Position numbers and translations under genes: made by a program. Shown piece by piece: positions 1-64,000 of a DNA stretch of 64,000 nt. This DNA comes from Methylomonas sp. LL1. Lineage in GTDB: Bacteria; Pseudomonadota; Gammaproteobacteria; Methylococcales; Methylomonadaceae. The DNA is taken from the NCBI RefSeq assembly GCF_015711015.1, contig NZ_CP064653.1, positions 1,054,001 to 1,118,000 of the forward strand, written 5' to 3'. The notes under the pieces were generated by a model. It made no database searches. It was not told where the DNA came from and saw only the letters and a list, made by a program, of their open reading frames with translations. Numbering within the stretch: position 1 is the stretch's first letter; each line of letters begins with the position of its first letter.

Positions 1-44
1 ATCATCTTTTAAGAAGCGGCATAACTACCGTCCGGCAAGCGAGT

Positions 45-1511
45 TTATTCGACTTTTTGTGTCAAATTGTGATCGTCATAGCAAGCCCTTTGTTTTTCGG
101 CTGCAAAACTTTGCAGTTGCGCCAACAATTCATAATTGACATCTGTCCGGTTTTGTAAGGCCAGCAGCGTTTCATTGAACCAAGTCAAGTTGCCGCTACC
201 CTCCGGATTTAACCATCGGTTTCGGCAAAATGCCTGCCATTCATGTAGTTCTTCCGCAGTCAATGTGTCGGAATAATTTCTGCCTCGGTAACGAAACAGC
301 ATCTCGGGCAGGCGGGCATCGTCAAAATCGGCGGGAAAACTTGCCAACTTGGCCGGAGGCGTTTGCCTGATTTTTTGCATGGCGACTTTGTCCTTGTTGC
401 TGAAAAAGCCTCCGCTATAAATCATCAAGTCAGGGTCGGCGGGAGTGTAGGCATAGGCACGGGTAAATACTTTCGCCAGTTTTTGTTCCAGCGCAGCCCC
501 GGCGGCGACTTTGATCCGTTCCAAGTGAACTTGGCATTGCGCGATGTCCAATTCCAGCCGTTGTTCGTCGTTTGGGCGGACGACCGATAAAGGTGCCAGA
601 ACTGGGCTTTTGTTGATATGCACGGTTTTCAACGCAATGCGCTCAGCGCCTTCGGCTAAATCATCATTGGCAACAAACACCCGCTGCTGAATCTCCGTAT
701 CGGATAACTCCAGTAAGGCGGAAGGATCGGCGGACAAGTCATAAACGATGACTTCATTGCTGTTTTTAGGATGCATACAAATCGGCACGACGATAGCCAG
801 GCAATTTTTTCGAGCTGGAAAGCGCCCGGATACATGCAGCAACGGCGTAAAACTACCCAATTGCAGTAATTTCAATACCGCCTGTTTATGCCGGTTGGCA
901 TATAGATAGTCGTAAAGTTTGGGTTGGCGTTGTTTAATCAAGCGGGCTAGGGCGATAGTGGCGTATACATCGGACAGGGCATCATGAGCGGCTTGATGCG
1001 CTATATCATTGGCGTGCGTGAGCTGTTCCAAGCGAAAGCTGGCCACGCCTTCGTCAGTCATCGGCCAGATGATGCCATCGGGACGCAAGGCACGGGCGGC
1101 GCGGGCGACGTCGATCAAATCCCAGCGCGAATTGTCGTTTTGCCATTCGCGGGCATAAGGGTCGTAAAAATTGCGATAGAGCAGGTTACGGGTGACTTCG
1201 TCATCGAATCGAATACTGTTGTAACCGATGCCGCAGGTACCGGGTTGGGCCAGTTGCTCGTGGATGATGCCAATAAATTCGGCTTCACACAAACCTTTTT
1301 CAGTGGCCAGTTGCGGGGTGATGCCGGTGATCAGACAGGCTTCGGGGTGCGGCAGGTAATCATCGGCGGTTTTGCAATACATCATCAATGGCTCGCCGAT
1401 GATATTGAAATCCGTATCGGTGCGGATTCCGGCGAATTGACAGGCACGGTCACGTTGCGGGTCGGTGCCGAAGGTTTCGTAATCATGCCAGTAGAAAGTG
1501 GTTGTCGTCAT
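45..1511 (-). CDS. sbcB: Exodeoxyribonuclease I
   Basis: Single-strand-specific 3'-5' exonuclease acting in recombination and mismatch repair. The N-terminus carries the DEDD exonuclease signature (HDYETFG, D10 and E12 from the chosen start), followed by the RNase T-like fold and the ExoI C-terminal domain. The length of 488 residues is close to the 475 of E. coli ExoI. I chose the ATG at 1511 (protein begins MTTTTFYW) because it puts the catalytic motif at the usual distance from the N-terminus; an in-frame start at 1532 would add seven unlikely residues. It is a lone gene, divergent from the SRPBCC gene at 1640. Confidence 0.93.
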   Translation of the reverse strand: MTTTTFYWHDYETFGTDPQRDRACQFAGIRTDTDFNIIGEPLMMYCKTADDYLPHPEACLITGITPQLATEKGLCEAEFIGIIHEQLAQPGTCGIGYNSIRFDDEVTRNLLYRNFYDPYAREWQNDNSRWDLIDVARAARALRPDGIIWPMTDEGVASFRLEQLTHANDIAHQAAHDALSDVYATIALARLIKQRQPKLYDYLYANRHKQAVLKLLQLGSFTPLLHVSGRFPARKNCLAIVVPICMHPKNSNEVIVYDLSADPSALLELSDTEIQQRVFVANDDLAEGAERIALKTVHINKSPVLAPLSVVRPNDEQRLELDIAQCQVHLERIKVAAGAALEQKLAKVFTRAYAYTPADPDLMIYSGGFFSNKDKVAMQKIRQTPPAKLASFPADFDDARLPEMLFRYRGRNYSDTLTAEELHEWQAFCRNRWLNPEGSGNLTWFNETLLALQNRTDVNYELLAQLQSFAAEKQRACYDDHNLTQKVE

Positions 1512-1594
1512 GGTTTGAGCCGGAAAAATCATTGAAGGAACGGGAAATTTTCCGCAATTCAGTTTTTGCGGCTACCCGAGCGGGGAAATTATTT

Positions 1595-1600
1595 TATAAT
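1595..1600 (+). promoter_or_regulatory. Candidate -10 box for the SRPBCC gene
   Basis: A perfect TATAAT hexamer lies 39 bases upstream of the ATG at 1640. No convincing TTGACA-like -35 sits 16-18 bases further upstream, so an activator or another sigma factor may be involved. Confidence 0.4.
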
Positions 1601-1639
1601 TGCCAGTTCAATTTTATGTGACCACCATAGGAAAGTGTT

Positions 1640-2236
1640 ATGAAAAAAACCTCGCTACTCGCTTCGGCTGCTTTGCTGATGTTTACCGGCATGGTCAATG
1701 CCCACGGCCCGGTCAGAGCCAAAATGACTGCAACTATCACCATTGATGCGCCGGCGGCTAAAGTTTGGGAAGTCATTAAAGATTACGGTGACATGTCCTG
1801 GCACCCTAGCATCAAAAGCGTCAAAGGTGGCAGCAATGATAAAGGCGCTATCCGCACTCTGACCCTGGCCAATGGCGGCACCATCACCGAAGAGCTGAAA
1901 TCACATGATGACAGCAAAATGGCCTATAAATACAAAATCACCGAGATGAGTTCAACCGGTACCATCAAACATGCCGGTCAAGACGAAGAACTTCCGGTAT
2001 TGCCGGTGGGTAACTATGCCGCCGAGCTTTCAGTTGAAGACAAAGGTGGTAAAGCCGAAGTCGAATGGGTTGCGACTTACTACCGCGCCTACGTCAACAA
2101 CAATCCGCCAGCGGAATTGAACGAGGAAGCGGCCGACAAAGCGGTAACCAATGTGTTAACCACCGGTCTGGAAGCCTTGGCTAAAAAGGTCAACCCCAGC
2201 GCCAAAGCCGACGTTAAAATCGACATCAAACGTTAA
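1640..2236 (+). CDS. Exported SRPBCC (MxaD-like) protein
   Basis: Predicted periplasmic START/Bet v 1-fold protein of 198 residues. The N-terminus (MKKTSLLASAALLMFTGMVNA, cleavage about residue 21) is a typical Sec signal. The rest matches the polyketide cyclase/SRPBCC pattern, with an AP-A-xVWEVIKDYGD segment near residue 40 and a Trp-His pair shortly after it. This family includes MxaD, a periplasmic protein of methylotroph methanol-oxidation clusters; that link is by similarity only. AGGAAAG forms a good ribosome site. The next gene, a beta-propeller, follows about 60 bases downstream and is probably co-transcribed. An equivalent role in methanol oxidation is inference. Confidence 0.8.
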   Translation: MKKTSLLASAALLMFTGMVNAHGPVRAKMTATITIDAPAAKVWEVIKDYGDMSWHPSIKSVKGGSNDKGAIRTLTLANGGTITEELKSHDDSKMAYKYKITEMSSTGTIKHAGQDEELPVLPVGNYAAELSVEDKGGKAEVEWVATYYRAYVNNNPPAELNEEAADKAVTNVLTTGLEALAKKVNPSAKADVKIDIKR

Positions 2237-2295
2237 GCTTGTTTTACGGTTTCCATCGTCCGGTGGAAACCGCCTTCCTCTGCCCTCGAGTGACC

Positions 2296-3246
2296 ATGCC
2301 TAAAAAATCGATTGCTGTTGTCGCGTTTCTATCGGCTTGTGCGACTATCGCCAGTGCTCAGCCCCATGCTTTTATCACTAATCAGCTAGACAATAGCGTT
2401 TCGGTGATCGATGCCGACCGGCAACAAGTCATCGATACGATTAAGGTTGCCGGAAAGCCGGCCGGCGTGGCGGTCAATCCGGCAAAAAAACAGGTTTACA
2501 TCAGCACGCCGGAAGGCGGTGGTTTTGCGGTGATGGATGGCGAGTCATTCAAAGTCCAAACAACCGTCAAGGTGGGTGGGGCTTCGTTGGGCATCGCCGT
2601 GGATAAGGCCGGCGAGCAGGTGTTTGTTGCCGATTGGTACGAAAATTCGGTCGCCGTATTCGATACCAAGAATTTTGAAAAAATCTCGTTGATCACGGTT
2701 GGAAAATCGCCATCCGGCATGACCGTCAGCCCGGATAACAAATGGTTGTATGTGGCTAACCGGGTCGATGACTCTATTTCCCAAATCGACTTAAAAAAAC
2801 TGGCGATCAGAAACACCACCAAAGTCGGCGCGCATCCGTTCGGTATCGTGGTGGATAGCAAGGGCAAGCGGCTTTACAGCGCCAACGTCGAAAGCAATGA
2901 TGTTACCGTGCTGGACACGCGCCGAATGAAGCGCGTGGCTACCGTCAAAGTCGGCGCGCGGCCCTATGCGGTGGCATTGGCGATGAACGATAGTTTGTTG
3001 TTCGTTACCAATCAGGATGATAGTTCGGTATCGGCCATCGATACGGCCACCTTAAAAACCGTTGCGGTGATCGAAGTCGGCGACAAACCGGAAGGCATCA
3101 GCACCCATCCCAATGGCCAATTTGTCTATGTCGCCAACTGGTTTGACAACAATGTCTCGGTGATCGACGCCAAAACCCTGCAAGTGGTGAATACCATTAA
3201 TACAGGGGAGGGCAGTCGCGCCTTCGGCGAGTTTATCAGCCCGTAA
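2296..3246 (+). CDS. Periplasmic YVTN-type beta-propeller protein
   Basis: Secreted seven-bladed-propeller protein of 316 residues with repeats of the form VSVIDxxxxxVxxTIxVGxxPxGIAVxPxxxxxYVAN, about one per 42 residues. The signal peptide (MPKKSIAVVAFLSACATIASA) supports the ATG at 2296 rather than the TTG at 2239, which would place 19 residues ahead of the signal. Proteins of this kind occur beside PQQ-dependent alcohol dehydrogenases and cytochromes c, but most have no assigned reaction. No heme-binding CxxCH is visible. Pairing with the preceding MxaD-like gene suggests a shared periplasmic job. Confidence 0.85.
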   Translation: MPKKSIAVVAFLSACATIASAQPHAFITNQLDNSVSVIDADRQQVIDTIKVAGKPAGVAVNPAKKQVYISTPEGGGFAVMDGESFKVQTTVKVGGASLGIAVDKAGEQVFVADWYENSVAVFDTKNFEKISLITVGKSPSGMTVSPDNKWLYVANRVDDSISQIDLKKLAIRNTTKVGAHPFGIVVDSKGKRLYSANVESNDVTVLDTRRMKRVATVKVGARPYAVALAMNDSLLFVTNQDDSSVSAIDTATLKTVAVIEVGDKPEGISTHPNGQFVYVANWFDNNVSVIDAKTLQVVNTINTGEGSRAFGEFISP

Positions 3247-3295
3247 CAGCGCTTGTGGTACACTGCGCGCCGTTTTAACCAATCTTGAGAACACT

Positions 3296-3583
3296 ATGGC
3301 AGAAACCGTTGAAGAATTAACCATCCGCTACGAGGATGGCGGCATCGAAACCGTCAAGGAACTGGACAAAAAAGTATTGAGCAAGGGCGCATGGGCCACG
3401 GTAATCTACCGCTATCAGGACTGGGAGCCTAGCAAGGAACAATATAGCCAGGATAGATTCAGCATTCGCCGCTACCAAAAACGCAACGGCGAATATCAGC
3501 AAAAGTCTAAATTCAATATTTCCAGCGAGAAGCAAGCGCTGGAACTGATCGAAGCCTTACAGGGTTGGCTGGCCGAAAAATAA
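3296..3583 (+). CDS. Small conserved hypothetical protein
   Basis: A 95-residue soluble, highly charged protein without signal or membrane segment. The central part is rich in alternating beta-type residues (WATVIYRYQDW, RFSIRRYQKRNGEY) and ends in a predicted amphipathic helix (EKQALELIEALQGWL). The general look recalls PC4/p15-type single-strand nucleic-acid-binding proteins, but I cannot assign it. It starts 49 bases after the beta-propeller gene on the same strand and converges on feoC. Confidence 0.7.
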   Translation: MAETVEELTIRYEDGGIETVKELDKKVLSKGAWATVIYRYQDWEPSKEQYSQDRFSIRRYQKRNGEYQQKSKFNISSEKQALELIEALQGWLAEK

Positions 3584-3592
3584 ATATTTTAG

Positions 3593-3625
3593 ACGGGGCG
3601 GGCCTAAAACGCCGGCTTGCCCCGT
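3593..3625. terminator. Convergent stem-loop
   Basis: A 7-bp stem (ACGGGGC pairing with GCCCCGT) lies between the stop of the small gene at 3583 and the stop of feoC at 3627. T-tracts on both sides are weak, so it may be an imperfect bidirectional terminator. Confidence 0.45.
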
Positions 3626-3626
3626 A

Positions 3627-3848
3627 TCAATCTATCCATTCATAAATTTCGGTTAAAAGCGGATCGCATTTACAACAGCTGGTGCCGCAACTAGTTCCCG
3701 CCGGCGACAAGCGCACCTTGCCCTTGCTGATCCATTTCGCCAACATGCCGCGTAGCGCGTTGGCATCGACATGAAAATGCAACACCAAATCGTTCAACGT
3801 GACTCGATGTTTGTCTTGCAGATAATTACGTAAGTCCGACAATATCAT
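3627..3848 (-). CDS. feoC: FeoC-like regulator of ferrous iron transport
   Basis: A 73-residue winged-helix protein of the FeoC family, thought to control FeoB stability or activity in the cytoplasm. It has the expected N-terminal helix-turn-helix (ILSDLRNYL, TLNDLVLHF, ALRGMLAKW) and a C-terminal cysteine cluster (SCGTSCCKC) of the type that can hold an iron-sulfur cluster. The ATG at 3848 overlaps the feoB stop as ATGA, so translation is probably coupled. A longer in-frame reading up to 3935 lies wholly inside feoB and was not used. Confidence 0.85.
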   Translation of the reverse strand: MILSDLRNYLQDKHRVTLNDLVLHFHVDANALRGMLAKWISKGKVRLSPAGTSCGTSCCKCDPLLTEIYEWID

Positions 3849-6154
3849 GACAAGACTCCTGACTGTTGGCGGGAACCGTAAAAGCGCAGCAGCGACAGAA
3901 CCGCTACAAATAACAAAATTAACAAGCCAAACCAAAAACCGGCCGTGGCGGGATGCGCGTTAAAGGTCATGCCTTGATAGAACAGGGTAGCGGTCATGTA
4001 GGCGACGAAGGTTGTCCAGCACACCACAAATAAGGCCCAGCCGGCGCTGGTTTCCTTGTAGATGGCCGCGGTAGCCGCAACACATGGCGCATAAAGCAAG
4101 ATGAACAACAAGTAGGCGAATGCGCCGACTTGGCCATCAAACTGATTTTGCATCACAGCAAAGGTGGCGACTTTGACTTCCTGTTGTTCGGCCGCCGCCG
4201 CTACATCGTCGACATCGGCGATGCCTAGGCCCAGAGGGTCCAATAATTTGTCGGCGATGGCGGCCAGGTTATCGGGAACGGTTTGGCAGGCCGCCAGTAA
4301 GGCTTGCGATAAATTGAATGCTTCGTCTTCCTGAGTGCCGGCATCGGCAGCCATCTGGCTATATAACGCATCCAATGTGCCGACCACGGCTTCCTTGGCT
4401 AAAACCCCGGTAAAAATACCGACGGTGGCCGGCCAGTTGTCTTCGCTGATGCCCATGGGTTGGAATACAGGCGTCAACAAACGGCCAATCTGGCTCAACA
4501 CCGATTGTTCGCTGTTTTCGCGGCCGAAACTACCGTCCATACCCAGCGAATTGAGGATATTCAGCACCAGCACCATCGGCACGATCAATTTGCCGGCATT
4601 AAAGATAAAGGTCTTCAGCCTTTCCCAGGTTTTGATGTAAATGCCGCGTAGGGTAGGCAGGTGGTAAGTGGGTAGCTCCATCAGGAACGGGGTTGGTTCG
4701 CCTTGCAGCAAGGTATGGCGCATGATCAATCCGGTGAATACCGCTACCAGGATACCGAACAGATATAAACCGAATACCAGATTTTGGCCGCCCACCGGAA
4801 AAAACGCCGCCGCAAACAAGGCATAAACCGGCAGGCGGGCACCGCAGGACATAAACGGGTTCATCAGATTGGTCAGAACCCGGTCGCGCTGATTATCCAG
4901 AGTACGGGTGGCAATGATGGCCGGCACATTGCAGCCAAAACCGACGATCATCGGTACGAAGGATTTGCCCGGCAGGCCAATCACGCACATAAATCTATCC
5001 ATCACGAAAGCGGCTCTGGACATGTAGCCGGAGTCTTCCAGCATCGACAAAAAAATAAACAAAAAACCTACGATCGGAATAAAGGTGGCGACCACCTGAA
5101 TCCCGCCGCCGATGCCATTGCTGATCAACACCACCAGCCAATCCGGCCAGTTTAGAGAAGTGAGTAGGGCGCTCATGCCATCCACCAACAAGGCGCCGAC
5201 CGCCTGATCGAAGAAATCGACGAAGGCGCTGCCGATATTAATGGTGAACATGAACATGGCATACATCACCAGTAAAAACACCGGTATGCCTAAGAAACGG
5301 TTTAACACCACCGCATCGATCTTTTCGGTGGTATGGCGGGAAACTTCATTCAGCTTACAAACACAAGCTTGTACCAATTGATTGACCAAACCATAGCGAG
5401 CGTCGGCGGCTAAAATATCGATTTCATCGTCGGTTTCGGTTTCGATGGCTTCGCGCAAGGCTTGCGCAACGGCTTCAAATTTGGGGCCGGCCAGTTGCTT
5501 GGCCAGCGTGTCGTTTTCCAATAGCCGCAGTGCCAACCAGCGCAAATCGCATTGATCCTTATAAACCGTAAGTTGGGGTTCCAGGGCGGAAACCGCATTT
5601 TCGATAGCCGGATGATAGCTAACCGTTAGCGAGGGAACGGCGGGATGAGTACAAGCGTGGTTGATGGTTTCGCGTAAATCGTTGATGCCTTGTCCGGTTG
5701 CGGCGATCACCGAGACTACCGGGCAAGCCAGTTGCTTGGAAAGTTCGGCAAGATCGATTTTGATGCCGCGTTTTTTCACCGCATCCATCATATTCAACAC
5801 GACGATCATCGGCACTCGCATCTCAATCAACTGCGAGGTCAGGTATAAATTGCGCTCGATATTGGAGGCGTCGATGATGTTGATGATCAGATCGGCTTTA
5901 CGCGATGCCACGTAATCGCGCGCGACTTTTTCATCCAGGGAAACGCTGTCGTCGTCGGCTTCCAGTGAATAGGTGCCGGGCAAATCGACTACGGTGATGC
6001 GTTTGTCTTGAAATTGATATTCGCCGGTCTTTTTTTCGACGGTTACACCGGGCCAATTGCCGACATGTTGCCGTGAACCGGTTAAGGCATTAAATAGCGT
6101 GGTTTTACCGCAATTGGGATTGCCTACCACGCCTACGGTTAAATCGATACTCAT
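3845..6154 (-). CDS. feoB: Ferrous iron transporter FeoB
   Basis: Inner-membrane Fe(II) uptake protein of 769 residues. The cytoplasmic N-terminal G domain shows G1 (GNPNCGKTT, residues 11-19), G3 (DLPGTYSL) and a G4-like NMMD. It is followed by the helical GDI-like region and a C-terminal membrane domain with the Gate repeats. Length is normal for the family. The start overlaps the feoA stop as ATGA. Confidence 0.96.
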   Translation of the reverse strand: MSIDLTVGVVGNPNCGKTTLFNALTGSRQHVGNWPGVTVEKKTGEYQFQDKRITVVDLPGTYSLEADDDSVSLDEKVARDYVASRKADLIINIIDASNIERNLYLTSQLIEMRVPMIVVLNMMDAVKKRGIKIDLAELSKQLACPVVSVIAATGQGINDLRETINHACTHPAVPSLTVSYHPAIENAVSALEPQLTVYKDQCDLRWLALRLLENDTLAKQLAGPKFEAVAQALREAIETETDDEIDILAADARYGLVNQLVQACVCKLNEVSRHTTEKIDAVVLNRFLGIPVFLLVMYAMFMFTINIGSAFVDFFDQAVGALLVDGMSALLTSLNWPDWLVVLISNGIGGGIQVVATFIPIVGFLFIFLSMLEDSGYMSRAAFVMDRFMCVIGLPGKSFVPMIVGFGCNVPAIIATRTLDNQRDRVLTNLMNPFMSCGARLPVYALFAAAFFPVGGQNLVFGLYLFGILVAVFTGLIMRHTLLQGEPTPFLMELPTYHLPTLRGIYIKTWERLKTFIFNAGKLIVPMVLVLNILNSLGMDGSFGRENSEQSVLSQIGRLLTPVFQPMGISEDNWPATVGIFTGVLAKEAVVGTLDALYSQMAADAGTQEDEAFNLSQALLAACQTVPDNLAAIADKLLDPLGLGIADVDDVAAAAEQQEVKVATFAVMQNQFDGQVGAFAYLLFILLYAPCVAATAAIYKETSAGWALFVVCWTTFVAYMTATLFYQGMTFNAHPATAGFWFGLLILLFVAVLSLLRFYGSRQQSGVLS

Positions 6155-6384
6155 AGTTTCTCGATCATTAAAACCGAGGCTTCGTTTTTGCGTAGGGATA
6201 ACGAAAATCCGCGTAGCTTGATCTCGACCGGATCGCCCATCGGCGCGAAGCGAGTAATGGTAAATTCGGTTCCGGGCGTTAAGCCCATCGCCAGCAGTTT
6301 TTTGCGGTAAGCGCCGCCGGCTTGGTCAAAACCCACGATACGACCAGAGTCGCCGGTCGCCAGCATCTTTAAAGAAGTCATCAT
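6151..6384 (-). CDS. feoA: Ferrous iron transport protein FeoA
   Basis: A 77-residue cytoplasmic SH3-like protein that supports FeoB. Visible family features are the GLTPGTEF turn, the PMGDPVEIKLRGFSLSLR strand pair and a hydrophobic C-terminus. It is the first gene of feoABC, with an AGGCGG ribosome site and a candidate Fur box about 27 bases upstream of the start. Confidence 0.93.
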   Translation of the reverse strand: MMTSLKMLATGDSGRIVGFDQAGGAYRKKLLAMGLTPGTEFTITRFAPMGDPVEIKLRGFSLSLRKNEASVLMIEKL

Positions 6385-6410
6385 ATGCCGCCTGTAGCCA
6401 AAAGGTAATT

Positions 6411-6429
6411 AATAATGGTTCTCATTAAT
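6411..6429 (-). promoter_or_regulatory. Candidate Fur box upstream of feoABC
   Basis: The 19-bp stretch AATAATGGTTCTCATTAAT matches the classical Fur consensus at 13 of 19 positions by eye, with the two ATAATG/CATTA arms intact. It lies immediately upstream of feoA, as expected for iron repression. Confidence 0.6.
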
Positions 6430-6671
6430 GGCCAATATAGCACATCAGCAAAAATCGATATAAAAATTTGCATGATTTAACGCAAATTATTCGTTATTGG
6501 CATCATGTATTGGTTTAGCGCGCCTTAATGTCCTACGAGTAGGCGGGAGGTCGGTTTTGAGCCGAGTGAGATTAAAGGCTACAAGATGCGCACCGGCAAT
6601 TTCAATGCAAAGCCGGCAGGTCGAGGGCTACCAGCAACCACCAATTATGAGGGCCTGCCATCCCTGTTGCA

Positions 6672-8471
6672 CTACTCCATTGCTTCAATTTTTTTAAGCA
6701 GTTGTTTGTATTCCGTCGATTGCCAAGCAGCATAATTCATGTTTTTGAATAGTCCGGTTAGCCGGGTGAAATAGTCCCTGGCCTGGCTCTGGTCGCTGAA
6801 CTGGTATTGGCGGCCCATGATTTTTATGATCAACATGAAAGTTTCTTTTTGGCGTTCCAGCGGTACGGAAACGTCTACGTTATCGAATGCATCCTGTTGC
6901 AGATACACCATGTCGACAAAGGTGGCTTGCTGGTAGATTAAAAAATCTTCCATGGTCACGCCTTCTTCGCCGGCTACTTGGATCATTTCGTAAACACTGT
7001 TGCCATGAGCCAGCAGTTCCAAAACCCGCTGAACCTGTTCCGTCCAGTCGGGTGCCAGTTCACGCTGATACCAAGGTTTCAATTGTTCCAGATAGCGCGA
7101 CCAGGACAACAAGGGGTCAACCGCCGGATAAAAGCGTTTGTAGGCACGATCGGCGCTGAGACCCAGAAAGGTTTTTACGGTACTCAAGGTAGATTGGGTA
7201 ACCGGCTCTTCGAAATTACCGCCGGCCGGCGATACCGTGCCTATCATGGTTAAACTGCCGGTAACGCCATCGCGGCTCAGGGTCACGCCGGCGCGTTCGT
7301 AAATATTTTTGATCGACGAGTCCAGATAGGCTGGAAAAGCTTCTTCTCCCGGAATCTCCTCAAGCCGCCCCGAAGTTTCCCGCATCGCTTGCGCCCAGCG
7401 CGAAGTGGAATCAGCCAGTAGCAACACGTTCAGCCCCATTTGCCGGTAGTATTCGCCCAGGGTAATACCGGTATAAATCGAGGCCTCGCGCGCGGCCACC
7501 GGCATTGACGACGTATTACAAATGATGATGGTACGATCCATTAACGAACCGCCTGTTTTGGGATCGGTCATCAATGGAAATTCGCTAATGGTTTCCACTA
7601 CCTCGCCAGCCCGCTCGCCGCAAGCCACCACGATCACTACGTCGACTTCCGAGTTTCGGGCAATCAGACTTTGCAACACGGTTTTGCCCGCCCCGAACGG
7701 CCCCGGTATACAACCGGTACCGCCACGGGCAATCGGAAAGAAAGTGTCGACCAGGCGTAAATGAGTCACCAAGGGTTCGCCGGGGTACTGACGTTCAATC
7801 AGATTGTTGCGCAATAACTGTTGAGTCAACGGATTGCGCACCGGCCAGCGTTGTTTCAAGGTAATGACTTGTTCCTTGCCGTTGTCGAGGCGGATTTTGG
7901 CCACCGGTTCGTCAACCGTAACGTTACCTTCCTGGATCCAAATGACTTCGACGCTGCCTTTAATATCGAAAGGCACCATGATCTTATGTTTGAAGCGGCG
8001 CTCTTGAACGCTACCGATAGACGAGCCTGCATACAATTTGGTCCCTAGCTGCACGCAGGGAGTAAACGCCCATTTACAGTTGTGGTCCAACGCATGCAAA
8101 GCTACCCCGCGCGGTAGGAAAAAACCGAATTGGGTCGCCAACAAGTCCAGCGGATTTTGCAAGCCGTCGAATACCTGGCCCAATAAGCCGGGGCCGAGTT
8201 CCACCGACAGCAATTCGCCGCTTTGTTCCACCGGATCGCCGACTCCGACACCCTGGGTGCTTTCATAAACCTGAGCATCGGCCCGATTGCCATATATGCG
8301 CAACACCTCGGCTTTTAGACGCTCCTGGTGTTTCGCTTCGCTCCGGCTGGGTAGGATATAGACCACTTCGTTTTTGGTCAGTGGGGTGTCGCCTATTGAT
8401 TCGAGCGAGATGATGTCGTCCTGCACGGCGATCACGCGTGCCGTGGGGGCTGCTAAGTGTTGTTGGTTCAT
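6672..8471 (-). CDS. V/A-type ATPase catalytic subunit A
   Basis: Catalytic nucleotide-binding subunit of a rotary V/A-type ATPase, 599 residues. The Walker A motif GPFGAGKT is at residues 257-264; the non-homologous bulge region typical of A subunits precedes it, and a DSTSRWAQAMRE segment follows. This protein is the last gene of its operon. Its ATG overlaps the stop of the DUF2764 gene as ATGA. It is an A rather than an F-type beta subunit because of its length and the bulge insert. Confidence 0.94.
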   Translation of the reverse strand: MNQQHLAAPTARVIAVQDDIISLESIGDTPLTKNEVVYILPSRSEAKHQERLKAEVLRIYGNRADAQVYESTQGVGVGDPVEQSGELLSVELGPGLLGQVFDGLQNPLDLLATQFGFFLPRGVALHALDHNCKWAFTPCVQLGTKLYAGSSIGSVQERRFKHKIMVPFDIKGSVEVIWIQEGNVTVDEPVAKIRLDNGKEQVITLKQRWPVRNPLTQQLLRNNLIERQYPGEPLVTHLRLVDTFFPIARGGTGCIPGPFGAGKTVLQSLIARNSEVDVVIVVACGERAGEVVETISEFPLMTDPKTGGSLMDRTIIICNTSSMPVAAREASIYTGITLGEYYRQMGLNVLLLADSTSRWAQAMRETSGRLEEIPGEEAFPAYLDSSIKNIYERAGVTLSRDGVTGSLTMIGTVSPAGGNFEEPVTQSTLSTVKTFLGLSADRAYKRFYPAVDPLLSWSRYLEQLKPWYQRELAPDWTEQVQRVLELLAHGNSVYEMIQVAGEEGVTMEDFLIYQQATFVDMVYLQQDAFDNVDVSVPLERQKETFMLIIKIMGRQYQFSDQSQARDYFTRLTGLFKNMNYAAWQSTEYKQLLKKIEAME

Positions 8472-9163
8472 GATCTTCCTTCGGACTCCAGCGAAACATC
8501 GGCCATTCCGGCGCTGATTAATTCATTAAATCGTAACAAGGCTCTATCCCCATCATAACTGACCCAGCGATTGATCAAATACCAGCGCAGCACATAAAGC
8601 ACCACGGCCGGAAAATCGAAATAATGGCCGTTACTCAATCGGGCGTAATATTTCCAATTTAGATCCAGCATCAGTTTATCCAATTCCAGGGTTTTATTTG
8701 CCGATATAAGCTGTTGAGCCTGATTGATCCACGGCAACGTTTGCCCCATACCGAAATCGGCTTTCCGCCAGTTGCGGCGGATATACTGAATTTTGTCACC
8801 AAAGCCATAAAATGGCTGGTTCGCCGCTAGGGATTCACCGGCATGCCGGCGTCTCAATGCGGTCAAGATGGTTCTCAGCTCCAATCGCCACAATACTAGC
8901 GAACGCAGGAAGTCATCGCGAATCAACTCCAAATCGGCCAGACCATTTTTTACGATGCTGGCGTCGTCCCATTCATGCATTTTTGACCAATGTAATAAGG
9001 CTTCGATGCGGGCAAGATCAGCGGCATCCTCGGGGCTAAGTAAAACCAAGCGTTTATCCAGTTGAATCCTGGATATAGGTAAAATTTTGGTATAAAACAA
9101 ATCGGCCGGCTGTAGCGGCAAGCTGGTAAGCAACAGTGTGTATTTGAACCGTTGGTTAATCAC
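8468..9163 (-). CDS. DUF2764 protein, V-type ATPase-associated
   Basis: A 231-residue protein resembling the DUF2764 family found between subunits E and A in V-type ATPase operons of Bacteroidetes and Spirochaetes. It starts with a beta-rich segment containing LTSLP and is otherwise mostly helical, with many Arg/Trp/Leu (LRTILTALRRRHAG, LDLNWKYYARL). The family is believed to replace subunit C as the connector between rotor and motor; this is inference. ATGA overlaps link it to E upstream and A downstream. Confidence 0.8.
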   Translation of the reverse strand: MINQRFKYTLLLTSLPLQPADLFYTKILPISRIQLDKRLVLLSPEDAADLARIEALLHWSKMHEWDDASIVKNGLADLELIRDDFLRSLVLWRLELRTILTALRRRHAGESLAANQPFYGFGDKIQYIRRNWRKADFGMGQTLPWINQAQQLISANKTLELDKLMLDLNWKYYARLSNGHYFDFPAVVLYVLRWYLINRWVSYDGDRALLRFNELISAGMADVSLESEGRS

Positions 9164-9852
9164 TTGACTATGCCTTGCAGCAATGCTCTAAAACGGGGTT
9201 GAAGATGTTCCAATAACAGCGCGGCAACGGCTTCGTCGGTAAATTCAATCCGCATGGCGTTTTGTTCCAGTTTGATTTTTAAGCCGGACTTGAACTGGTC
9301 ACTGATGTCGAAACTGACGCCTTGGCGCAACAAATCCCCCGCAATCAAGGCGCTTAAACTGGATAAGGCACCCTGCCGCAGTTCTTCCGGATTTTTGCGG
9401 AGTTCATCGACACCGATGACATCCTCGGGCAATATCAAGGTGATTTGCTGATTGTCATCCAGGCCGGCCTTTGCCCGCACCTGGCCGGCCAAGGCCAGAA
9501 TCAGCTGCTCAATGATAGCGGGTTTAGCCATCTGTTCGGCCACCGCGCGCCGCACTTCCTGGCTGAAGCTGCCTAGCAAGGTGTCGCGCAATTTCAACAA
9601 GGCATCGCGGCTAGCCAAATTCAAGGCATCAATGCCGGCTTTTGTAAGGGCGTCGGCTTCGGCTCGGGCTTTACCGACGATGTTTTTGGCTTCCTGTTCG
9701 GCCTCGCCGATCAACCAGGTCGCGCGTTTTTGAGCATTGGCGACAATATCCTCGGCTTTTGCTTGCCCGGCATTGACGGCTTGTTCACGCAAACGTTCGA
9801 TTAATTGTTCGACACCCGAAGATGCAAAATCGGCTTTTTCCTCTTCTTTCAT
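9160..9852 (-). CDS. V/A-type ATPase subunit E
   Basis: Peripheral-stalk subunit of 230 residues. The N-terminal two-fifths is an Ala/Glu/Lys-rich right-handed coiled coil (repeats like QAKAEDIVANAQKRA, EAEQEAKNIVGKARAEADA). The C-terminal part is a globular alpha/beta head that binds the A/B hexamer. An AAGGATG ribosome site precedes the ATG at 9852. It follows K by ten bases and overlaps the DUF2764 gene. Confidence 0.9.
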   Translation of the reverse strand: MKEEEKADFASSGVEQLIERLREQAVNAGQAKAEDIVANAQKRATWLIGEAEQEAKNIVGKARAEADALTKAGIDALNLASRDALLKLRDTLLGSFSQEVRRAVAEQMAKPAIIEQLILALAGQVRAKAGLDDNQQITLILPEDVIGVDELRKNPEELRQGALSSLSALIAGDLLRQGVSFDISDQFKSGLKIKLEQNAMRIEFTDEAVAALLLEHLQPRFRALLQGIVK

Positions 9853-9862
9853 GATTACATCC

Positions 9863-10312
9863 TTAACCTTTAGGAATGCCGCCGCTGACTACCAGCGCAA
9901 AAATAAAGGAAAACACCGCAAAGCCTTCGACAATAGCGGCTGGTACGATCGACAAACCAAAGATTTCCGGTTTGGATTTGGCGGCATGAATGGCGGACGC
10001 GCAACATTGGCCTTGATAAATGGCGCTTAACATCAAGGCTAATCCGGACATCACGCCTACCGCGAACAATCCAGGCGCGTTTTCAATGGTCACGGGTCTG
10101 TTCAAGGTAAACATGACCACGATGCCGAAAATAACCTGGGACGAAGCCATGGCCGATACGCCAACATAGCGGCCATGACCGGTTTCCGTGTCCAACATCG
10201 CGCCGATGGCGGCTTGTCCGGCGGTTGAACAACCGATGATGCTACCAAGGGCTCCCAGCGCCATGGGTGCATATAAACCTATCCAGCCTAAAATAATTAG
10301 TAATTCATTCAT
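9863..10312 (-). CDS. V/A-type ATPase rotor subunit K
   Basis: Membrane rotor proteolipid of 149 residues containing two fused helical hairpins (four membrane segments). The ion-binding set can be read as S58-Q59 in helix 2, Q100 in helix 3 and E129 in helix 4. These align with T64-Q65, Q110 and E139 of the sodium-translocating Enterococcus hirae NtpK, which suggests Na+ rather than H+ coupling (inference). The gene has a good AAGGAG site and overlaps the subunit I stop by one base. Confidence 0.92.
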   Translation of the reverse strand: MNELLIILGWIGLYAPMALGALGSIIGCSTAGQAAIGAMLDTETGHGRYVGVSAMASSQVIFGIVVMFTLNRPVTIENAPGLFAVGVMSGLALMLSAIYQGQCCASAIHAAKSKPEIFGLSIVPAAIVEGFAVFSFIFALVVSGGIPKG

Positions 10313-12111
10313 TAATGGACTCCTTTTTTGGAAAATGCTTTAAACGGGTAACCTTCATCGGAAACGCTCCAATTATAAAATTCAATGAAATTCAAACGTA
10401 AACCATGCACCAAACCACTCAATACGCATAACAACAAGTTCAATGCATGTCCCAATAAAAGAATCAAAATACTGAGGAATAAGCCTGGCCCCGGTAAGCT
10501 ATGAAAAACTTGTTCCGCCAGATTATTGAATGTCACGGCCAGTGATGCTCCCGCCAAACCCAATGCAAATAAACGCATATAACTCAGAACATCGCCAAAT
10601 AATTTGGTGATATTGACCAGACTCTCAATGCCGTCCAATAATCGCCAGAACCCGTCGCTCCAACGGCGCAAGGGCCGTTCACTGCTGAACAACAGCAATA
10701 ACAGGGCTCCTAGGCCTAATCCCGTTTGCCCCGCCGTACGCAATAAATCGGAGTCTTGTTCCATGGCTATCCAATAGCAAAATCCGCCAGTTACCATGCC
10801 AATCCAGCCTATTGGCGCCAAAGCCTGACTGGAGGTTCGTAGTTGCCAGGCTTTGATCAGATTGGCCATGGCGATATGAACCACACCGACCGCGATGGAA
10901 AAGCGCATCATGCCGTCAAAATCATTTAGGTCGAATAGCTTTAATGCCTCTAAAGGACTGTTCGGTTTTGGACCATAACCGAAATAACTGCCGCATAAAA
11001 TGCCCCAGATGATAGACAGTATAATGGTGGTGGCTGCTAAAACACGTATCCGGCGGCCTTTCAGGTCGGCGCCAAGACTGCGCCACTTGAACGCGAGAAT
11101 GCCGGCAAATACGGTCGCGTAGCCGGCGTCCGACATAATGATGGCAAAGAATAGCGAGAAGGAGAAAAACACCATCAATGAAGGATCCCAACCTTGATAA
11201 TGCGGTGTTTGATAGAACTCGACCAAATCTTCGCCGCCGCCGAATTGGGTTGGATTTTCCAATTGTGTCGGCGGTTTATCGTCTGGCGCCGGATCTTCCA
11301 CCAACAAGGCCAAACCTTGTTTTTCGGCAAATTGAAGATAACGATCAAGATGTTTTTCCGGTAGCCAGCCTTGCACGGCAAAAACCCCGGCGTCATCCCG
11401 AGTCAGGGTCTGAGCCTGTTTCAACGCATCCTGATTTAGAGTTTCGTTGAAATGCAACGTCAGCAAGGCAATCCAACGCGTCAATGACTCACGCTGAGCT
11501 TGTAGATCCTCGAGGTTTAATTCAACTTCATTGCACTGATCTTGTAGCGTGGATAGCGGCACGGAGCCGGTATGGGTTCTGGCAACCGGTAAGCCATGTT
11601 CGGGCGGCTCGGTTTCGGAAATGACGACGACGTAGCAAAACAGGTTGTTTTGATATACCGTTTGCCAGACAAGGCTACAGCTGTCGAGTTGCTTCATCAT
11701 TTTTTTAGGAATGATATAAAACCATAAGCGTTGGGCGGCCAGCAGACCGGTTTCCGGTAGATTAAAATTGCCCCAGGGTTCCAGTTCCTTGATACGCTTT
11801 TGTAACGAGTCAAACCGATCGGTCAATTCGCGGGCTTTATCCTTCAGTTTCACGGCCTGATCGACTACCTGATCGATGTTGAACGCTTTGCCGTGTTTGG
11901 CTTGATGCCGTTTATTAGGGCAATTGTTGAGGTATCTCAAGGCTTGAATCACGCGCTCGGATTGCCGGCCTACCTCCCTTTCCCTTGAGCGTCTGGAAGG
12001 ATTCAATCGAATCAAATGTAGTTCGCCCATGGTTTGCAATTGATCTAGGATTCGAACCTTGTCTTCAATCAATCCGCAGAACGTCAATTTTTTCAGTCTG
12101 ACAATTGCCAT
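10312..12111 (-). CDS. V/A-type ATPase subunit I (a-type stator)
   Basis: Stator subunit of 599 residues that forms the ion half-channels. The N-terminal ~300 residues are a cytoplasmic coiled-coil/globular arm (for example DRFDSLQKRIKEL). The C-terminal half has seven to eight membrane segments, including the LGHALNLLLCVLSGLVHGLRLNFIEF-type region that holds the conserved Arg facing the rotor. It begins directly after the subunit D stop. Confidence 0.92.
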   Translation of the reverse strand: MAIVRLKKLTFCGLIEDKVRILDQLQTMGELHLIRLNPSRRSREREVGRQSERVIQALRYLNNCPNKRHQAKHGKAFNIDQVVDQAVKLKDKARELTDRFDSLQKRIKELEPWGNFNLPETGLLAAQRLWFYIIPKKMMKQLDSCSLVWQTVYQNNLFCYVVVISETEPPEHGLPVARTHTGSVPLSTLQDQCNEVELNLEDLQAQRESLTRWIALLTLHFNETLNQDALKQAQTLTRDDAGVFAVQGWLPEKHLDRYLQFAEKQGLALLVEDPAPDDKPPTQLENPTQFGGGEDLVEFYQTPHYQGWDPSLMVFFSFSLFFAIIMSDAGYATVFAGILAFKWRSLGADLKGRRIRVLAATTIILSIIWGILCGSYFGYGPKPNSPLEALKLFDLNDFDGMMRFSIAVGVVHIAMANLIKAWQLRTSSQALAPIGWIGMVTGGFCYWIAMEQDSDLLRTAGQTGLGLGALLLLLFSSERPLRRWSDGFWRLLDGIESLVNITKLFGDVLSYMRLFALGLAGASLAVTFNNLAEQVFHSLPGPGLFLSILILLLGHALNLLLCVLSGLVHGLRLNFIEFYNWSVSDEGYPFKAFSKKGVH

Positions 12112-12714
12112 TTAATCCCCCGACTTAGCCCGTAGCTGTTTGGTGATTTTGGAGCGCACGACATCGGCGCGTTCGGCGTCGGACAGAAAAATCCGGATTT
12201 TACGGATGTTTTGCTGGGATTTTGGGATCAATACCTTGTCGAATAAATTGACCTTCTGGGTTACTTTTTTGACCGCGGCATTCAACAATTGCAACCGTTG
12301 TTGCTCGACCCGGTGTTGCACCTGTAATTCCAGCATCTCACGCAATTGCACCACCACGCCATCGACCCAATGCGGCTTCAAATAAGGTGAATAGGGCTTG
12401 TTAATCAATTCAACTTGTTTTAATACCGGTAGATTGATGCCGACGATATTTTCCTTATCCAGTTCCACCGAGCCGACCTTAACCAAATTATCGAGATCGA
12501 TATCAAGATTGGAGATCATGGGCAGCGAATTAATCACGACTTGTTGGCATTGCGCCATGCGCTGCCGAGTGCTTTCCAGCTGCGTCCAGCCCTTGGCGCG
12601 CTCGATCACCAGCTTTTGCCGTTTCATTTCCAACGACGGCAGGTATTGCTGGTAACGTTTAAGCTTACCGTTTTCCCGGTGCAGCGAAGCCTTGTTAAGC
12701 GACAGCCTGGCCAT
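12112..12714 (-). CDS. V/A-type ATPase subunit D (central shaft)
   Basis: Central rotor shaft, 200 residues, almost entirely a long antiparallel coiled coil. The start MARLSLNKASLHREN is typical of subunit D. C-terminal KSQQNIRKIRIFLSDAER matches the conserved signature of the family. It overlaps the end of subunit B by 20 bases. Confidence 0.92.
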   Translation of the reverse strand: MARLSLNKASLHRENGKLKRYQQYLPSLEMKRQKLVIERAKGWTQLESTRQRMAQCQQVVINSLPMISNLDIDLDNLVKVGSVELDKENIVGINLPVLKQVELINKPYSPYLKPHWVDGVVVQLREMLELQVQHRVEQQRLQLLNAAVKKVTQKVNLFDKVLIPKSQQNIRKIRIFLSDAERADVVRSKITKQLRAKSGD

Positions 12715-14056
12715 GTTGCGCCTTGGGGAAGTATTTGTCGATTAGGGCTTGTTTCATCAATAATTCGGTTTCGGAAAAGCATTCGGCCAGGGTTTGCCAG
12801 CTCAAGTCCAATGCTTGCTCCAACGGAATCGATACGTTGATGTCCATGAAACGCTTTCTGAACAATTTACCGAACTTCAGTAACTTATGGTCGTAATCGG
12901 ACAAATCGAAGGCCATGGCTTGTTTTTGCTCGGCATCGTTGGCCGCGGCATAAAAGCGGATCATGGTGTTCATGATTTGAGAATGGTCTTCGCGGGTCAC
13001 CTTGCCGATTACATGTTGTTTCAAGCGTGACAGCGAGCCGAACGGGTCGAGCATCCCGTCATGCAGGTAAAACTGGCCTTCGGTGATATAGCCGGTGTTA
13101 TCCGGTACCGGATGGGTGACATCGTTACCCGGCATGGTGGTTACGGTCAAAATAGTGACCGAGCCCGCGCCCTTATAGTCGCAGGCTTTTTCGTAACGGC
13201 GGGCCAATTGCGAGTACAAATCCCCCATGTAGCCGCGATTCGACGGTACGTGCTCCATCGAGATGCCGACTTCCTTCATCGCATCGGCATAAGCCGTCAT
13301 GTCGGTCATCAACACCAGTACCCGCTTTCCTTCCTCTACCGCAAAGCGTTCGGCCACCGCCAACGCCATATCCGGCACCAATAATCGCTCCACGATAGGA
13401 TCGGAAGCCAGGTTACAAAACATCACGGTTCTGGCAAAGACGCCGGCCAGTTCAAACTGGGAGCGGAAATAATGGAAGTCGTCGAATATCAAACCCAAAC
13501 CGGCAAACACCACGATGTCGGCATCCGCCTGAATCCCCACGCGCGCTAAAAATGCGTTGAAGGGTTCTCCGGCAATCGAGAATATCGGGATTTTTTGGCT
13601 TTCGACCAGACAATTGAACAAGTCGATCATCGGAACGTCGGTGCGTATCATTTTTGACGCCAACACCCGCTTCATTGGGTTGACCGAAGCGCCGGTGATG
13701 GTGACTTTGGGGTCGGGTTGTAAGTCCGAGCCGCCATCCATCGGCTCACCGACACCGTTGAAAATGCGGCCGAGAATATTGGTCGAATAGGTTACTTGCA
13801 GGGCATGGCCCAAAAAGCGAACCGAGGCCGCGGTCGATATGCCGCGGGTACCCGAGAAGACTTGCAGTGAAACTTTTCCGCCATCGATTTTGATCACTTG
13901 CGCCAGCGAATCGCTGCCGTTGGGATCTTCTATCCTGGCCAGATCGCCAAAGCGGGTGCTAATGTCCTGATGCGTGGATACACTTCCTATGTTGACCGTG
14001 ATGATGTTACCGACTATAGACAAAATATCGCAATGTCTAATCATGTGTTCAATCAT
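12695..14056 (-). CDS. V/A-type ATPase regulatory subunit B
   Basis: Non-catalytic nucleotide-binding subunit of 453 residues and first gene of the ATPase operon. It has the beta-barrel N-domain, the GEPMDGG segment, and a degenerate P-loop (IAGEPFNAF instead of GxxxxGKT), as expected for B. The stretch MTDMTAYADAMKEVGISME is a clear B-subunit signature. The ATG at 14056 is supported by CGGAGC about seven bases upstream. The gene is separated by 83 bases from the upstream purK gene on the same strand. Confidence 0.94.
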   Translation of the reverse strand: MIEHMIRHCDILSIVGNIITVNIGSVSTHQDISTRFGDLARIEDPNGSDSLAQVIKIDGGKVSLQVFSGTRGISTAASVRFLGHALQVTYSTNILGRIFNGVGEPMDGGSDLQPDPKVTITGASVNPMKRVLASKMIRTDVPMIDLFNCLVESQKIPIFSIAGEPFNAFLARVGIQADADIVVFAGLGLIFDDFHYFRSQFELAGVFARTVMFCNLASDPIVERLLVPDMALAVAERFAVEEGKRVLVLMTDMTAYADAMKEVGISMEHVPSNRGYMGDLYSQLARRYEKACDYKGAGSVTILTVTTMPGNDVTHPVPDNTGYITEGQFYLHDGMLDPFGSLSRLKQHVIGKVTREDHSQIMNTMIRFYAAANDAEQKQAMAFDLSDYDHKLLKFGKLFRKRFMDINVSIPLEQALDLSWQTLAECFSETELLMKQALIDKYFPKAQHGQAVA

Positions 14057-14139
14057 GCCGTGCTCCGTTCAAATCCAGTTTGAATTACCCAAATCTAATA
14101 TTGAGATTATCACTGGTGGGGGAATATGGGAAATTTGTT

Positions 14140-15234
14140 TTACGAATCGTCCACTCGCTCCGCCAGCGACGTCAACTGTAACAGGGTTTGCCGAAATGTA
14201 TCGGCGTCATCGGTTCTCAAGCTGGCGTGGGCGACTTTACGGCCCTTGCGCGGGGTTTTGTCGTAAAGATGCAAATGCGCATGGTTTAAGTCTAGCACTT
14301 CTTTCGTTTCCGGCAGGCCGCCGATGAAATTGACCATGGCCGCGTATCCACGGGTTTGGGTTGAACCCAACGGTAAATCCAAGATGGCGCGTAAATGATT
14401 TTCAAACTGACTGGTTTCCGAGCCTTCTATGCTCCAATGGCCGGAATTATGTACCCTTGGCGCAAATTCGTTGGCTAACAGGCGGCCATCGACATCGAAC
14501 AACTCCAGCGCGATCACGCCGACGTAATCCAGTTTTTCCAGCAAGCGCCGTGCATAATCCTCGGCCATGGCTTGTTCGGCATCATTGTGACAAGCGGTCG
14601 CCAGCCGTAAAATGCCGCCGCTGTGTTGATTTTCCGACAGCGGATAAAACACGATGTCGCCCGACGGGCGGCGGGCGGCGATAATGGACACTTCGCGTTG
14701 GAACGGCACAAAACCTTCGACAATGGAAGATGCGCCCTGCATGGCTTCCCAGGCCGACTCCAGATCATCGGCTGATCTTATAACCATCTGCCCCTTGCCG
14801 TCATAGCCCATGCGCCGGCTTTTCAAAATCGCCGGATAACCGATTTCGGGCATGGCACGCTGCAAATCCGCCAAACTATCAACGGCGGCAAACGGCGCGG
14901 TACCTATAGCTAAGTCCTTGAAAAAGTTTTTTTCCAGCAATCTATCCTGGGCCACCGCCAAGGCATTGGCTGGCGGATACACCGTGGTATGGCTGGCTAA
15001 AAATTCCGCCACATGCGCGGGCACGTTTTCAAACTCATAGGTCACTATATCGGCTTTTTCGGCCAACTCGGCCAACAAAGCCGGATCGTCGTAAGCGCCG
15101 CGCAGATGCTCGCTCAAGCCGGCCGCGCCGGCATTGATGTCGGGATCCAGTACGATGAATTTCAAGCCCAAAGGATAACCGGCCAGCGCGATCATCCTGG
15201 CGAGCTGGCCGCCACCGAGAATACCGATCTTCAT
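14140..15234 (-). CDS. purK: N5-carboxyaminoimidazole ribonucleotide synthase
   Basis: ATP-grasp enzyme of 364 residues that makes N5-CAIR from AIR, ATP and bicarbonate in purine synthesis. The start [21 protein letters not shown] is the typical PurK nucleotide-binding opening; GYDGKGQ and the [17 protein letters not shown] segment carry the ATP-grasp active site. It is translationally coupled to purE through an ATGA overlap. Confidence 0.96.
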
Positions 15235-15728
15235 GCTTGCACCTGCCGAGGATCTGGGTTGGCATTGACATTATCGGTTTGTTGCTGGCGATAAGCGTCC
15301 AGGGCGGGGCGGTATTGCGGGTGTTTATTGCTGACAATTGCCGCGGCCAGCAAGGCGGCATTGACCGCGCCAGCCTTGCCGATTGCCAGGGTACCCACCG
15401 GGATACCGGCCGGCATTTGCACGATAGACAATAAGGAATCCATGCCATTCAGCGCTTTAGACTGCACCGGCACGCCCAAGACCGGTAAGGCGGTTTTCGC
15501 GGCGGTCATTCCGGGCAGATGGGCGGCGCCACCGGCGCCGGCGATGATGACTTCCAGGCCTTTGGATTCAGCCGTTTCGGCATATTGAAACAGCTTATCC
15601 GGCGTACGATGGGCCGATACCACTTCCACTTCGTGCGGTATATCCAAATGTTCTAGGGTTTGCGCGGCATGTTGCATGGTTTCCCAGTCGGATGTGGAAC
15701 CCATGATGATGCCTATCAATGCGGTCAT
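15231..15728 (-). CDS. purE: N5-CAIR mutase
   Basis: Class I PurE of 165 residues, converting N5-CAIR to CAIR. Family motifs are visible: GSTSDW at the phosphate site, [13 protein letters not shown], and [11 protein letters not shown]. The partner purK follows with an ATGA overlap, forming a two-gene unit. Confidence 0.96.
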
Positions 15729-15809
15729 GCAAAATCTCCGGTTACAGCTATAGCCAAAATTAGCGCGATTATCGCATAAAAGCGAATTTGATCAGACTGC
15801 GGATCACAT

Positions 15810-16448
15810 TTAGCTTTTGCCCAGTTGATAAGTATTCGCGATTTCACGCAATAATGCCCAGGCTTCGGGAAAGTCATAGTTTTCGATCAGTTGATCAAGT
15901 TTGCCGCAAATTGTCGGGTTCACCTTGTACTTAACTAAAGGGGCCAGTTCCCGCCATATTTTATTGGCTTTCATGTTGCCATCTTGCAGAAGCTCTAATA
16001 ACGATTCGGTCAGTGCCCGAATTTGCTCCGGGGCAGCACTGCTAGGCGTTGATGCCGACGGTTCCTGTGCTGATAAGTTAGCAGCGATGGCGCTGCAGGC
16101 CGCCGCGAGGTTATCGGTCAACAAGTCGAGTTGTTGTTTGATCTGTGGTTCGGTGGCGTCATTGCGGGCGAGATTTTCCAGCATCAACGTCGTTTTTTGC
16201 AACTCGCTAGCGCCCAGTGTGCCGGCAATCCCTTTTAATGTGTGCGCCAAGCGCTTTGCCTCGTCTAGATTGCCGGCGGCGAATAACCGCCGCAATATTG
16301 AAGCATCGTCGACATGTTTATCGAGGAATTTAACCAGCATACGCTGATAGAGTTCCTGGTTGCCGGAAAGATGTGTCAGTGCCTTAGCCGTGTCGAGAAT
16401 CGCGTCGCATGCCGGTTGCCGTGGCAACATGTCGGCATTGGCGCTCAT
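15810..16448 (-). CDS. Hpt phosphotransfer protein, split from the hybrid kinase
   Basis: Histidine phosphotransfer protein of 212 residues. The Hpt signature [12 protein letters not shown] puts the phosphorylatable histidine at H69. The N-terminal stretch ([23 protein letters not shown]) looks like the linker that normally joins a REC domain to a fused C-terminal Hpt in hybrid kinases. The ATG overlaps the stop of the 1747-residue kinase (ATGA), and a dispersed repeat fills the space just upstream. I infer that this was once the C-terminus of that kinase. The second half (residues ~120-212) is less conserved and unassigned. Confidence 0.85.
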
Positions 16449-19400
16449 GCCGGCGTTCGCTGAAAATCTTGGAAACGGAGCGTAAGCGAAGTGAAGATTT
16501 TTAGTCCACGATAGCCGTAGCGCCGGGCGGGTTTTCGTAGCGAAGCGGAGAAAACCTGCAAGGCCTCGCGAAACGGCGTTAAGTCATGCGAGAGCCGATG
16601 TTTCGATCCCCTTGTTGGGTCGAAACGAGGTGACGCGGACGAATCGGGGCCGCCGTAGGCATAAGCGGTCGCGTAATTTTTGCCGCTTGTTGGGGCTGGG
16701 ATGCCCCTAAACAAGCTTTCGCAAAAATAGCGACTCCCCGAGTTTTGCTCGATAGCGGCTGCGGGAATCCAATATGCCAACTTGGCGTATAAGATATTCG
16801 GCTCGACAGGCTTAACGATATGGTCGTTCATGCCGGCTTCCAGGCAACGGTTGCGATCCTCGGCGAAAGCATTGGCGGTCATCGCCAGAATCGGTATGTT
16901 TTGCCCTTGTGCTAAAGCGCGAATTTGCCGGCTGGCTTCCAGGCCGTCCATAACCGGCATTTGCATATCCATCAAGATAAGATCGTAGTCGCCGTTTTGT
17001 ATCATGGTCACAGCTTCGCCGCCATTGTTGGCGATATCAACGCTGAGTCCGAAGTCTTGCAATAATTCCTTGGCGACTTCCTGATTGATTTCGTTGTCTT
17101 CGGCTAACAGGATACGAGCATTGCTGCGAAGTTTGCCGCCGTCTTCCTGTCGCCAATGCTTCGGTAAGTCTTCGGCGTTTCCCCTGTTTAAGGTGATAAC
17201 GGCCCAAAAGATACTGCCCTTGCCCAGTTCACTGATGACCCCGGTTTCACCACCCATCAAGCTTGCCAAACGTCGCGAGATTGCCAAACCCAGGCCTGAA
17301 CCGCCATACCTGCGGGTTGTGGATGATTCCGCTTGTTCGAAGTCTTGAAACAATTTGTCCAAATGGGCGGCGTCGATGCCGATACCGGTATCTTCAACCT
17401 CGAATTTGATCGTGACATGTCCGCTGTCTTCCTTGACTAACTTAGTGCGCATGATGATTTTGCCGCGTTCGGTGAATTTGGCGGCATTGCTCAGATAGTT
17501 GACCAGTATTTGCCCAATCCGTAGCGGATCGCCGACTAGCGGCAGATCTTTCAGTCTCGGGTCGGTTTCCTCGATAAATTGCAAGCCTCTGCTGGCGATA
17601 CGGTCGGCCATCATGCTGCAGACATGGTCCAAGGTTGGAACAATCAGAAAGGTGGTTTTCTCCAGCGTCAAACGCTGGGCCTCGATTTTCGATAAGTCCA
17701 GGATGTCGTTGATGATGCCGAGCAAATGTTTGCCGGAGGCAATGATACGATCCAATTTGTCAATATGATCGCTGTCTTGGCATTTGCCGCGTAGTAAATG
17801 GGCATAACCGATGACGGCATTCATTGGGGTGCGGATCTCGTGGCTCATGTTGGCGAGGAAAGCACTTTTTGATTGATTGGCGACTTCCGCTGCGTGACGG
17901 GCCATTTCGAGTTCGGCGGTACGGGTTTTGACCAGATCCTCAAGATGTTTCCGGTAACGTTCTAATTCTTCGGCATCGCGTTTTTTTTGCGTGATGTCCT
18001 CCTTGACCGCAACGTAATGGGTCATGACGCCGGCTGAATTGCGCAATGGGCTAATGTTGACCCATTCGGTGAATTCACGGCCATCCTTGCCGCGATTAAT
18101 CAATTCGCCTTGCCACACCGAGCCTTTTGTCAGTGTTTGCCACATGTTTTCGTAGACGCTTAGCGGTGTGTGTCCGGACTTGAGGATGCGAGGGTTCTGT
18201 CCCATCACTTCCTCGATGCTATAGCCCGTGACTTGGGTAAAGCGCGGATTGACGTATTCGATTTCGGCATTCAAATTGGTGATGACGACGATATTGAGGC
18301 TTTGCTCGACGGTCAGCGACAACTTGTTCAACTGTTCTTCGTTTTTCTTACGCCGGGTAATATCGCGGGCGATTTTCGACGCCCCGACAATCTTGCCGTG
18401 TTGATCGCGTATCGGCGAAATGGTGACCGAAACATCGATTTCGCTGCCGTCCTTACGGATGCGTTTGGTCTCGTAATGGGCGTAGGGTTGGCCTAGTTTG
18501 ATTTTTTCGATGATTGTCGATTCTTCGTCGACGAGTTCTAACGGTATTAGCTTGAGCAATGACTGGCCGAGCATTTCCTCGGCGCCGTAGCCGAATACTT
18601 TAGCGGCTCCTGGATTCCAGCTGGTGACGATGCCGTCCAGGTTTTTGCTGATAATGGCATCGTCGGAGGAATTGACGATGGCCTCGAAGCGCTTGGACTG
18701 TTGTTCCAGACGCTTGCGTTCGGTGATGTCGGTCCAGACCACATGAATCAACAGCTTTTCCTGATAACGTATCGGCGTCAACATGACTTCGGCAATGAAA
18801 TGCTCGCCGTTGCGGCGAATATGTTCCCATTCGAAACGATTGCTGCCTTGACGGATCGCGTCATCAATGACTTTGACCACCTTGTCGGCCGATAATTGCC
18901 CGTCGGGTTGGTATTTCGGCGAAATCTCCTCGGGCGCGGAATTCAGTAGTTGATCCAGAGAGTCCATGGCCATCATGTCCAAAGTGGCCTGGTTGGCGTC
19001 AATAAAACGGCCATTCTCCACCAGCAGCACGGGCTGTCTGGAGTCTTCGAACAATTTACGGAAACGTTGTTCGCTTTGTCGCAGTTGTTCCTCGGCTTCG
19101 CGTTGCGCGCTGATGTCGACATGGGTGCCGCTGATAATCAGCGGTTTGCCGTCATTCGTGCGTTTCGAGACTCTGCCGCGGTCGGCAATCCAGACCCAAT
19201 GCCCATCGCGGTGGCGCATGCGCAAATCACAGCTGTAATAGTCGCTTCCGCCGGCTAAATGCTCGGCTAATAATGTATTGGCGCGTTGCAGATCCTCCGG
19301 ATGCACGAAACCATCCCAGGATTCGACGCTAAACGGCTGCAATTCCTCCAGACGGTAGCCGAATATTTCCGCCCAACGCTCGTTGAAAATCGCTTCGCCG

Positions 19401-21688
19401 TTTTGCAAATTCCATTCCCAAGTGCCGGCATGGGTTGCATCAATGATGTTTTGCAGGCGTTCGCGTTCCTGTTTGAGCTGGGCCTGCATGGCAACCCGTT
19501 CCGAAATGTCTGTCCACATTAGTGATAAGTAATGACGGCCCTCCAACACCATCGCTTGCAAACTGACATCCACGCTTTGTAAATTTCCGCCCTTGGTTCG
19601 GCGCAGGGTTTCGAAATGCGCCGAACCCTGTTCCATGAAGTCGGCTGTCATTTGTTCGATTTTGTCCTGGTCGAATTCGCCTTGTATATCCGCCAAGGTC
19701 AGTCGGGCAAATTCCTCGCGGCTGTAACCTAAATGCTCGCAAGCGGCATTGTTGAACTCGACGAAACACAAGGTTTCGACATCGAGCAGGGTAATGGAAT
19801 TGGGTGATTGCGAAACGATGGCTTCGAATATGGCTTGGCGCTTTTGCGCTTCGGCGAACTGGTAGCGGCGGGCGAGGATACTACCTAAGCGATCGGCAAT
19901 GGCATCGATCAATATCCGCTCCTCCTTGAGGAACGGGCCTTCGTCCAGTTCCGGGTATTGTTGTAAATAGCCGACAATAACTTGCCCGTGCCCATTACCC
20001 GAAGAAAAACTGGCGCTCTGACGGCGATGGGTTGGTGCTTGGTCAAAGTTTTTGGTGCTGAATTGTTGGCCTTGCCATTCGATGCAGGCTTCCGCGTTTT
20101 CCGGATGGAACCAGCCGTGAGGCAGTACCTGTGCGACGTCGGCCAACATTTTTTCCAATGGCATACCGATGTCTTCGGTCAGGCGCAGCACTTGGTTCAA
20201 GCAGCACTGCTCCTTGACCCGTTCGGTCAATGCATTCGCGGTGTTGCGTAGTTCGGTAATGTCGCGCGCCACGCCCAGTATGCCGATGACTTGGCCTTGT
20301 GGATTTTTGATGGCAATTTTACTGGTTTCAAACAGCCGTTCGTGGCCCTCATGCACGATGCATTCTTCTTGATTGAACGGCTTTGAGGCAAAGGCGGCGG
20401 TAATATCCTGTTCGCGGAAGCGGGTGGCTAACTCGGCATCAAACAGGTCGAAATCGGTTTTGCCTATGATTTCCTGGTCAGAACGGCCGATGAAGTTCTC
20501 GAATGCGGCATTGCAAAGTTGAAACACGCCTTGGGTATTCTTGAAAAATACTAAATCGGGTAGGGCACGGATCAAGACATTCAAACGCGACCGTTCTGTG
20601 TTCAGAGCCTCGTTGGCGAGTTTTTCCTTTTCGCGAAGCTGTGTCAGCCGCGATGAATAGCGGATAAAGATGATCAACAACAGGCTTATCGTCAGGGTAG
20701 CCAAGCCGAGTACGATGACGATCGTACTGTGGTCGCGCCAGATTTCATGCAGGCTGACGGGAGGTTGGTGGTCGTAGGGTGGGAGGCGCAACTTACGTGA
20801 CAATTCCCGCACCGACTCATAATCGTATGGCAAGGAAAATCCGTGGATGCTCAGGGCTTGCGTAACCGGATCCCCAGGCGACAGATCGAGCAGGGCGCTG
20901 GTGATGCGTTTGGCGATTCTCGTATCGACATGCGGCATCGCGGCCACCGGCCGTTCCGGATACAGACGGGTTGAGACCGCGTAGGGATAATCCGGTAATT
21001 TGCGCGCATTAATGACTCTGAACATCCCGGCCGGAAACTTGCCGTGTCGTTCCATGGCTTCGAGAAAGCCGGTTCGCAGGAAGGCGGCTTCCGCCTTGCC
21101 GGCCAAAACAGTGTCGACCACGTGGTCGAACGGTAATCCGGTTTGTATGATTTTTGATGCTTCAGAAACATCAATGCCGATTTGAGCCAGTTCATAGGCC
21201 TGGGCCAAAAAACCGCCCATCAAACCGGTATCCGCGACAGCAATGGTTTTGCCTTTCAGGTCTTGCAAGCGATTGATGTCCGGGTTATTCGACTTGACCA
21301 CAATGACGCCGCCGAATCCCTCCAGCGCTGCGAAATCGGGAGCGGGTCCCTGATTGATTAAGCCCGCGATCGGTGCCGACAGCCCGATTTGATGCGCATA
21401 TTTGAGGTAACTGGCTGGGTTGGTGATCACGATGTCGACTTGACGAGCGTTAACCGCCCGGTCCATCCCCGCTAAGTCAAGGGCTTTGACTTCAACCGCT
21501 GTCTCGTCCAATCGAGATTCCAGGTATTTAGCCAACGGCCGCCAACGAAAGTTTTCAGTTTCCAAGGGATCCAATGCCAACCAGCCGATGCTCAAGGTTT
21601 TCGGATGGGTTTGTGGCCAAGCATTGAGCGCACAACCCATCCAAAGAATGATGAATGCAATGATTTGACGTTTCATGACGGCGCTCAA
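16445..21688 (-). CDS. Hybrid histidine kinase with PhnD-like sensor and six PAS domains
   Basis: Inner-membrane sensor kinase of 1747 residues. Order: signal peptide; periplasmic PhnD-type binding domain (~30-315); membrane helix (~325-347); PAS; a GAF-like region (~500-610); five more PAS domains (~620-1245); HisKA with SHEIRTPMN (H1283); HATPase with DTGIGI and [12 protein letters not shown] with phosphoacceptor D1574. Residues from about 1643 to the end come from a dispersed repeat and have no domain character (Arg/Ser-rich). The gene overlaps the binding-protein gene upstream and the Hpt gene downstream. The ligand is unknown; a PhnD-like domain suggests an oxyanion or organophosphorus compound, which is only a guess. 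Confidence 0.9.
16455..16762 (+). repeat. Dispersed ~300-bp repeat, copy 1 (in kinase gene)
   Basis: About 308 bases closely similar to 33963-34260 in the same orientation. Shared blocks include AGCCGTAGCGCCGGGCGG, CGCGAAACGGCGT, AGTCATGCGAGAGCC, GATCCCCTTGTTGGGT and GAGGTGACGCGGACG. A hairpin near 16684-16716 has a GGGAT loop. It supplies the last ~105 codons of the kinase and ends a few bases before the Hpt start. No transposase and no clear target-site duplication were seen. Confidence 0.88.
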
Positions 21689-22674
21689 GGAAGATAATCG
21701 GCGATAAACAGTTGGGCGAGGTCGGGTATGTGCTCAAGCGTACCGAATCGGTGCATGATTTGGGCGATGTTCTCGGCTTTAGTCTTGAGTTCCGATGTTG
21801 CCGGTGCCAATAGATGGCGGTTGTAGGCCGCATCGGGTAGATCCAGCCCATGGTATGCGGCTTTGACCTCGCTACTCTTTAGTCGAAGTAGTCTGGCGAG
21901 ACCGTAAACCGTGTCGATCGGTTGATGTTTCCACAATTCCTGAGCTTGAAAATGGCCGGCAATCAATTCACGGACCGCGGCTTCATTATCTTGCAGCGCT
22001 TCGCCGCGAATGGCCAACACGTCGATGACGGTGTTGGGGATGCTACGGCTGTCGAAGATATTGACCATGCCGATATTCTCGAACCGTAGGGTATTGGGGG
22101 TATAGGTGATGACGGCGTCTAACTGTTGTCGTTGAACTTCTTCAAAATGATCAAAACCGATGTCGACTTTTTGTATTTGCTCGGTTTGCAATCCTGCCGC
22201 TTCCAGTAGCCTGGCGAACATGATGGCTCCCAAAGTGGAGTTTTCCACACCTATCCGTTTGCCGGCGAGCTGGACTAGGCTTGTGATTCCCGGTTTAACC
22301 AAAACGGCATCGCCGCCCGCGGATGAATCGAGTACCAATACCACACATAAGGAAACGCCTTGCTCGAGCAGGTGTAATACTTCATCCAGGGTCAATGCGG
22401 CGCCATCGACACGGCCTTCCAATAACAATCTCGACGAATGAGCCAGATTATCGGTTTCGATCAAATCGATATGGTTGGCGTCTATAAAACCGTTGTCGCG
22501 GGCCAGAAATAGAAACGCATATCCCGGCCACATTTGTGCCGCGATTTTCAAGGGGCGCTTGGGTTCACAACCCGTTACATATAACGTTGTGGCAAAGCCC
22601 ATCGAACCCGCCAGCAGACGTAAAAAGCCGCGGCGCCTTAACGATAAACATAACGAGCGGACTTCGGGAGACAT
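21685..22674 (-). CDS. SsuA/NMT1-like periplasmic binding lipoprotein
   Basis: Periplasmic solute-binding protein of 329 residues of the SsuA/THI5/NMT1 class. The N-terminus has a twin-arginine-like RRRGFLRLL followed by a hydrophobic stretch and a lipobox-like VTGC, so it may be a lipoprotein. [17 protein letters not shown] and [20 protein letters not shown] are typical of the family. No ABC permease or ATPase gene is nearby, and the gene is embedded between a response regulator and a sensor kinase, so it more likely feeds a signal to the kinase than a transporter (inference). It overlaps both neighbours. Confidence 0.85.
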
Positions 22675-23800
22675 TAGTCGTTGTCCTGAAAGCGCGTGGC
22701 AATTGCCGCAAAATCGCCGAGTCGGTGGGCAAACGCATCGACGACAGCCGGATCGAAATGGCTGGCTTTACCTTCGAGGATGATGGCGGTTGCTTCTTCA
22801 AACGTGAACGGCGGTTTATAGACGCGCTTGCTGAGCAATGCATCGAAGACATCCGCCAAAGCCATTATCCGGCGGCAAATGGAATGTCTTCGCCGGCCAG
22901 GCCATTGGGGTAGCCGCTGCCGTCCCATTTTTCATGATGATGCGCGGCAATCTCCATTGCAATATGTAGAAAACTCAAGCCATCCTGGTCCGACTGGTCC
23001 TGTATGGCTTCCCAAATCGCGTTGGCGCCGATTTGGGCATGGGTTTTCATGATTTCCCATTCTTCAGACGTATGTTTGCCCGGTTTATGCAGTACTTGAT
23101 CCGGTATGCCGACCTTGCCAATGTCGTGAAGAGGGGCGGCCTTGGTATACAAAGTCACGGTTTCAGCGGTCAACACCTTGCCATAACGCGGATGCCCGGC
23201 CAATTCTTCCGCTAAAATTTGGACATAGGCCTGGGTGCGCAAGATGTGGTTACCAGTCTCGTTGTCTCTGGCCTCCGCCAGTTTTGCCAGCGCCCGGATG
23301 CTGACATCCTGAATCATTTGATTTTGACGCATGCGGCGGGCAACTTCGTTTTCCAGCCAGGTATTGCTGTTTTGCAATAGGTCCCGGGCGGTCTTGGGCT
23401 CCAGTTGAGCTTTGACGCGGGCTAAAGCGATAGCGGGTTTAAACGGCTTGGTGATGTAATCGACCGCGCCTGACTCCAGGCCATGGGTTTCGTCATGTTC
23501 TTCGTTGAGGGCGGAGATGAAAATGACCGGTATCGATTGGGTTTTGGGGTTTGATTTAAGGCGACGCAAAACTTCATGACCATCCATTTCCGGCATCATG
23601 ATGTCCAATAAAATCAAGTCCGGTGCGGGTTCACATTCGGCGGAAATCAAGGCGCGCATGCCGTTATTGGCAATTTTTACATTGTAATGCGGCATCAGTA
23701 ACTCACCCAGAATGGTCAGATTATCGGGGGTATCATCGACGATGAGTATCGTTTTGAGCTCTGCTGGGTGTATATGTGTTTCGGTCATTTTGGCTTTCAA
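22674..23800 (-). pseudogene. HD-GYP response regulator, frameshifted
   Basis: Response regulator whose REC domain (ILIVDDTPDN; phosphoacceptor in DLILLDIMMPEMDG) is followed by an HD-GYP cyclic-di-GMP phosphodiesterase domain with LHDIGKVGIPD and HHEKWDGSGYP. After GEDIPFAA the frame hits a stop at 22865. The expected continuation (RIMALADVFDALLSKRVYK) lies in the next frame and runs to 22674. One missing base near 22868-22873 explains this. The metal-binding HD-GYP residues lie before the break, but about 65 C-terminal residues are lost. It may be a real mutation or a sequencing error. The restored stop overlaps the next ATG as TAATG. Confidence 0.85.
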
Positions 23801-24125
23801 TGATTATTCCGCAAGTCAAAAAACATTCCGACCTGATGACCATGTCGTATGCTGTGATATGTAGCAGAGTTTTAAGTCAAGCCCATTTTCAAGGGCTGGG
23901 TTGAATTGAACTAATTGCAGCTTACTCACCTAATGGCTTTTGTCAAAGAACTTTGCCGTAAAATCAGATCAATCAACCGAGGTCGATCAAGCCTCAATAA
24001 TAGAGGTTGGTGGTTTCATTTACAGCCTGGAGGCTATGCTTAATCCCTTAGGGATTTTGTCTGATTACGAATAACCGTCGAATTTGATATGATAAGCAGG
24101 ACTTTACCGGGACTCGCAACTACAC
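23801..24125. other. Divergent intergenic region
   Basis: 325 bases between the HD-GYP regulator and ccmA. I see an inverted repeat AATCCC-TTA-GGGATT near 24041-24055 and an AT-rich segment near 24086-24100 that may hold a promoter, but no clear consensus boxes and no gene. Confidence 0.5.
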
Positions 24126-24755
24126 ATGGATCATCAATCAGCGTCATTGAGCGTCAGCAATCTGGCTTGCAGCCGTGACGAGCGCTTGTTGTTTTCCAAT
24201 GTCAGTTTTGCTCTGTCGAGCGGACAAATTCTGCTGTTGGAAGGTAGCAACGGTAGCGGTAAAACCACGCTATTGCGGATTCTCTGCGGTTTCCGCGAGG
24301 CCGATGCCGGCGAAATTTTTTGGCGTGGCGCAGCAATTGACGACGGCGATTATTTCAACGAAATGGCCTATGTCGGCCACGCCGACGGCAGCAAAAAAGA
24401 ATTGTCCGTGTTGGAAAATCTGCATTTCGCGCTGGCCTTGAATACGCCCGGTCATTATTCTATCGATCAGGCATTGGAAAAGGTGCAACTGGCCGGTTTC
24501 GACGATAATCCAGTGCAAACCCTGTCCGCCGGACAAAAGCGCCGCTTGTCGCTGGCACGGTTGTTAATTACCCACAACCAGTTATGGATATTGGATGAAC
24601 CTTTCACCTCGTTGGATAAACAGGGCGTCGAATTGATCGAGAATTTGATGATAGACCACACCCGCCAGGGCGGCATGGTGATTTTGACCTCGCACCAAGA
24701 CTTGACCTTGTCGCATCTCGATTTGCAACGCGTATACCTGGATACATGTCAATAA
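24126..24755 (+). CDS. ccmA: Heme exporter ATP-binding protein CcmA
   Basis: ABC ATPase of the cytochrome c maturation system I, 209 residues. Walker A GSNGSGKTT is at residues 40-48, the signature is LSAGQKRR, and Walker B is LWILDEPF. With CcmB, CcmC and CcmD it releases heme-loaded CcmE. It is the first gene of ccmABCDEFGHI and overlaps ccmB by ten bases. The ribosome site upstream of the ATG is weak. Confidence 0.95.
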   Translation: MDHQSASLSVSNLACSRDERLLFSNVSFALSSGQILLLEGSNGSGKTTLLRILCGFREADAGEIFWRGAAIDDGDYFNEMAYVGHADGSKKELSVLENLHFALALNTPGHYSIDQALEKVQLAGFDDNPVQTLSAGQKRRLSLARLLITHNQLWILDEPFTSLDKQGVELIENLMIDHTRQGGMVILTSHQDLTLSHLDLQRVYLDTCQ

Positions 24756-25420
24756 GCGCCGCTTTTTTCGCCATCGTCCGTCGTGATCTGCTGCTGGCAT
24801 TTCGCCGCCGCGCCGAAATGGCCAACCCGTTGTTTTTTTTCGTATTGGTGGTGACCTTGTTTCCGCTGGCGGTCGGCGCGCAACCCAATTTGCTGCAAGC
24901 GATGGCGCCGGGAGTGATTTGGGTATCGGCCTTGCTGGCGGCCTTGTTGTCGCTGGACGGCATGTTCCGTTCCGATTTCGACGACGGTTCGTTGGAGCAA
25001 ATGCTGCTCAGTAGGCATTCACTGTCGATTCTGGTATTGGGCAAAATTTTCGCTCATTGGCTGGTCACCGGGTTGCCATTATTGTTGGTCGCGCCTTTGT
25101 TGGCCTTATTCCTGGGCTTGCCGGAACGGGCCATGCCGACCTTGTGGCTGACTCTGACTCTGGCCACACCCATGCTGAGCCTGATCGGGGCCATAGGCGT
25201 GGCATTGACGGTGGGCTTGCGCCGGGGCGGCATGATTTTATCGCTATTGGTGTTGCCGCTGTATATCCCCGTGCTGATTTTCGCCAGCAACGCCGTCGAC
25301 AGGGCCGCAAGCGGCTTGCCGGTCTCGGCCCAAATCAACATTTTGTCGGCCATGTTGTTGCTGGCATTGGTTCTAACCCCGCTGCCGACCGCGGCGGCGC
25401 TTAAAATGAGTGTTAATTAA
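24746..25420 (+). CDS. ccmB: Heme exporter permease CcmB
   Basis: Membrane subunit of the CcmAB(CD) complex, 224 residues with six predicted membrane segments. The family pattern DGMFRSDFDDGSLEQMLLS is clear around residue 70. It starts inside the end of ccmA. Confidence 0.95.
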   Translation: MSISAAFFAIVRRDLLLAFRRRAEMANPLFFFVLVVTLFPLAVGAQPNLLQAMAPGVIWVSALLAALLSLDGMFRSDFDDGSLEQMLLSRHSLSILVLGKIFAHWLVTGLPLLLVAPLLALFLGLPERAMPTLWLTLTLATPMLSLIGAIGVALTVGLRRGGMILSLLVLPLYIPVLIFASNAVDRAASGLPVSAQINILSAMLLLALVLTPLPTAAALKMSVN

Positions 25421-25425
25421 CGCCT

Positions 25426-26187
25426 ATGTCCTTCATCCCAGCCCCCGTCAGCCGCTTCTTCCACCGCACCGCCTCGTCACCGCATTTTTATGCGCTGGCG
25501 GATAAATTCATCCCGTGGTTGACCGTGTTATTTCTGTTGCTGTTGATTCCGGGGTTGTACGGAGGCTTGGTAATGGCACCGCCGGATTACCAGCAGGGCG
25601 ACAGTTACCGCATCATTTATATCCATGTGCCGGCGGCCTGGATGTCGCTGTTTATTTATGTTTTGATGGCTATCATGGGCGGGATTGCGTTGATTTGGCA
25701 TATGAAACTGGCCGAGGTGATGCTGATCAGCAGCGCACCGATAGGCGCCGGGTTCACCTTTATCGCGTTGGTCACGGGCTCCTTGTGGGGTAAGCCGATG
25801 TGGGGCACCTGGTGGGTGTGGGACGCGCGTTTGACCTCGGAACTGATTTTGCTGTTTCTGTATCTGGGCGTGATCAGTTTGTATGGCGCGATCGAGGACA
25901 AACGCAGCGCCGCTCGCGCGGTGTCGATTCTTGCTCTGGTCGGCGTGGTCAACATTCCTATCATCCATTATTCGGTGGAGTGGTGGAATACGCTGCATCA
26001 AGGGCCTACCGTCAGCAAAATGGATAAGCCGTCCATTCATATCAGCATGTTGATCCCGCTGTTGCTGATGGCCGGGGCGTTTAAGGTCTATTACGCCATT
26101 GCGGTATTGCAGACGGCCAAATTGGAACTCTTGAAACGCGAAGCCTCGGCGCAATGGGTGAAAAACCTGCTGGAGGAAAAAGCATGA
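25426..26187 (+). CDS. ccmC: Heme exporter protein CcmC
   Basis: Inner-membrane heme-handling protein of 253 residues that loads heme onto CcmE. It carries the tryptophan-rich WWD motif WGTWWVWD (residues 126-133) and two periplasmic heme-ligand candidates, H67 (IYIHVPAAW) and H181 (IIHYSVEWW). Six membrane segments are apparent. The stop overlaps ccmD as ATGA. Confidence 0.96.
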   Translation: MSFIPAPVSRFFHRTASSPHFYALADKFIPWLTVLFLLLLIPGLYGGLVMAPPDYQQGDSYRIIYIHVPAAWMSLFIYVLMAIMGGIALIWHMKLAEVMLISSAPIGAGFTFIALVTGSLWGKPMWGTWWVWDARLTSELILLFLYLGVISLYGAIEDKRSAARAVSILALVGVVNIPIIHYSVEWWNTLHQGPTVSKMDKPSIHISMLIPLLLMAGAFKVYYAIAVLQTAKLELLKREASAQWVKNLLEEKA

Positions 26188-26348
26188 GCCTGGAATATTT
26201 TTTACAGATGGGCGGTTACGCCTTTTATGTCTGGACTTCATACGGCATCACTACCGCCGTGCTGCTGTGGAATTTATTTGCGCCCATAGTGCAACGCAAA
26301 CAGTTACTTAGACAAATGGCCCTGAAACAAAAACGCGCGCAACGATGA
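26184..26348 (+). CDS. ccmD: Heme exporter protein CcmD
   Basis: A 54-residue single-pass membrane protein of the CcmABCD complex. The start MSLEYFLQMGGYAFYVW and the basic C-terminal tail are typical. ATG at 26184 was chosen because it overlaps the ccmC stop; the upstream in-frame start at 26154 lies within ccmC. The stop overlaps the ccmE ATG. Confidence 0.92.
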   Translation: MSLEYFLQMGGYAFYVWTSYGITTAVLLWNLFAPIVQRKQLLRQMALKQKRAQR

Positions 26349-26779
26349 AACCACACCGTAAACAACGACTGATTTTAATAAGTTTGATGCTGATTGGCAT
26401 CGGCTTGGCCGCCACCTTTGCTTTAAAAGCCTTCAACGAGAACTTGATGTACTTTTTCTCCACCACCGATGTCGTTGACGGCAAGGCGCCCAAGGATGCC
26501 TTGTTTAGATTGGGTGGCATGGTCGTCAAGGGCACTGTCGAGCGCCCGGAGAAGGATTTGCTGGTGCGTTTCAAACTCAGCGATTTCAGCAAGGAAGTCA
26601 CGGTCGAATACAGCGGCATTCTGCCGGATTTGTTCCGGGAAGGGCAGGGCATTGTGGCCAAGGGCCGGTTGGACAGCCGTGGGGTGTTCGTGGCCGAGGA
26701 AGTGCTGGCTAAGCATGATGAAAATTACATGCCTCCGGAAGTCGCGGGCAGCCTGAAAAAGCCGGCGGAGGCCAAATGA
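26345..26779 (+). CDS. ccmE: Heme chaperone CcmE
   Basis: Periplasmic heme chaperone of 144 residues anchored by an N-terminal membrane helix (~8-28). The heme-attaching histidine is H124 in the HxxxY motif AKHDENYMPPE, with Y128 as partner. The OB-fold core (GGMVVKGTVER, VTVEYSGILPDLFREGQGIVAKG) is intact. Confidence 0.96.
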   Translation: MKPHRKQRLILISLMLIGIGLAATFALKAFNENLMYFFSTTDVVDGKAPKDALFRLGGMVVKGTVERPEKDLLVRFKLSDFSKEVTVEYSGILPDLFREGQGIVAKGRLDSRGVFVAEEVLAKHDENYMPPEVAGSLKKPAEAK

Positions 26780-28725
26780 TTCCCGAAATCGGACATTTTG
26801 CGTTGATTCTGGCGCTATGCATGGCCCTGGTTCAGGGCGTGCTGCCGCTGGCCGGCGCATCGCGCGGCATGGCGGGTTGGGTGCATGTCGCCAAGCCGGC
26901 CGCTTATGGCCAGTTGCTGTTCATGGGATTGGCCTATGCCTGTCTGACTTACAGTTTCATCGTGCACGATTTTTCGGTGGCTTATGTCGCGCAAAACTCC
27001 AACACCGCCTTGCCGTTTTTGTATCTGGTTTCCGGGGTTTGGGGTGCGCACGAAGGCTCGTTATTGCTCTGGGCCTTGACCTTGTCGATCTGGACCGGCC
27101 TGGTAGCATTGTTTAGCCGGCATATTCCCGATGCCACCCGCGCCAGAGTGCTGGGCGTGATGGGATTGGTCGCGGTCGGCTTCATTCTGTTTTTACTATT
27201 CACCTCCAACCCGTTCGCACGCCTGTTTCCGGCCCCGGCCGAAGGGCGTGATTTGAATCCCTTGTTACAGGATCCGGGACTGGCTATCCATCCGCCGATG
27301 CTATATATGGGCTATGTCGGTTTCTCGGTGGCGTTTGCCTTTTCGATCGCGGCCTTGATCGAAGGCAAACTTGACGCGGCCTGGGCCCGTTGGTCAAGGC
27401 CCTGGACTACGGTGGCCTGGATGTTTTTGACCATGGGCATCACGCTGGGTAGCTGGTGGGCCTATTACGAATTGGGTTGGGGCGGCTGGTGGTTTTGGGA
27501 TCCGGTTGAAAATGCCTCATTCATGCCATGGTTGGTCGGGACTGCCTTGATTCATTCGCTGGCGGCCACCGAAAAGCGCGGTGTATTCAAGACCTGGACC
27601 GTACTGTTGGCGATTTTTGCATTTTCACTGAGTTTGCTTGGTACATTTTTAGTTCGTTCCGGCGTGTTGACCTCGGTACATGCCTTTGCCAGTGATCCCG
27701 CGCGCGGCGTATTTATATTGGTGTTTTTGGCGGCCGTGGTCGGTGGTTCGTTATTGCTTTACGCAATCAGGGCGCCGCAAGTCAAAAGCAGCGCCAGTTT
27801 CGAACTGGTATCGCGCGAATCGGTATTGTTGATCAACAACGTGTTGCTGGTGGTCACCGCCGCCAGCATCTTATTGGGCACCTTGTATCCGTTGGTGATC
27901 GACGCGCTGGGACTGGGTAAACTATCGGTCGGACCGCCGTATTTCAATGCGGTGTTCATTCCATTGATGGCGCCATTGGCGATCGTGGTCGGTTTCGGGA
28001 TATTGCTGCATTGGAAACGCGACGACCTCAAAGTCGTTGCGGGTCGAATCTGGTTGATTGCACTGGCTTGCGTGGCTATTGCGGCCTTATTGCCGCTAGC
28101 CATGCCATTTTATTCCTGGGCCGCGGTGCTGGGTTTGAGTCTAGCCCTGTGGACCTTGGCAGTTTCCGCCTTGGCCTTTAAGCAAAGGTTACAAACTTGG
28201 TCGTTGGAACGTCTGAAACAAATACCGGCCGGTTTTTACGGCATGACGCTGGCCCATATCGGTATTTCGGTGTTTGTGGTGGGCATCACCCTGACTTCGG
28301 TGTACAGCATCGAGCGCGATGTGCGGATGGCGCCGGGCGATACGCTGGATATGTTCGGTTATGTGTTTAGTTTTCAGGGCGTCAAGCAAACCCAGGGGCC
28401 AAACTACACGGCCCAGCAAGGCTATTTAACCGTCAGTCATAACGGCGAAACCGTGGCCGAACTGGCGCCGCAAAAACGGGTATACCGGGTGCAAACCATG
28501 CCGATGACCGAAGCAGCTATCGATGCCGGCGTGTTCCGGGATTTGTTCGTCGCCATCGGCGAACCGCTGGGCGAGGAGGGGGCCTGGAGTTTACGGGTCT
28601 ATTACAAGGCTTTCATCCGTTGGATCTGGATGGGTGGCGTATTCATGGCCTTGGGTGGCATGCTGGGCGCGATGGACAGACGCTATCGATTGCTGAACAA
28701 AAAAGCGGTGACCGCCGATGCTTAA
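26776..28725 (+). CDS. ccmF: Heme lyase CcmF
   Basis: Large membrane protein of 649 residues that attaches heme to apocytochrome c together with CcmH and CcmI. It contains the WWD-type motif GGWWFWDPVENASFMPW and about 14-15 membrane segments. The length is normal. Overlaps of 4 and 8 bases link it to ccmE and ccmG. Confidence 0.96.
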   Translation: MIPEIGHFALILALCMALVQGVLPLAGASRGMAGWVHVAKPAAYGQLLFMGLAYACLTYSFIVHDFSVAYVAQNSNTALPFLYLVSGVWGAHEGSLLLWALTLSIWTGLVALFSRHIPDATRARVLGVMGLVAVGFILFLLFTSNPFARLFPAPAEGRDLNPLLQDPGLAIHPPMLYMGYVGFSVAFAFSIAALIEGKLDAAWARWSRPWTTVAWMFLTMGITLGSWWAYYELGWGGWWFWDPVENASFMPWLVGTALIHSLAATEKRGVFKTWTVLLAIFAFSLSLLGTFLVRSGVLTSVHAFASDPARGVFILVFLAAVVGGSLLLYAIRAPQVKSSASFELVSRESVLLINNVLLVVTAASILLGTLYPLVIDALGLGKLSVGPPYFNAVFIPLMAPLAIVVGFGILLHWKRDDLKVVAGRIWLIALACVAIAALLPLAMPFYSWAAVLGLSLALWTLAVSALAFKQRLQTWSLERLKQIPAGFYGMTLAHIGISVFVVGITLTSVYSIERDVRMAPGDTLDMFGYVFSFQGVKQTQGPNYTAQQGYLTVSHNGETVAELAPQKRVYRVQTMPMTEAAIDAGVFRDLFVAIGEPLGEEGAWSLRVYYKAFIRWIWMGGVFMALGGMLGAMDRRYRLLNKKAVTADA

Positions 28726-29251
28726 ATATCTGCTGCCTTTAGTATTGTTTATCGTTCTGGCAATTTTCCTGGCGGTGGGTTTGCGCTTGAATCCCAAGGA
28801 TATTCCGTCACCGTTGATCGATAAGCCGGCACCGGCCTTTTCCTTGCCGATATTGGCGACACCGGATAAAAACTTGAGTAATCAGGATTTAAAGGGCAGG
28901 GTATGGCTGTTGAATGTTTGGGCGTCTTGGTGCGTGTCCTGCCGGCAGGAGCATCCCTTGTTACTGGAATTGGCCAAGCTGAAACGGGTGGCTATCGTCG
29001 GCCTGAATTATAAAGACGAAGCTCAGGCGGCCGGCTTATGGTTGAAGCAATTGGGCAATCCTTATGACGTCAGCATCATGGACACGGACGGACGGGTCGG
29101 TATCGATTACGGCGTATACGGCGTACCCGAAACCTTCGTGGTGGATAAGCGCGGCATCATTCGTTACAAGCATACCGGCCCGGTCGAACCCGGCGACATC
29201 GAGCGGGTGTTTCTGCCGCTGGTGCAACAACTGGAACAGGAGCCGGCATGA
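28718..29251 (+). CDS. ccmG: Thiol-disulfide protein CcmG/DsbE
   Basis: Membrane-anchored periplasmic thioredoxin of 177 residues that reduces apocytochrome or CcmH. An N-terminal membrane helix (~4-22) precedes the redox site WASWCVSCRQEH with C72 and C75. The VYGVPETFVVDKRG segment contains the cis-proline loop. Confidence 0.95.
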   Translation: MLKYLLPLVLFIVLAIFLAVGLRLNPKDIPSPLIDKPAPAFSLPILATPDKNLSNQDLKGRVWLLNVWASWCVSCRQEHPLLLELAKLKRVAIVGLNYKDEAQAAGLWLKQLGNPYDVSIMDTDGRVGIDYGVYGVPETFVVDKRGIIRYKHTGPVEPGDIERVFLPLVQQLEQEPA

Positions 29252-29709
29252 GAATCGGCGTATTGATGCTGTTATGGCTGATAGCCCTACCGCTGCGGGC
29301 GGTGGTGGAATACCACCCGTTTGACAATCCCGAAAAGGAACAGGCCTATCAAACCTTGATTTCCGAGTTGCGCTGTCTGGTTTGCCAAAATCAAACCATC
29401 GCCGATTCCAATGCCGATCTGGCCAAGGATCTGCGGCGTCAGGTTTACGAAATGTTGCAGCAGGATAAGACAGAGCAGGAAGTGGTGGATTTCATGACTC
29501 AACGCTACGGCGATTTCGTCATGTACCGGCCGGCCTTTACACTAAAAACCGGTTTGTTGTGGCTGGGTCCCATCGTATTTTTACTGATAGGCATCATCAC
29601 GGTAGCGATTTTGGCCCGCAATAAAAAAGCCGCAAGCCAAGACATAGGACTGGATAGGCAACAACAAAACCGGCTCGACGATATTTTGCAAAAAGGTGAA
29701 GAGGATTGA
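29248..29709 (+). CDS. ccmH: Cytochrome c maturation protein CcmH
   Basis: Periplasmic thiol protein of 153 residues (CcmH/CycL/NrfF type). The signal peptide is followed by the LRCLVCQNQ redox motif (C43, C46), a helical bundle and a C-terminal membrane helix (~105-124). The TPR part found fused in E. coli CcmH is here a separate gene (ccmI). Confidence 0.95.
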   Translation: MRIGVLMLLWLIALPLRAVVEYHPFDNPEKEQAYQTLISELRCLVCQNQTIADSNADLAKDLRRQVYEMLQQDKTEQEVVDFMTQRYGDFVMYRPAFTLKTGLLWLGPIVFLLIGIITVAILARNKKAASQDIGLDRQQQNRLDDILQKGEED

Positions 29710-30905
29710 ATACGCTGTTCTGGATTATCGTGGCTGGCCTGGTGCTCTTGGCACTGGCGTTGATCGTGCCGGCATTACTAAGAAAACCGACGTTGCAGGA
29801 TGACGACCACAGTCAGCGCAACATTAAAATTGCCCGCCAGCGTCTGGCCGAATTAAAACAACAATTGCAGGATGGCATTCTGGATCAAGTTCAGTTTGAC
29901 GAGCAATACACCGAGCTACAACTGATGCTGAATGACGATCTGGAGACAAGCCAAGTCAATCAGCCGTCGAGTCGTGGCGGGCACTGGGTTATTCCGGTCC
30001 TGGTGTTGCTGATACCGGGTATCAGTCTGTTGCTGTATCTAGGGCTGGGCGACATCCATGCCCTCAACAAAGCCGAACTGCAGCAGACCGAAGCCAAGAC
30101 AGCCGCCAATGTTTCGGACATGATAGCCAAGCTGCAACAACGACTGAAACAGAAACCGGACGACATCGAAGGCTGGGTGATGCTGGGCCGCTCCTATACT
30201 TATTTGCAACAACATCAAAACGCGGCCGACGTGTTTGCCCAGCTCAATCGCTTGAAACCCGATGACGCCGAGATCATGTTGCAATATGCCAATAGCCTGG
30301 CGATGGCTAGGGACGGCAGCATGAAGGGCGAACCGGCGCTGTTGATTGCCAAAGTGATACAAAAGGCGCCGGATAACGGCAATGCCTTATGGTTGGCCGG
30401 CATCGCCAAGGCGGAGGAGGGCGATTTCGCCCAGGCCAAGCATTACTGGCAAAAACTGATAGCGCTGTTGCCGCCCGATTCCGAAGCCCTCCCACAAGTG
30501 CAACAAATGTTGACGGCGCTGGATAGTCAGCAAACCAGCAATAGCGTGGCCACGCCATCGGTTGAAATTGCTGTTGAGGTAGACATTGCACCGGCCCTGA
30601 AGGCTAAAATGAAGCCGGAACATACCGTGTTTATTTATGCCCAGGCCGTCAACGGGCCAAAAATGCCGCTGGCGATAGTGCGGAAAACACTGGCCGATTT
30701 GCCGGTCAAAGTGACTTTGAATGATCAAAACACCATGCAAGGCGGCTCGCGCCTAGGCGATCATCGACAGCTTAAAATCGTGGCCCGCGTCTCGCAATCC
30801 GGCCAAGCCATGTCCCAGCCCGGCGACCTGATCGGCGGCGTGGAACTCTCAGGGCCGTTTACCGGCCAAGTGGCTAGCGTACTCATCAATCAAGAAGTCA
30901 AATAA
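29706..30905 (+). CDS. ccmI: Cytochrome c maturation protein CcmI
   Basis: Apocytochrome chaperone of 399 residues. Two N-terminal membrane helices (~5-25 and ~95-113) flank a cytoplasmic coiled coil (KIARQRLAELKQQLQDG). A periplasmic TPR region follows (WVMLGRSYTYLQQHQNAADVFAQLNRLKPDD). The C-terminal domain has the Ig-like CcmI fold. The start is TTG, overlapping the ccmH stop, which fits translational coupling. Confidence 0.92.
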   Translation: MNTLFWIIVAGLVLLALALIVPALLRKPTLQDDDHSQRNIKIARQRLAELKQQLQDGILDQVQFDEQYTELQLMLNDDLETSQVNQPSSRGGHWVIPVLVLLIPGISLLLYLGLGDIHALNKAELQQTEAKTAANVSDMIAKLQQRLKQKPDDIEGWVMLGRSYTYLQQHQNAADVFAQLNRLKPDDAEIMLQYANSLAMARDGSMKGEPALLIAKVIQKAPDNGNALWLAGIAKAEEGDFAQAKHYWQKLIALLPPDSEALPQVQQMLTALDSQQTSNSVATPSVEIAVEVDIAPALKAKMKPEHTVFIYAQAVNGPKMPLAIVRKTLADLPVKVTLNDQNTMQGGSRLGDHRQLKIVARVSQSGQAMSQPGDLIGGVELSGPFTGQVASVLINQEVK

Positions 30906-32284
30906 TGGATCAATCAATCAAATTCGATCTCGACCTGATCAATCGTTACGACAAATCCGGCCCGCGTTATACCTCCTATCCGACCGCGCTGGAATTGCAC
31001 GAAGGCTTTGGCGATGCCGAGTATCGCCAGCACATAGCAAAATCCAATGCCGCCGGCGGGCCGCTGTCCTTGTATTTTCATATCCCGTTTTGTGACACCG
31101 TCTGTTTTTATTGCGCCTGCAACAAGATCGTCACCAAAAACCGAGCCCATTCCGCGCCGTATCTGGACAATCTCTGCCAGGAAATCGCGATGCAAGGCGC
31201 GTTGTTCGATAAACGCCGCAAGGTAAACCAATTGCACTGGGGCGGCGGCACGCCGACCTTCTTGAGTTACGAACAAATGCAACGGTTGATGGATACCACC
31301 CGCGAGCATTTCAATTTGCACACCGATGACAGCGGCGAATATTCGATCGAAGTCGACCCGCGCGAAACCAACGACAAAACCATTGCGCAACTGCGCGAAC
31401 TGGGCTTCAACCGGATTAGTTTAGGTCTGCAGGATTTCGATCCGGACGTGCAAAAAGCCGTCAACCGTTTGCAAAGCAAGGAACAGACCTTTGCCGTTTT
31501 GGAAGCGGCGCGCAAGGAAGGTTTCCGTTCGACCAACATCGATCTTATATATGGCTTGCCGCTGCAAACCGAGCAAACTTTCGCCAAGACGCTGGATCAA
31601 GTGCTGGATTACGCGCCGGATCGTTTTTCGATCTTCAACTATGCGCATATGCCCAGTCGCTTTAAAACCCAGCGCCAGATCAACGAAACCGATTTGCCGA
31701 CGCCGGCGGTGAAGCTGGAGATTCTGCAAATGGTCGGCAAAAAACTGTCCGACGCCGGTTATGTTTACATCGGCATGGATCATTTCGCCAAACCGGACGA
31801 CGAGTTGGCTGTCGCTCAGCGCCAGGGCAAGCTGTACCGCAATTTTCAAGGCTATTCGACTCATTCCGATTGCGACTTGGTCGGTTTGGGCATTACCTCG
31901 ATCGGCCGGGTTGGCGATGCCTACATGCAAAACTACAAGGAACTTGACCAATACGATGAAGCGATTTGCGCGGGCCGTTTGCCGGTATTTAGAGGCGTGG
32001 ACCTGGATGAAGACGATAAATTGCGCCGGGCCGTGATCACCCAATTGATTTGCCATTTCGATCTGACATTCAGCAAAATTGAACGCGAATTCAATATCGT
32101 GTTTAGCGATTACTTCGGGCCGGAACTGGAAAACCTGAAAATTATGCGGGACGATGGTTTATTAAGCATGAACGCCAACAGCATCAAAGTGCAACCAGCC
32201 GGGCGCTTGTTGATTCGTAACATCTGCATGGTATTCGACAAATACCTGGCGCAAAAACAGCAGCAGTTTTCGCGAGTGATTTAA
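30905..32284 (+). CDS. hemN: Oxygen-independent coproporphyrinogen III oxidase
   Basis: Radical SAM enzyme of 459 residues that decarboxylates coproporphyrinogen III to protoporphyrinogen IX without oxygen. The CX3CX2CXC cluster is C63, C67, C70 and C72, matching E. coli HemN C62/C66/C69/C71, and the second-SAM region is present, so this is a genuine HemN rather than HemW. The ATG shares one base with the ccmI stop (TAATG), so heme synthesis is co-transcribed with the cytochrome c maturation genes. Confidence 0.95.
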   Translation: MDQSIKFDLDLINRYDKSGPRYTSYPTALELHEGFGDAEYRQHIAKSNAAGGPLSLYFHIPFCDTVCFYCACNKIVTKNRAHSAPYLDNLCQEIAMQGALFDKRRKVNQLHWGGGTPTFLSYEQMQRLMDTTREHFNLHTDDSGEYSIEVDPRETNDKTIAQLRELGFNRISLGLQDFDPDVQKAVNRLQSKEQTFAVLEAARKEGFRSTNIDLIYGLPLQTEQTFAKTLDQVLDYAPDRFSIFNYAHMPSRFKTQRQINETDLPTPAVKLEILQMVGKKLSDAGYVYIGMDHFAKPDDELAVAQRQGKLYRNFQGYSTHSDCDLVGLGITSIGRVGDAYMQNYKELDQYDEAICAGRLPVFRGVDLDEDDKLRRAVITQLICHFDLTFSKIEREFNIVFSDYFGPELENLKIMRDDGLLSMNANSIKVQPAGRLLIRNICMVFDKYLAQKQQQFSRVI

Positions 32285-32455
32285 TTTTCTTAATCATCAT
32301 GTTCTCAGGCCAAGCTATGCAGGCGGTCGCTAGCGCGACCATAATGACTTCGCATAATGTATATTATGTTAAATAATATACAGATAAGGAACATACCAGT
32401 AAAACTTCAAATCCACTGAGGTTTTCTTAGCTACTTGTTTATGCAACCAGACGGC

Positions 32456-32485
32456 AAAAGCCCAACTGTTCTCAGTTGGGCTTTT
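32456..32485. terminator. Strong bidirectional Rho-independent terminator
   Basis: A perfect 13-bp stem (AAAAGCCCAACTG pairing with CAGTTGGGCTTTT) with a TTCT loop lies between the convergent hemN and ompA genes. T-rich flanks on both strands fit termination in both directions. Confidence 0.92.
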
Positions 32486-32529
32486 GGGTCTATAGCATCT
32501 AACTGTTTACCTGGACAGTCAGTTCGTTT

Positions 32530-33588
32530 TTATTCTTCAATCCAGATCAACTCGACACGGCGGTTTTCGGATTTGCCTGCTTCGGTGGCGTTGTCGGCAA
32601 TAGGCTGAGTTTCACCGTAGCCCTTGGCGGTCAATTTGTTGGTAATACCCTTCATTTTCAGGTATTCAACCACCGAATGCGCTCGGCGTTCCGACAGCTT
32701 CATGTTGTACGGATGACTGCCTTCGCTACTGGCATGGCCTTGAACTTCGATTTCATTTTTCTGCGGAAAGGCAATCAAGTCTTTGGCGACACCGTCAAGT
32801 AATTCCTTGGCATTCAAACTTAATTTTGCTGAGTCGTATTCGAAGTGTTGTCCTCGGAGTATCAATCTGACCGCGCATCCCTTATTGTCAACTGTGGCGC
32901 CTTTAATAGTGCCGGGACACTTATCCAAACAATCGTTAACACCGTCGGAATCGGAATCGCGGGTTGAACAATCCGGCTTCGGTGCCACGGCTACCGGCGC
33001 AACGTCCATTCGAGTCTCGGACTTTGCCATATATTTGGGTTTATCGCCGAACGGAATAACCACCCCCAGATTGACTGTCATATCATGGAATTCGTCGGTA
33101 CCCGGCTGCACATGCGCGTTGAAATTGTTGTTATAGCGATAACGCACGTCGGAACGGATTGATAGATGGTCGTTCAATTCGTAACTAACCCCGACCCCCG
33201 CTTCGCCAATGAAGCCAACGCCACAGTTGGCGGAAGCGCAGGTATTCATGGCGCCCAATCCAACCACGGCATAAGGCGAAAAGGTGTCGCGGAAAAAATA
33301 GTATTGCGCCTCGGCCGCGCCACCCGCCAGATCCCATGGTCCATTAGTGCCGCCAAAACCTTGATAAAAGCCTTTCAATTCGACATTGAAGTGTTTATCG
33401 ATCATCTTGCCGATACCAAGACCGCCGCCCCAGCCATCGCTGGCCTTTCGATCGCCGCCGGTGTTTATAAATGTTGCAAAGGGGGCGGCATACCATCGAT
33501 CGTCCGTCATTTGTTCGGCGGCTTGAACCTGCGGAAAACAACCGGCGCCGATTGACGAGGCAATGAAAAGCAAGTATTTGTTATTCAT
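32530..33588 (-). CDS. OmpA-family outer membrane protein
   Basis: Outer-membrane porin/anchor of 352 residues. A signal peptide (cleavage after VQA, ~residue 23) is followed by an eight-stranded OmpA-type barrel (~30-185), a short calcium-binding thrombospondin-type-3-like segment (DSDSDGVNDCLDKCPGT), and a C-terminal OmpA/MotB peptidoglycan-binding domain (EVQGHASSEGSHPYNMKLSERRA). AAGGAAA forms the ribosome site. Single gene, ended by the terminator at 32456-32485. Confidence 0.93.
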   Translation of the reverse strand: MNNKYLLFIASSIGAGCFPQVQAAEQMTDDRWYAAPFATFINTGGDRKASDGWGGGLGIGKMIDKHFNVELKGFYQGFGGTNGPWDLAGGAAEAQYYFFRDTFSPYAVVGLGAMNTCASANCGVGFIGEAGVGVSYELNDHLSIRSDVRYRYNNNFNAHVQPGTDEFHDMTVNLGVVIPFGDKPKYMAKSETRMDVAPVAVAPKPDCSTRDSDSDGVNDCLDKCPGTIKGATVDNKGCAVRLILRGQHFEYDSAKLSLNAKELLDGVAKDLIAFPQKNEIEVQGHASSEGSHPYNMKLSERRAHSVVEYLKMKGITNKLTAKGYGETQPIADNATEAGKSENRRVELIWIEE

Positions 33589-33813
33589 GATATTTCCTTA
33601 GATTATTGAAAATTGAAAATCCTAAAAACACCTCATTGAGTCATCAAATTCAATCCTTGACTCGCTTGGTTTTTAACACCTTATCAGCGCTCACCCGCTA
33701 CAACCTGTTTAAAATTGAATAGCAGCCACAACGGTTAATAGCATGCATCCATGGCCAGCACTGTTGTAAAAAAGCTGTTAAGTAGCTTATTCGCAACAGC
33801 GACAGCCTGTCAG

Positions 33814-33900
33814 TGCGGTAACGCACATAGCGGCAACCGCTGTAAAAATATCCCACTCTACTGCTTCCCAAAACCCCTAGCTATGTACGTTAGCGTACCG
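33814..33900. repeat. Palindromic intergenic repeat, copy 1
   Basis: Imperfect inverted repeat: TGCGGTAACGCACATAG (33814-33830) against CTATGTACGTTAGCGTACCG (33881-33900), followed by ACCGCAGCC. The same arms and flank recur at 37154-37208. Confidence 0.65.
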
Positions 33901-33962
33901 ACCGCAGCCACCATTACGCTTACAGTTCACCCAAGACTTCGACGCAGCCGCTTTTAATTACC

Positions 33963-34260
33963 TACGCTGCGAAACCTTGGAAACGAAGCGTTAGCGAGTG
34001 AAGGTTGAGTAGTCCCTGGAAGCCGTAGCGCCGGGCGGTTTTTCGACTAGAAAAACTGCAAGGCATCGCGAAACGGCGTCGAGTCATGCGAGAGCCAAGG
34101 CTTTGATCCCCTTGTTGGGTCAAAGGCGAGGTGACGCGGACGGCCAGGGCCGCCGCAGGCAATCACGTGGCGGTGTAGGCGCGATTGCTAGCCAGGGATG
34201 GCTAGCAATCTTTCCCGCCGGAAGCCGACACTCGCCGATTTTGCTCTAGCAGTTTCGCGC
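33963..34260 (+). repeat. Dispersed ~300-bp repeat, copy 2 (intergenic)
   Basis: About 298 bases similar over their whole length to 16455-16762. It contains a perfect 11-bp hairpin, GATTGCTAGCC-AGGGAT-GGCTAGCAATC (34183-34210), at the same place where copy 1 has a hairpin with different stem bases but the same GGGAT loop. Confidence 0.88.
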
Positions 34261-34351
34261 CTAAGCACAATCCGCCGAATCGGCCTACTCATAAACATTA
34301 CGACGATTCGGTGAAACCCCTTTTGTATTTTTGTACTCTGGAGATTGACCG

Positions 34352-34666
34352 ATGAAACATCTGCTAAAACTTTTATCCGTAGCGATTATTGCCCTAACCT
34401 TAATCGTCGCGACAGGCTGCGCATCGACCGCAAAACACGAGGGAACCGGCGAATATGTCGACGACAGCGTTATCACTACTAAGGTCAAGGCATTGTTATT
34501 TGACGAGCCCGACCTCAGGTCCGGCCAGATCAATGTCGAAACCTTCAAAGGTGTCGTGCAACTGAGCGGCTTTGTCGGTACAAGAGCCGACATTAATAGA
34601 GCCGTCGAAATTGCACGCAGCGTCAAGGGCGTCGAGTCGGTCAAAAATGACATGCGTCTTAAATAA
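34352..34666 (+). CDS. BON-domain lipoprotein
   Basis: A 104-residue periplasmic lipoprotein. The signal ends in a lipobox with the cysteine in VATGCAST (~residue 27). A single BON domain follows (DDSVITTKVKALLFDEPDL, VVQLSGFVGTRADINRAVEIA, VKGVESVKNDM). BON proteins such as OsmY support envelope stability under osmotic stress. It opens a plus-strand run with the YqjD-like gene 14 bases later. Confidence 0.9.
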   Translation: MKHLLKLLSVAIIALTLIVATGCASTAKHEGTGEYVDDSVITTKVKALLFDEPDLRSGQINVETFKGVVQLSGFVGTRADINRAVEIARSVKGVESVKNDMRLK

Positions 34667-34680
34667 CCAAGGAAACTATT

Positions 34681-34911
34681 ATGGAAACTGTAGAAAAAGC
34701 ATCGAATTTCGCCCATGAATCTGTCGATAAAATCGCCAGAGTATCCAATCAAGCCGCGGACGCACTGGAGGAAAAAGGCCAACAACTTAAAAGTGCCGAA
34801 CAGCGCCTGATGAAAAATTGCCAGGGTTACGTTCGGGACAATCCGGTAAGCTCGCTGGGTATCGCAGTAGCCGCCGGCTTTATACTGAGCAGATTATTGA
34901 GCAGCCGTTAG
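34681..34911 (+). CDS. DUF883 (ElaB/YqjD-like) membrane-anchored protein
   Basis: A 76-residue protein with a charged helical N-terminal part and one C-terminal membrane helix (VSSLGIAVAAGFILSRLL) preceded by the family signature YVRDNP. E. coli YqjD/ElaB bind ribosomes at the membrane in stationary phase; that role here is by family only. The AAGGAAA site is clear. Confidence 0.87.
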   Translation: METVEKASNFAHESVDKIARVSNQAADALEEKGQQLKSAEQRLMKNCQGYVRDNPVSSLGIAVAAGFILSRLLSSR

Positions 34912-34924
34912 ATTCTTAGCGCAG

Positions 34925-35362
34925 ATGCAACCGGACACCGTAAAGGAAAACGAAAGCCTGGGGCCATCGACACTACATGTCGACCCTCACTGCGATACCA
35001 GCAGTGTGCTGGACGATATTCGGTTTCTATGGCTTGAGTTACGCGGGCTAAGTCACGATCACGTCCGGCTCGCCGCACTGGAAACGCGGCGAGCCGGTCA
35101 AAGCCTGGTGACAATGGTGGTGGCCGGCATGATGCTGGCCTTGTTGCTGAATGGCGCCTGGCTTGGATTGTTGGCGGCAGGAGCAACATGGCTTATTGAA
35201 AACGGTCTGAATACCAGCAGCGCAATATTTCTCACGGTGGCTTTGAATCTTGTGTTGTTATTGATTGTTGGTGGCGTTATTCGCCGCCGCAGTCGCTACT
35301 TACAATTTCCTGCCTTACTGCGTAGCCTGAGAACCGAAACCGAGGAACGGGAAAATCCATAA
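34925..35362 (+). CDS. YqjE-like phage-holin-superfamily membrane protein
   Basis: A 145-residue protein with two central membrane helices (~60-85 and ~95-118), flanked by a helical N-terminal region (LELRGLSHDHVRLAALETRRAG) and a basic C-terminus. The order YqjD-YqjE-YqjK matches the E. coli yqjDEK set. Overlaps the next gene by one base (TAATG). Confidence 0.8.
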   Translation: MQPDTVKENESLGPSTLHVDPHCDTSSVLDDIRFLWLELRGLSHDHVRLAALETRRAGQSLVTMVVAGMMLALLLNGAWLGLLAAGATWLIENGLNTSSAIFLTVALNLVLLLIVGGVIRRRSRYLQFPALLRSLRTETEERENP

Positions 35363-35754
35363 TGTTGACGCTGCGTAAAAACCTAAAAACATCCACTTCA
35401 CTGAATGCTCAAATTCGGGAAGCCGAGCAGCAGTTGTTAAGTCGTCGTCAAATGATAGCCGGCAGAACAGCAACACTGATTAAAGATATACACAGAAAAA
35501 TAACAGCCCCCTCCAGCTTGCTGCTGGCGAGCGAAATGGGTTTTATCATGGCCGAATTTAGTAAATGCCCTACTCCCCAAGCCCCAGATACTGGTAACAG
35601 CGTTCAAGCCCGAGAAATGACATTTTTTACATCTTCTCTGAACCTGATGCTGTCGGCATACACGCTCTATAAAGCCTTGCCTGTTACCTGGTTGATGAAA
35701 TGCTTTTCTCTGCCAGATAAAAGGCAAGACCCGCCTAAGCGAGAAAATGAGTGA
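35362..35754 (+). CDS. YqjK-like hypothetical protein
   Basis: A 130-residue protein. The N-terminal half (AEQQLLSRRQMIAGRTATLIKDIHRKITAPSSLL in part) resembles YqjK, whose family shares the RR...L..R pattern and a PxxLL motif. The C-terminus has a hydrophobic stretch (~90-110). Position after YqjE-like supports the call. Function unknown. Confidence 0.65.
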   Translation: MLTLRKNLKTSTSLNAQIREAEQQLLSRRQMIAGRTATLIKDIHRKITAPSSLLLASEMGFIMAEFSKCPTPQAPDTGNSVQAREMTFFTSSLNLMLSAYTLYKALPVTWLMKCFSLPDKRQDPPKRENE

Positions 35755-35840
35755 AACTGATAGATGCCGGGATACCCGCTAAAAGTTTCAGCTAGGGCTA
35801 GACCCGAGTGACTTTTCACCACCCTACCCTACAGCAAGCG

Positions 35841-36062
35841 CTAACTTTTCCTGCTCGCTGCAAATAAAAGCCCACCCCCAGCCACTATCGACACCACGCC
35901 AGCCCAAACCGGAATATTGACGGTCTGAGTATCTTTTACCGATAGCTCAATCGGGCCTAATTTGGCCTGCTGGGTTTCCTTGGTATAGCTGAAACGGCCA
36001 TACATCAACCCCAATAGCCCGGCTATGATCAACACGATCGCCATGATCTTGACTGCGCTCAT
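35841..36062 (-). CDS. Small two-helix membrane protein
   Basis: A 73-residue protein with membrane helices at both ends (IMAIVLIIAGLLGLMYG and VWAGVVSIVAGGGLLF). Between them is a short periplasmic-type linker containing KLGPIELSVKDTQTVNIP. The ATG at 36062 has a strong AAAGGAGAAC site, so the longer reading to 36092 was not used. The family is unknown to me; similar proteins accompany small stress genes. Confidence 0.75.
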   Translation of the reverse strand: MSAVKIMAIVLIIAGLLGLMYGRFSYTKETQQAKLGPIELSVKDTQTVNIPVWAGVVSIVAGGGLLFAASRKS

Positions 36063-36143
36063 CTGAGTTCTCCTTTGAAGACAGCATTGCAATGTTGAAC
36101 ACAGGCCAACAAGGCAATGTTGAAATACTCTAAACTGGTGTAG

Positions 36144-36293
36144 CTAAAGTGCTCGTCGGCCTTGTATGACACGAAGCACGATCACGACGATCGCAACAAC
36201 CAATAATAAATGAATAAATCCGCCCAGTGTGTACGAAGAAACCAAACCAAGCACCCAGCCGATAATTAGGAGGATCGCAATTGTTTCGAGCAT
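36144..36293 (-). CDS. lmo0937-family small membrane protein
   Basis: A 49-residue hydrophobic peptide (starts MLETIAILLIIGWVLGL, ends VIQGRRAL) with two membrane helices around a SYTLGGFIHLLLVVA turn. That turn is the hallmark of the lmo0937/YtxH-neighbour family of stress-associated membrane peptides. A GGAGAA ribosome site lies eight bases before the ATG. No function is established for the family. Confidence 0.8.
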   Translation of the reverse strand: MLETIAILLIIGWVLGLVSSYTLGGFIHLLLVVAIVVIVLRVIQGRRAL

Positions 36294-36470
36294 ATGTATT
36301 CTCCAACTAGGGTCGCCAATTGACGACGAAATCGGAGATGAACATACGAAGCATTGACGAATATCAAAGGCCTAGCTGGCCCCTGCCCCGACAAGCTTCA
36401 TCATCATCTCCTATTAAAAGCAATTGGTAGGGGATGTTTATCCCGTACTGATTGCATGACAGAAGATACT

Positions 36471-36788
36471 TTATTGCGCGGCTTTCAGATGGGTTACGGC
36501 TTCTTCGGCGGATTTCTTCGCTAAATCGGCGTGCCCTTGTTTGCCATGTTCGATTGCCGCGTCCAGACTAGTGGCTCCGGCTTTCAAATGATCTTCGGCG
36601 ATGGTCACATGGCTTTTGGCTGTCTCCGCATGTTCGGTTATAGCCTTTGCATCGGTGGCTTTGCTTGCGGCTTCCGCATGCTTTAGCGATTGCGCCATGT
36701 GGCTTTCCGCCGCGTACGCACTAACCGAGCATAAGGTTAAGGCAATGCCCGCGCATAAACCGGCGTATTTGATGTTGGTTAATTTCAT
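36471..36788 (-). CDS. SmbP-like small metal-binding protein
   Basis: Periplasmic protein of 105 residues. The signal peptide is cleaved after AYA (~residue 26). The mature part is a four-helix bundle rich in histidine, alanine and lysine (regularly spaced His: HMAQSLKHAEAA, ITEHAETAKSHVTIAEDH, IEHGKQGH). This resembles SmbP of Nitrosomonas europaea, which binds copper and other metals. In a presumed methanotroph, copper handling is plausible (inference). GGGGGAA precedes the ATG at 36788. Confidence 0.83.
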   Translation of the reverse strand: MKLTNIKYAGLCAGIALTLCSVSAYAAESHMAQSLKHAEAASKATDAKAITEHAETAKSHVTIAEDHLKAGATSLDAAIEHGKQGHADLAKKSAEEAVTHLKAAQ

Positions 36789-36886
36789 AGCTGTTCCCCC
36801 TAAAAGTAATGAATAGAAATCCCGGTGGCACACTGCCGTTGCAGTCACTGTAATCAGTACTCGGCAGCGTGACACGGTAGTTTTTA

Positions 36887-37063
36887 TTAGTCGTCGTCCT
36901 TTATATCCTGTTTCAGATCGCCATACCCCGCCCGGACTTTGCCGACGTTCTTTTGGATATTGCCTTCGATTTCCATACCCTTGTCATCCAGTATTACGCC
37001 AGCGGCTTCCTTGATTTTTCCCTTGGTTTCTTCGACTCGGCCTTTTACTTGATCTTTGTTCAT
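36887..37063 (-). CDS. CsbD-family stress protein
   Basis: A 58-residue hydrophilic protein with the CsbD signature MNKDQVKGRVEETKGKIKEAAG and a repeat-like C-terminal part. CsbD-type proteins rise in general stress; their biochemical role is unknown. AGGAGA nine bases upstream supports the ATG at 37063. Confidence 0.9.
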   Translation of the reverse strand: MNKDQVKGRVEETKGKIKEAAGVILDDKGMEIEGNIQKNVGKVRAGYGDLKQDIKDDD

Positions 37064-37153
37064 GAGTGTCTCCTGATGATTAGTTACATACACAGCGCGG
37101 AAAACTCTGTCCCAACGCTTGACACCAACCATACACGCATGGGTGGACTAGGT

Positions 37154-37208
37154 CGGTACGGCAACGCACATAGATTGAGGGTTAGTGTTTATGTTCGATA
37201 GCGTACCG
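37154..37208. repeat. Palindromic intergenic repeat, copy 2
   Basis: Arms CGGTACGGCAACGCACATAG (37154-37173) and TTATGTTCGATAGCGTACCG (37189-37208) form an imperfect hairpin followed by ACTGCGGCG. It shares arms and flank with 33814-33900. The two copies bracket the small stress genes. Confidence 0.65.
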
Positions 37209-37399
37209 ACTGCGGCGCCCGTGACGGTTAAATTCAGGTTGGGTTTGTGAACCTCATCGCGAACCCGGCTAGTTTACAAATAACTAATTCAGTTCGGTCT
37301 TTAGCTCAGGTTTAATGTAGGTGGGGATTTATCCGCACGGTTGCCGAACGTATTTCATTCGTATTACTTAGCGAACATTAAAAATAATTGGAGAATGCT

Positions 37400-37939
37400 A
37401 TGAAAACATTAATTCCCGTTGTAGCCGTGACTTTTCTAAGTGCGGCATTTATCAGCCCAATTTGCTCGGCTGGCGTCCATGAGAAACAACTGGAGGTTCT
37501 CGAAAAACAGGAAGAAGTTAAAGATAAACAAGCCGAACTCAGGCAAGAAAGCCAAAAGGCAGCGACCGAACAAGCCCAGGCGGCCAACAAATCAATGCAG
37601 CAGGTAAGCCGGGCCAGCAAGATCACCGGCACCAAGGTGAAAAATACCACTGGAGATAGTCTCGGCGACATCAATGATTTGGTGATTGATCCGGATAGCG
37701 GCCAAGTAGTCTATGCCGTGGTGTCTTTCGGTGGCGTGTTAGGAGTGGGTGACAAACTGTTCGCCATTCCCTGGAGAGCGCTGCATTGGGCTAGCGACAA
37801 GGAACATTACGTCCTCGATTTGGATAAAGACACCTTAAAAAATGCTCCAGGATTTGATAAAAAGCACTGGCCGGAAAACTCAGAAAAATGGGAGGAACAA
37901 CGCCAGGCCCTCGGCCAGTTTTACCGCGTAGCGCCCTAA
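37400..37939 (+). CDS. Exported PRC-barrel domain protein
   Basis: A 179-residue secreted protein: signal peptide (to about ICSA), a Glu/Lys/Gln-rich coiled coil (~30-70), then a PRC-barrel (ITGTKVKNTTGDSLGDINDLVIDPDSG, VVYAVVSFGGVLGVGDKLFAIPW). PRC-barrels occur in RNA-processing and stress proteins; exported forms are usually annotated as stress-related. The ATG at 37400 follows a GGAG site; the TTG at 37388 is disfavoured. Confidence 0.88.
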   Translation: MKTLIPVVAVTFLSAAFISPICSAGVHEKQLEVLEKQEEVKDKQAELRQESQKAATEQAQAANKSMQQVSRASKITGTKVKNTTGDSLGDINDLVIDPDSGQVVYAVVSFGGVLGVGDKLFAIPWRALHWASDKEHYVLDLDKDTLKNAPGFDKKHWPENSEKWEEQRQALGQFYRVAP

Positions 37940-38102
37940 ACACGGCGGCAAAGGGATCGGGTTCTAATGCCAATGTATTGACTTAAGAATCTGATCCTTC
38001 ACATGCCTTAGGTGATTTTTGAGAAAGTTTGTACCCATTATATGTGTCGTCCGCTCAGTCAACGGCAAATTGCTTGGATTGGGTACATTTATTGCTGTAA
38101 AT

Positions 38103-38216
38103 CGCCTTAGGTGCTGGCAAGCCGCCGAAGGGCTTGTCGATTAAAGCCTGAGCTTATCCGAGCAAACCGTCAAGGAACACGTCAGCGGTGCTCGGCATCC
38201 TTGCCGAAAAGAACCA
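38103..38216 (+). pseudogene. Remnant of a LuxR/NarL-type HTH
   Basis: Three short pieces in two frames rebuild a LuxR-type DNA-binding domain: GLSIKA, then SLSEQTVKEHVS, then AVLGILAEKNH. They are interrupted by an in-frame stop and two frame changes. The middle piece is the recognition-helix signature of NarL/FixJ response regulators. No receiver domain is visible upstream, so only a decayed C-terminus remains. Confidence 0.55.
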
Positions 38217-39578
38217 TTATTTCTTTGACTTGAACTTACCCAGCAAACCCGAAAGTTGGGAAGAAACTTTTTTTCCGCCGCTTTCTGTTGGCTTCTCGGT
38301 CTCTATTAGCTCTGGCTTACTCTGTTCAATAACGGCCATAGCCGCTGCTTCCGGTTGCTTGGCGGGAGACTTCTTAAATCCGCCTAATAAGCCGTTCAAT
38401 TTGGCGTTCATGCCGGCGGATGGTTTTTGTTCTTTTTCCACGGCCGCAACGGGTTGCGATTCGGGTTCCGGAGCAGATTCAACCGCTTCAGTCCGAGTTT
38501 CGGTAACTAGTGCTTGCTCTTCGGCCTCAACTTTAACCGTTGTCGGGCTACCCATTTTTTCATCCATTTTGGCGATTTTTTCCATCGCCCTGCCGAATAG
38601 GCCTTTCAATTTCCCAGCATCTGCCGTTTGAGAAGGTTTGGTGATGGCTTGCGGTTTAACCTCGGGCGTTTGGGGCACGATAACCTGGGGTTTGATCGGT
38701 TCCGGCTTGGTCTCGATGACAACCGGTTGAGGCTCGAGGGCTTGTTCGATGATTTCCGGCTGCTTCACGGCCTGAACCGGTTCCGGCTGAATATTGGGAA
38801 CTTGGTGCGTTTTGACGGACTCCGCAACCGGCGCTGACCGTACTTGCTTTTCCAACTCGGCCAATCTGGCCGCATCCGCCTGCTGTTTACGTATGTCATG
38901 CGCCAGTTGTTGTCTATCGGCTTCCAGTTGACGCTGCGCGGCTTCATACTGCTCAACCGCCAATTCCATCTTGGCCATTTGTTGGGTCTGGGTATCCAGA
39001 CGATTTTGCAAACTGTCGATTAACATGTCTTTTTCCGCCTGTTTGGCGGCTTCGGCATGAAAGCTTAATTGCAACTGGGTTTTAGCCTGCTGTTCATTCT
39101 GGAAGCGTTCCGCGACTCGGCCAATAACGGATTCGTATTCAGACAATAGATTGCCGGCATCGGCCGTTGGCAGGTTAGCCAGATTCAATTCAAAACATTC
39201 CACCAGTTTAGCTAGGCTATTGGCTAGTTGTTTGTTGCCGGCATCCAAGCGTTGCTTTATGTCCGAGGCGCGCTGGGTTTCGGCTTCAGCCGTATGCACG
39301 GATGCTTGCATTTGTTCAGTCGCTTCGGCCAATTGCTGTTGCAAGGTTTGGATTTGTTCCTGGGCGGTATTCAGGCTGGTTTGTGTGTCATTTTGGGCCT
39401 TTAAGCTCCGGGCAACGCGATTTTTTAAAAAGCCGATTCGAATACTGTAAAAAATGGCCGTCAATAACCACACCGAAATAGCCAGACACGCGGCATAAAC
39501 CGGATTGTCCAGTGTAAATTGATACCACTGAAGCGACAGTTCTTGAAAAAATGGCGTCAGTTTTTGCAGGGTTTCCAT
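38217..39578 (-). CDS. Membrane-anchored coiled-coil protein, unknown
   Basis: A 453-residue protein with one N-terminal membrane helix (VYAACLAISVWLLTAIFYSI, ~27-46). A long Gln/Glu/Ala-rich coiled coil follows (~55-240), then a Pro/Glu/Val-rich low-complexity region (~245-320). Two short related blocks, KLKGLFGRAMEKIAKM and KLNGLLGGFKKSPAK, precede a final QLSGLLGKFKSKK, so the tail carries three copies of an xLxGLxGxFxK-like motif. I do not recognise a family. The three motifs may be binding peptides (inference). Confidence 0.8.
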   Translation of the reverse strand: METLQKLTPFFQELSLQWYQFTLDNPVYAACLAISVWLLTAIFYSIRIGFLKNRVARSLKAQNDTQTSLNTAQEQIQTLQQQLAEATEQMQASVHTAEAETQRASDIKQRLDAGNKQLANSLAKLVECFELNLANLPTADAGNLLSEYESVIGRVAERFQNEQQAKTQLQLSFHAEAAKQAEKDMLIDSLQNRLDTQTQQMAKMELAVEQYEAAQRQLEADRQQLAHDIRKQQADAARLAELEKQVRSAPVAESVKTHQVPNIQPEPVQAVKQPEIIEQALEPQPVVIETKPEPIKPQVIVPQTPEVKPQAITKPSQTADAGKLKGLFGRAMEKIAKMDEKMGSPTTVKVEAEEQALVTETRTEAVESAPEPESQPVAAVEKEQKPSAGMNAKLNGLLGGFKKSPAKQPEAAAMAVIEQSKPELIETEKPTESGGKKVSSQLSGLLGKFKSKK

Positions 39579-39665
39579 GGCGGGTTCCTTAGTAAAATTT
39601 TCGGGTTTGGCTAAACAAGGCGGTCATTAGACGGCATCAAAACGAACTATTGTATAACGCCACAC

Positions 39666-40607
39666 CTATATTTCGTTCAGTAACGATAATTCGGCCGGAT
39701 GTGGTGTCATGTAAAAGGATTGATCGATAAAAGCGTCCGGCTGCCTACGGAAATGATGGCGTAATAAGGTCAACGGCACGATCAACGGCACATTGCCCTG
39801 CCGATAAGTCTCAATGGTTTCCACCAACTCTTGTTTGTCATCGCTATCCAGTTTAGTTTTCAGATAACCTTGGATATGCTGCAACACATTTACATGATTT
39901 CCCCGGCTAGCGACGATTTTTAAACAAGCCATCAGATCGACCACATACCGCCGGGCTATGTTCTCAATATTATCCGAACGCACATCGGCAATCAGACGCC
40001 CCAGTTCCTTGGCTAGATTCTGATCGTGACTCATGGCGATCAATTTATGTCGGCTATGAAAGGTCATCAACGCATGCGCGGTTAAAGGCCGCGCGTTTAA
40101 TTGTTGCCAACGGTGCCGCACAAATACCCTCTGGATAAAATTCTCCCGCAGCCCCGGATCACCCAAACGGCCCTCTTCCTCGATCGGTAAGGTTGGGTAA
40201 TGTTGTTGCAAATAGTCGGCAAACACCCCTACTCCGTTGCGGGCCGGTATCTCGTCTTGATAAACTTTTACCCGTTCCATGCCGCAGCTGGGTGAATCCT
40301 TTTTCAATATATAACCGCAGAGTTCTTCTAACCAGAAACGTTGCTGCTCGCCAACTTGTCGCAAAGGCTCGGTGACATCCAGGTCATGATTCTTCACACC
40401 CACTACCCGGATATTCGCGCCGATTCGCCGTAGTTGCACGGCCGGGCGTGGTACGCCTAAACCGGCCTCCAGTTCCGGACAAAAAGCTCGAAATTGAAAA
40501 TATTGCCCCAAGGTACGCTCAATATAACTGTGGTATTTATGCGCGCCATCGTAACGAACCAGATTGCCCAATAAACAGCTGCTGATGCCGACTAAAATAG
40601 TGTCCAT
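39666..40607 (-). CDS. DUF523/DUF1722 (YbgA-like) protein
   Basis: A 313-residue fusion of DUF523 (ISSCLLGNLVRYDGAHK, FCPELEAGLGVPRPAVQLRR, and a DSPSCG element) and DUF1722 (FHSRHKLIAMSHDQNLAKELGRLIA, LTLLRHH). In E. coli ybgA lies next to the photolyase gene phr, and here it closes the operon that contains phr. Biochemical role unknown. ATG at 40607 was preferred to a TTG at 40613. Confidence 0.9.
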   Translation of the reverse strand: MDTILVGISSCLLGNLVRYDGAHKYHSYIERTLGQYFQFRAFCPELEAGLGVPRPAVQLRRIGANIRVVGVKNHDLDVTEPLRQVGEQQRFWLEELCGYILKKDSPSCGMERVKVYQDEIPARNGVGVFADYLQQHYPTLPIEEEGRLGDPGLRENFIQRVFVRHRWQQLNARPLTAHALMTFHSRHKLIAMSHDQNLAKELGRLIADVRSDNIENIARRYVVDLMACLKIVASRGNHVNVLQHIQGYLKTKLDSDDKQELVETIETYRQGNVPLIVPLTLLRHHFRRQPDAFIDQSFYMTPHPAELSLLNEI

Positions 40608-40609
40608 GC

Positions 40610-41128
40610 TCAATGCTCGGGTTGGAGGTAAATTAAATCCTGGGTTGGAAATCCCGCTGCCTTAGCTTGATCAATCAGCTGTTTCAGAATGGCATTCTCC
40701 AATCTGGGAGTGCGTGCCAATATCCACAGATAATCCTTGCTGTTACCGGCAACCATCACATATTGATAATGCTGTTTATCCAACGCGATGATGTTGTAAG
40801 CCCCATAAAACGGCCCGAAAAACGACACTTTCAGGCGCCCGACATCGGGGCTCTCGATAAAATAGGCTCTGCCTTCCGCCGAGCTGTGTTGCTTCCGTTC
40901 GGCATTGTAGCCGCTGTTGATGACTCTGACGCCGCCATCGTCAGTCAAGCTGTATTCGGCTGTCACGTCAACCAATCCGCGCTCGAAACCATGATCCAGA
41001 CGGGCGATTTCATGCCAGGTTCCAAGATACCTATCCAGTTCAAAGCCGGAAACAGGTTTAACGCCTTCCGGAATTCCAGTGCAAGCGCTCAATAACAAGC
41101 ATAACGTTAGGAATAAAAATCGAAGCAT
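40610..41128 (-). CDS. blc: Blc-like lipocalin lipoprotein
   Basis: Outer-membrane lipocalin of 172 residues. The signal ends in the lipobox LLSAC (~residue 16). Lipocalin signature DRYLGTWHEIARLDHGFERGL is followed by the barrel strands and YLWILARTP. Blc binds lysophospholipids or fatty acids during membrane stress. The ATG at 41128 gives a proper lipoprotein signal. It starts 16 bases after phr. Confidence 0.92.
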   Translation of the reverse strand: MLRFLFLTLCLLLSACTGIPEGVKPVSGFELDRYLGTWHEIARLDHGFERGLVDVTAEYSLTDDGGVRVINSGYNAERKQHSSAEGRAYFIESPDVGRLKVSFFGPFYGAYNIIALDKQHYQYVMVAGNSKDYLWILARTPRLENAILKQLIDQAKAAGFPTQDLIYLQPEH

Positions 41129-41144
41129 GGCTGAATGGGCTTGG

Positions 41145-42518
41145 TTAATGTTCACGGCAATTTTGAAATAGGGTTTTGGCCTGCTGGCTGCGCAAACCAT
41201 GATCCACTATCGGCGCTGGATAGTCACGGATCAAGGGACTCTTGAACCCATTATGAATCGCGGCCGCCGGATAAGGTTGAAGCTCGGTAAGCCAGCGCTT
41301 GATATACAGGCAATCGGCGTCAAACTTTTTTTGTTGCAACCAGGGATTGAAAATCCGAAAGTAAGGCTGGGCGTCGCAGCCGGTAGACGCCGCCCATTGC
41401 CAGTTACCGTTGTTTAGGCAAGGATCGTAATCCAACAAATGCTGGGCAAAATAACGTTCGCCCCAACGCCAGCTGATGTGTAGGTCCTTGACTAAAAAAG
41501 AAGCGACTATCATCCGTACCCGGTTATGCATGCAGCCGGTTTGATTAAGCTCGCGCATGCCGGCATCCACAATCGGGAATCCGGTACGGCCTTCCGCCCA
41601 GGCCTGAAATTCTTCCCGGTCATTACGCCAGTTTATAGCGTCGTAGCGCCGATGAAACGCATGGCCAAACACTTGCGGAAAATGAAAACCGATATGGCTA
41701 AAAAAATCCCGCCAATAAAACTGGCGTAATAACGGATGATCACTGCCCAGTTTTTCCACTACCGCGTAATACGCTTCTCTGACCGAACAACAACCGAACT
41801 TTAGATAGCCCGATAAATCGCTGGTCGCCGTCCGTGAGGGAAAATCGCGCAGTTGGCTGTAATCTCGACATTCGCCGATAGCATTCAGTTTATCCAAGGC
41901 TGGCCGGCGGCCACCCGATAAGCGATTATGGTGATGTTGTTTCAGACCCTTGATCAAATCGCCAGCAGCATCGGCTTGATCACGGCCGAATAAATTTGCC
42001 GAAGCCAGAGGTTGCGGCAAAGCCACGGGATTTTGCCGAGCACGCTTGTAAAAGGCGGTAAATACTTGGTAAGCCGAGCCGTCCGCTTTTAACAGCTGTT
42101 CGGGTTCATTCAGCAAGGCATCGCCATAGCGATGAAAACCCAGTTCATTTTGTTCACAAAAGATTTGCAAATCGGCATCGCGTTGCCGGCTGAAGGGCGT
42201 GTAATCTCGATTGACGAATACCGCCTCAATCGCGTGTTGTTGTTTTAACCTAACGATGACTTTCTCGGCTTGCCCCTCCAATACAAGTAACAGCGCGTTC
42301 CGCTGCTTGAATTGCTGTTGCAGATCTTGCAAGGCTTCCAGCATGAATTGCAGGCCCGGCCGGCTTTGATAGGGATGAGGTTCGATCTGCCGGGGATCCA
42401 ATATAAAACAGCACAATACTTGCTCGGATTGAACAAGCGCCGCATTCAAACCGGTATTGTCGAACAGCCGCAAATCACGTCGAAATATAAACAGGGATTT
42501 TGAATAGGGTTTTGCCAT
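41145..42518 (-). CDS. phr: Deoxyribodipyrimidine photolyase
   Basis: FAD-dependent class I DNA photolyase of 457 residues that splits cyclobutane pyrimidine dimers in blue light. The N-terminal antenna domain starts FIFRRDLRLFDN. The FAD domain holds GRTGFPIVDAGMREL, the NRVRMIVASFLVKDLHISWRWGE region in pieces, and DYDPCLNNGNWQW. The ATG at 42518 overlaps the stop of the upstream membrane gene (TAATG); the longer reading to 42743 lies inside that gene. Confidence 0.96.
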   Translation of the reverse strand: MAKPYSKSLFIFRRDLRLFDNTGLNAALVQSEQVLCCFILDPRQIEPHPYQSRPGLQFMLEALQDLQQQFKQRNALLLVLEGQAEKVIVRLKQQHAIEAVFVNRDYTPFSRQRDADLQIFCEQNELGFHRYGDALLNEPEQLLKADGSAYQVFTAFYKRARQNPVALPQPLASANLFGRDQADAAGDLIKGLKQHHHNRLSGGRRPALDKLNAIGECRDYSQLRDFPSRTATSDLSGYLKFGCCSVREAYYAVVEKLGSDHPLLRQFYWRDFFSHIGFHFPQVFGHAFHRRYDAINWRNDREEFQAWAEGRTGFPIVDAGMRELNQTGCMHNRVRMIVASFLVKDLHISWRWGERYFAQHLLDYDPCLNNGNWQWAASTGCDAQPYFRIFNPWLQQKKFDADCLYIKRWLTELQPYPAAAIHNGFKSPLIRDYPAPIVDHGLRSQQAKTLFQNCREH

Positions 42519-43030
42519 TAAACGCAGTCGCCCCAATGGATAATCATCTGCTGGCAATTGAACAGGATATTGGGGTAATACTGGTAAATCACCCAGCGCA
42601 AGGCTAAATCGGCATAAGCCGCAACCGTCAGCCATCGCGCCACGCTGGGCCAAATTCTGCTGGAACAATTTTTGGAACAGCGCCAGATCGCGCCCGTCCA
42701 GTAAATCAAGGGCATCAGCATGATCACATGCATGGTCACCCAACTGGCAACGGTAAACGTGCCCTCCTCCACCCGATAATCGATGTACAACAAAATAGCG
42801 TTATACAAAATAAAAAAAGGCCAGAAAGCGTCTTTTAATTTCAAATAACCTAGCCAACTCCATTGCAAATAAAAATACAGTGTCGCTGGCGTACGTTCCT
42901 CCCATTCCGGCAGTGGTTCCGGCGTGATGGAATACATCAGAAAAGCAAATGCCAAAGCCACTATGAGTGCTTCATACCAGCTAATAAAGGAAGTAAAGGC
43001 AAATAACAATGACAGACTGTCGATTAACAT
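42518..43030 (-). CDS. Hypothetical multi-pass membrane protein
   Basis: A 170-residue protein with about four membrane helices (~8-32, ~68-86, ~93-115, ~140-158) and many aromatic residues. I do not recognise a family. It sits between the TIGR01777 epimerase and phr with spacing of 6 bases and an overlap, so it is certainly part of the operon. Membrane proteins of unknown function are common in LitR-type light regulons (general impression, not verified for this one). Confidence 0.75.
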   Translation of the reverse strand: MLIDSLSLLFAFTSFISWYEALIVALAFAFLMYSITPEPLPEWEERTPATLYFYLQWSWLGYLKLKDAFWPFFILYNAILLYIDYRVEEGTFTVASWVTMHVIMLMPLIYWTGAIWRCSKNCSSRIWPSVARWLTVAAYADLALRWVIYQYYPNILFNCQQMIIHWGDCV

Positions 43031-43036
43031 GGTTGA

Positions 43037-43951
43037 TTATTGAGTTGGCGTCAGGACATTGCGCAAGGCAGTATCCAACTGTGAATATTGGAATTGAAAA
43101 TCCTGTGCCAATAAGCGTTGCGGCATCACCCGTTGGCTCCCCAATACCAAGGCGGCCATTTCGCCCAACACAACTTTCAGCACGGTTTCCGGCATGGGTA
43201 ACAACATCGGCCGGTTTAAAATTCCGGCCAAGGTTGCGCTGAACTCCTGGTTGGTCACCGGCATTGGCGCGGTAGCATTATAAGGCCCACGCATGTCGGG
43301 ATTATCCATCATGGTCAACACGATGCCTATCCAGTCCTGCCAATGTATCCATGACATCCATTGCCGACCATTACCTAAACGCCCGCCCAAGCCAAAACGA
43401 AAAGGCAGCAGCATGCGTTTCAATAAACCACCACCCTGCCCCAATACCAAGCCTGTCCGTATCAAGCAAACTCGGGTGCCGGCAGTCTCCGCTTGTAAAG
43501 CGGCAGTTTCCCAGTCGGCACATAGTTTTTGAGAAAAATCCGGTCGCGGTTGGCTCTGTTCGGTTAACGTCTGATCGCCTTGATCGCCATAAAAACCGAT
43601 TGCCGAACCACTGATCAACACATCGGGAGGGTTGCTGGAATCAGCCATCCAGCTCACCAGTTGCTGAGTCAGTTGAATACGGCTGTCGCGCAATACCTGC
43701 TTGCGAGCCTCGTTCCAGCGCCGGTCGAAAATACCGGCACCGGCCAAATTGATAACAGCTTTAAACGACCCCGCATCGGCTAAATCCGAAACACGGGTAA
43801 CGGCTTGCACCTGATTGCCAAAACACCGCATTATCTTATCCGCGCTACGGCCCAAGATTACCGCCGGTTGATGTTGCTGCAGCAATTTAAAAGTCAAGGC
43901 GCTACCTAAAAAACCGGTGCCTCCCGTAATTAGAATCGATTTATTTGGCAT
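43037..43951 (-). CDS. TIGR01777-family NAD(P)-dependent epimerase
   Basis: Short-chain dehydrogenase-like protein of 304 residues (YfcH family). The Rossmann motif ILITGGTGFLGSAL lies at the N-terminus; SGSAIGFYGDQGD replaces the classical YxxxK region. C-terminal PMPETVLKVVLGEMAALVLGSQRVMPQRL is the DUF1731 tail. The substrate is unknown. ATG at 43951 puts the Rossmann loop at the expected place. Confidence 0.92.
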   Translation of the reverse strand: MPNKSILITGGTGFLGSALTFKLLQQHQPAVILGRSADKIMRCFGNQVQAVTRVSDLADAGSFKAVINLAGAGIFDRRWNEARKQVLRDSRIQLTQQLVSWMADSSNPPDVLISGSAIGFYGDQGDQTLTEQSQPRPDFSQKLCADWETAALQAETAGTRVCLIRTGLVLGQGGGLLKRMLLPFRFGLGGRLGNGRQWMSWIHWQDWIGIVLTMMDNPDMRGPYNATAPMPVTNQEFSATLAGILNRPMLLPMPETVLKVVLGEMAALVLGSQRVMPQRLLAQDFQFQYSQLDTALRNVLTPTQ

Positions 43952-43984
43952 CCGCGTACTCCGAATAAACGCTAACAAACGACG

Positions 43985-44626
43985 TCATTGATTGTCTCCA
44001 AACGAGGTTAGGCGTCCTTTCGGTAACATCAATTTAGAGAGTTGACGATTTTTAAGCCAGACTAAAATCCTGAATCCCAGTAAAAAAGCGATGATGGTCA
44101 GATAAAATAAAGGCTGAAATAAATTGCCCTTCAGTTGCCAAAAATAATGAATCATTGCGGCTCCGGCGGAATAATAAATTAGCCGATGCAATTTTTTCCA
44201 ATTCTTCCCGAGTTTTTTCTTGGCTAATTTGGGCGACGTTATCGCCAATAAGAACAAGATTATATAAGCCATAACGCCAAACCAAATATAAGCGCTTTCC
44301 AGTATGTCGATACCAATAACCCGCCAGAGACCGGCATTATCGACAAACAAATAGCCCAGCACATGCAGGGTGGCGTAAAAAAATGCATATAAACCAAACA
44401 TCTGCCGGTAATCCGTCATGCCGCGCCATTTGGTCATGGTTTGAATCGGGGTTATTGCCAGCGTAATACATAAAAACCGCAACGACCAATCTCCCAGCCG
44501 AATATGAATAGCCTGGATGGGATTTGAACCCAACTGGTTAGTGCTGATATCGAATAACAACCAAAACAGCGGTAGTAAACACCCTATCGAAGTGACTATC
44601 CATGGATTATTGATACGAAACAACAT
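43985..44626 (-). CDS. msrQ: MsrQ heme-binding membrane subunit
   Basis: Inner-membrane b-type heme protein of 213 residues with six predicted helices, partner of MsrP. It passes electrons from the quinone pool or a flavin reductase to MsrP for repair of periplasmic methionine sulfoxide. Conserved histidines lie in FYATLHVLGYLFVD and KLHRLIYYSAGAAMIHYFW. The start overlaps the msrP stop by one base. Confidence 0.93.
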   Translation of the reverse strand: MLFRINNPWIVTSIGCLLPLFWLLFDISTNQLGSNPIQAIHIRLGDWSLRFLCITLAITPIQTMTKWRGMTDYRQMFGLYAFFYATLHVLGYLFVDNAGLWRVIGIDILESAYIWFGVMAYIILFLLAITSPKLAKKKLGKNWKKLHRLIYYSAGAAMIHYFWQLKGNLFQPLFYLTIIAFLLGFRILVWLKNRQLSKLMLPKGRLTSFGDNQ

Positions 44627-45582
44627 TAGAAAAAATGCCGTAAGTCCATGCCGCTATACAGTGAGGCAACTTGCTCACCATAGCCGTTAAATAATTCCGT
44701 TTGCCGGCGGGGCGTAAAAAAACCACTACCGAGCTGACGTTCGCTAAATTGGCTCCAGCGCGGATGAGGAACCGAAGGATTGACGTTGGCGTAAAAGCCA
44801 TATTCGTTTGGCGCAAATTGATTCCAGCTAGTCATCGGCGCTTTTTTTAATAACTCGATTTTGACGATGGCTTTTATGCTCTTGAAGCCATATTTCCAAG
44901 GCACCACCAGCCGCAAGGCGGCCCCATTTTGTTTGGGCAACAGATCACCATACATGCCCACGGCCAAAATGGTTAAGGGATGCACAGCTTCGTCCATGCG
45001 CAGGGCTTCAACGTAAGGCCAGTCGAGCATCGCATTAATCCGCTGCTTGGGCATGGTGTCGGGTTGATAAATAGAGGTGAATTTGACAAATTTGGCTGAC
45101 GATAGGGGCTTAACCGATTTGATCAGATCCGCCAGTCCGAATCCCACCCACGGCACCACCATGGACCAGCCTTCCACACAACGAAAGCGATAAATGTATT
45201 CTTGCAGGGTTTGCCGGCTGAGAATATCTTCCAGATGATAGATGCCGGGTTTTTCTACCTCGCCACTGATTTCCAATTCCCAGCCGTCGGTACGAAGATT
45301 TTGCGCCAACTCGGTTGAATCTTCCTTATTAAAAGAAAATTCGTAATAGTTGGTGTAATTTTTGCTGAGTTTAGCCGGCGTTTCAGGGCCGTAATCGCCG
45401 GATAATGGGCTTCCGACAAGTTCCGGCCAACGCGGTTTAGCGGGGTTGGCCGAAACAGAGGCCAAGCTGGAGGGTAGCAGCATGCCGGCCAGCATGGTCT
45501 TGATAATTTTTCGCCGTTGTTGAAATACCAAGGGATCGGTAATTTCACTGGCGGGGATAGGCTTTTCTGTTTTTATAATCAT
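44626..45582 (-). CDS. msrP: Protein-methionine-sulfoxide reductase catalytic subunit MsrP
   Basis: Periplasmic molybdopterin enzyme of 318 residues exported by Tat (R23-R24 in QQRRKIIKTM, then a hydrophobic stretch ending SVSA). C135 in YRFRCVEGWSM is the molybdenum ligand. LPKQNGAALRLVVPWKYGFKSIK is the family core. It repairs oxidised methionine in envelope proteins, fitting a photo-oxidative stress operon. Confidence 0.95.
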   Translation of the reverse strand: MIIKTEKPIPASEITDPLVFQQRRKIIKTMLAGMLLPSSLASVSANPAKPRWPELVGSPLSGDYGPETPAKLSKNYTNYYEFSFNKEDSTELAQNLRTDGWELEISGEVEKPGIYHLEDILSRQTLQEYIYRFRCVEGWSMVVPWVGFGLADLIKSVKPLSSAKFVKFTSIYQPDTMPKQRINAMLDWPYVEALRMDEAVHPLTILAVGMYGDLLPKQNGAALRLVVPWKYGFKSIKAIVKIELLKKAPMTSWNQFAPNEYGFYANVNPSVPHPRWSQFSERQLGSGFFTPRRQTELFNGYGEQVASLYSGMDLRHFF

Positions 45583-45632
45583 CCCAAATTCACCTGCTGA
45601 TTAGTCCACGCTGAATAAATGCCGGATTGGGC

Positions 45633-46460
45633 TTATTTTTTACCTTTAGGAATAAGGCCCAATAATTGCCTAATTTTACGTTCGGTAATAAACGCCAAGG
45701 AAAATAACTGAATAAAGTTTTCCGCCTCAATCAAATCCAGACCGATATTGGCGGGTACCAGTTCTTTTCGAGTACCAAACAGTCGATCCCAGAAAGCCAA
45801 AACGATGCCATAGTTACTATCATGTTCCATGCGCAGGGTTGAATGATGAGGGCGATGCAAGGATGGTGTGATGATAAATTGCGAAATAATCTCTTCCTTG
45901 GGAACCCTGATATTAGCGTGATGAAAGAAAATGAAAAACAATTCTATGATTTCAATCGACAATACTAAATAGGCATCGACGCCTATCACAACCACGAACA
46001 GACATTTATAGACGATCTCCAATAGCAGATCGAAAACATGAAAGCGAAAACCGGTGGATACATTAAAACTTTTATCACTATGATGGACTTTGTGAAAACG
46101 CCATAGCCACTCAAATTTATGCCCGGCCACATGCCAGACATAGATGGCAAAATCGAAAAAGGCGAAAGCCAGCACCCATTTTACCGGCCCATTATCCAGG
46201 CCACTCAACAGGCCCATATAAGAAAATTGTTGTGCGACTAGAAATAAGGACGAGGCTCTTAAAATGGTCAGTATAACGTTGTTTATCAAGAAAGCGGTCG
46301 TATTGGTGACTAATGACTCCCTATAAACCTTTGGACTAAATACTCGGTAGGGTTTATATTTTTCAACGATCAATAGCAGGATAAAAGCCAGAATGGCTAG
46401 ACCGAATAATGTCTGGTTGAAAGCCATCCCCCCGCTTCCGGCATTGTCTACTGCATTCAT
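45633..46460 (-). CDS. Sterol desaturase / fatty acid hydroxylase family protein
   Basis: Membrane di-iron hydroxylase of 275 residues with about four helices. The histidine clusters are HVAGH (HxxxH), HKVHH (HxxHH) and HRPHH (HxxHH), all on the cytoplasmic side. Substrates of this superfamily include sterols, fatty acids and carotenoids; the one here is unknown. The gene is 32 bases downstream of the LOV gene. Confidence 0.9.
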   Translation of the reverse strand: MNAVDNAGSGGMAFNQTLFGLAILAFILLLIVEKYKPYRVFSPKVYRESLVTNTTAFLINNVILTILRASSLFLVAQQFSYMGLLSGLDNGPVKWVLAFAFFDFAIYVWHVAGHKFEWLWRFHKVHHSDKSFNVSTGFRFHVFDLLLEIVYKCLFVVVIGVDAYLVLSIEIIELFFIFFHHANIRVPKEEIISQFIITPSLHRPHHSTLRMEHDSNYGIVLAFWDRLFGTRKELVPANIGLDLIEAENFIQLFSLAFITERKIRQLLGLIPKGKK

Positions 46461-46492
46461 AACACCTACCTTTTAGGGCTGCAAATTAATTA

Positions 46493-46945
46493 TTATTTTT
46501 CAACTGCATTTAATAGGTCTGTCAATACTTTAATTTCATTATTTGCATTGACTTGCTGGGTTATATCATATTGAACGCCCAGGTAATAAATTACCCGTTG
46601 TTTTTTATCAAATAATGGAATAATTTTTAAATGATTATGGAACAAGGTTCCGTCTTTTTTATAATTTCGCAACGTGACTTCGACCGCTTCATGCTTGTGC
46701 ATGGCTTCGGCGATTTGAAACCGGGCGGGCTGTTCTCTATCTTGCCCCTGCAGAAAGCGGCAATTATGGCCAACGATATCGGCCTGACTATATCCCGTCA
46801 GGCGCTCGAAAGCCTTGTTGGCATAAATAATGGGTGCATCTTCCAAGTCTGGGTCCGCCAAGGTTACTCCATTGACACACTCATCTAAAATAGCGGACAA
46901 CACTTGTGGAATGATTCCGGAATCTTTTTCAACGATAAAAGCCAT
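46493..46945 (-). CDS. Short LOV blue-light photoreceptor
   Basis: A 150-residue protein consisting of little more than one LOV domain with short helical ends. The flavin-adduct motif is GHNCRFLQG, with C62 as the photoactive cysteine and R63 and Q66 for FMN contacts (first Arg of the usual GRNCRFLQ is His here). N94, N104 and Q125 match the FMN-ring ligands. There is no output domain, as in PpSB1-LOV/PplA-type short LOV proteins. The ATG at 46945 follows TTGGAG. Confidence 0.93.
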   Translation of the reverse strand: MAFIVEKDSGIIPQVLSAILDECVNGVTLADPDLEDAPIIYANKAFERLTGYSQADIVGHNCRFLQGQDREQPARFQIAEAMHKHEAVEVTLRNYKKDGTLFHNHLKIIPLFDKKQRVIYYLGVQYDITQQVNANNEIKVLTDLLNAVEK

Positions 46946-46982
46946 GATTAAACTCCAAGCCCTAGCAATGATGTAATTATTT

Positions 46983-47465
46983 TTAATTGCATTCGACGGC
47001 AATTAAATTTTTTATATTTTCAACCGTGTTTTCAGCGCCATCTTCAATTGCATAGCGAATCAGCTTTTCGAACGGTCTCATGAAAACTTCGAGTTCCAAC
47101 AATTCAAACCGAAAAGTCAAACGAGTGGGTTGTTTTTCTTCGCTGCCTTCCAATAAATAACTATGCTTATAAGGTTCATTCAATCCCTGAAAAATAAGTT
47201 TTGAAAGGGGTTGATAATCGGTAATCTCAAAAACAGATTCCATTTCGGATTCATTGTCTTTACGAACCTGTTTCGCTTTCGCGCCGATAAATACCTGCTT
47301 GCCGTCCAATGGCTGAAAATCGATGACTTCCACGGCCCATTTAGGATAATTATCAAAAAAATGCTCACCGATAAAGGAAAAGACCGTGGTTAAGGATTTA
47401 TCAATTTCCACACTCGCCTCTCCGGCAACGGGTTTGGTTGAATCAAATGGAAACTTTATATGCAT
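46983..47465 (-). CDS. SRPBCC family protein
   Basis: A 160-residue soluble START/Bet v 1-fold protein with no signal peptide (VEIDKSLTTVFSFIGEHFFDNYPKWAVEVID opens the domain; LELEVFMRPFEKLIRYAIEDGAENTVENIKNLI in part forms the long C-terminal helix). Such proteins bind hydrophobic ligands; ligand unknown. It is the likely first gene of a ten-gene run ending at 39666, with a 138-base gap upstream. Confidence 0.85.
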   Translation of the reverse strand: MHIKFPFDSTKPVAGEASVEIDKSLTTVFSFIGEHFFDNYPKWAVEVIDFQPLDGKQVFIGAKAKQVRKDNESEMESVFEITDYQPLSKLIFQGLNEPYKHSYLLEGSEEKQPTRLTFRFELLELEVFMRPFEKLIRYAIEDGAENTVENIKNLIAVECN

Positions 47466-47603
47466 GCCAATTCCCCGAGTTTAAGCCAAACGAATTTTCG
47501 GCTTAATGTGGTATCTTGTTCAAATTAGTCGCTAATAGCAAAATTCCTGGTTTTTCATCACAACCAAGCGGTATTTAAAACTGATGAGTCTTTACCGAGT
47601 CCA

Positions 47604-48023
47604 TTAACCGCCATTTTTGGGTAAAATGCAAATTCCACCGTACAAAACATGCGATAAACCGGCGTATAGCAACAATTGCCGATAATTCGGATCAATTTCT
47701 ATCTGATTAACCGTGCAATAAAATTCCAACGATAGAATCAGTATTAATAAAAAAGCTCCTAAAAAAACTACAGCCGCGTAATTGTTGCTCATTTGATAGA
47801 AGCCATAAACAGCCAATTGCACTAGGCACAGATACAGCAATACCAAACGCAAATTATTGGCTAGTGGACCGTATAGGTCACTGCTGTTATCAAAAAAAAG
47901 TTCACTGCCCGCCATCGAAAGCACGCTGGCGATCAGCAAGAACAATACCGAAGCATTAAAATTGACCTGCAGCATGAGCCGCAACAGATTTAACGAAACG
48001 CTGGATACCGAACGGGCATTCAT
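47604..48023 (-). CDS. Hypothetical four-helix membrane protein
   Basis: A 139-residue protein with four predicted membrane helices (~20-38, ~57-77, ~80-98, ~115-132). I do not recognise a family. ATG at 48023 was chosen because AGAGG stands eight bases upstream; TTG at 48029 is too close to it. It lies between the ftsH terminator and the SRPBCC gene, so it may be transcribed on its own or lead the light operon. Confidence 0.7.
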   Translation of the reverse strand: MNARSVSSVSLNLLRLMLQVNFNASVLFLLIASVLSMAGSELFFDNSSDLYGPLANNLRLVLLYLCLVQLAVYGFYQMSNNYAAVVFLGAFLLILILSLEFYCTVNQIEIDPNYRQLLLYAGLSHVLYGGICILPKNGG

Positions 48024-48043
48024 ATTCAATACCTCTGACGATC

Positions 48044-48081
48044 AAAAAAGCACCCTCCCAAAGTACCACGGCGGGAGGGCA
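48044..48081 (-). terminator. Rho-independent terminator after ftsH
   Basis: On the minus strand a CCCTCCC/GGGAGGG stem (48073-48079 with 48053-48059) is followed by six Ts (48044-48049), about 20 bases after the ftsH stop. Confidence 0.8.
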
Positions 48082-48096
48082 CATAGAGGAGGACAT

Positions 48097-49983
<1,887 letters not shown>

Positions 49984-50000
49984 GTACGGATTCCCCTAAC

Positions 50001-50861
50001 TCACTTTTCGCTGGAGAAATATTTGAAAAAATCGGAGTTTGGTTTTAATACCAAGGTATCCTGGGTTTTTTCAAATGACGCTTGATAAGCCTGCAAGCTG
50101 CGATAGAAGGCATAGAATTCCGGATTCTTACCGAAGCTTTTGGCATAAATTTCCGCCGATTCCGCATCGCCGCGGCCGCGAACGTTCTCCGCTTCGCGGC
50201 GGGCGTTGGCGACAATCACTTGTTTTTGCTTATCGGCTTCGGCGCTAATCAACTCCGCGCTTTCCGCGCCTTGTGACCTGAACTCTCGGGCGACCCTTTC
50301 CCGCTCGGCCCGCATGCGCTGATAGACCGAGCTGCTGACTTCCTGCGGCAAATCGATACGTTTGATGCGAATGTCGATCAACTCGATACCGAATTTGTTG
50401 GCCGTCGGCGAAAGCTTTTCCAGCAAGGTATCGCGCAATTCGCTGCGATCTTCCGAGATCAACTGTTTGATGGTACGCACGCCGAATTCGCTACGCATCG
50501 CATCCTTCATGATTTGGTCGAGCCGGAGATTGGCCTGAAATTCATCGCCCCCGACCGTGGTATAAAAAAGACCCACATCACCGATTCGCCACTTGACGAA
50601 CGAGTCAACAATAACGTTCTTCTTTTCGGAGGTAAGAAAACGCTCGGATTTGGCATCCAAGGTCAGCACGCGCGCATCAAACGTACTGACATTATTGATG
50701 ATGGGGGTCTTAAAATGGAGCCCAGGTTTCAAATCCGCTTTGACGATCTCCCCCAGACGAAACAGGATCGCTCTTTCATGTTCGTTGACATGAAAGACCG
50801 ACATCGAGGCCAACGCCACCGCGGCAAAGCCTATTGGAAAAAGAATTTGTGTTCTGGTCAT
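50001..50861 (-). CDS. hflC: FtsH modulator HflC
   Basis: SPFH/prohibitin protein of 286 residues that with HflK forms a membrane cage around FtsH. One N-terminal helix, then a prohibitin domain (VNEHERAILFRLGEIVKADLKPGLHFKTP) and a coiled coil with EFRSQGAESAELISAEADKQ. ATGA overlap with hflK. Confidence 0.95.
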   Translation of the reverse strand: MTRTQILFPIGFAAVALASMSVFHVNEHERAILFRLGEIVKADLKPGLHFKTPIINNVSTFDARVLTLDAKSERFLTSEKKNVIVDSFVKWRIGDVGLFYTTVGGDEFQANLRLDQIMKDAMRSEFGVRTIKQLISEDRSELRDTLLEKLSPTANKFGIELIDIRIKRIDLPQEVSSSVYQRMRAERERVAREFRSQGAESAELISAEADKQKQVIVANARREAENVRGRGDAESAEIYAKSFGKNPEFYAFYRSLQAYQASFEKTQDTLVLKPNSDFFKYFSSEK

Positions 50862-52018
50862 TGTTTGCTCCTGCTGGGACGCAATTCATTCGCTGGTGTT
50901 TTATGCACGCCATTTTTATCAAGGCTATGTTGATCGACATTCAATTCCGGTTCATTGGCTGTCGTGGCCGGTTGCGACTGATGCGCGGGCATTTGTTGCA
51001 TCGGCAGATACATGGCGGGCGGTTGATCGGTATCCACTACGATTTTATTAGTGGATGCGTATAGCTTTTCCTTGGCTTCCAGATATAAACGTTTACGAGT
51101 GATGGCCGGATTTTTTTCATATTCCACCAGCAACTGATCGAAGCGCTCGGTTTCACCCTTGGCTTTGGCGACTTTTTCGGCCGAGTAAGCTTCCGCTTCC
51201 TGCAAAATTCGAGAGGCCGCGCCGCGGGATTTGGGTATGATTTCGTTGCTGTAGGCTTCGGCCTCGTTGATCAAACGCTGTTTATCCTCGCGGGCGCGGA
51301 TCGCATCTTCAAAAGCCCCCTGCACTTCTTCCGGCGGCTGAGCATCCTGCAGATTGACGCTCGCGACAATGATGCCGGCCTTATACTCGTTCATCGCCTC
51401 CTGAATCTGCTGCTTGATTTCGGCCACGATTTGGCTGCGGCCTTCGGTCAAGACGAAATCCATGTTATTGCGTCCGATCACGCCGCGCAGAACACTTTCG
51501 GTCAGTTGTTTCAGCGTGTTTTCATTGTTTTTAACGTTGAATAAATAGTCCCTGGCGCTATTGATTTGATATTGCACCGCTAATCGCACGGCGATGATGT
51601 TTTCGTCGCTGGTCAACATCAACGACTCTTGCGGAACCAATGCCGATTTACTCAGGCGCGCGGCGTCGCTGTAGCCGACCTCTATGAATCGCTGTTGCTC
51701 GACATTAACGACACTGACCGATTCAAATGGAGCCGGAATATGCCAATGCGGACCAGGCAATGTGGTTTCACTGTAGGCACCAAATCGAGTTACCACGCCC
51801 CGATTGCCCTGGTCGATAATATAAATACCACTAATCAGCCAACCCAGTACCAATGAACCGCCCAGCAAACCGGCTAATTTGGATAGAGAAAACAGGTTCT
51901 TGTGGTCATTGTAAAAATCGACCGTTTTGGCGGAAATCACTTTCCATTGTTTATCAAACTCCATTTTCCAATCCGGTGGCGGTGTTTGTTTATCGGCGTT
52001 GTGGTTTTCTGATGACAT
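50858..52018 (-). CDS. hflK: FtsH modulator HflK
   Basis: Partner of HflC, 386 residues. A hydrophilic N-terminal segment precedes one membrane helix (~50-70) and the prohibitin domain (IDQGNRGVVTRFGAYSETTLPGPHWHIP). A coiled coil and a Pro/Gln-rich tail follow. ATG at 52018 has AGAGGAG six bases upstream; the GTG at 52024 is too close to it. First gene of hflK-hflC-ftsH. Confidence 0.95.
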   Translation of the reverse strand: MSSENHNADKQTPPPDWKMEFDKQWKVISAKTVDFYNDHKNLFSLSKLAGLLGGSLVLGWLISGIYIIDQGNRGVVTRFGAYSETTLPGPHWHIPAPFESVSVVNVEQQRFIEVGYSDAARLSKSALVPQESLMLTSDENIIAVRLAVQYQINSARDYLFNVKNNENTLKQLTESVLRGVIGRNNMDFVLTEGRSQIVAEIKQQIQEAMNEYKAGIIVASVNLQDAQPPEEVQGAFEDAIRAREDKQRLINEAEAYSNEIIPKSRGAASRILQEAEAYSAEKVAKAKGETERFDQLLVEYEKNPAITRKRLYLEAKEKLYASTNKIVVDTDQPPAMYLPMQQMPAHQSQPATTANEPELNVDQHSLDKNGVHKTPANELRPSRSKQ

Positions 52019-52128
52019 AATCACTCCTCTTGTTGCATAAGTAGCCAGGCCTGGGCTTTGTTGTTATTTTTTAGTCAAACCGCGAGGGTTCAACCTTATA
52101 AAAAGCGAAAAACACAGATACAGAGTCT

Positions 52129-53385
52129 CTAAGTATCTTTTGGTTCCAAAAACAGCATAAGGTCAAAACCAAATTGCTGTTCCAGTTTTTTTAATGCTTC
52201 GTTTTGTATTTGTCTGACTCGCTCGCGAGTAACTTGTAAATGATCCGCCACCGCTTGCAAAGTCATTTCGGTATGATTCTTTAATCCGAAGCGCATTGCC
52301 AGGATACTGGCCTGTTTTTCCGGCAATGTCGCGACCGCTTTATTGACAAAACGGGCCAGATCGGACTCGATCAAATCATCCAGCGGTTGACTGAATTGCT
52401 GTTGTTGCATTTTCTCCATCATGGACATGCCATCATCGTCGGTATGGGCGTTCGTGTCATAACTAAAAGTAGATTGATAGTAACCGCTGATGGTTTTAAT
52501 CTCTTGCTCGGATAAGTCACAACAGGCTTTTAGTTCCGCCAGACTGGGCCAGCGCTCATGCTGCGTGTAACAATTACGCATCGCCTCGAATATCGGTGAG
52601 GATTTTTCGGCCAAGGCCACCGGCAAAGGCACGACTTTGTCCTGTTTGACGATCAACCTTGAAATAGCCTGCCTGATCCAGAAAATAGCGTAGGTAGAAA
52701 AACAGTTCCCTCGATCAGGCTCAAACCGATCGACCGCCTTGATCAAGCCGACCAAACCCTCCTGCATCAAATCGTCGAAGCTCAACGAACTGGCTCTAAA
52801 TTTGTAGGCCACAAAGGCCACCAAGCCGGTATTGCCGGCTATCATGGCTTGACGTAACTGTTTTAGTTCAAGCCGATAGCTTCTCAACTTGGTTTTATAG
52901 CCGACATCAAGCTCCGCCACCAGGTTCGGATTCTTTTCGATCGACTCACTGACTTCTATCAAATAGACGGGCAGAAAATGCAGCGCCTGCAAACAGAGGC
53001 AAAGTGAAGCGTAAACGGATTCCGATAGGTGACTGAAAGGGTTGTCTAGTTGTAAAAAGACCGATTCTTGTACAACATTGTCCCCGCCGTTCCTTTTGTA
53101 CTGACAAAGCCGATCGGGCCTGTGTTGGCCGGAAAATTCCGCAATAAAGTCTTGCAGTCTGTGTTTATAGTCCGGATTATTCTTGATCAGGATTATCTCG
53201 GAATAATCCTGGCTTTTGCTCAGGCCATCGAATAGCTGTTTTGCGATAAAACCGATTACTTGTTGATTTTCAAGCAATAACGACACTAATAAACCACGCG
53301 CCCGTTCGACACGGAATGCCAGCAACACTTGCTCGGACTCCAAGGCGGGTGTTGTGGCGGTAATTATTTCGGATAGTGCTGGCAT
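52129..53385 (-). CDS. Sigma-70-family factor beside LitR-like regulator
   Basis: RNA polymerase sigma factor of 418 residues. Region 2 is at ~175-250 (FDDLMQEGLVGLIKAVDRFEPDRG, FSTYAIFWIRQAISR), region 3 is short, and region 4 ends in TLQAVADHLQVTRERVRQIQNEAL. It has group-2 type regions rather than an ECF layout. The first ~165 residues do not look like region 1.1 or any domain I know. No RpoH or RpoS signature is evident. The gene is divergent from a CarH/LitR-like regulator and has a good sigma-70 promoter, so it is likely controlled by that regulator (inference). Confidence 0.88.
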   Translation of the reverse strand: MPALSEIITATTPALESEQVLLAFRVERARGLLVSLLLENQQVIGFIAKQLFDGLSKSQDYSEIILIKNNPDYKHRLQDFIAEFSGQHRPDRLCQYKRNGGDNVVQESVFLQLDNPFSHLSESVYASLCLCLQALHFLPVYLIEVSESIEKNPNLVAELDVGYKTKLRSYRLELKQLRQAMIAGNTGLVAFVAYKFRASSLSFDDLMQEGLVGLIKAVDRFEPDRGNCFSTYAIFWIRQAISRLIVKQDKVVPLPVALAEKSSPIFEAMRNCYTQHERWPSLAELKACCDLSEQEIKTISGYYQSTFSYDTNAHTDDDGMSMMEKMQQQQFSQPLDDLIESDLARFVNKAVATLPEKQASILAMRFGLKNHTEMTLQAVADHLQVTRERVRQIQNEALKKLEQQFGFDLMLFLEPKDT

Positions 53386-53420
53386 CAGGATTTACCGATT
53401 TAAATATTTGATTGGCATCG

Positions 53421-53449
53421 AAGATACAATTCTGTAGAATGTTTGTCAA
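53421..53449 (-). promoter_or_regulatory. Sigma-70-type promoter of the sigma factor gene
   Basis: On the minus strand: -35 TTGACA (53444-53449), 17-base spacer, -10 TATCTT (53421-53426). The predicted start of transcription is about 28 bases before the ATG at 53385. The spacer contains a short palindrome, ATTCTGTAGAAT. Confidence 0.75.
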
Positions 53450-53457
53450 ACTATTTT

Positions 53458-53475
53458 TTGTACAAAACATAAACA
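53458..53475 (+). promoter_or_regulatory. Candidate LitR/CarH-type operator
   Basis: TGTACA at 53459-53464 sits nine bases upstream of the -35 box of the sigma gene and just before the regulator's start. GTACA (53460-53464) and AAACA (53471-53475) are spaced by 11 bases, the spacing of CarH operator repeats. Evidence is a single site, so this is tentative. Confidence 0.45.
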
Positions 53476-54381
53476 ATGTATTCAATCAAAGCAATTACCT
53501 CATTAACCGGTTTAACAGCCGAAACGTTAAGAGCTTGGGAACGGCGTTATGATTGCATTACCCCGCAACGCAACGAAAACGGCCGACGCTCCTATTCGCA
53601 ACAGGATCTTGAAAAGCTGAAGCTGTTGGTGAATCTGACCAAAAATGGCCATGCCATCAGTAAAATCGCCGGTTTAAATTGCGACCAGCTACGCCATTTC
53701 CAACATCAATCGCCCGAGCAAGCCGACAACAAACAAACCGCCCTATTCAACCAAATCATCGATGCCTTGCAACACTATCGGATCGAGCGTTGCGAACAAC
53801 TATTAAAGAGGGCCTTGCTGGCTTACGAGCCGTTGGACTATGCCAGAGACATTTTGTTGCCGGCTCTACAAAAAATTGGACTGCTCTGGCACGAGGAGAA
53901 AATCAACATCGCTCAAGAACATATGTTCTCCAACTGTGTTAAGCGTATCGTGTTGACCATGGTGAATAATCTGCATCAACCATCCAAACATAATCCATCG
54001 ATGCTTTTTGCCACGCCCAGCGGCGAGCCGCATGAATTCGGAATTTTGCTGGGTTGTTTGATCGCCGCCACGCAACAATATACTTGCTATTATGTCGGCG
54101 CCGACTTGCCAGGCTTGGATATCATTGATGCCAGCCGACACCTCAGACCAAATTTGGTTGTGATCGGACTGGTGAAGTCACCACCGGATCCGCAGACGGC
54201 GATACAACTCGAACAGTTGATTGAATACGCCAATACCAGTAAAACACCGATCTGGCTGGCCGGACAAGGCGCCGAATACTGGTTTGAACAACAAACCTCA
54301 AACTCGGCCTATTGCGAATACATTAGCGACATCGATCATTTTCAGGCCAAGGCTCAACAACAGCCGTTTTTTAAGCGTTAA
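53476..54381 (+). CDS. litR: MerR/B12-binding (CarH/LitR-like) light regulator
   Basis: A 301-residue transcription regulator. The MerR-type HTH is at ~1-70 (AETLRAWERRYDCITPQR). A helical B12-binding cap (~85-165) and a Rossmann cobalamin-binding domain (~175-295) follow. W138, E148-H149 and H186 (in GEPHEFG) have the same relative spacing as W131, E141-H142 and H177 of Thermus CarH, which hold adenosylcobalamin and allow light-driven release of DNA. So B12-based light sensing is plausible. It is divergent from the sigma factor gene, with 90 bases between them. Confidence 0.92.
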   Translation: MYSIKAITSLTGLTAETLRAWERRYDCITPQRNENGRRSYSQQDLEKLKLLVNLTKNGHAISKIAGLNCDQLRHFQHQSPEQADNKQTALFNQIIDALQHYRIERCEQLLKRALLAYEPLDYARDILLPALQKIGLLWHEEKINIAQEHMFSNCVKRIVLTMVNNLHQPSKHNPSMLFATPSGEPHEFGILLGCLIAATQQYTCYYVGADLPGLDIIDASRHLRPNLVVIGLVKSPPDPQTAIQLEQLIEYANTSKTPIWLAGQGAEYWFEQQTSNSAYCEYISDIDHFQAKAQQQPFFKR

Positions 54382-54456
54382 CCGATTGATCGGCCTTGAC
54401 AATCCGCATCAGCCCATCCAGACTCAGCCGCCATAACAACTATAAAGAGGTGTGCT

Positions 54457-54990
54457 ATGAGACCCAGTCATTGGATTTGTTTCCTGAGTATATTCTGCCT
54501 ATTGAGTTCGGCCGGCCATGCCGCGAGCAACGCCCAATTCGAGCCGGGTGATGTGGTATTGACCAACTGCCACCAGATTTACACCAAAGGTAGCGTTAAA
54601 GCCAAGGTGGACGATGGCTATACCATCCACTTCCCGAAAAACAGCGGACCGATTAATTGTCCCCCTTTCCGCTGGCATGCCGAATTTGTATTGCCCTATC
54701 AATCGGTTCCGGAATATCGGCTACAGTTTATGGGCGGATTTAAAAAAGACCTGATTTTTCGAACCGGAGAAACGGTGACGTTACGCTTTGATGCCGACAA
54801 ACGCATCATTAAAAACAAGGAGACTGTCGATATTCAGGCCGAAATCACCGACATCAGCAGCAACGGCGCCATTGCGGTTAAATTGCTCAGCAACTCACCG
54901 GAGGAAGCCGCCACATTCTGGAAATGGGTAGGCGGCAATTATATCGATTTACGGCACAAAGCACTGGAAGCGGAAAGAAGCAAACGCTAG
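54457..54990 (+). CDS. Secreted hypothetical protein
   Basis: A 177-residue exported protein: signal peptide ending AGHA (~residue 22), then a beta-rich domain with two to three cysteines (TNCHQIY, INCPPFRWHAEF). No known family is recognised. AAGAGG precedes the ATG. It lies 75 bases after the LitR-like gene on the same strand, so it may be co-regulated. Confidence 0.75.
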   Translation: MRPSHWICFLSIFCLLSSAGHAASNAQFEPGDVVLTNCHQIYTKGSVKAKVDDGYTIHFPKNSGPINCPPFRWHAEFVLPYQSVPEYRLQFMGGFKKDLIFRTGETVTLRFDADKRIIKNKETVDIQAEITDISSNGAIAVKLLSNSPEEAATFWKWVGGNYIDLRHKALEAERSKR

Positions 54991-55005
54991 CTAATAGCAA
55001 TAAAC

Positions 55006-55035
55006 CCCGCCGGCCGAGGTAGTCGGGCCGGCGGG
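55006..55035. terminator. Convergent terminator hairpin
   Basis: A perfect 10-bp GC stem (CCCGCCGGCC with GGCCGGCGGG) lies between the convergent genes ending at 54990 and 55046. T-rich stretches flank it on both sides, though neither is long. Confidence 0.8.
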
Positions 55036-55045
55036 ATTCACAATT

Positions 55046-58000
55046 TTAGGTTGTTACTGAACGATGGCGGTTCCATAAAATCAACATGGCATCTTCATCG
55101 ACCGGCCTGCTGAATAAGTAGCCCTGGATGGTGTTACAACCGTTTTGAAGTAAAAAGTTACTTTGAACTTCGGTCTCCACCCCTTCCGCCACCAGTTTGA
55201 TATTCAGATTTCTGGCCAGATCGATCACCGCCAATGGAATCGCGGTCAAACGGCTGTCATCCAAACTTTCCATATCGGTAATTTCCATGATGAACGATCG
55301 ATCGATTTTAATCTCATCGATCGGCAGATGCCGCAAATAACTCAAACTCGAATAACCGGTGCCGAAATCATCGATGGAAATCGCAATCCCTAGATTCTTG
55401 ATCGCATTGAGCAACTCGATGGTGCTCTGCTGGCGATTCATCACCACCCCCTCGGTCAGCTCGATCTGAATCATGGCCGGATCGACGTCATAATCGGTGA
55501 TGGCTTTCAACAAGGTTCTACGCAAGTTGCCGCGATGGAATTGAATCGGTGAAATATTGATCGCAACAGGCCCGAGTTGCGCGCCTTCCGCTCGCCAATG
55601 GTCTATGGTTTTACAGACCTGATTAATCAACCAGCAACCAATATCGACGATAAATCCGGTTTCCTCGGCAATCGGAATGAACTCGCCCGGCGAAACCGTT
55701 CCCAAATCGGGACTAGACCAGCGTAACAGGGCTTCGGCGCCAACAATGATTTTCTGGTCCAGCGCATATTTAGGCTGGTAATGAATCGTGAACTCGCCGC
55801 GTTTCATCGCGTTGTGCAAACCATGCTGTATCAACATATAGCGCTCGGTTTCGCTTTCCAGTTTTTCTTCGTAGAACTGAAAATTATTGCGCCCTTCCTT
55901 TTTCGCCAAATACATCGCGCTATCGGCATGCTTCAGCAAGGTCGCCGGACTCTCTCCATCGCGCGGAAACAAGCTGACACCCATACTCAAGGTAGTACGC
56001 AACTCCCGTCCGGCGATTTGGTAGGTTTTACTGCCGGCATTGAATATTTTGGCCACCATGCGTGCCGCCATTTCCGGCGACCCCACGTTAGGCAACAAAA
56101 TGGCGAATTCATCGCCGCCCAAACGGCTGACGGTGTCGGATTCGCGTACGGACGAACGCAAGGATTGGGCGACGCTTAGGATCAAATCATCGCCAACCCC
56201 ATGCCCGAGGGTGTCATTGATGTTTTTGAAATGATCGATATCCAGATAAATCACCGCCAAAATAGTTTGATCGCGTTGAGCCTGGATAATTGCCTGACTC
56301 AGCCTATCATGCAGTAACAGGCGATTCGGTAAGTTAGTCAGGCAATCATGATGCGCCAGATGCCGCATCTTTTCTTCCGCCGCAATCCGCTGAGTAATAT
56401 CGGCAAACACGGAGGCATAATTACAAATCTGGCCAGTTTCGTCGCGAATCACGCTGATGTTGATCCATTCCAAAAAAAGCTCGCCATTTTTATGCCGATT
56501 CCAGACTTCGCCGGACCAGCGGTCATGGTCGTTCAAATCGGCCCACATCTTGCGGTAAAACTCACTATCATGCCGGCCGGAGCTCAGAATTCTGGGGTTG
56601 CAACCCAAAACCTCGGCATCGGTATAGCCGGTAATTTCGGTAAAAGCCGGATTGACGCTGACGAAATTGCGATCTTTATCGGTAATGGTGATCGCTAGCG
56701 GCGAGGTCATGAACACCGAGGAAGACAACTTCAGTTTATTCAGGTACTCGACCCTACCCACGCAGTTGTGGACCGCGCTCAACAGTTTTTCGCCTTGCAA
56801 GGGCTTGACCAAAAACTGGTTGATTTGCATGCTGAGCAAGCTTTCGATCTGAATCGGCCGGCTTTGCCAACTGTTCATGCCGCTGATCAAAATCACCGGA
56901 ACCTGCGGGTCGAGAGTGCGTATTTTTTGCGCCAGTTGCAATCCGTCCATGCCCGGCAATACCATGTCGGTAATGACCAATTGCGGACGATAGCGCTCAA
57001 ACAATGCCCATCCCTGCTCCGCATCCGCGGCCGCATGCACCGCTCCCACCCTGCGCAGCAGATACTTAGACAGATTTTCCAGTGCGTCCCGGTCATCCTC
57101 GACATACAGTACCGACAACCATTTCAGCGAATCGAGTTCCTGGCCAACATCCAAGCCGCTAACCGGCGCTTGCTTTTTATGCTGGTCGTGCACGGTTTTA
57201 GGGCTATGCGCTTCGGGCGTATACATCAACTCCAACAAGGTGACATCGTCATGTTGAAACTGGTCGGGCACCTGTTGCAGCAAATCGACAATTTTATCGA
57301 GTAGTTCATCGTCGTGGCTTTGAGTCATCAGCTCCAAACAGCGCTGCATGCTTACCCGCGGCGCGCCGCGATCCAGAACCTCCGGCAAGCCGTCGCTATA
57401 CAGGTAGACTTTGGCGGCATCGGCGCATCGGTAGATCTGCAACTCGGGATTAAAATCGTCACCGGTTACAATGCCCATCGACACATGATTGGCGGGAAAT
57501 TCCTGTAATAACTTGCCATCCAGGGAGAAAACCAACATCGGCGGATTGCCGCAATTGATCACTTCAAGCCGGTGTTGCTTGCTATCCATGCACAACAAGG
57601 TCATTGCCACAAAATGGTCGCGTAGACCGCGCTTATAAAGCAGCTGATTCAATTCATCCGCGATTCTAGGCAAACTGAACTCACTCGCCGCCAATTCGCG
57701 AAAACGCCTGGGTATATCCAATGCCGGCAAAATAGCGGCCAAACCATGACCCATGCCATCGGCCAACATCACATACAAGCCATTTTCGGTCGCTTCCATG
57801 CAATAAAAATCGCCGCTGATGCTTTGCCTGGGCCGATTGAGAACCTTGGCATCCAGGTGCTGATCCCCATAAACCAACTGAGTGACGTACTGCTGCAGTC
57901 GCTGCTGCTCGGTCTGATAGGTGTTTACACTTTCTCGAAGATGGTTCAAGGTGATATCGAGAGTGCGCTGCCTATCCAGTTTTTCCATGGCAATATTCAA

Positions 58001-58384
58001 GGCCTTGTTCAATTTGTCGAAACTGATAGGCTTGACGATGTATTGCGCCGCATTCAGCGTGATGGCTTCTTGTAACAGATCGACTTCCGAGTGCGCGGAC
58101 AAAAAGATCATCGGCGTACTGGAACCCAAATTCCGGATGGCCTCGCCCATCCGAATGCCATCCATCACCGGCATGCGAATATCCGAAATAATAATATCGG
58201 GCCGATGTTGTTGATAAAGGGCCAAACCTTGTTGCCCATCCTCGGCTTCAATCACTTGGGCACCTTGCCGGCGCAAATAAATACTCAGCAGATTACGCGC
58301 CTCCCTGACATCTTCGACGCATAATACGGTTAAACCCGATAGTGCCAGATCGGCCGGCGCCGTGGTTGTTTGCGGTTGGTTCAT
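55046..58384 (-). CDS. REC-PP2C-REC-PAS-GGDEF-EAL signalling protein
   Basis: A 1112-residue cytoplasmic protein. Order: REC with phosphoacceptor D68; coiled linker; SpoIIE/PP2C-type phosphatase (~185-390) with metal ligands D192 (SGDFY) and D209 (ADGMGHG) and a terminal DDVT; second REC (~425-545); PAS (~555-675); GGDEF domain with intact GGDEF (756-760); EAL domain with EALLRW from E884. Both cyclic-di-GMP motifs look active. It overlaps the PAS kinase gene upstream by four bases, so that kinase probably phosphorylates its REC domains. Confidence 0.93.
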   Translation of the reverse strand: MNQPQTTTAPADLALSGLTVLCVEDVREARNLLSIYLRRQGAQVIEAEDGQQGLALYQQHRPDIIISDIRMPVMDGIRMGEAIRNLGSSTPMIFLSAHSEVDLLQEAITLNAAQYIVKPISFDKLNKALNIAMEKLDRQRTLDITLNHLRESVNTYQTEQQRLQQYVTQLVYGDQHLDAKVLNRPRQSISGDFYCMEATENGLYVMLADGMGHGLAAILPALDIPRRFRELAASEFSLPRIADELNQLLYKRGLRDHFVAMTLLCMDSKQHRLEVINCGNPPMLVFSLDGKLLQEFPANHVSMGIVTGDDFNPELQIYRCADAAKVYLYSDGLPEVLDRGAPRVSMQRCLELMTQSHDDELLDKIVDLLQQVPDQFQHDDVTLLELMYTPEAHSPKTVHDQHKKQAPVSGLDVGQELDSLKWLSVLYVEDDRDALENLSKYLLRRVGAVHAAADAEQGWALFERYRPQLVITDMVLPGMDGLQLAQKIRTLDPQVPVILISGMNSWQSRPIQIESLLSMQINQFLVKPLQGEKLLSAVHNCVGRVEYLNKLKLSSSVFMTSPLAITITDKDRNFVSVNPAFTEITGYTDAEVLGCNPRILSSGRHDSEFYRKMWADLNDHDRWSGEVWNRHKNGELFLEWINISVIRDETGQICNYASVFADITQRIAAEEKMRHLAHHDCLTNLPNRLLLHDRLSQAIIQAQRDQTILAVIYLDIDHFKNINDTLGHGVGDDLILSVAQSLRSSVRESDTVSRLGGDEFAILLPNVGSPEMAARMVAKIFNAGSKTYQIAGRELRTTLSMGVSLFPRDGESPATLLKHADSAMYLAKKEGRNNFQFYEEKLESETERYMLIQHGLHNAMKRGEFTIHYQPKYALDQKIIVGAEALLRWSSPDLGTVSPGEFIPIAEETGFIVDIGCWLINQVCKTIDHWRAEGAQLGPVAINISPIQFHRGNLRRTLLKAITDYDVDPAMIQIELTEGVVMNRQQSTIELLNAIKNLGIAISIDDFGTGYSSLSYLRHLPIDEIKIDRSFIMEITDMESLDDSRLTAIPLAVIDLARNLNIKLVAEGVETEVQSNFLLQNGCNTIQGYLFSRPVDEDAMLILWNRHRSVTT

Positions 58385-60246
58385 AACAAATGCTCCCGGG
58401 CACTGATTTTTGGCAGATATATACTGAATTGCGCGCCATCATCACAATTTTTTACTTCGATACGCCCGTTCATGGTTTGTTGGATAGTCAGGTTACTGAT
58501 ATATAAACCCAGGCCGATGCCGTCGGGTTTGGTGGTAAAGTAAGGATCAAAGATTTTTTGCAGGTTGGCTTCGCTAATGCCGCCCGCGTTATCACTTATC
58601 CGTATCTCGGTCCAATCGGCTGGCTGTTCGATACTGATTGTGATTTCGCCGTTTTGAATCTTTCTTTGCAGGATCTGTTCCTTGGCATTATTAATCAGAC
58701 AGAGCAATGCTTGCGACAGTTCACCCGAATTAACCGTAGCAGTCAACGCACATTCCGGATTGATGAACACCAGTTTGATGTGATGGTAATCCATCGCGGC
58801 TTGCAACAGCCTCAAGCTATTTAAAATGACTTCGGCCAACACGGTTTCCGATACAAACTGTTCGTTTTTCAGAAAACCGCGAAACTCATCGATCGTACGC
58901 GACATATCCGACAGAATTTCCTGGGATCGCCCCAAAGCTTGGCGGACACTGCCGTCATGGATTTCGCCATGCGCCAGGGCATCTTCCACATTCAATAATA
59001 TGATGGCCAACGCATTCAGGGGCTGTCGCCATTGATGGGCAATATTGCCTATCATTTCACCCATGGCCACCAGCCGGGCCTGCCGTTGCAGCAACAGATT
59101 GGTTTTTTCATTCCTGACCAGTTCCTGTTGCACCCGCTGATCCAGTTCGGCATTCAGGTTCAGCAAATGCGCTTCTTCCTGTTTTTGCAGATTAATATCA
59201 TGGGTCGCGCCTACCACCTGCTGTATGGATTGGTTACAATCCAAAATCACCGACATCGACAGCGCCATCCATTGCCATTGACCGTCGGCATTTTTGATTC
59301 GATATTGCAAATTTCTCACCGATCCGCCGTGTTTCAGCAGGGTACGAAATCCGGTCAATAAGCGGGTACGATCTCGCCGGTGGAACCTATCGGACTGAAT
59401 CAGGCCTTGTAAATTCATGCCGACAAAGTCGTCGGCCGGCAAACCTAAAATCTCGTTGATCTGTGGCGACACATAATCGATTTGTCCGTCGGCATTGGCC
59501 GACCATATGATCACGTTGACCACGCTTAATAAGCTGCCGAGGCGCGCCTCAAGTTGCTTGGTCTGGCTAATGTCGCGCGCGAAGGCTACATTGTATTCAA
59601 GATCGCCGACATGCAAATAATTAGCCAATACCTTAACCGGAAAGACCCGGCCATTCTTGGTTTTATGCCGGCTCTCGAACACCAAGGCGCCCTCGCGTTT
59701 CAGGGCTTGCCAGTGTTCCCGCCATTGGTTCAGCGGATGGAGGGGGTCGATGACATCCACCGTCAGGCTTAACAACTCCTGTTGGCTATATCCCAAGGTT
59801 TGACAGGCACTACGGTTGGCATAACGGACACGGCCATGTTGATCCAGCCAATAGACGGCGATCGAAACGTTATCCATCACAAACTGGGTCATTTGTAATT
59901 GTTGCTGATGGCTTTCCAGGATTTTCGGGTTTTCTACTTGGACATGAATAAAACGCCTGCCATCATCATTGAAAAGCTCAAATTTCAACATAACCCGCAC
60001 CGGATGAAGGTCTTTTCCCTGTTGCAGGGTTTCGAATCTCAGCTCCGACAATTTCCGGGTCAGCAAGGGTGATAATTTTTCAACAAAACTGGCGGTGTTC
60101 GCGGTAAATTCCGGATAAATGTCGGTGACTCGCATTGCCAGCAATTGTTGCCGTGAATAACCCAAGTCTTGAATAGCCTGTTGATTAAGCCAACAGAACC
60201 TAAGATTATCAGCGTTGAACAGATACAACTCACCGCTAGTAGTCAT
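58381..60246 (-). CDS. PAS-domain histidine kinase
   Basis: A cytoplasmic sensor kinase of 621 residues. Three PAS domains (~1-115, ~120-240, ~245-370) precede a coiled coil and an HWE/HisKA-like dimerisation helix with the phosphorylatable histidine in GNIAHQWRQPLNAL. The HATPase has DNAGGI and PDGIGLGLYI. No membrane segment. It starts the operon with the REC-PP2C-GGDEF-EAL gene. Confidence 0.9.
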   Translation of the reverse strand: MTTSGELYLFNADNLRFCWLNQQAIQDLGYSRQQLLAMRVTDIYPEFTANTASFVEKLSPLLTRKLSELRFETLQQGKDLHPVRVMLKFELFNDDGRRFIHVQVENPKILESHQQQLQMTQFVMDNVSIAVYWLDQHGRVRYANRSACQTLGYSQQELLSLTVDVIDPLHPLNQWREHWQALKREGALVFESRHKTKNGRVFPVKVLANYLHVGDLEYNVAFARDISQTKQLEARLGSLLSVVNVIIWSANADGQIDYVSPQINEILGLPADDFVGMNLQGLIQSDRFHRRDRTRLLTGFRTLLKHGGSVRNLQYRIKNADGQWQWMALSMSVILDCNQSIQQVVGATHDINLQKQEEAHLLNLNAELDQRVQQELVRNEKTNLLLQRQARLVAMGEMIGNIAHQWRQPLNALAIILLNVEDALAHGEIHDGSVRQALGRSQEILSDMSRTIDEFRGFLKNEQFVSETVLAEVILNSLRLLQAAMDYHHIKLVFINPECALTATVNSGELSQALLCLINNAKEQILQRKIQNGEITISIEQPADWTEIRISDNAGGISEANLQKIFDPYFTTKPDGIGLGLYISNLTIQQTMNGRIEVKNCDDGAQFSIYLPKISAREHLL

Positions 60247-60533
60247 GCTCTATTCTCATGGATGTCCCGCATTACGTGTGTTACCAACTATTTGATTGAA
60301 TTGGCCTAATTTTACATTGAAAATAGCCGGTATTTACTATTATCGGTTTTATAGAGACAAATACGCATATCCGATCAAATTGTCTGATTTTGCAGACTGA
60401 TCCAGGGTACAATTCCTTGAACCCCAATCCAACAGCTTTGAACGGTGCAACTAACCCAAATTAGGAACGCGGCAACCCTTAACAGACTTTTGAATCATTG
60501 ACATAGTCCAGCCCGGATAGGATAGTTAGGCGT

Positions 60534-62384
60534 ATGCAATTTGACAGCCAGCTCGAACAATTACGCAAAAAATTTGCCGACAACCTACCCTCGCGTTTAC
60601 AGGAAATCCAGCAACTGTATCGGGAGCAACTGGACGGCGGCGGGCAATCAGAACCGCTACGGCAAGCCTTGCATCGATTGACCGGCTTGGCCGGCACCTT
60701 TAAAGCCAATCGGATCAGCGAATTGACGCGCAGCATAGAAATGCACTATGCACAAAACCAAGCCGACGCCCCGCGCGAAACTCAACAAATCATTGCGATT
60801 CTATTCCGACGCTTGGAAGAAGCCGTTGATAATTATTTGGCGCAACCGCTACCCATCAATGATTCCCATCCCTCCGGCTTACCGCTAACCCGCGACCAAA
60901 AAACCATCTGCCTGATCGAAGACGATCCCCTACAGGCCGAACAAATGGCCGCCGTACTGGAGGAAAATGGTTATCGGGTCAACATTCACCGCACCCTGGC
61001 GTCTTCTTCAACCTTTATTAATCTAAGCCAGAGCCTGCCTTCGCTGATTATCATGGAGGCGCATTTCATCGCCGAAAATGACAGCGCCGGCCTATTTTTT
61101 ACTCAGCTCAAACAACGGATCAGCGACTTTCCGCCGATTATTTTCATATCCTCTTTATCCGATACCTTGTCAAGAATAAGGGCCGTGCGTGCCGGTGCCA
61201 GCGAATATTTGGTCAAACCCATCGCCAATAGCAGCCTTATCGATACGGTGGAAAAATATCTAAGCACTTCCGTCAGCCACAGGATTCTGATCGTCGATGA
61301 CGATCCGATCACGGCCGGTTATGTTGCCCACATCGTTGAGGGCGCCGGCATGCAGGCTCAAACGCTTACAAATCCGTTACAAATTTTTGATGTGCTGAAT
61401 AACTTCAAGCCGGATCTTTTGATTCTGGATATTCATATGCCGGAATGCAGCGGAATCGAGTTGGCGCAAGCCATCCGCCAATGCTGTTGCTACAATCTGA
61501 TGCCCATTCTGTTTCTGACTACCGGCACCGACATAGACCAGGAATTGAGTGCCCTAAGTAGTGGCGGCGACGAATTCATTCGCAAAACCGACCCTGACGT
61601 GTATCTGTTGCAAAAGCTGGCATCCCGGCTAAGGCGCATGAATCAGATCCGCTCGCTCAATGTACAACTTCACCGCGCTCAACAGCGCTCGGAACGTTTA
61701 CGCAAATCGCAAAACGATTTTCTAACCTATGTGACACACGAGTTAAAATCGCCCTTGCACGTCATCCTGGGATTCAGCGACCTGTTAAAAATGGACGGCC
61801 AATTAAATTCGGAACAGGCTGAAATGGTCAATGAAATCGTCCGTGGCGGCCAAACTCAACTGGCGATCATCGAAGACTTGTCCGAACAGGTCAAAATCGC
61901 CACCGGCAGCTTGACCTTGAATATCGAAAGCTTCGATATCTCCGCATTATTGAAGCAAGCGGTGGCCGATGCTTCGGTGCTTGGCCTCCAATCCGGCATC
62001 ACGGTCAAAGCCGAATTCAATCCAGAGCAAATGCTGCCTATCAAGGCCGATAGGCGCAGAGTCAGTCAAATAATGAATAACCTGCTGTCCAATGCCATCA
62101 AATACAACAAACCGAATGGCAAAGTCTGGGTCGGCATGCAAAAACGCAGCAATGGCATGTTGCGGATCAACGTCGCCGACACCGGTATCGGCATTGCCCG
62201 CGACGACTTGGATTATGTATTCGAAGCCTTCGAACGCCTCAGTGCCCAAGACCACAGCATAGACGGCATAGGTATCGGATTATCCATTTGCAGCCAGTTG
62301 GTAAACCTGATGGCCGGACACATCGGAGTCGACAGTGAATTAAATGTCGGCTCGCAATTTTGGATAGAATTACCGTTAATTTAA
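60534..62384 (+). CDS. Hpt-REC-REC hybrid histidine kinase
   Basis: A 616-residue cytoplasmic protein with the reverse of the usual order. N-terminal Hpt (H47 in ALHRLTGLAGTF), a REC-like domain (~123-243) whose acceptor Asp is Glu (E175 in LIIMEAHF), and a full REC (~250-370) with D299 in LLILDIHMPE. HisKA then has H402 in THELKSPLH, and HATPase has DTGIGI and GIGIGLSI. The first REC keeps its acidic pair and Lys but cannot take phosphate in the normal way. It is divergent from the PAS kinase with 287 bases between. Confidence 0.9.
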   Translation: MQFDSQLEQLRKKFADNLPSRLQEIQQLYREQLDGGGQSEPLRQALHRLTGLAGTFKANRISELTRSIEMHYAQNQADAPRETQQIIAILFRRLEEAVDNYLAQPLPINDSHPSGLPLTRDQKTICLIEDDPLQAEQMAAVLEENGYRVNIHRTLASSSTFINLSQSLPSLIIMEAHFIAENDSAGLFFTQLKQRISDFPPIIFISSLSDTLSRIRAVRAGASEYLVKPIANSSLIDTVEKYLSTSVSHRILIVDDDPITAGYVAHIVEGAGMQAQTLTNPLQIFDVLNNFKPDLLILDIHMPECSGIELAQAIRQCCCYNLMPILFLTTGTDIDQELSALSSGGDEFIRKTDPDVYLLQKLASRLRRMNQIRSLNVQLHRAQQRSERLRKSQNDFLTYVTHELKSPLHVILGFSDLLKMDGQLNSEQAEMVNEIVRGGQTQLAIIEDLSEQVKIATGSLTLNIESFDISALLKQAVADASVLGLQSGITVKAEFNPEQMLPIKADRRRVSQIMNNLLSNAIKYNKPNGKVWVGMQKRSNGMLRINVADTGIGIARDDLDYVFEAFERLSAQDHSIDGIGIGLSICSQLVNLMAGHIGVDSELNVGSQFWIELPLI

Positions 62385-62403
62385 GCTTAGCCTGTTTACC
62401 GAT

Positions 62404-64000
62404 ATGTCGACCGACACCGAAAATCTGATCAATGAACTTCGTAGCCAACTGAAGGATTGGGAGGTACGCCATCACACGCTATTGAACACCTTGAGCGACG
62501 CCCTGATCACCATCGACAACCAAGGCCGGATCAAAAATTTCAATCAGGCCGCCGAGCATGTGTTCGGTTATCTGGCCGGCGAAGTGGTGGGTGAAAAAGT
62601 CAATATTTTGATGCCGGAACCGCACAGCATCGAGCACGATAAATACATGACCCGCTACATCAATACCGGGCGCAAGCACATTATCGGTACCGATCGTGAA
62701 GTCATGGCCATGCGCAAGGACGGCTCCCAATTCCCGATTGAACTGGCCGTCAGCGAGATGTGGCAGGATGGCGAATTACAGTTTACCGGCTTGATCAAGG
62801 ACATTACCGAGCGTAAAAAAATCGAGCAATTGAAAAACGAGTTTATCTCCACGGTCAGTCATGAACTCCGCACGCCATTGACGTCGATTCGCGGCGCATT
62901 GGGCTTGATCAACAGCGGCATTTGCGGCCCGTTACCCGACAAAATGGGCGATTTATTGACCATCGCCACTAACAACACCGAGCGCTTGCTGTTACTGATC
63001 AACGACATTCTGGATATCGAGAAAATCGAGTCCGGTAATCTGCGTTTTGATTTTAAACGCCTCGATCTGGCAAATCTGATTGAAAACGCCATCGCCGATT
63101 GCAGTAGTTATGCGGCCGAACACCATATTCACTACCGCTTCATTTGCCAGGACAACCCCTTGTATGTCAACGCCGACCCCGACCGCTTGATACAAGTCAT
63201 CAATAACTTGCTGTCCAACGCCGCCAAATTTTCGCCCAAAAACGGCGATGTCGAAGTCACGCTGATTCAACATCAAGGCTTCGCCCGCATCAGTGTCCGC
63301 GATCATGGCCCTGGCATTCCCAGCCAGTTTTTGCCGAGATTATTCGATAAATTTTCCCAAGTCGACGGCAGCGACAAACGCAATACGGGCGGAACCGGTT
63401 TGGGCTTGAGTATCGCCAAGGCCATCGTCGAAAAACATCAGGGCAAAATCGGCGTTGAAACGCAGGAACACTTCGGCAGCACCTTTCATGTCGATCTCCC
63501 CATGCAATCCATCAATGGCCTGGGCGAACAATTACAGGATGAACTGGCCGAAGGCGCCAAAATACTGATTATCGAGGACGACCCCGACGTTGCCCATTTG
63601 ATCAAGCGCATCCTGCTGGATGCCGGCTTCAGTTCCGAAATAGCTTACGACACCATGCAAGCCAAGCAGTTATTGCGGAAAAACACCTATCACGCAATTA
63701 CGCTGGACATCATTTTACCCGGCCAGTCGGGCCTGGATTTTCTGAAGGAATTACAGAACAATAAGGCCGACGAAACGCCGGTGGTGGTGATTTCGGTCGA
63801 TAGCTACAAAAAACATGCGGATGGCGATGACTTCAGCAGCAGTATTATCAACTGGCTGCAAAAACCGATTAATAGCGAAATACTGATAAGCACCATTAAA
63901 AACATCAAACCCAGTTCCGGCCATCACCGGCCTCTGATTCTGCAGGTCGAAGACGAAGCCGACGTGCGCAAGATCGTCGAGCTGATTTTGACCGACACCG
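62404..64000 (+). CDS. FixL-like PAS histidine kinase with receiver domains (partial)
   Basis: Runs off the right edge; 532 residues are visible from the ATG at 62404. A FixL-type PAS domain comes first. MPEPHSIEHDKYMTRY places H78 where FixL has its proximal heme histidine, and IIGTDREV keeps R98 where FixL has its gas-sensing Arg. HisKA follows with H153 (SHELRTPLT), then HATPase (DHGPGI, GGTGLGLSIAK). A REC domain (IEDDPDVAH, acceptor in TLDIILPG) and the start of a second REC (LQVEDEADVRK) follow. Oxygen sensing is inferred. It begins 19 bases after the hybrid kinase. Confidence 0.92.
   Translation, partial: MSTDTENLINELRSQLKDWEVRHHTLLNTLSDALITIDNQGRIKNFNQAAEHVFGYLAGEVVGEKVNILMPEPHSIEHDKYMTRYINTGRKHIIGTDREVMAMRKDGSQFPIELAVSEMWQDGELQFTGLIKDITERKKIEQLKNEFISTVSHELRTPLTSIRGALGLINSGICGPLPDKMGDLLTIATNNTERLLLLINDILDIEKIESGNLRFDFKRLDLANLIENAIADCSSYAAEHHIHYRFICQDNPLYVNADPDRLIQVINNLLSNAAKFSPKNGDVEVTLIQHQGFARISVRDHGPGIPSQFLPRLFDKFSQVDGSDKRNTGGTGLGLSIAKAIVEKHQGKIGVETQEHFGSTFHVDLPMQSINGLGEQLQDELAEGAKILIIEDDPDVAHLIKRILLDAGFSSEIAYDTMQAKQLLRKNTYHAITLDIILPGQSGLDFLKELQNNKADETPVVVISVDSYKKHADGDDFSSSIINWLQKPINSEILISTIKNIKPSSGHHRPLILQVEDEADVRKIVELILTDT

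What the first reader, a model, noticed from the sequence alone, without database searches (positions are those of the whole stretch)
39666..54381. Candidate light-response regulon with B12 and flavin photoreceptors
A CarH/LitR-like regulator with all four cobalamin-contact positions conserved is divergent from a sigma factor. Nearby lies a ten-gene minus-strand run containing a short LOV protein, photolyase, YbgA, Blc lipocalin, MsrPQ, a TIGR01777 epimerase and a lipid hydroxylase. LitR-sigma pairs in Streptomyces and Burkholderia control comparable photolyase and lipid genes. The combination in a presumed methanotroph, with a non-ECF sigma factor, looks unusual.
Basis: partly seen in the sequence, partly recalled or inferred. 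Interest (0 to 1): 0.82.

Follow-up and report, generated by a model that had tools for sequence, protein, structure and literature searches.

The report
Light-switched sigma factor and protease module
In methane-eating Methylomonas and relatives, a vitamin-B12 type light-sensor protein sits beside a specialised sigma factor and a membrane protease, and the sensor's likely DNA-binding site is written inside the sigma factor's own coding sequence, which points to a light-controlled protection circuit that has not yet been tested.

Summary
The genes are as described: a CarH/LitR-type regulator (53476-54381) divergent from a non-ECF sigma factor, here SIG (52129-53385), and a ten-gene minus-strand photoprotection run (39666-47465), in a Methylomonas. 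Three additions change the picture. (1) The conserved core is LitR | SIG-HflK-HflC-FtsH: SIG is divergent from LitR in 41 of 42 close LitR loci, LOV is present in only 13 of 27 long ones. (2) A LitR-type operator TGTACA-N12-TGTACA lies inside the SIG coding sequence: perfect in 35 of 42 genes, one mismatch in this window. Its silent third bases are fixed in 40-41 of 41 genes against a typical 0.51-0.54, so selection acts on the DNA. (3) SIG has a sister sigma lineage in the same family that also precedes ftsH (14 of 14 loci fetched). No operator was found before the LOV/photolyase run, so LitR most likely acts through SIG. AdoCbl binding, light response and SIG targets are untested, and part of the B12 motif is degenerate. 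LitR-to-sigma control is known in Streptomyces with an ECF sigma; the sigma class, protease linkage and intragenic operator look new.

The parts
53476..54381 (+). LitR/CarH-type MerR regulator, 301 aa, Wx9EH motif
53459..53482 (.). Operator-type site O1: TGTACA-N12-TGTATT overlapping the litR start codon; same place in 25 of 43 loci
53412..53440 (+). Promoter-like site of litR, TTGGCA-N17-TAGAAT (10 of 12)
   Evidence: conserved block in 34 intergenic regions
53421..53449 (-). Promoter-like site of SIG, TTGACA-N17-TATCTT (10 of 12), overlapping the litR one
52129..53385 (-). SIG, non-ECF sigma factor (regions 2-4), 418 aa, lineage-specific N-terminal extension
53051..53074 (.). Operator-type site O2 inside the SIG coding sequence (here TGTACA/TTTACA, one mismatch; perfect in 35 of 42 genes)
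50858..52018 (-). HflK, FtsH modulator
   Evidence: synteny
50001..50861 (-). HflC, FtsH modulator
48097..49983 (-). FtsH membrane protease, one of three over the family cut-off in the genome
48044..48093 (-). ftsH 3' element: TCCTCCTCTAT followed by a terminator-like hairpin; exact string in 29 of 34 assessable loci
47604..48023 (-). h141, small protein, membrane-like by eye, no family
   Evidence: present in 24 of 27 long loci
46983..47465 (-). SRPBCC/Polyketide_cyc2-like protein, first gene of the run
46493..46945 (-). Short LOV protein, GHNCRFLQ, no effector domain found
45633..46460 (-). Fatty-acid hydroxylase family (best NCBIfam OlsE, below cut-off)
44626..45582 (-). MsrP, methionine-sulfoxide reductase
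43985..44626 (-). MsrQ
43037..43951 (-). TIGR01777 epimerase-like oxidoreductase
42518..43030 (-). h170, membrane-like by eye, no family
41145..42518 (-). DNA photolyase family protein
40610..41128 (-). Blc-type lipocalin
39666..40607 (-). TudS-DUF1722 fusion (candidate RudS, tRNA 4-thiouridine desulfidase)
   Evidence: PMC11417400 passages

Best explanation
A light-switched sigma/protease module. In the dark, LitR carrying adenosylcobalamin binds O1 (overlapping the litR start, just upstream of the SIG -35 box) and O2 (inside SIG) and shuts the two overlapping divergent promoters, perhaps through a DNA loop (O1 and O2 are 308-432 bp apart where both were found) or by blocking elongation. Light breaks the Co-C bond, LitR lets go, and SIG is transcribed with HflK, HflC and FtsH. 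SIG then directs RNA polymerase to protective genes, most likely including the neighbouring run (photolyase, MsrPQ, lipocalin, RudS, lipid hydroxylase, LOV). FtsH-HflKC removes photodamaged membrane proteins and/or degrades SIG to end the response. Shown: genes, motif residues, synteny, operator-type sites, DNA-level constraint on O2, overlapping promoter-like sites. Inferred: AdoCbl binding, light response, repression as the sign of control, loop or roadblock, SIG targets, SIG turnover by FtsH.
For: LitR has Wx9EH (43 of 43 close homologs incl. the window) and a CarH-like model (pLDDT 89; Foldseek top hits TtCarH 5c8e/5c8d, E 1.9e-17; domains superpose at about 3 A, full length only at 7-15 A). 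A CobA/BtuR adenosyltransferase is in the genome. SIG is divergent from LitR in 41 of 42 close loci and absent from 38 distant LitR loci, two of which have under 500 bp upstream. The sites match the footprinted Pseudomonas consensus T(G/A)TACA-N12-TGTA(C/T)A (PMC9758184). O2 is perfect in 35 of 42 SIG genes, 1 mismatch in 5, 2 in 1, 4 in 1. Its four silent third bases are fixed in 41, 41, 40 and 40 of 41 genes, against a median majority of 0.54 at 27 conserved fourfold columns (which include the two Val of the site) and 0.51 over all columns. Of 28 perfect sites in 121 family genomes 17 are inside SIG and 1 upstream of litR in a SIG-less locus; the reversed control gave 2. The two best promoter-like sites in 15.1 kb are the divergent SIG and litR ones. 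FtsH follows the sister sigma in 14 of 14 fetched loci.
Against: The second half of the B12 motif is off: Gly for Ser in SxV/T and no GG in this LitR; SxV/T at the canonical spacing in 4 of 43 close homologs against 29 of 38 distant ones. In this genome one O2 half-site has decayed, and 8 of 26 genomes with a close LitR have no perfect site. O1 was found in only 25 of 43 loci. No conserved LitR box and no listed sigma-70-type promoter lies directly before the LOV/photolyase run; LOV is absent from 14 of 27 long loci. Known CarH operators overlap promoters (PMC8156234); one inside a gene is atypical. O1-O2 distances show no helical phasing by eye. No expression data exist here.
Confidence: 0.58

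Rival explanations
1. SIG-HflKC-FtsH is a general membrane or protein-quality stress system. LitR only sets its level, and the LOV/photolyase run is a separate unit, driven by the housekeeping sigma or a LOV-linked path, that lies next door in Methylomonas. (The rivals are not mutually exclusive, so odds do not sum to one.)
For: The sister sigma precedes ftsH in 14 of 14 fetched loci (13 as the next called gene, 1 with hflKC between), with a LitR match within the fetched stretch in 1 of 14. LOV is present in 13 of 27 long LitR loci, TIGR01777 in 18 of 27. No shared promoter motif before the run, 16 sequences compared by eye.
Against: The order SIG-HflKC-FtsH-h141-run on one strand is kept in many Methylomonas loci and partly elsewhere. 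TIGR01777, photolyase, Blc or RudS follow in several loci that lack LOV (L078, L088; L119, L127, L141).
Confidence: 0.28
2. LitR of this clade no longer senses light through AdoCbl; it responds to the short LOV protein, as the class II LitR PmlR2 does, or to another signal.
For: Gly for Ser and loss of GG in the B12 motif. The Pfam B12-binding (Rossmann) model is not hit at E 0.001. A short LOV is encoded 6.5 kb away, and PmlR2 is controlled by direct contact with illuminated short LOV (PMC9758184).
Against: Wx9EH in 43 of 43; W138, E148 and H186 invariant in 36 aligned rows; the model includes the Rossmann part, whereas class II LitRs are described as keeping only the four-helix bundle (PMC9758184). 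LOV is absent from 14 of 27 long loci.
Confidence: 0.2
3. O2 is real but serves an internal promoter (a short SIG or the downstream hflKC-ftsH genes) rather than a loop or roadblock.
For: Pseudomonas class II LitR sites lie at the promoter (PMC9758184).
Against: No conserved promoter-like sequence was seen around O2 by eye (sequences), and one search lists no minus-strand site between SIG's start and 52460. N-terminal residues upstream of O2 are conserved at protein level (R30, L33 invariant).
Confidence: 0.12
4. The VQxxxxVQ repeat in SIG is conserved for a protein reason (for example a binding or cleavage motif), and its likeness to the LitR operator is coincidence.
For: Both Gln (Q106, Q112) are invariant in the 30-row alignment.
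Against: Silent third bases are fixed, including the T of codon 104, whose amino acid varies (V14, I13, P11, A2, L1). None of 14 sister sigma genes has a site with up to one mismatch. A SIG-less locus keeps a perfect non-coding copy 263 bp upstream of litR (L142). The motif lies in a stretch of pLDDT < 50 (88-115), weak evidence since other parts of this model are also low.
Confidence: 0.04

Closest known systems
LitR-LitS of Streptomyces (PMC12705666, passages; LitS is called an ECF sigma in the title of its reference 25)
   Same: B12-type LitR controls a neighbouring sigma gene, which drives photoprotective (carotenoid) genes
   Different: There LitR is described as promoting litS transcription; here repression is inferred. 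SIG has regions 2-4 and is not ECF; FtsH-HflKC follow it; an operator-type site lies inside the sigma gene; no carotenoid genes in the run
CarH of Thermus thermophilus / Bacillus megaterium (PMC8156234, one section and passages)
   Same: Domain order, Wx9EH, lower-ligand His, fold
   Different: B12 motif degenerate at SxV/T and GG; sites are TGTACA-N12-TGTACA rather than tandem 11-bp repeats; one site intragenic
Pseudomonas class II LitR (PplR/PmlR) with short LOV (PMC9758184, parts 1-2 of 8)
   Same: Operator consensus; photolyase operon; short LOV encoded nearby; photolyase-LitR-RudS association (PMC11417400, passages)
   Different: Class II keeps only one of two B12 domains; no paired sigma is mentioned in the parts read; here Wx9EH and the full fold are kept
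Vibrio cholerae MerR (VCA0056)-phr with ChrR-SigmaE (PMC5241685, passages)
   Same: MerR-type regulator with photolyase, plus a sigma-driven photo-oxidative response
   Different: ChrR anti-sigma system there; no ChrR over cut-off in this genome
FtsH degradation of sigma-32 in E. coli (recalled)
   Same: FtsH next to an alternative sigma suggests turnover
   Different: No degradation tested; SIG is below the RpoH cut-off

Membership tests
CarH / class I LitR | Wx9EH cap of the adenosyl group | tested here: met
   W138-x9-E148 H149; 43 of 43 close homologs
CarH / class I LitR | ExHx2G with lower axial His | tested here: met
   E184xH186xxG189 in the window; 37 of 43 by the strict pattern; one of the others reads GDPHEFG (L077, same sequence type as L107)
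CarH / class I LitR | x41 SxV/T then x22-27 GG | tested here: not met
   GLV at that place and no GG in the window; SxV/T 4 of 43, GG 25 of 43. So filed as CarH-like, not as a proven CarH
CarH / class I LitR | MerR DNA-binding domain + four-helix bundle + Rossmann fold | tested here: met
   (the Rossmann part by model only)
CarH / class I LitR | AdoCbl-dependent dark DNA binding, released by light | not testable with these tools
   needs protein
LitR operator (Pseudomonas consensus) | T(G/A)TACA-N12-TGTA(C/T)A at the target (sequence only) | tested here: met
   Exact match in 37 of 42 close loci, 0 of 38 distant loci; the window has sites with one mismatch only: 3 of the genome's 11, control 6
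Sigma-70, non-ECF | Regions 2, 3 and 4 present | tested here: met
   RpoD_Cterm model aligned 2-226/238 over residues 178-403
RpoD / RpoS / RpoH | Score over curated cut-off | tested here: not met
   185 vs 378.7 (RpoS), 176.7 vs 555 (RpoD PRK05658), 111.1 vs 323.1 (RpoH); apart from 20 RpoD-like rows in the tree (RpoS and RpoH not included)
LitR-LitS type cascade | LitR controls the sigma gene directly | tested here: inconclusive
   Operator-type sites at and in SIG; binding not tested
LitR-LitS type cascade | Sigma drives photoprotective genes | tested here: inconclusive
   Adjacent run, no SIG promoter motif defined
Short LOV photoreceptor | LOV core with photoactive Cys, no effector domain | tested here: met
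   NCRFLQ in the window and in 15 of 15 relatives, 150-164 aa
RudS | TudS fused to DUF1722 | tested here: met
   PF04463 at 8-147 and PF08349 at 190-306; activity not tested

The most novel reading that the evidence does not exclude
Methanotrophs of this family own a separate light-gated sigma/protease switch: a sigma lineage that evolved beside a dedicated FtsH(-HflKC) protease was captured by a B12 photoreceptor, whose main operator was written into the sigma gene's coding sequence, so that the photoreceptor controls essentially one genomic target and everything else follows through SIG and its turnover; a conserved RNA element after ftsH adds a further control layer.
Probability: 0.45. Interest if true: 0.75.

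Novelty: new variant of a known kind. Interest (0 to 1): 0.62.

Why it matters
I found no paper on light sensing in these methanotrophs in the listings (open-licence library, capped lists). The module gives a defined, testable circuit in named cultured strains that carry it (Methylomonas koyamae, Methylobacter tundripaludum, Methylotuvimicrobium buryatense). It would show a B12 photoreceptor working through a non-ECF sigma and an intragenic operator kept by codon-level selection, and would tie a dedicated FtsH to light stress. The operator and synteny also give a simple rule for finding the module in new genomes.

Tried and rejected
Third 1-mismatch box at 42784-42807 in the 170-aa gene: no match there in the 42 relatives scanned, so taken as chance. 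A common promoter motif upstream of the LOV run: 16 sequences compared by eye, nothing stable. Rfam match to the ftsH 3' element: none; the only hit up to E 2 in 36000-56000 was a 15-base tmRNA fragment elsewhere, far below its gathering score. The hairpin is also not in the terminator list, whose loop limit is 8. Helical phasing of O1-O2: 308-432 bp, no pattern by eye (the value 0 printed for L120 is an artefact of an over-long SIG frame, one search gives 320). ChrR system: one weak sub-threshold hit. HTH_17 as a probe: no match. Complement of the ftsH 3' element to leaders: 7 nt or more in 25 of 35 hflK, 5 of 37 ftsH, 2 of 31 h141, 1 of 16 FAH and 0 of the other sets; suggestive only, since the motif resembles an anti-Shine-Dalgarno sequence. 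Paper searches: ten; only the top 8-25 titles and abstract starts were seen of up to 4,852 papers, and none shown describes a LitR-sigma-FtsH module or an intragenic CarH operator.

Rows dropped and choices: one search used 41 of 42 SIG genes (L126, truncated, left out). One search's intergenic consensus used 34 regions of 60-150 bases. One search misses O1 where a called start is wrong; one search repeats the count on corrected starts (25 of 43). The 27 'long' loci are those of 42 with litR beyond position 9400; photolyase (2) and Blc (3) counts there are low because flanks end at 10 kb. L132's SIG does not match (4 mismatches) and stays in the counts. The 14 sister-sigma loci were picked by me from the list, not at random. 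The 19 rows are loci with the exact TCCTCCTCTAT, so its invariance there is by choice; L113, L120, L140, L141 and L142 lack the exact string.

Full report
What is there. The window is part of a 4.92-Mb genome; its closest LitR relatives in named genomes are Methylomonas. On the minus strand ten genes run from 47465 to 39666: an SRPBCC protein, a short LOV protein, a fatty-acid hydroxylase, MsrP, MsrQ, a TIGR01777 protein, a 170-aa protein of no family, a photolyase, a Blc lipocalin and a TudS-DUF1722 fusion. [quoted passage not shown] Upstream on the same strand lie h141, ftsH, hflC, hflK and a sigma gene (SIG); LitR is divergent from SIG across 90 bp.

The regulator. LitR aligns with Thermus CarH over residues 2-243, and its model (pLDDT 89) finds CarH first in the PDB (E 1.9e-17; the B12 domain superposes at about 3 A, full length only at 7-15 A). 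The adenosyl-capping motif Wx9EH is in 43 of 43 close homologs; W138, E148 and the ligand H186 are invariant in 36 aligned rows. The His beside the Trp, which becomes the light-state ligand in CarH (PMC8156234, section 10 and passages), is present. But the canonical motif continues with SxV/T and GG; here the Ser is Gly and GG is absent. I therefore call it CarH-like and leave AdoCbl binding as likely but unproven. The genome has a CobA/BtuR adenosyltransferase and four B12-binding_2 matches, LitR being one and a 1240-aa frame (MetH size) the best.

The conserved core. Of the 80 named loci kept (from 232 confirmed), SIG is divergent from LitR in 41 of the 42 close ones (L101-L142) and found in 0 of 38 distant ones (L143-L180), of which two have under 500 bp upstream. 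Among the 27 of those 42 with long flanks: FtsH 27, SIG 26, h141 24, HflC 24, HflK 23, TIGR01777 18, FA hydroxylase 14, LOV 13, SRPBCC 13, MsrP 13, MsrQ 12, Blc 3, photolyase 2, the last two cut by flank length. So the unit is LitR | SIG-HflKC-FtsH, with the photoprotection run attached in Methylomonas and some others. The genome has three FtsH and three HflK genes over cut-off, so this is not the sole protease set.

The sigma. SIG has regions 2 to 4 and scores below the curated cut-offs for RpoD, RpoS and RpoH. In a tree of 53 sequences SIG, a sister branch in the same family and RpoD-like sigmas each form one group (100/99, 100/98, 100/100). The tree has no RpoS or RpoH, and the program warned that the long branches of RpoD and SIG meet. 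In 14 of 14 fetched loci of the sister branch the sigma is followed by ftsH, in 13 as the next called gene and in one with hflKC between. In 274 genomes sampled across the class, matches outside the family start at E 2.3e-67 and are mostly of RpoD size in the capped list. The sigma-FtsH pairing thus appears older than the LitR link.

The operators. Footprinted Pseudomonas LitR sites read T(G/A)TACA-N12-TGTA(C/T)A (PMC9758184, parts 1-2 of 8). In this genome 11 sites match with one mismatch or fewer, 3 of them in this locus; the reversed control gave 6. TGTACA-N12-TGTATT overlaps the litR start (O1); the same arrangement is found in 25 of 43 loci, in Methylomonas, Methylobacter and unnamed relatives. 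The best site is inside SIG (O2): perfect in 35 of 42 genes, one mismatch in 5 including this window, two in 1, four in 1. It encodes VQxxxxVQ. The silent positions settle which level is selected: the third base of codon 104 is T in 41 of 41 complete genes although its amino acid varies; the third base of codon 105 is A in 41 of 41; the matching bases of the second half-site are fixed in 40 of 41 each. Elsewhere the typical majority is 0.51-0.54 and the next best conserved fourfold column reaches 0.78. In 121 family genomes there are 28 perfect sites in 27 genomes: 17 inside SIG, 1 upstream of litR in a SIG-less genome, 10 elsewhere; the reversed control gave 2 (placement by comparing coordinates). 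Eight of the 26 genomes with a close LitR, this one included, have no perfect site. Exact sites of the broader consensus occur in 37 of 42 close loci and 0 of 38 distant loci; none of 14 sister sigma genes has a site within one mismatch, though one sister locus has a perfect site 304 bp upstream of its sigma (L236).

Promoters. The two best sigma-70-like sites in 15.1 kb are the overlapping divergent pair for SIG (TTGACA-N17-TATCTT) and litR (TTGGCA-N17-TAGAAT), 10 of 12 each; the total of such sites is no higher than in shuffles (19 vs 23.2), so only position and conservation count. No conserved box and no listed promoter lies directly before the LOV run.

Mechanism. The parsimonious reading is a cascade: dark LitR represses itself and SIG; light releases SIG-HflKC-FtsH; SIG drives protective genes; FtsH limits damage or SIG. 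Precedents exist for parts of it (LitR-LitS in Streptomyces, PMC12705666 passages, where LitR is described as promoting litS; FtsH and sigma-32, recalled), but no step has been tested here. The main weaknesses are the partial B12 motif, the decayed O2 half-site in this genome, the patchy O1, and the lack of direct evidence that SIG controls the ten-gene run.

A further element. After ftsH, TCCTCCTCTAT precedes a terminator-like hairpin; the exact string is there in 29 of 34 assessable loci. In 19 loci chosen for having it, 5 of 9 predicted hairpin pairs show changes on both sides. The 12-base pattern occurs 16 times in 13 of 21 genomes, this one included, against 5 for the reversed control; only some of these places were checked to be after ftsH. 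It could be a 3'-derived small RNA with an anti-Shine-Dalgarno seed; hflK leaders carry a complement of 7 nt or more in 25 of 35 loci. This is a lead only.

Verdict. Novelty lies in the sigma class, the protease linkage and the intragenic operator.

Noticed in passing
window 48044-48093 (-): TCCTCCTCTAT followed by a covarying terminator-like hairpin after ftsH, exact string in 29 of 34 assessable loci; no Rfam match.
   Followed up: partly
L228-L240, at the ftsH stop codon: Twelve of the 14 sister sigma-ftsH loci carry a different conserved 3' string, TGAGGTGCGCTCATT or nearly so, starting at the ftsH stop codon, before a terminator-like hairpin (by eye).
   Followed up: no
L142 9738 (and G098): A locus with LitR and FtsH-HflKC but no SIG keeps a perfect non-coding TGTACA-N12-TGTACA 263 bp upstream of litR.
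   Followed up: partly
L168, L144, L157: MAG records titled Klebsiella pneumoniae, Janthinobacterium lividum and Candidatus Planktophila lacus rank among the distant LitR loci with uncultured gammaproteobacteria; the record names may be wrong.
   Followed up: no
window 55046-58384 (-): Very large receiver/phosphatase-like/PAS/GGDEF-EAL protein beside litR; domain names by eye, not tested. ORFs similar to it lie next to many distant LitR genes.
   Followed up: no
window 36471-37939: Small proteins that look like CsbD and PRC-barrel stress proteins by eye (recalled, not tested) next to the region.
   Followed up: no
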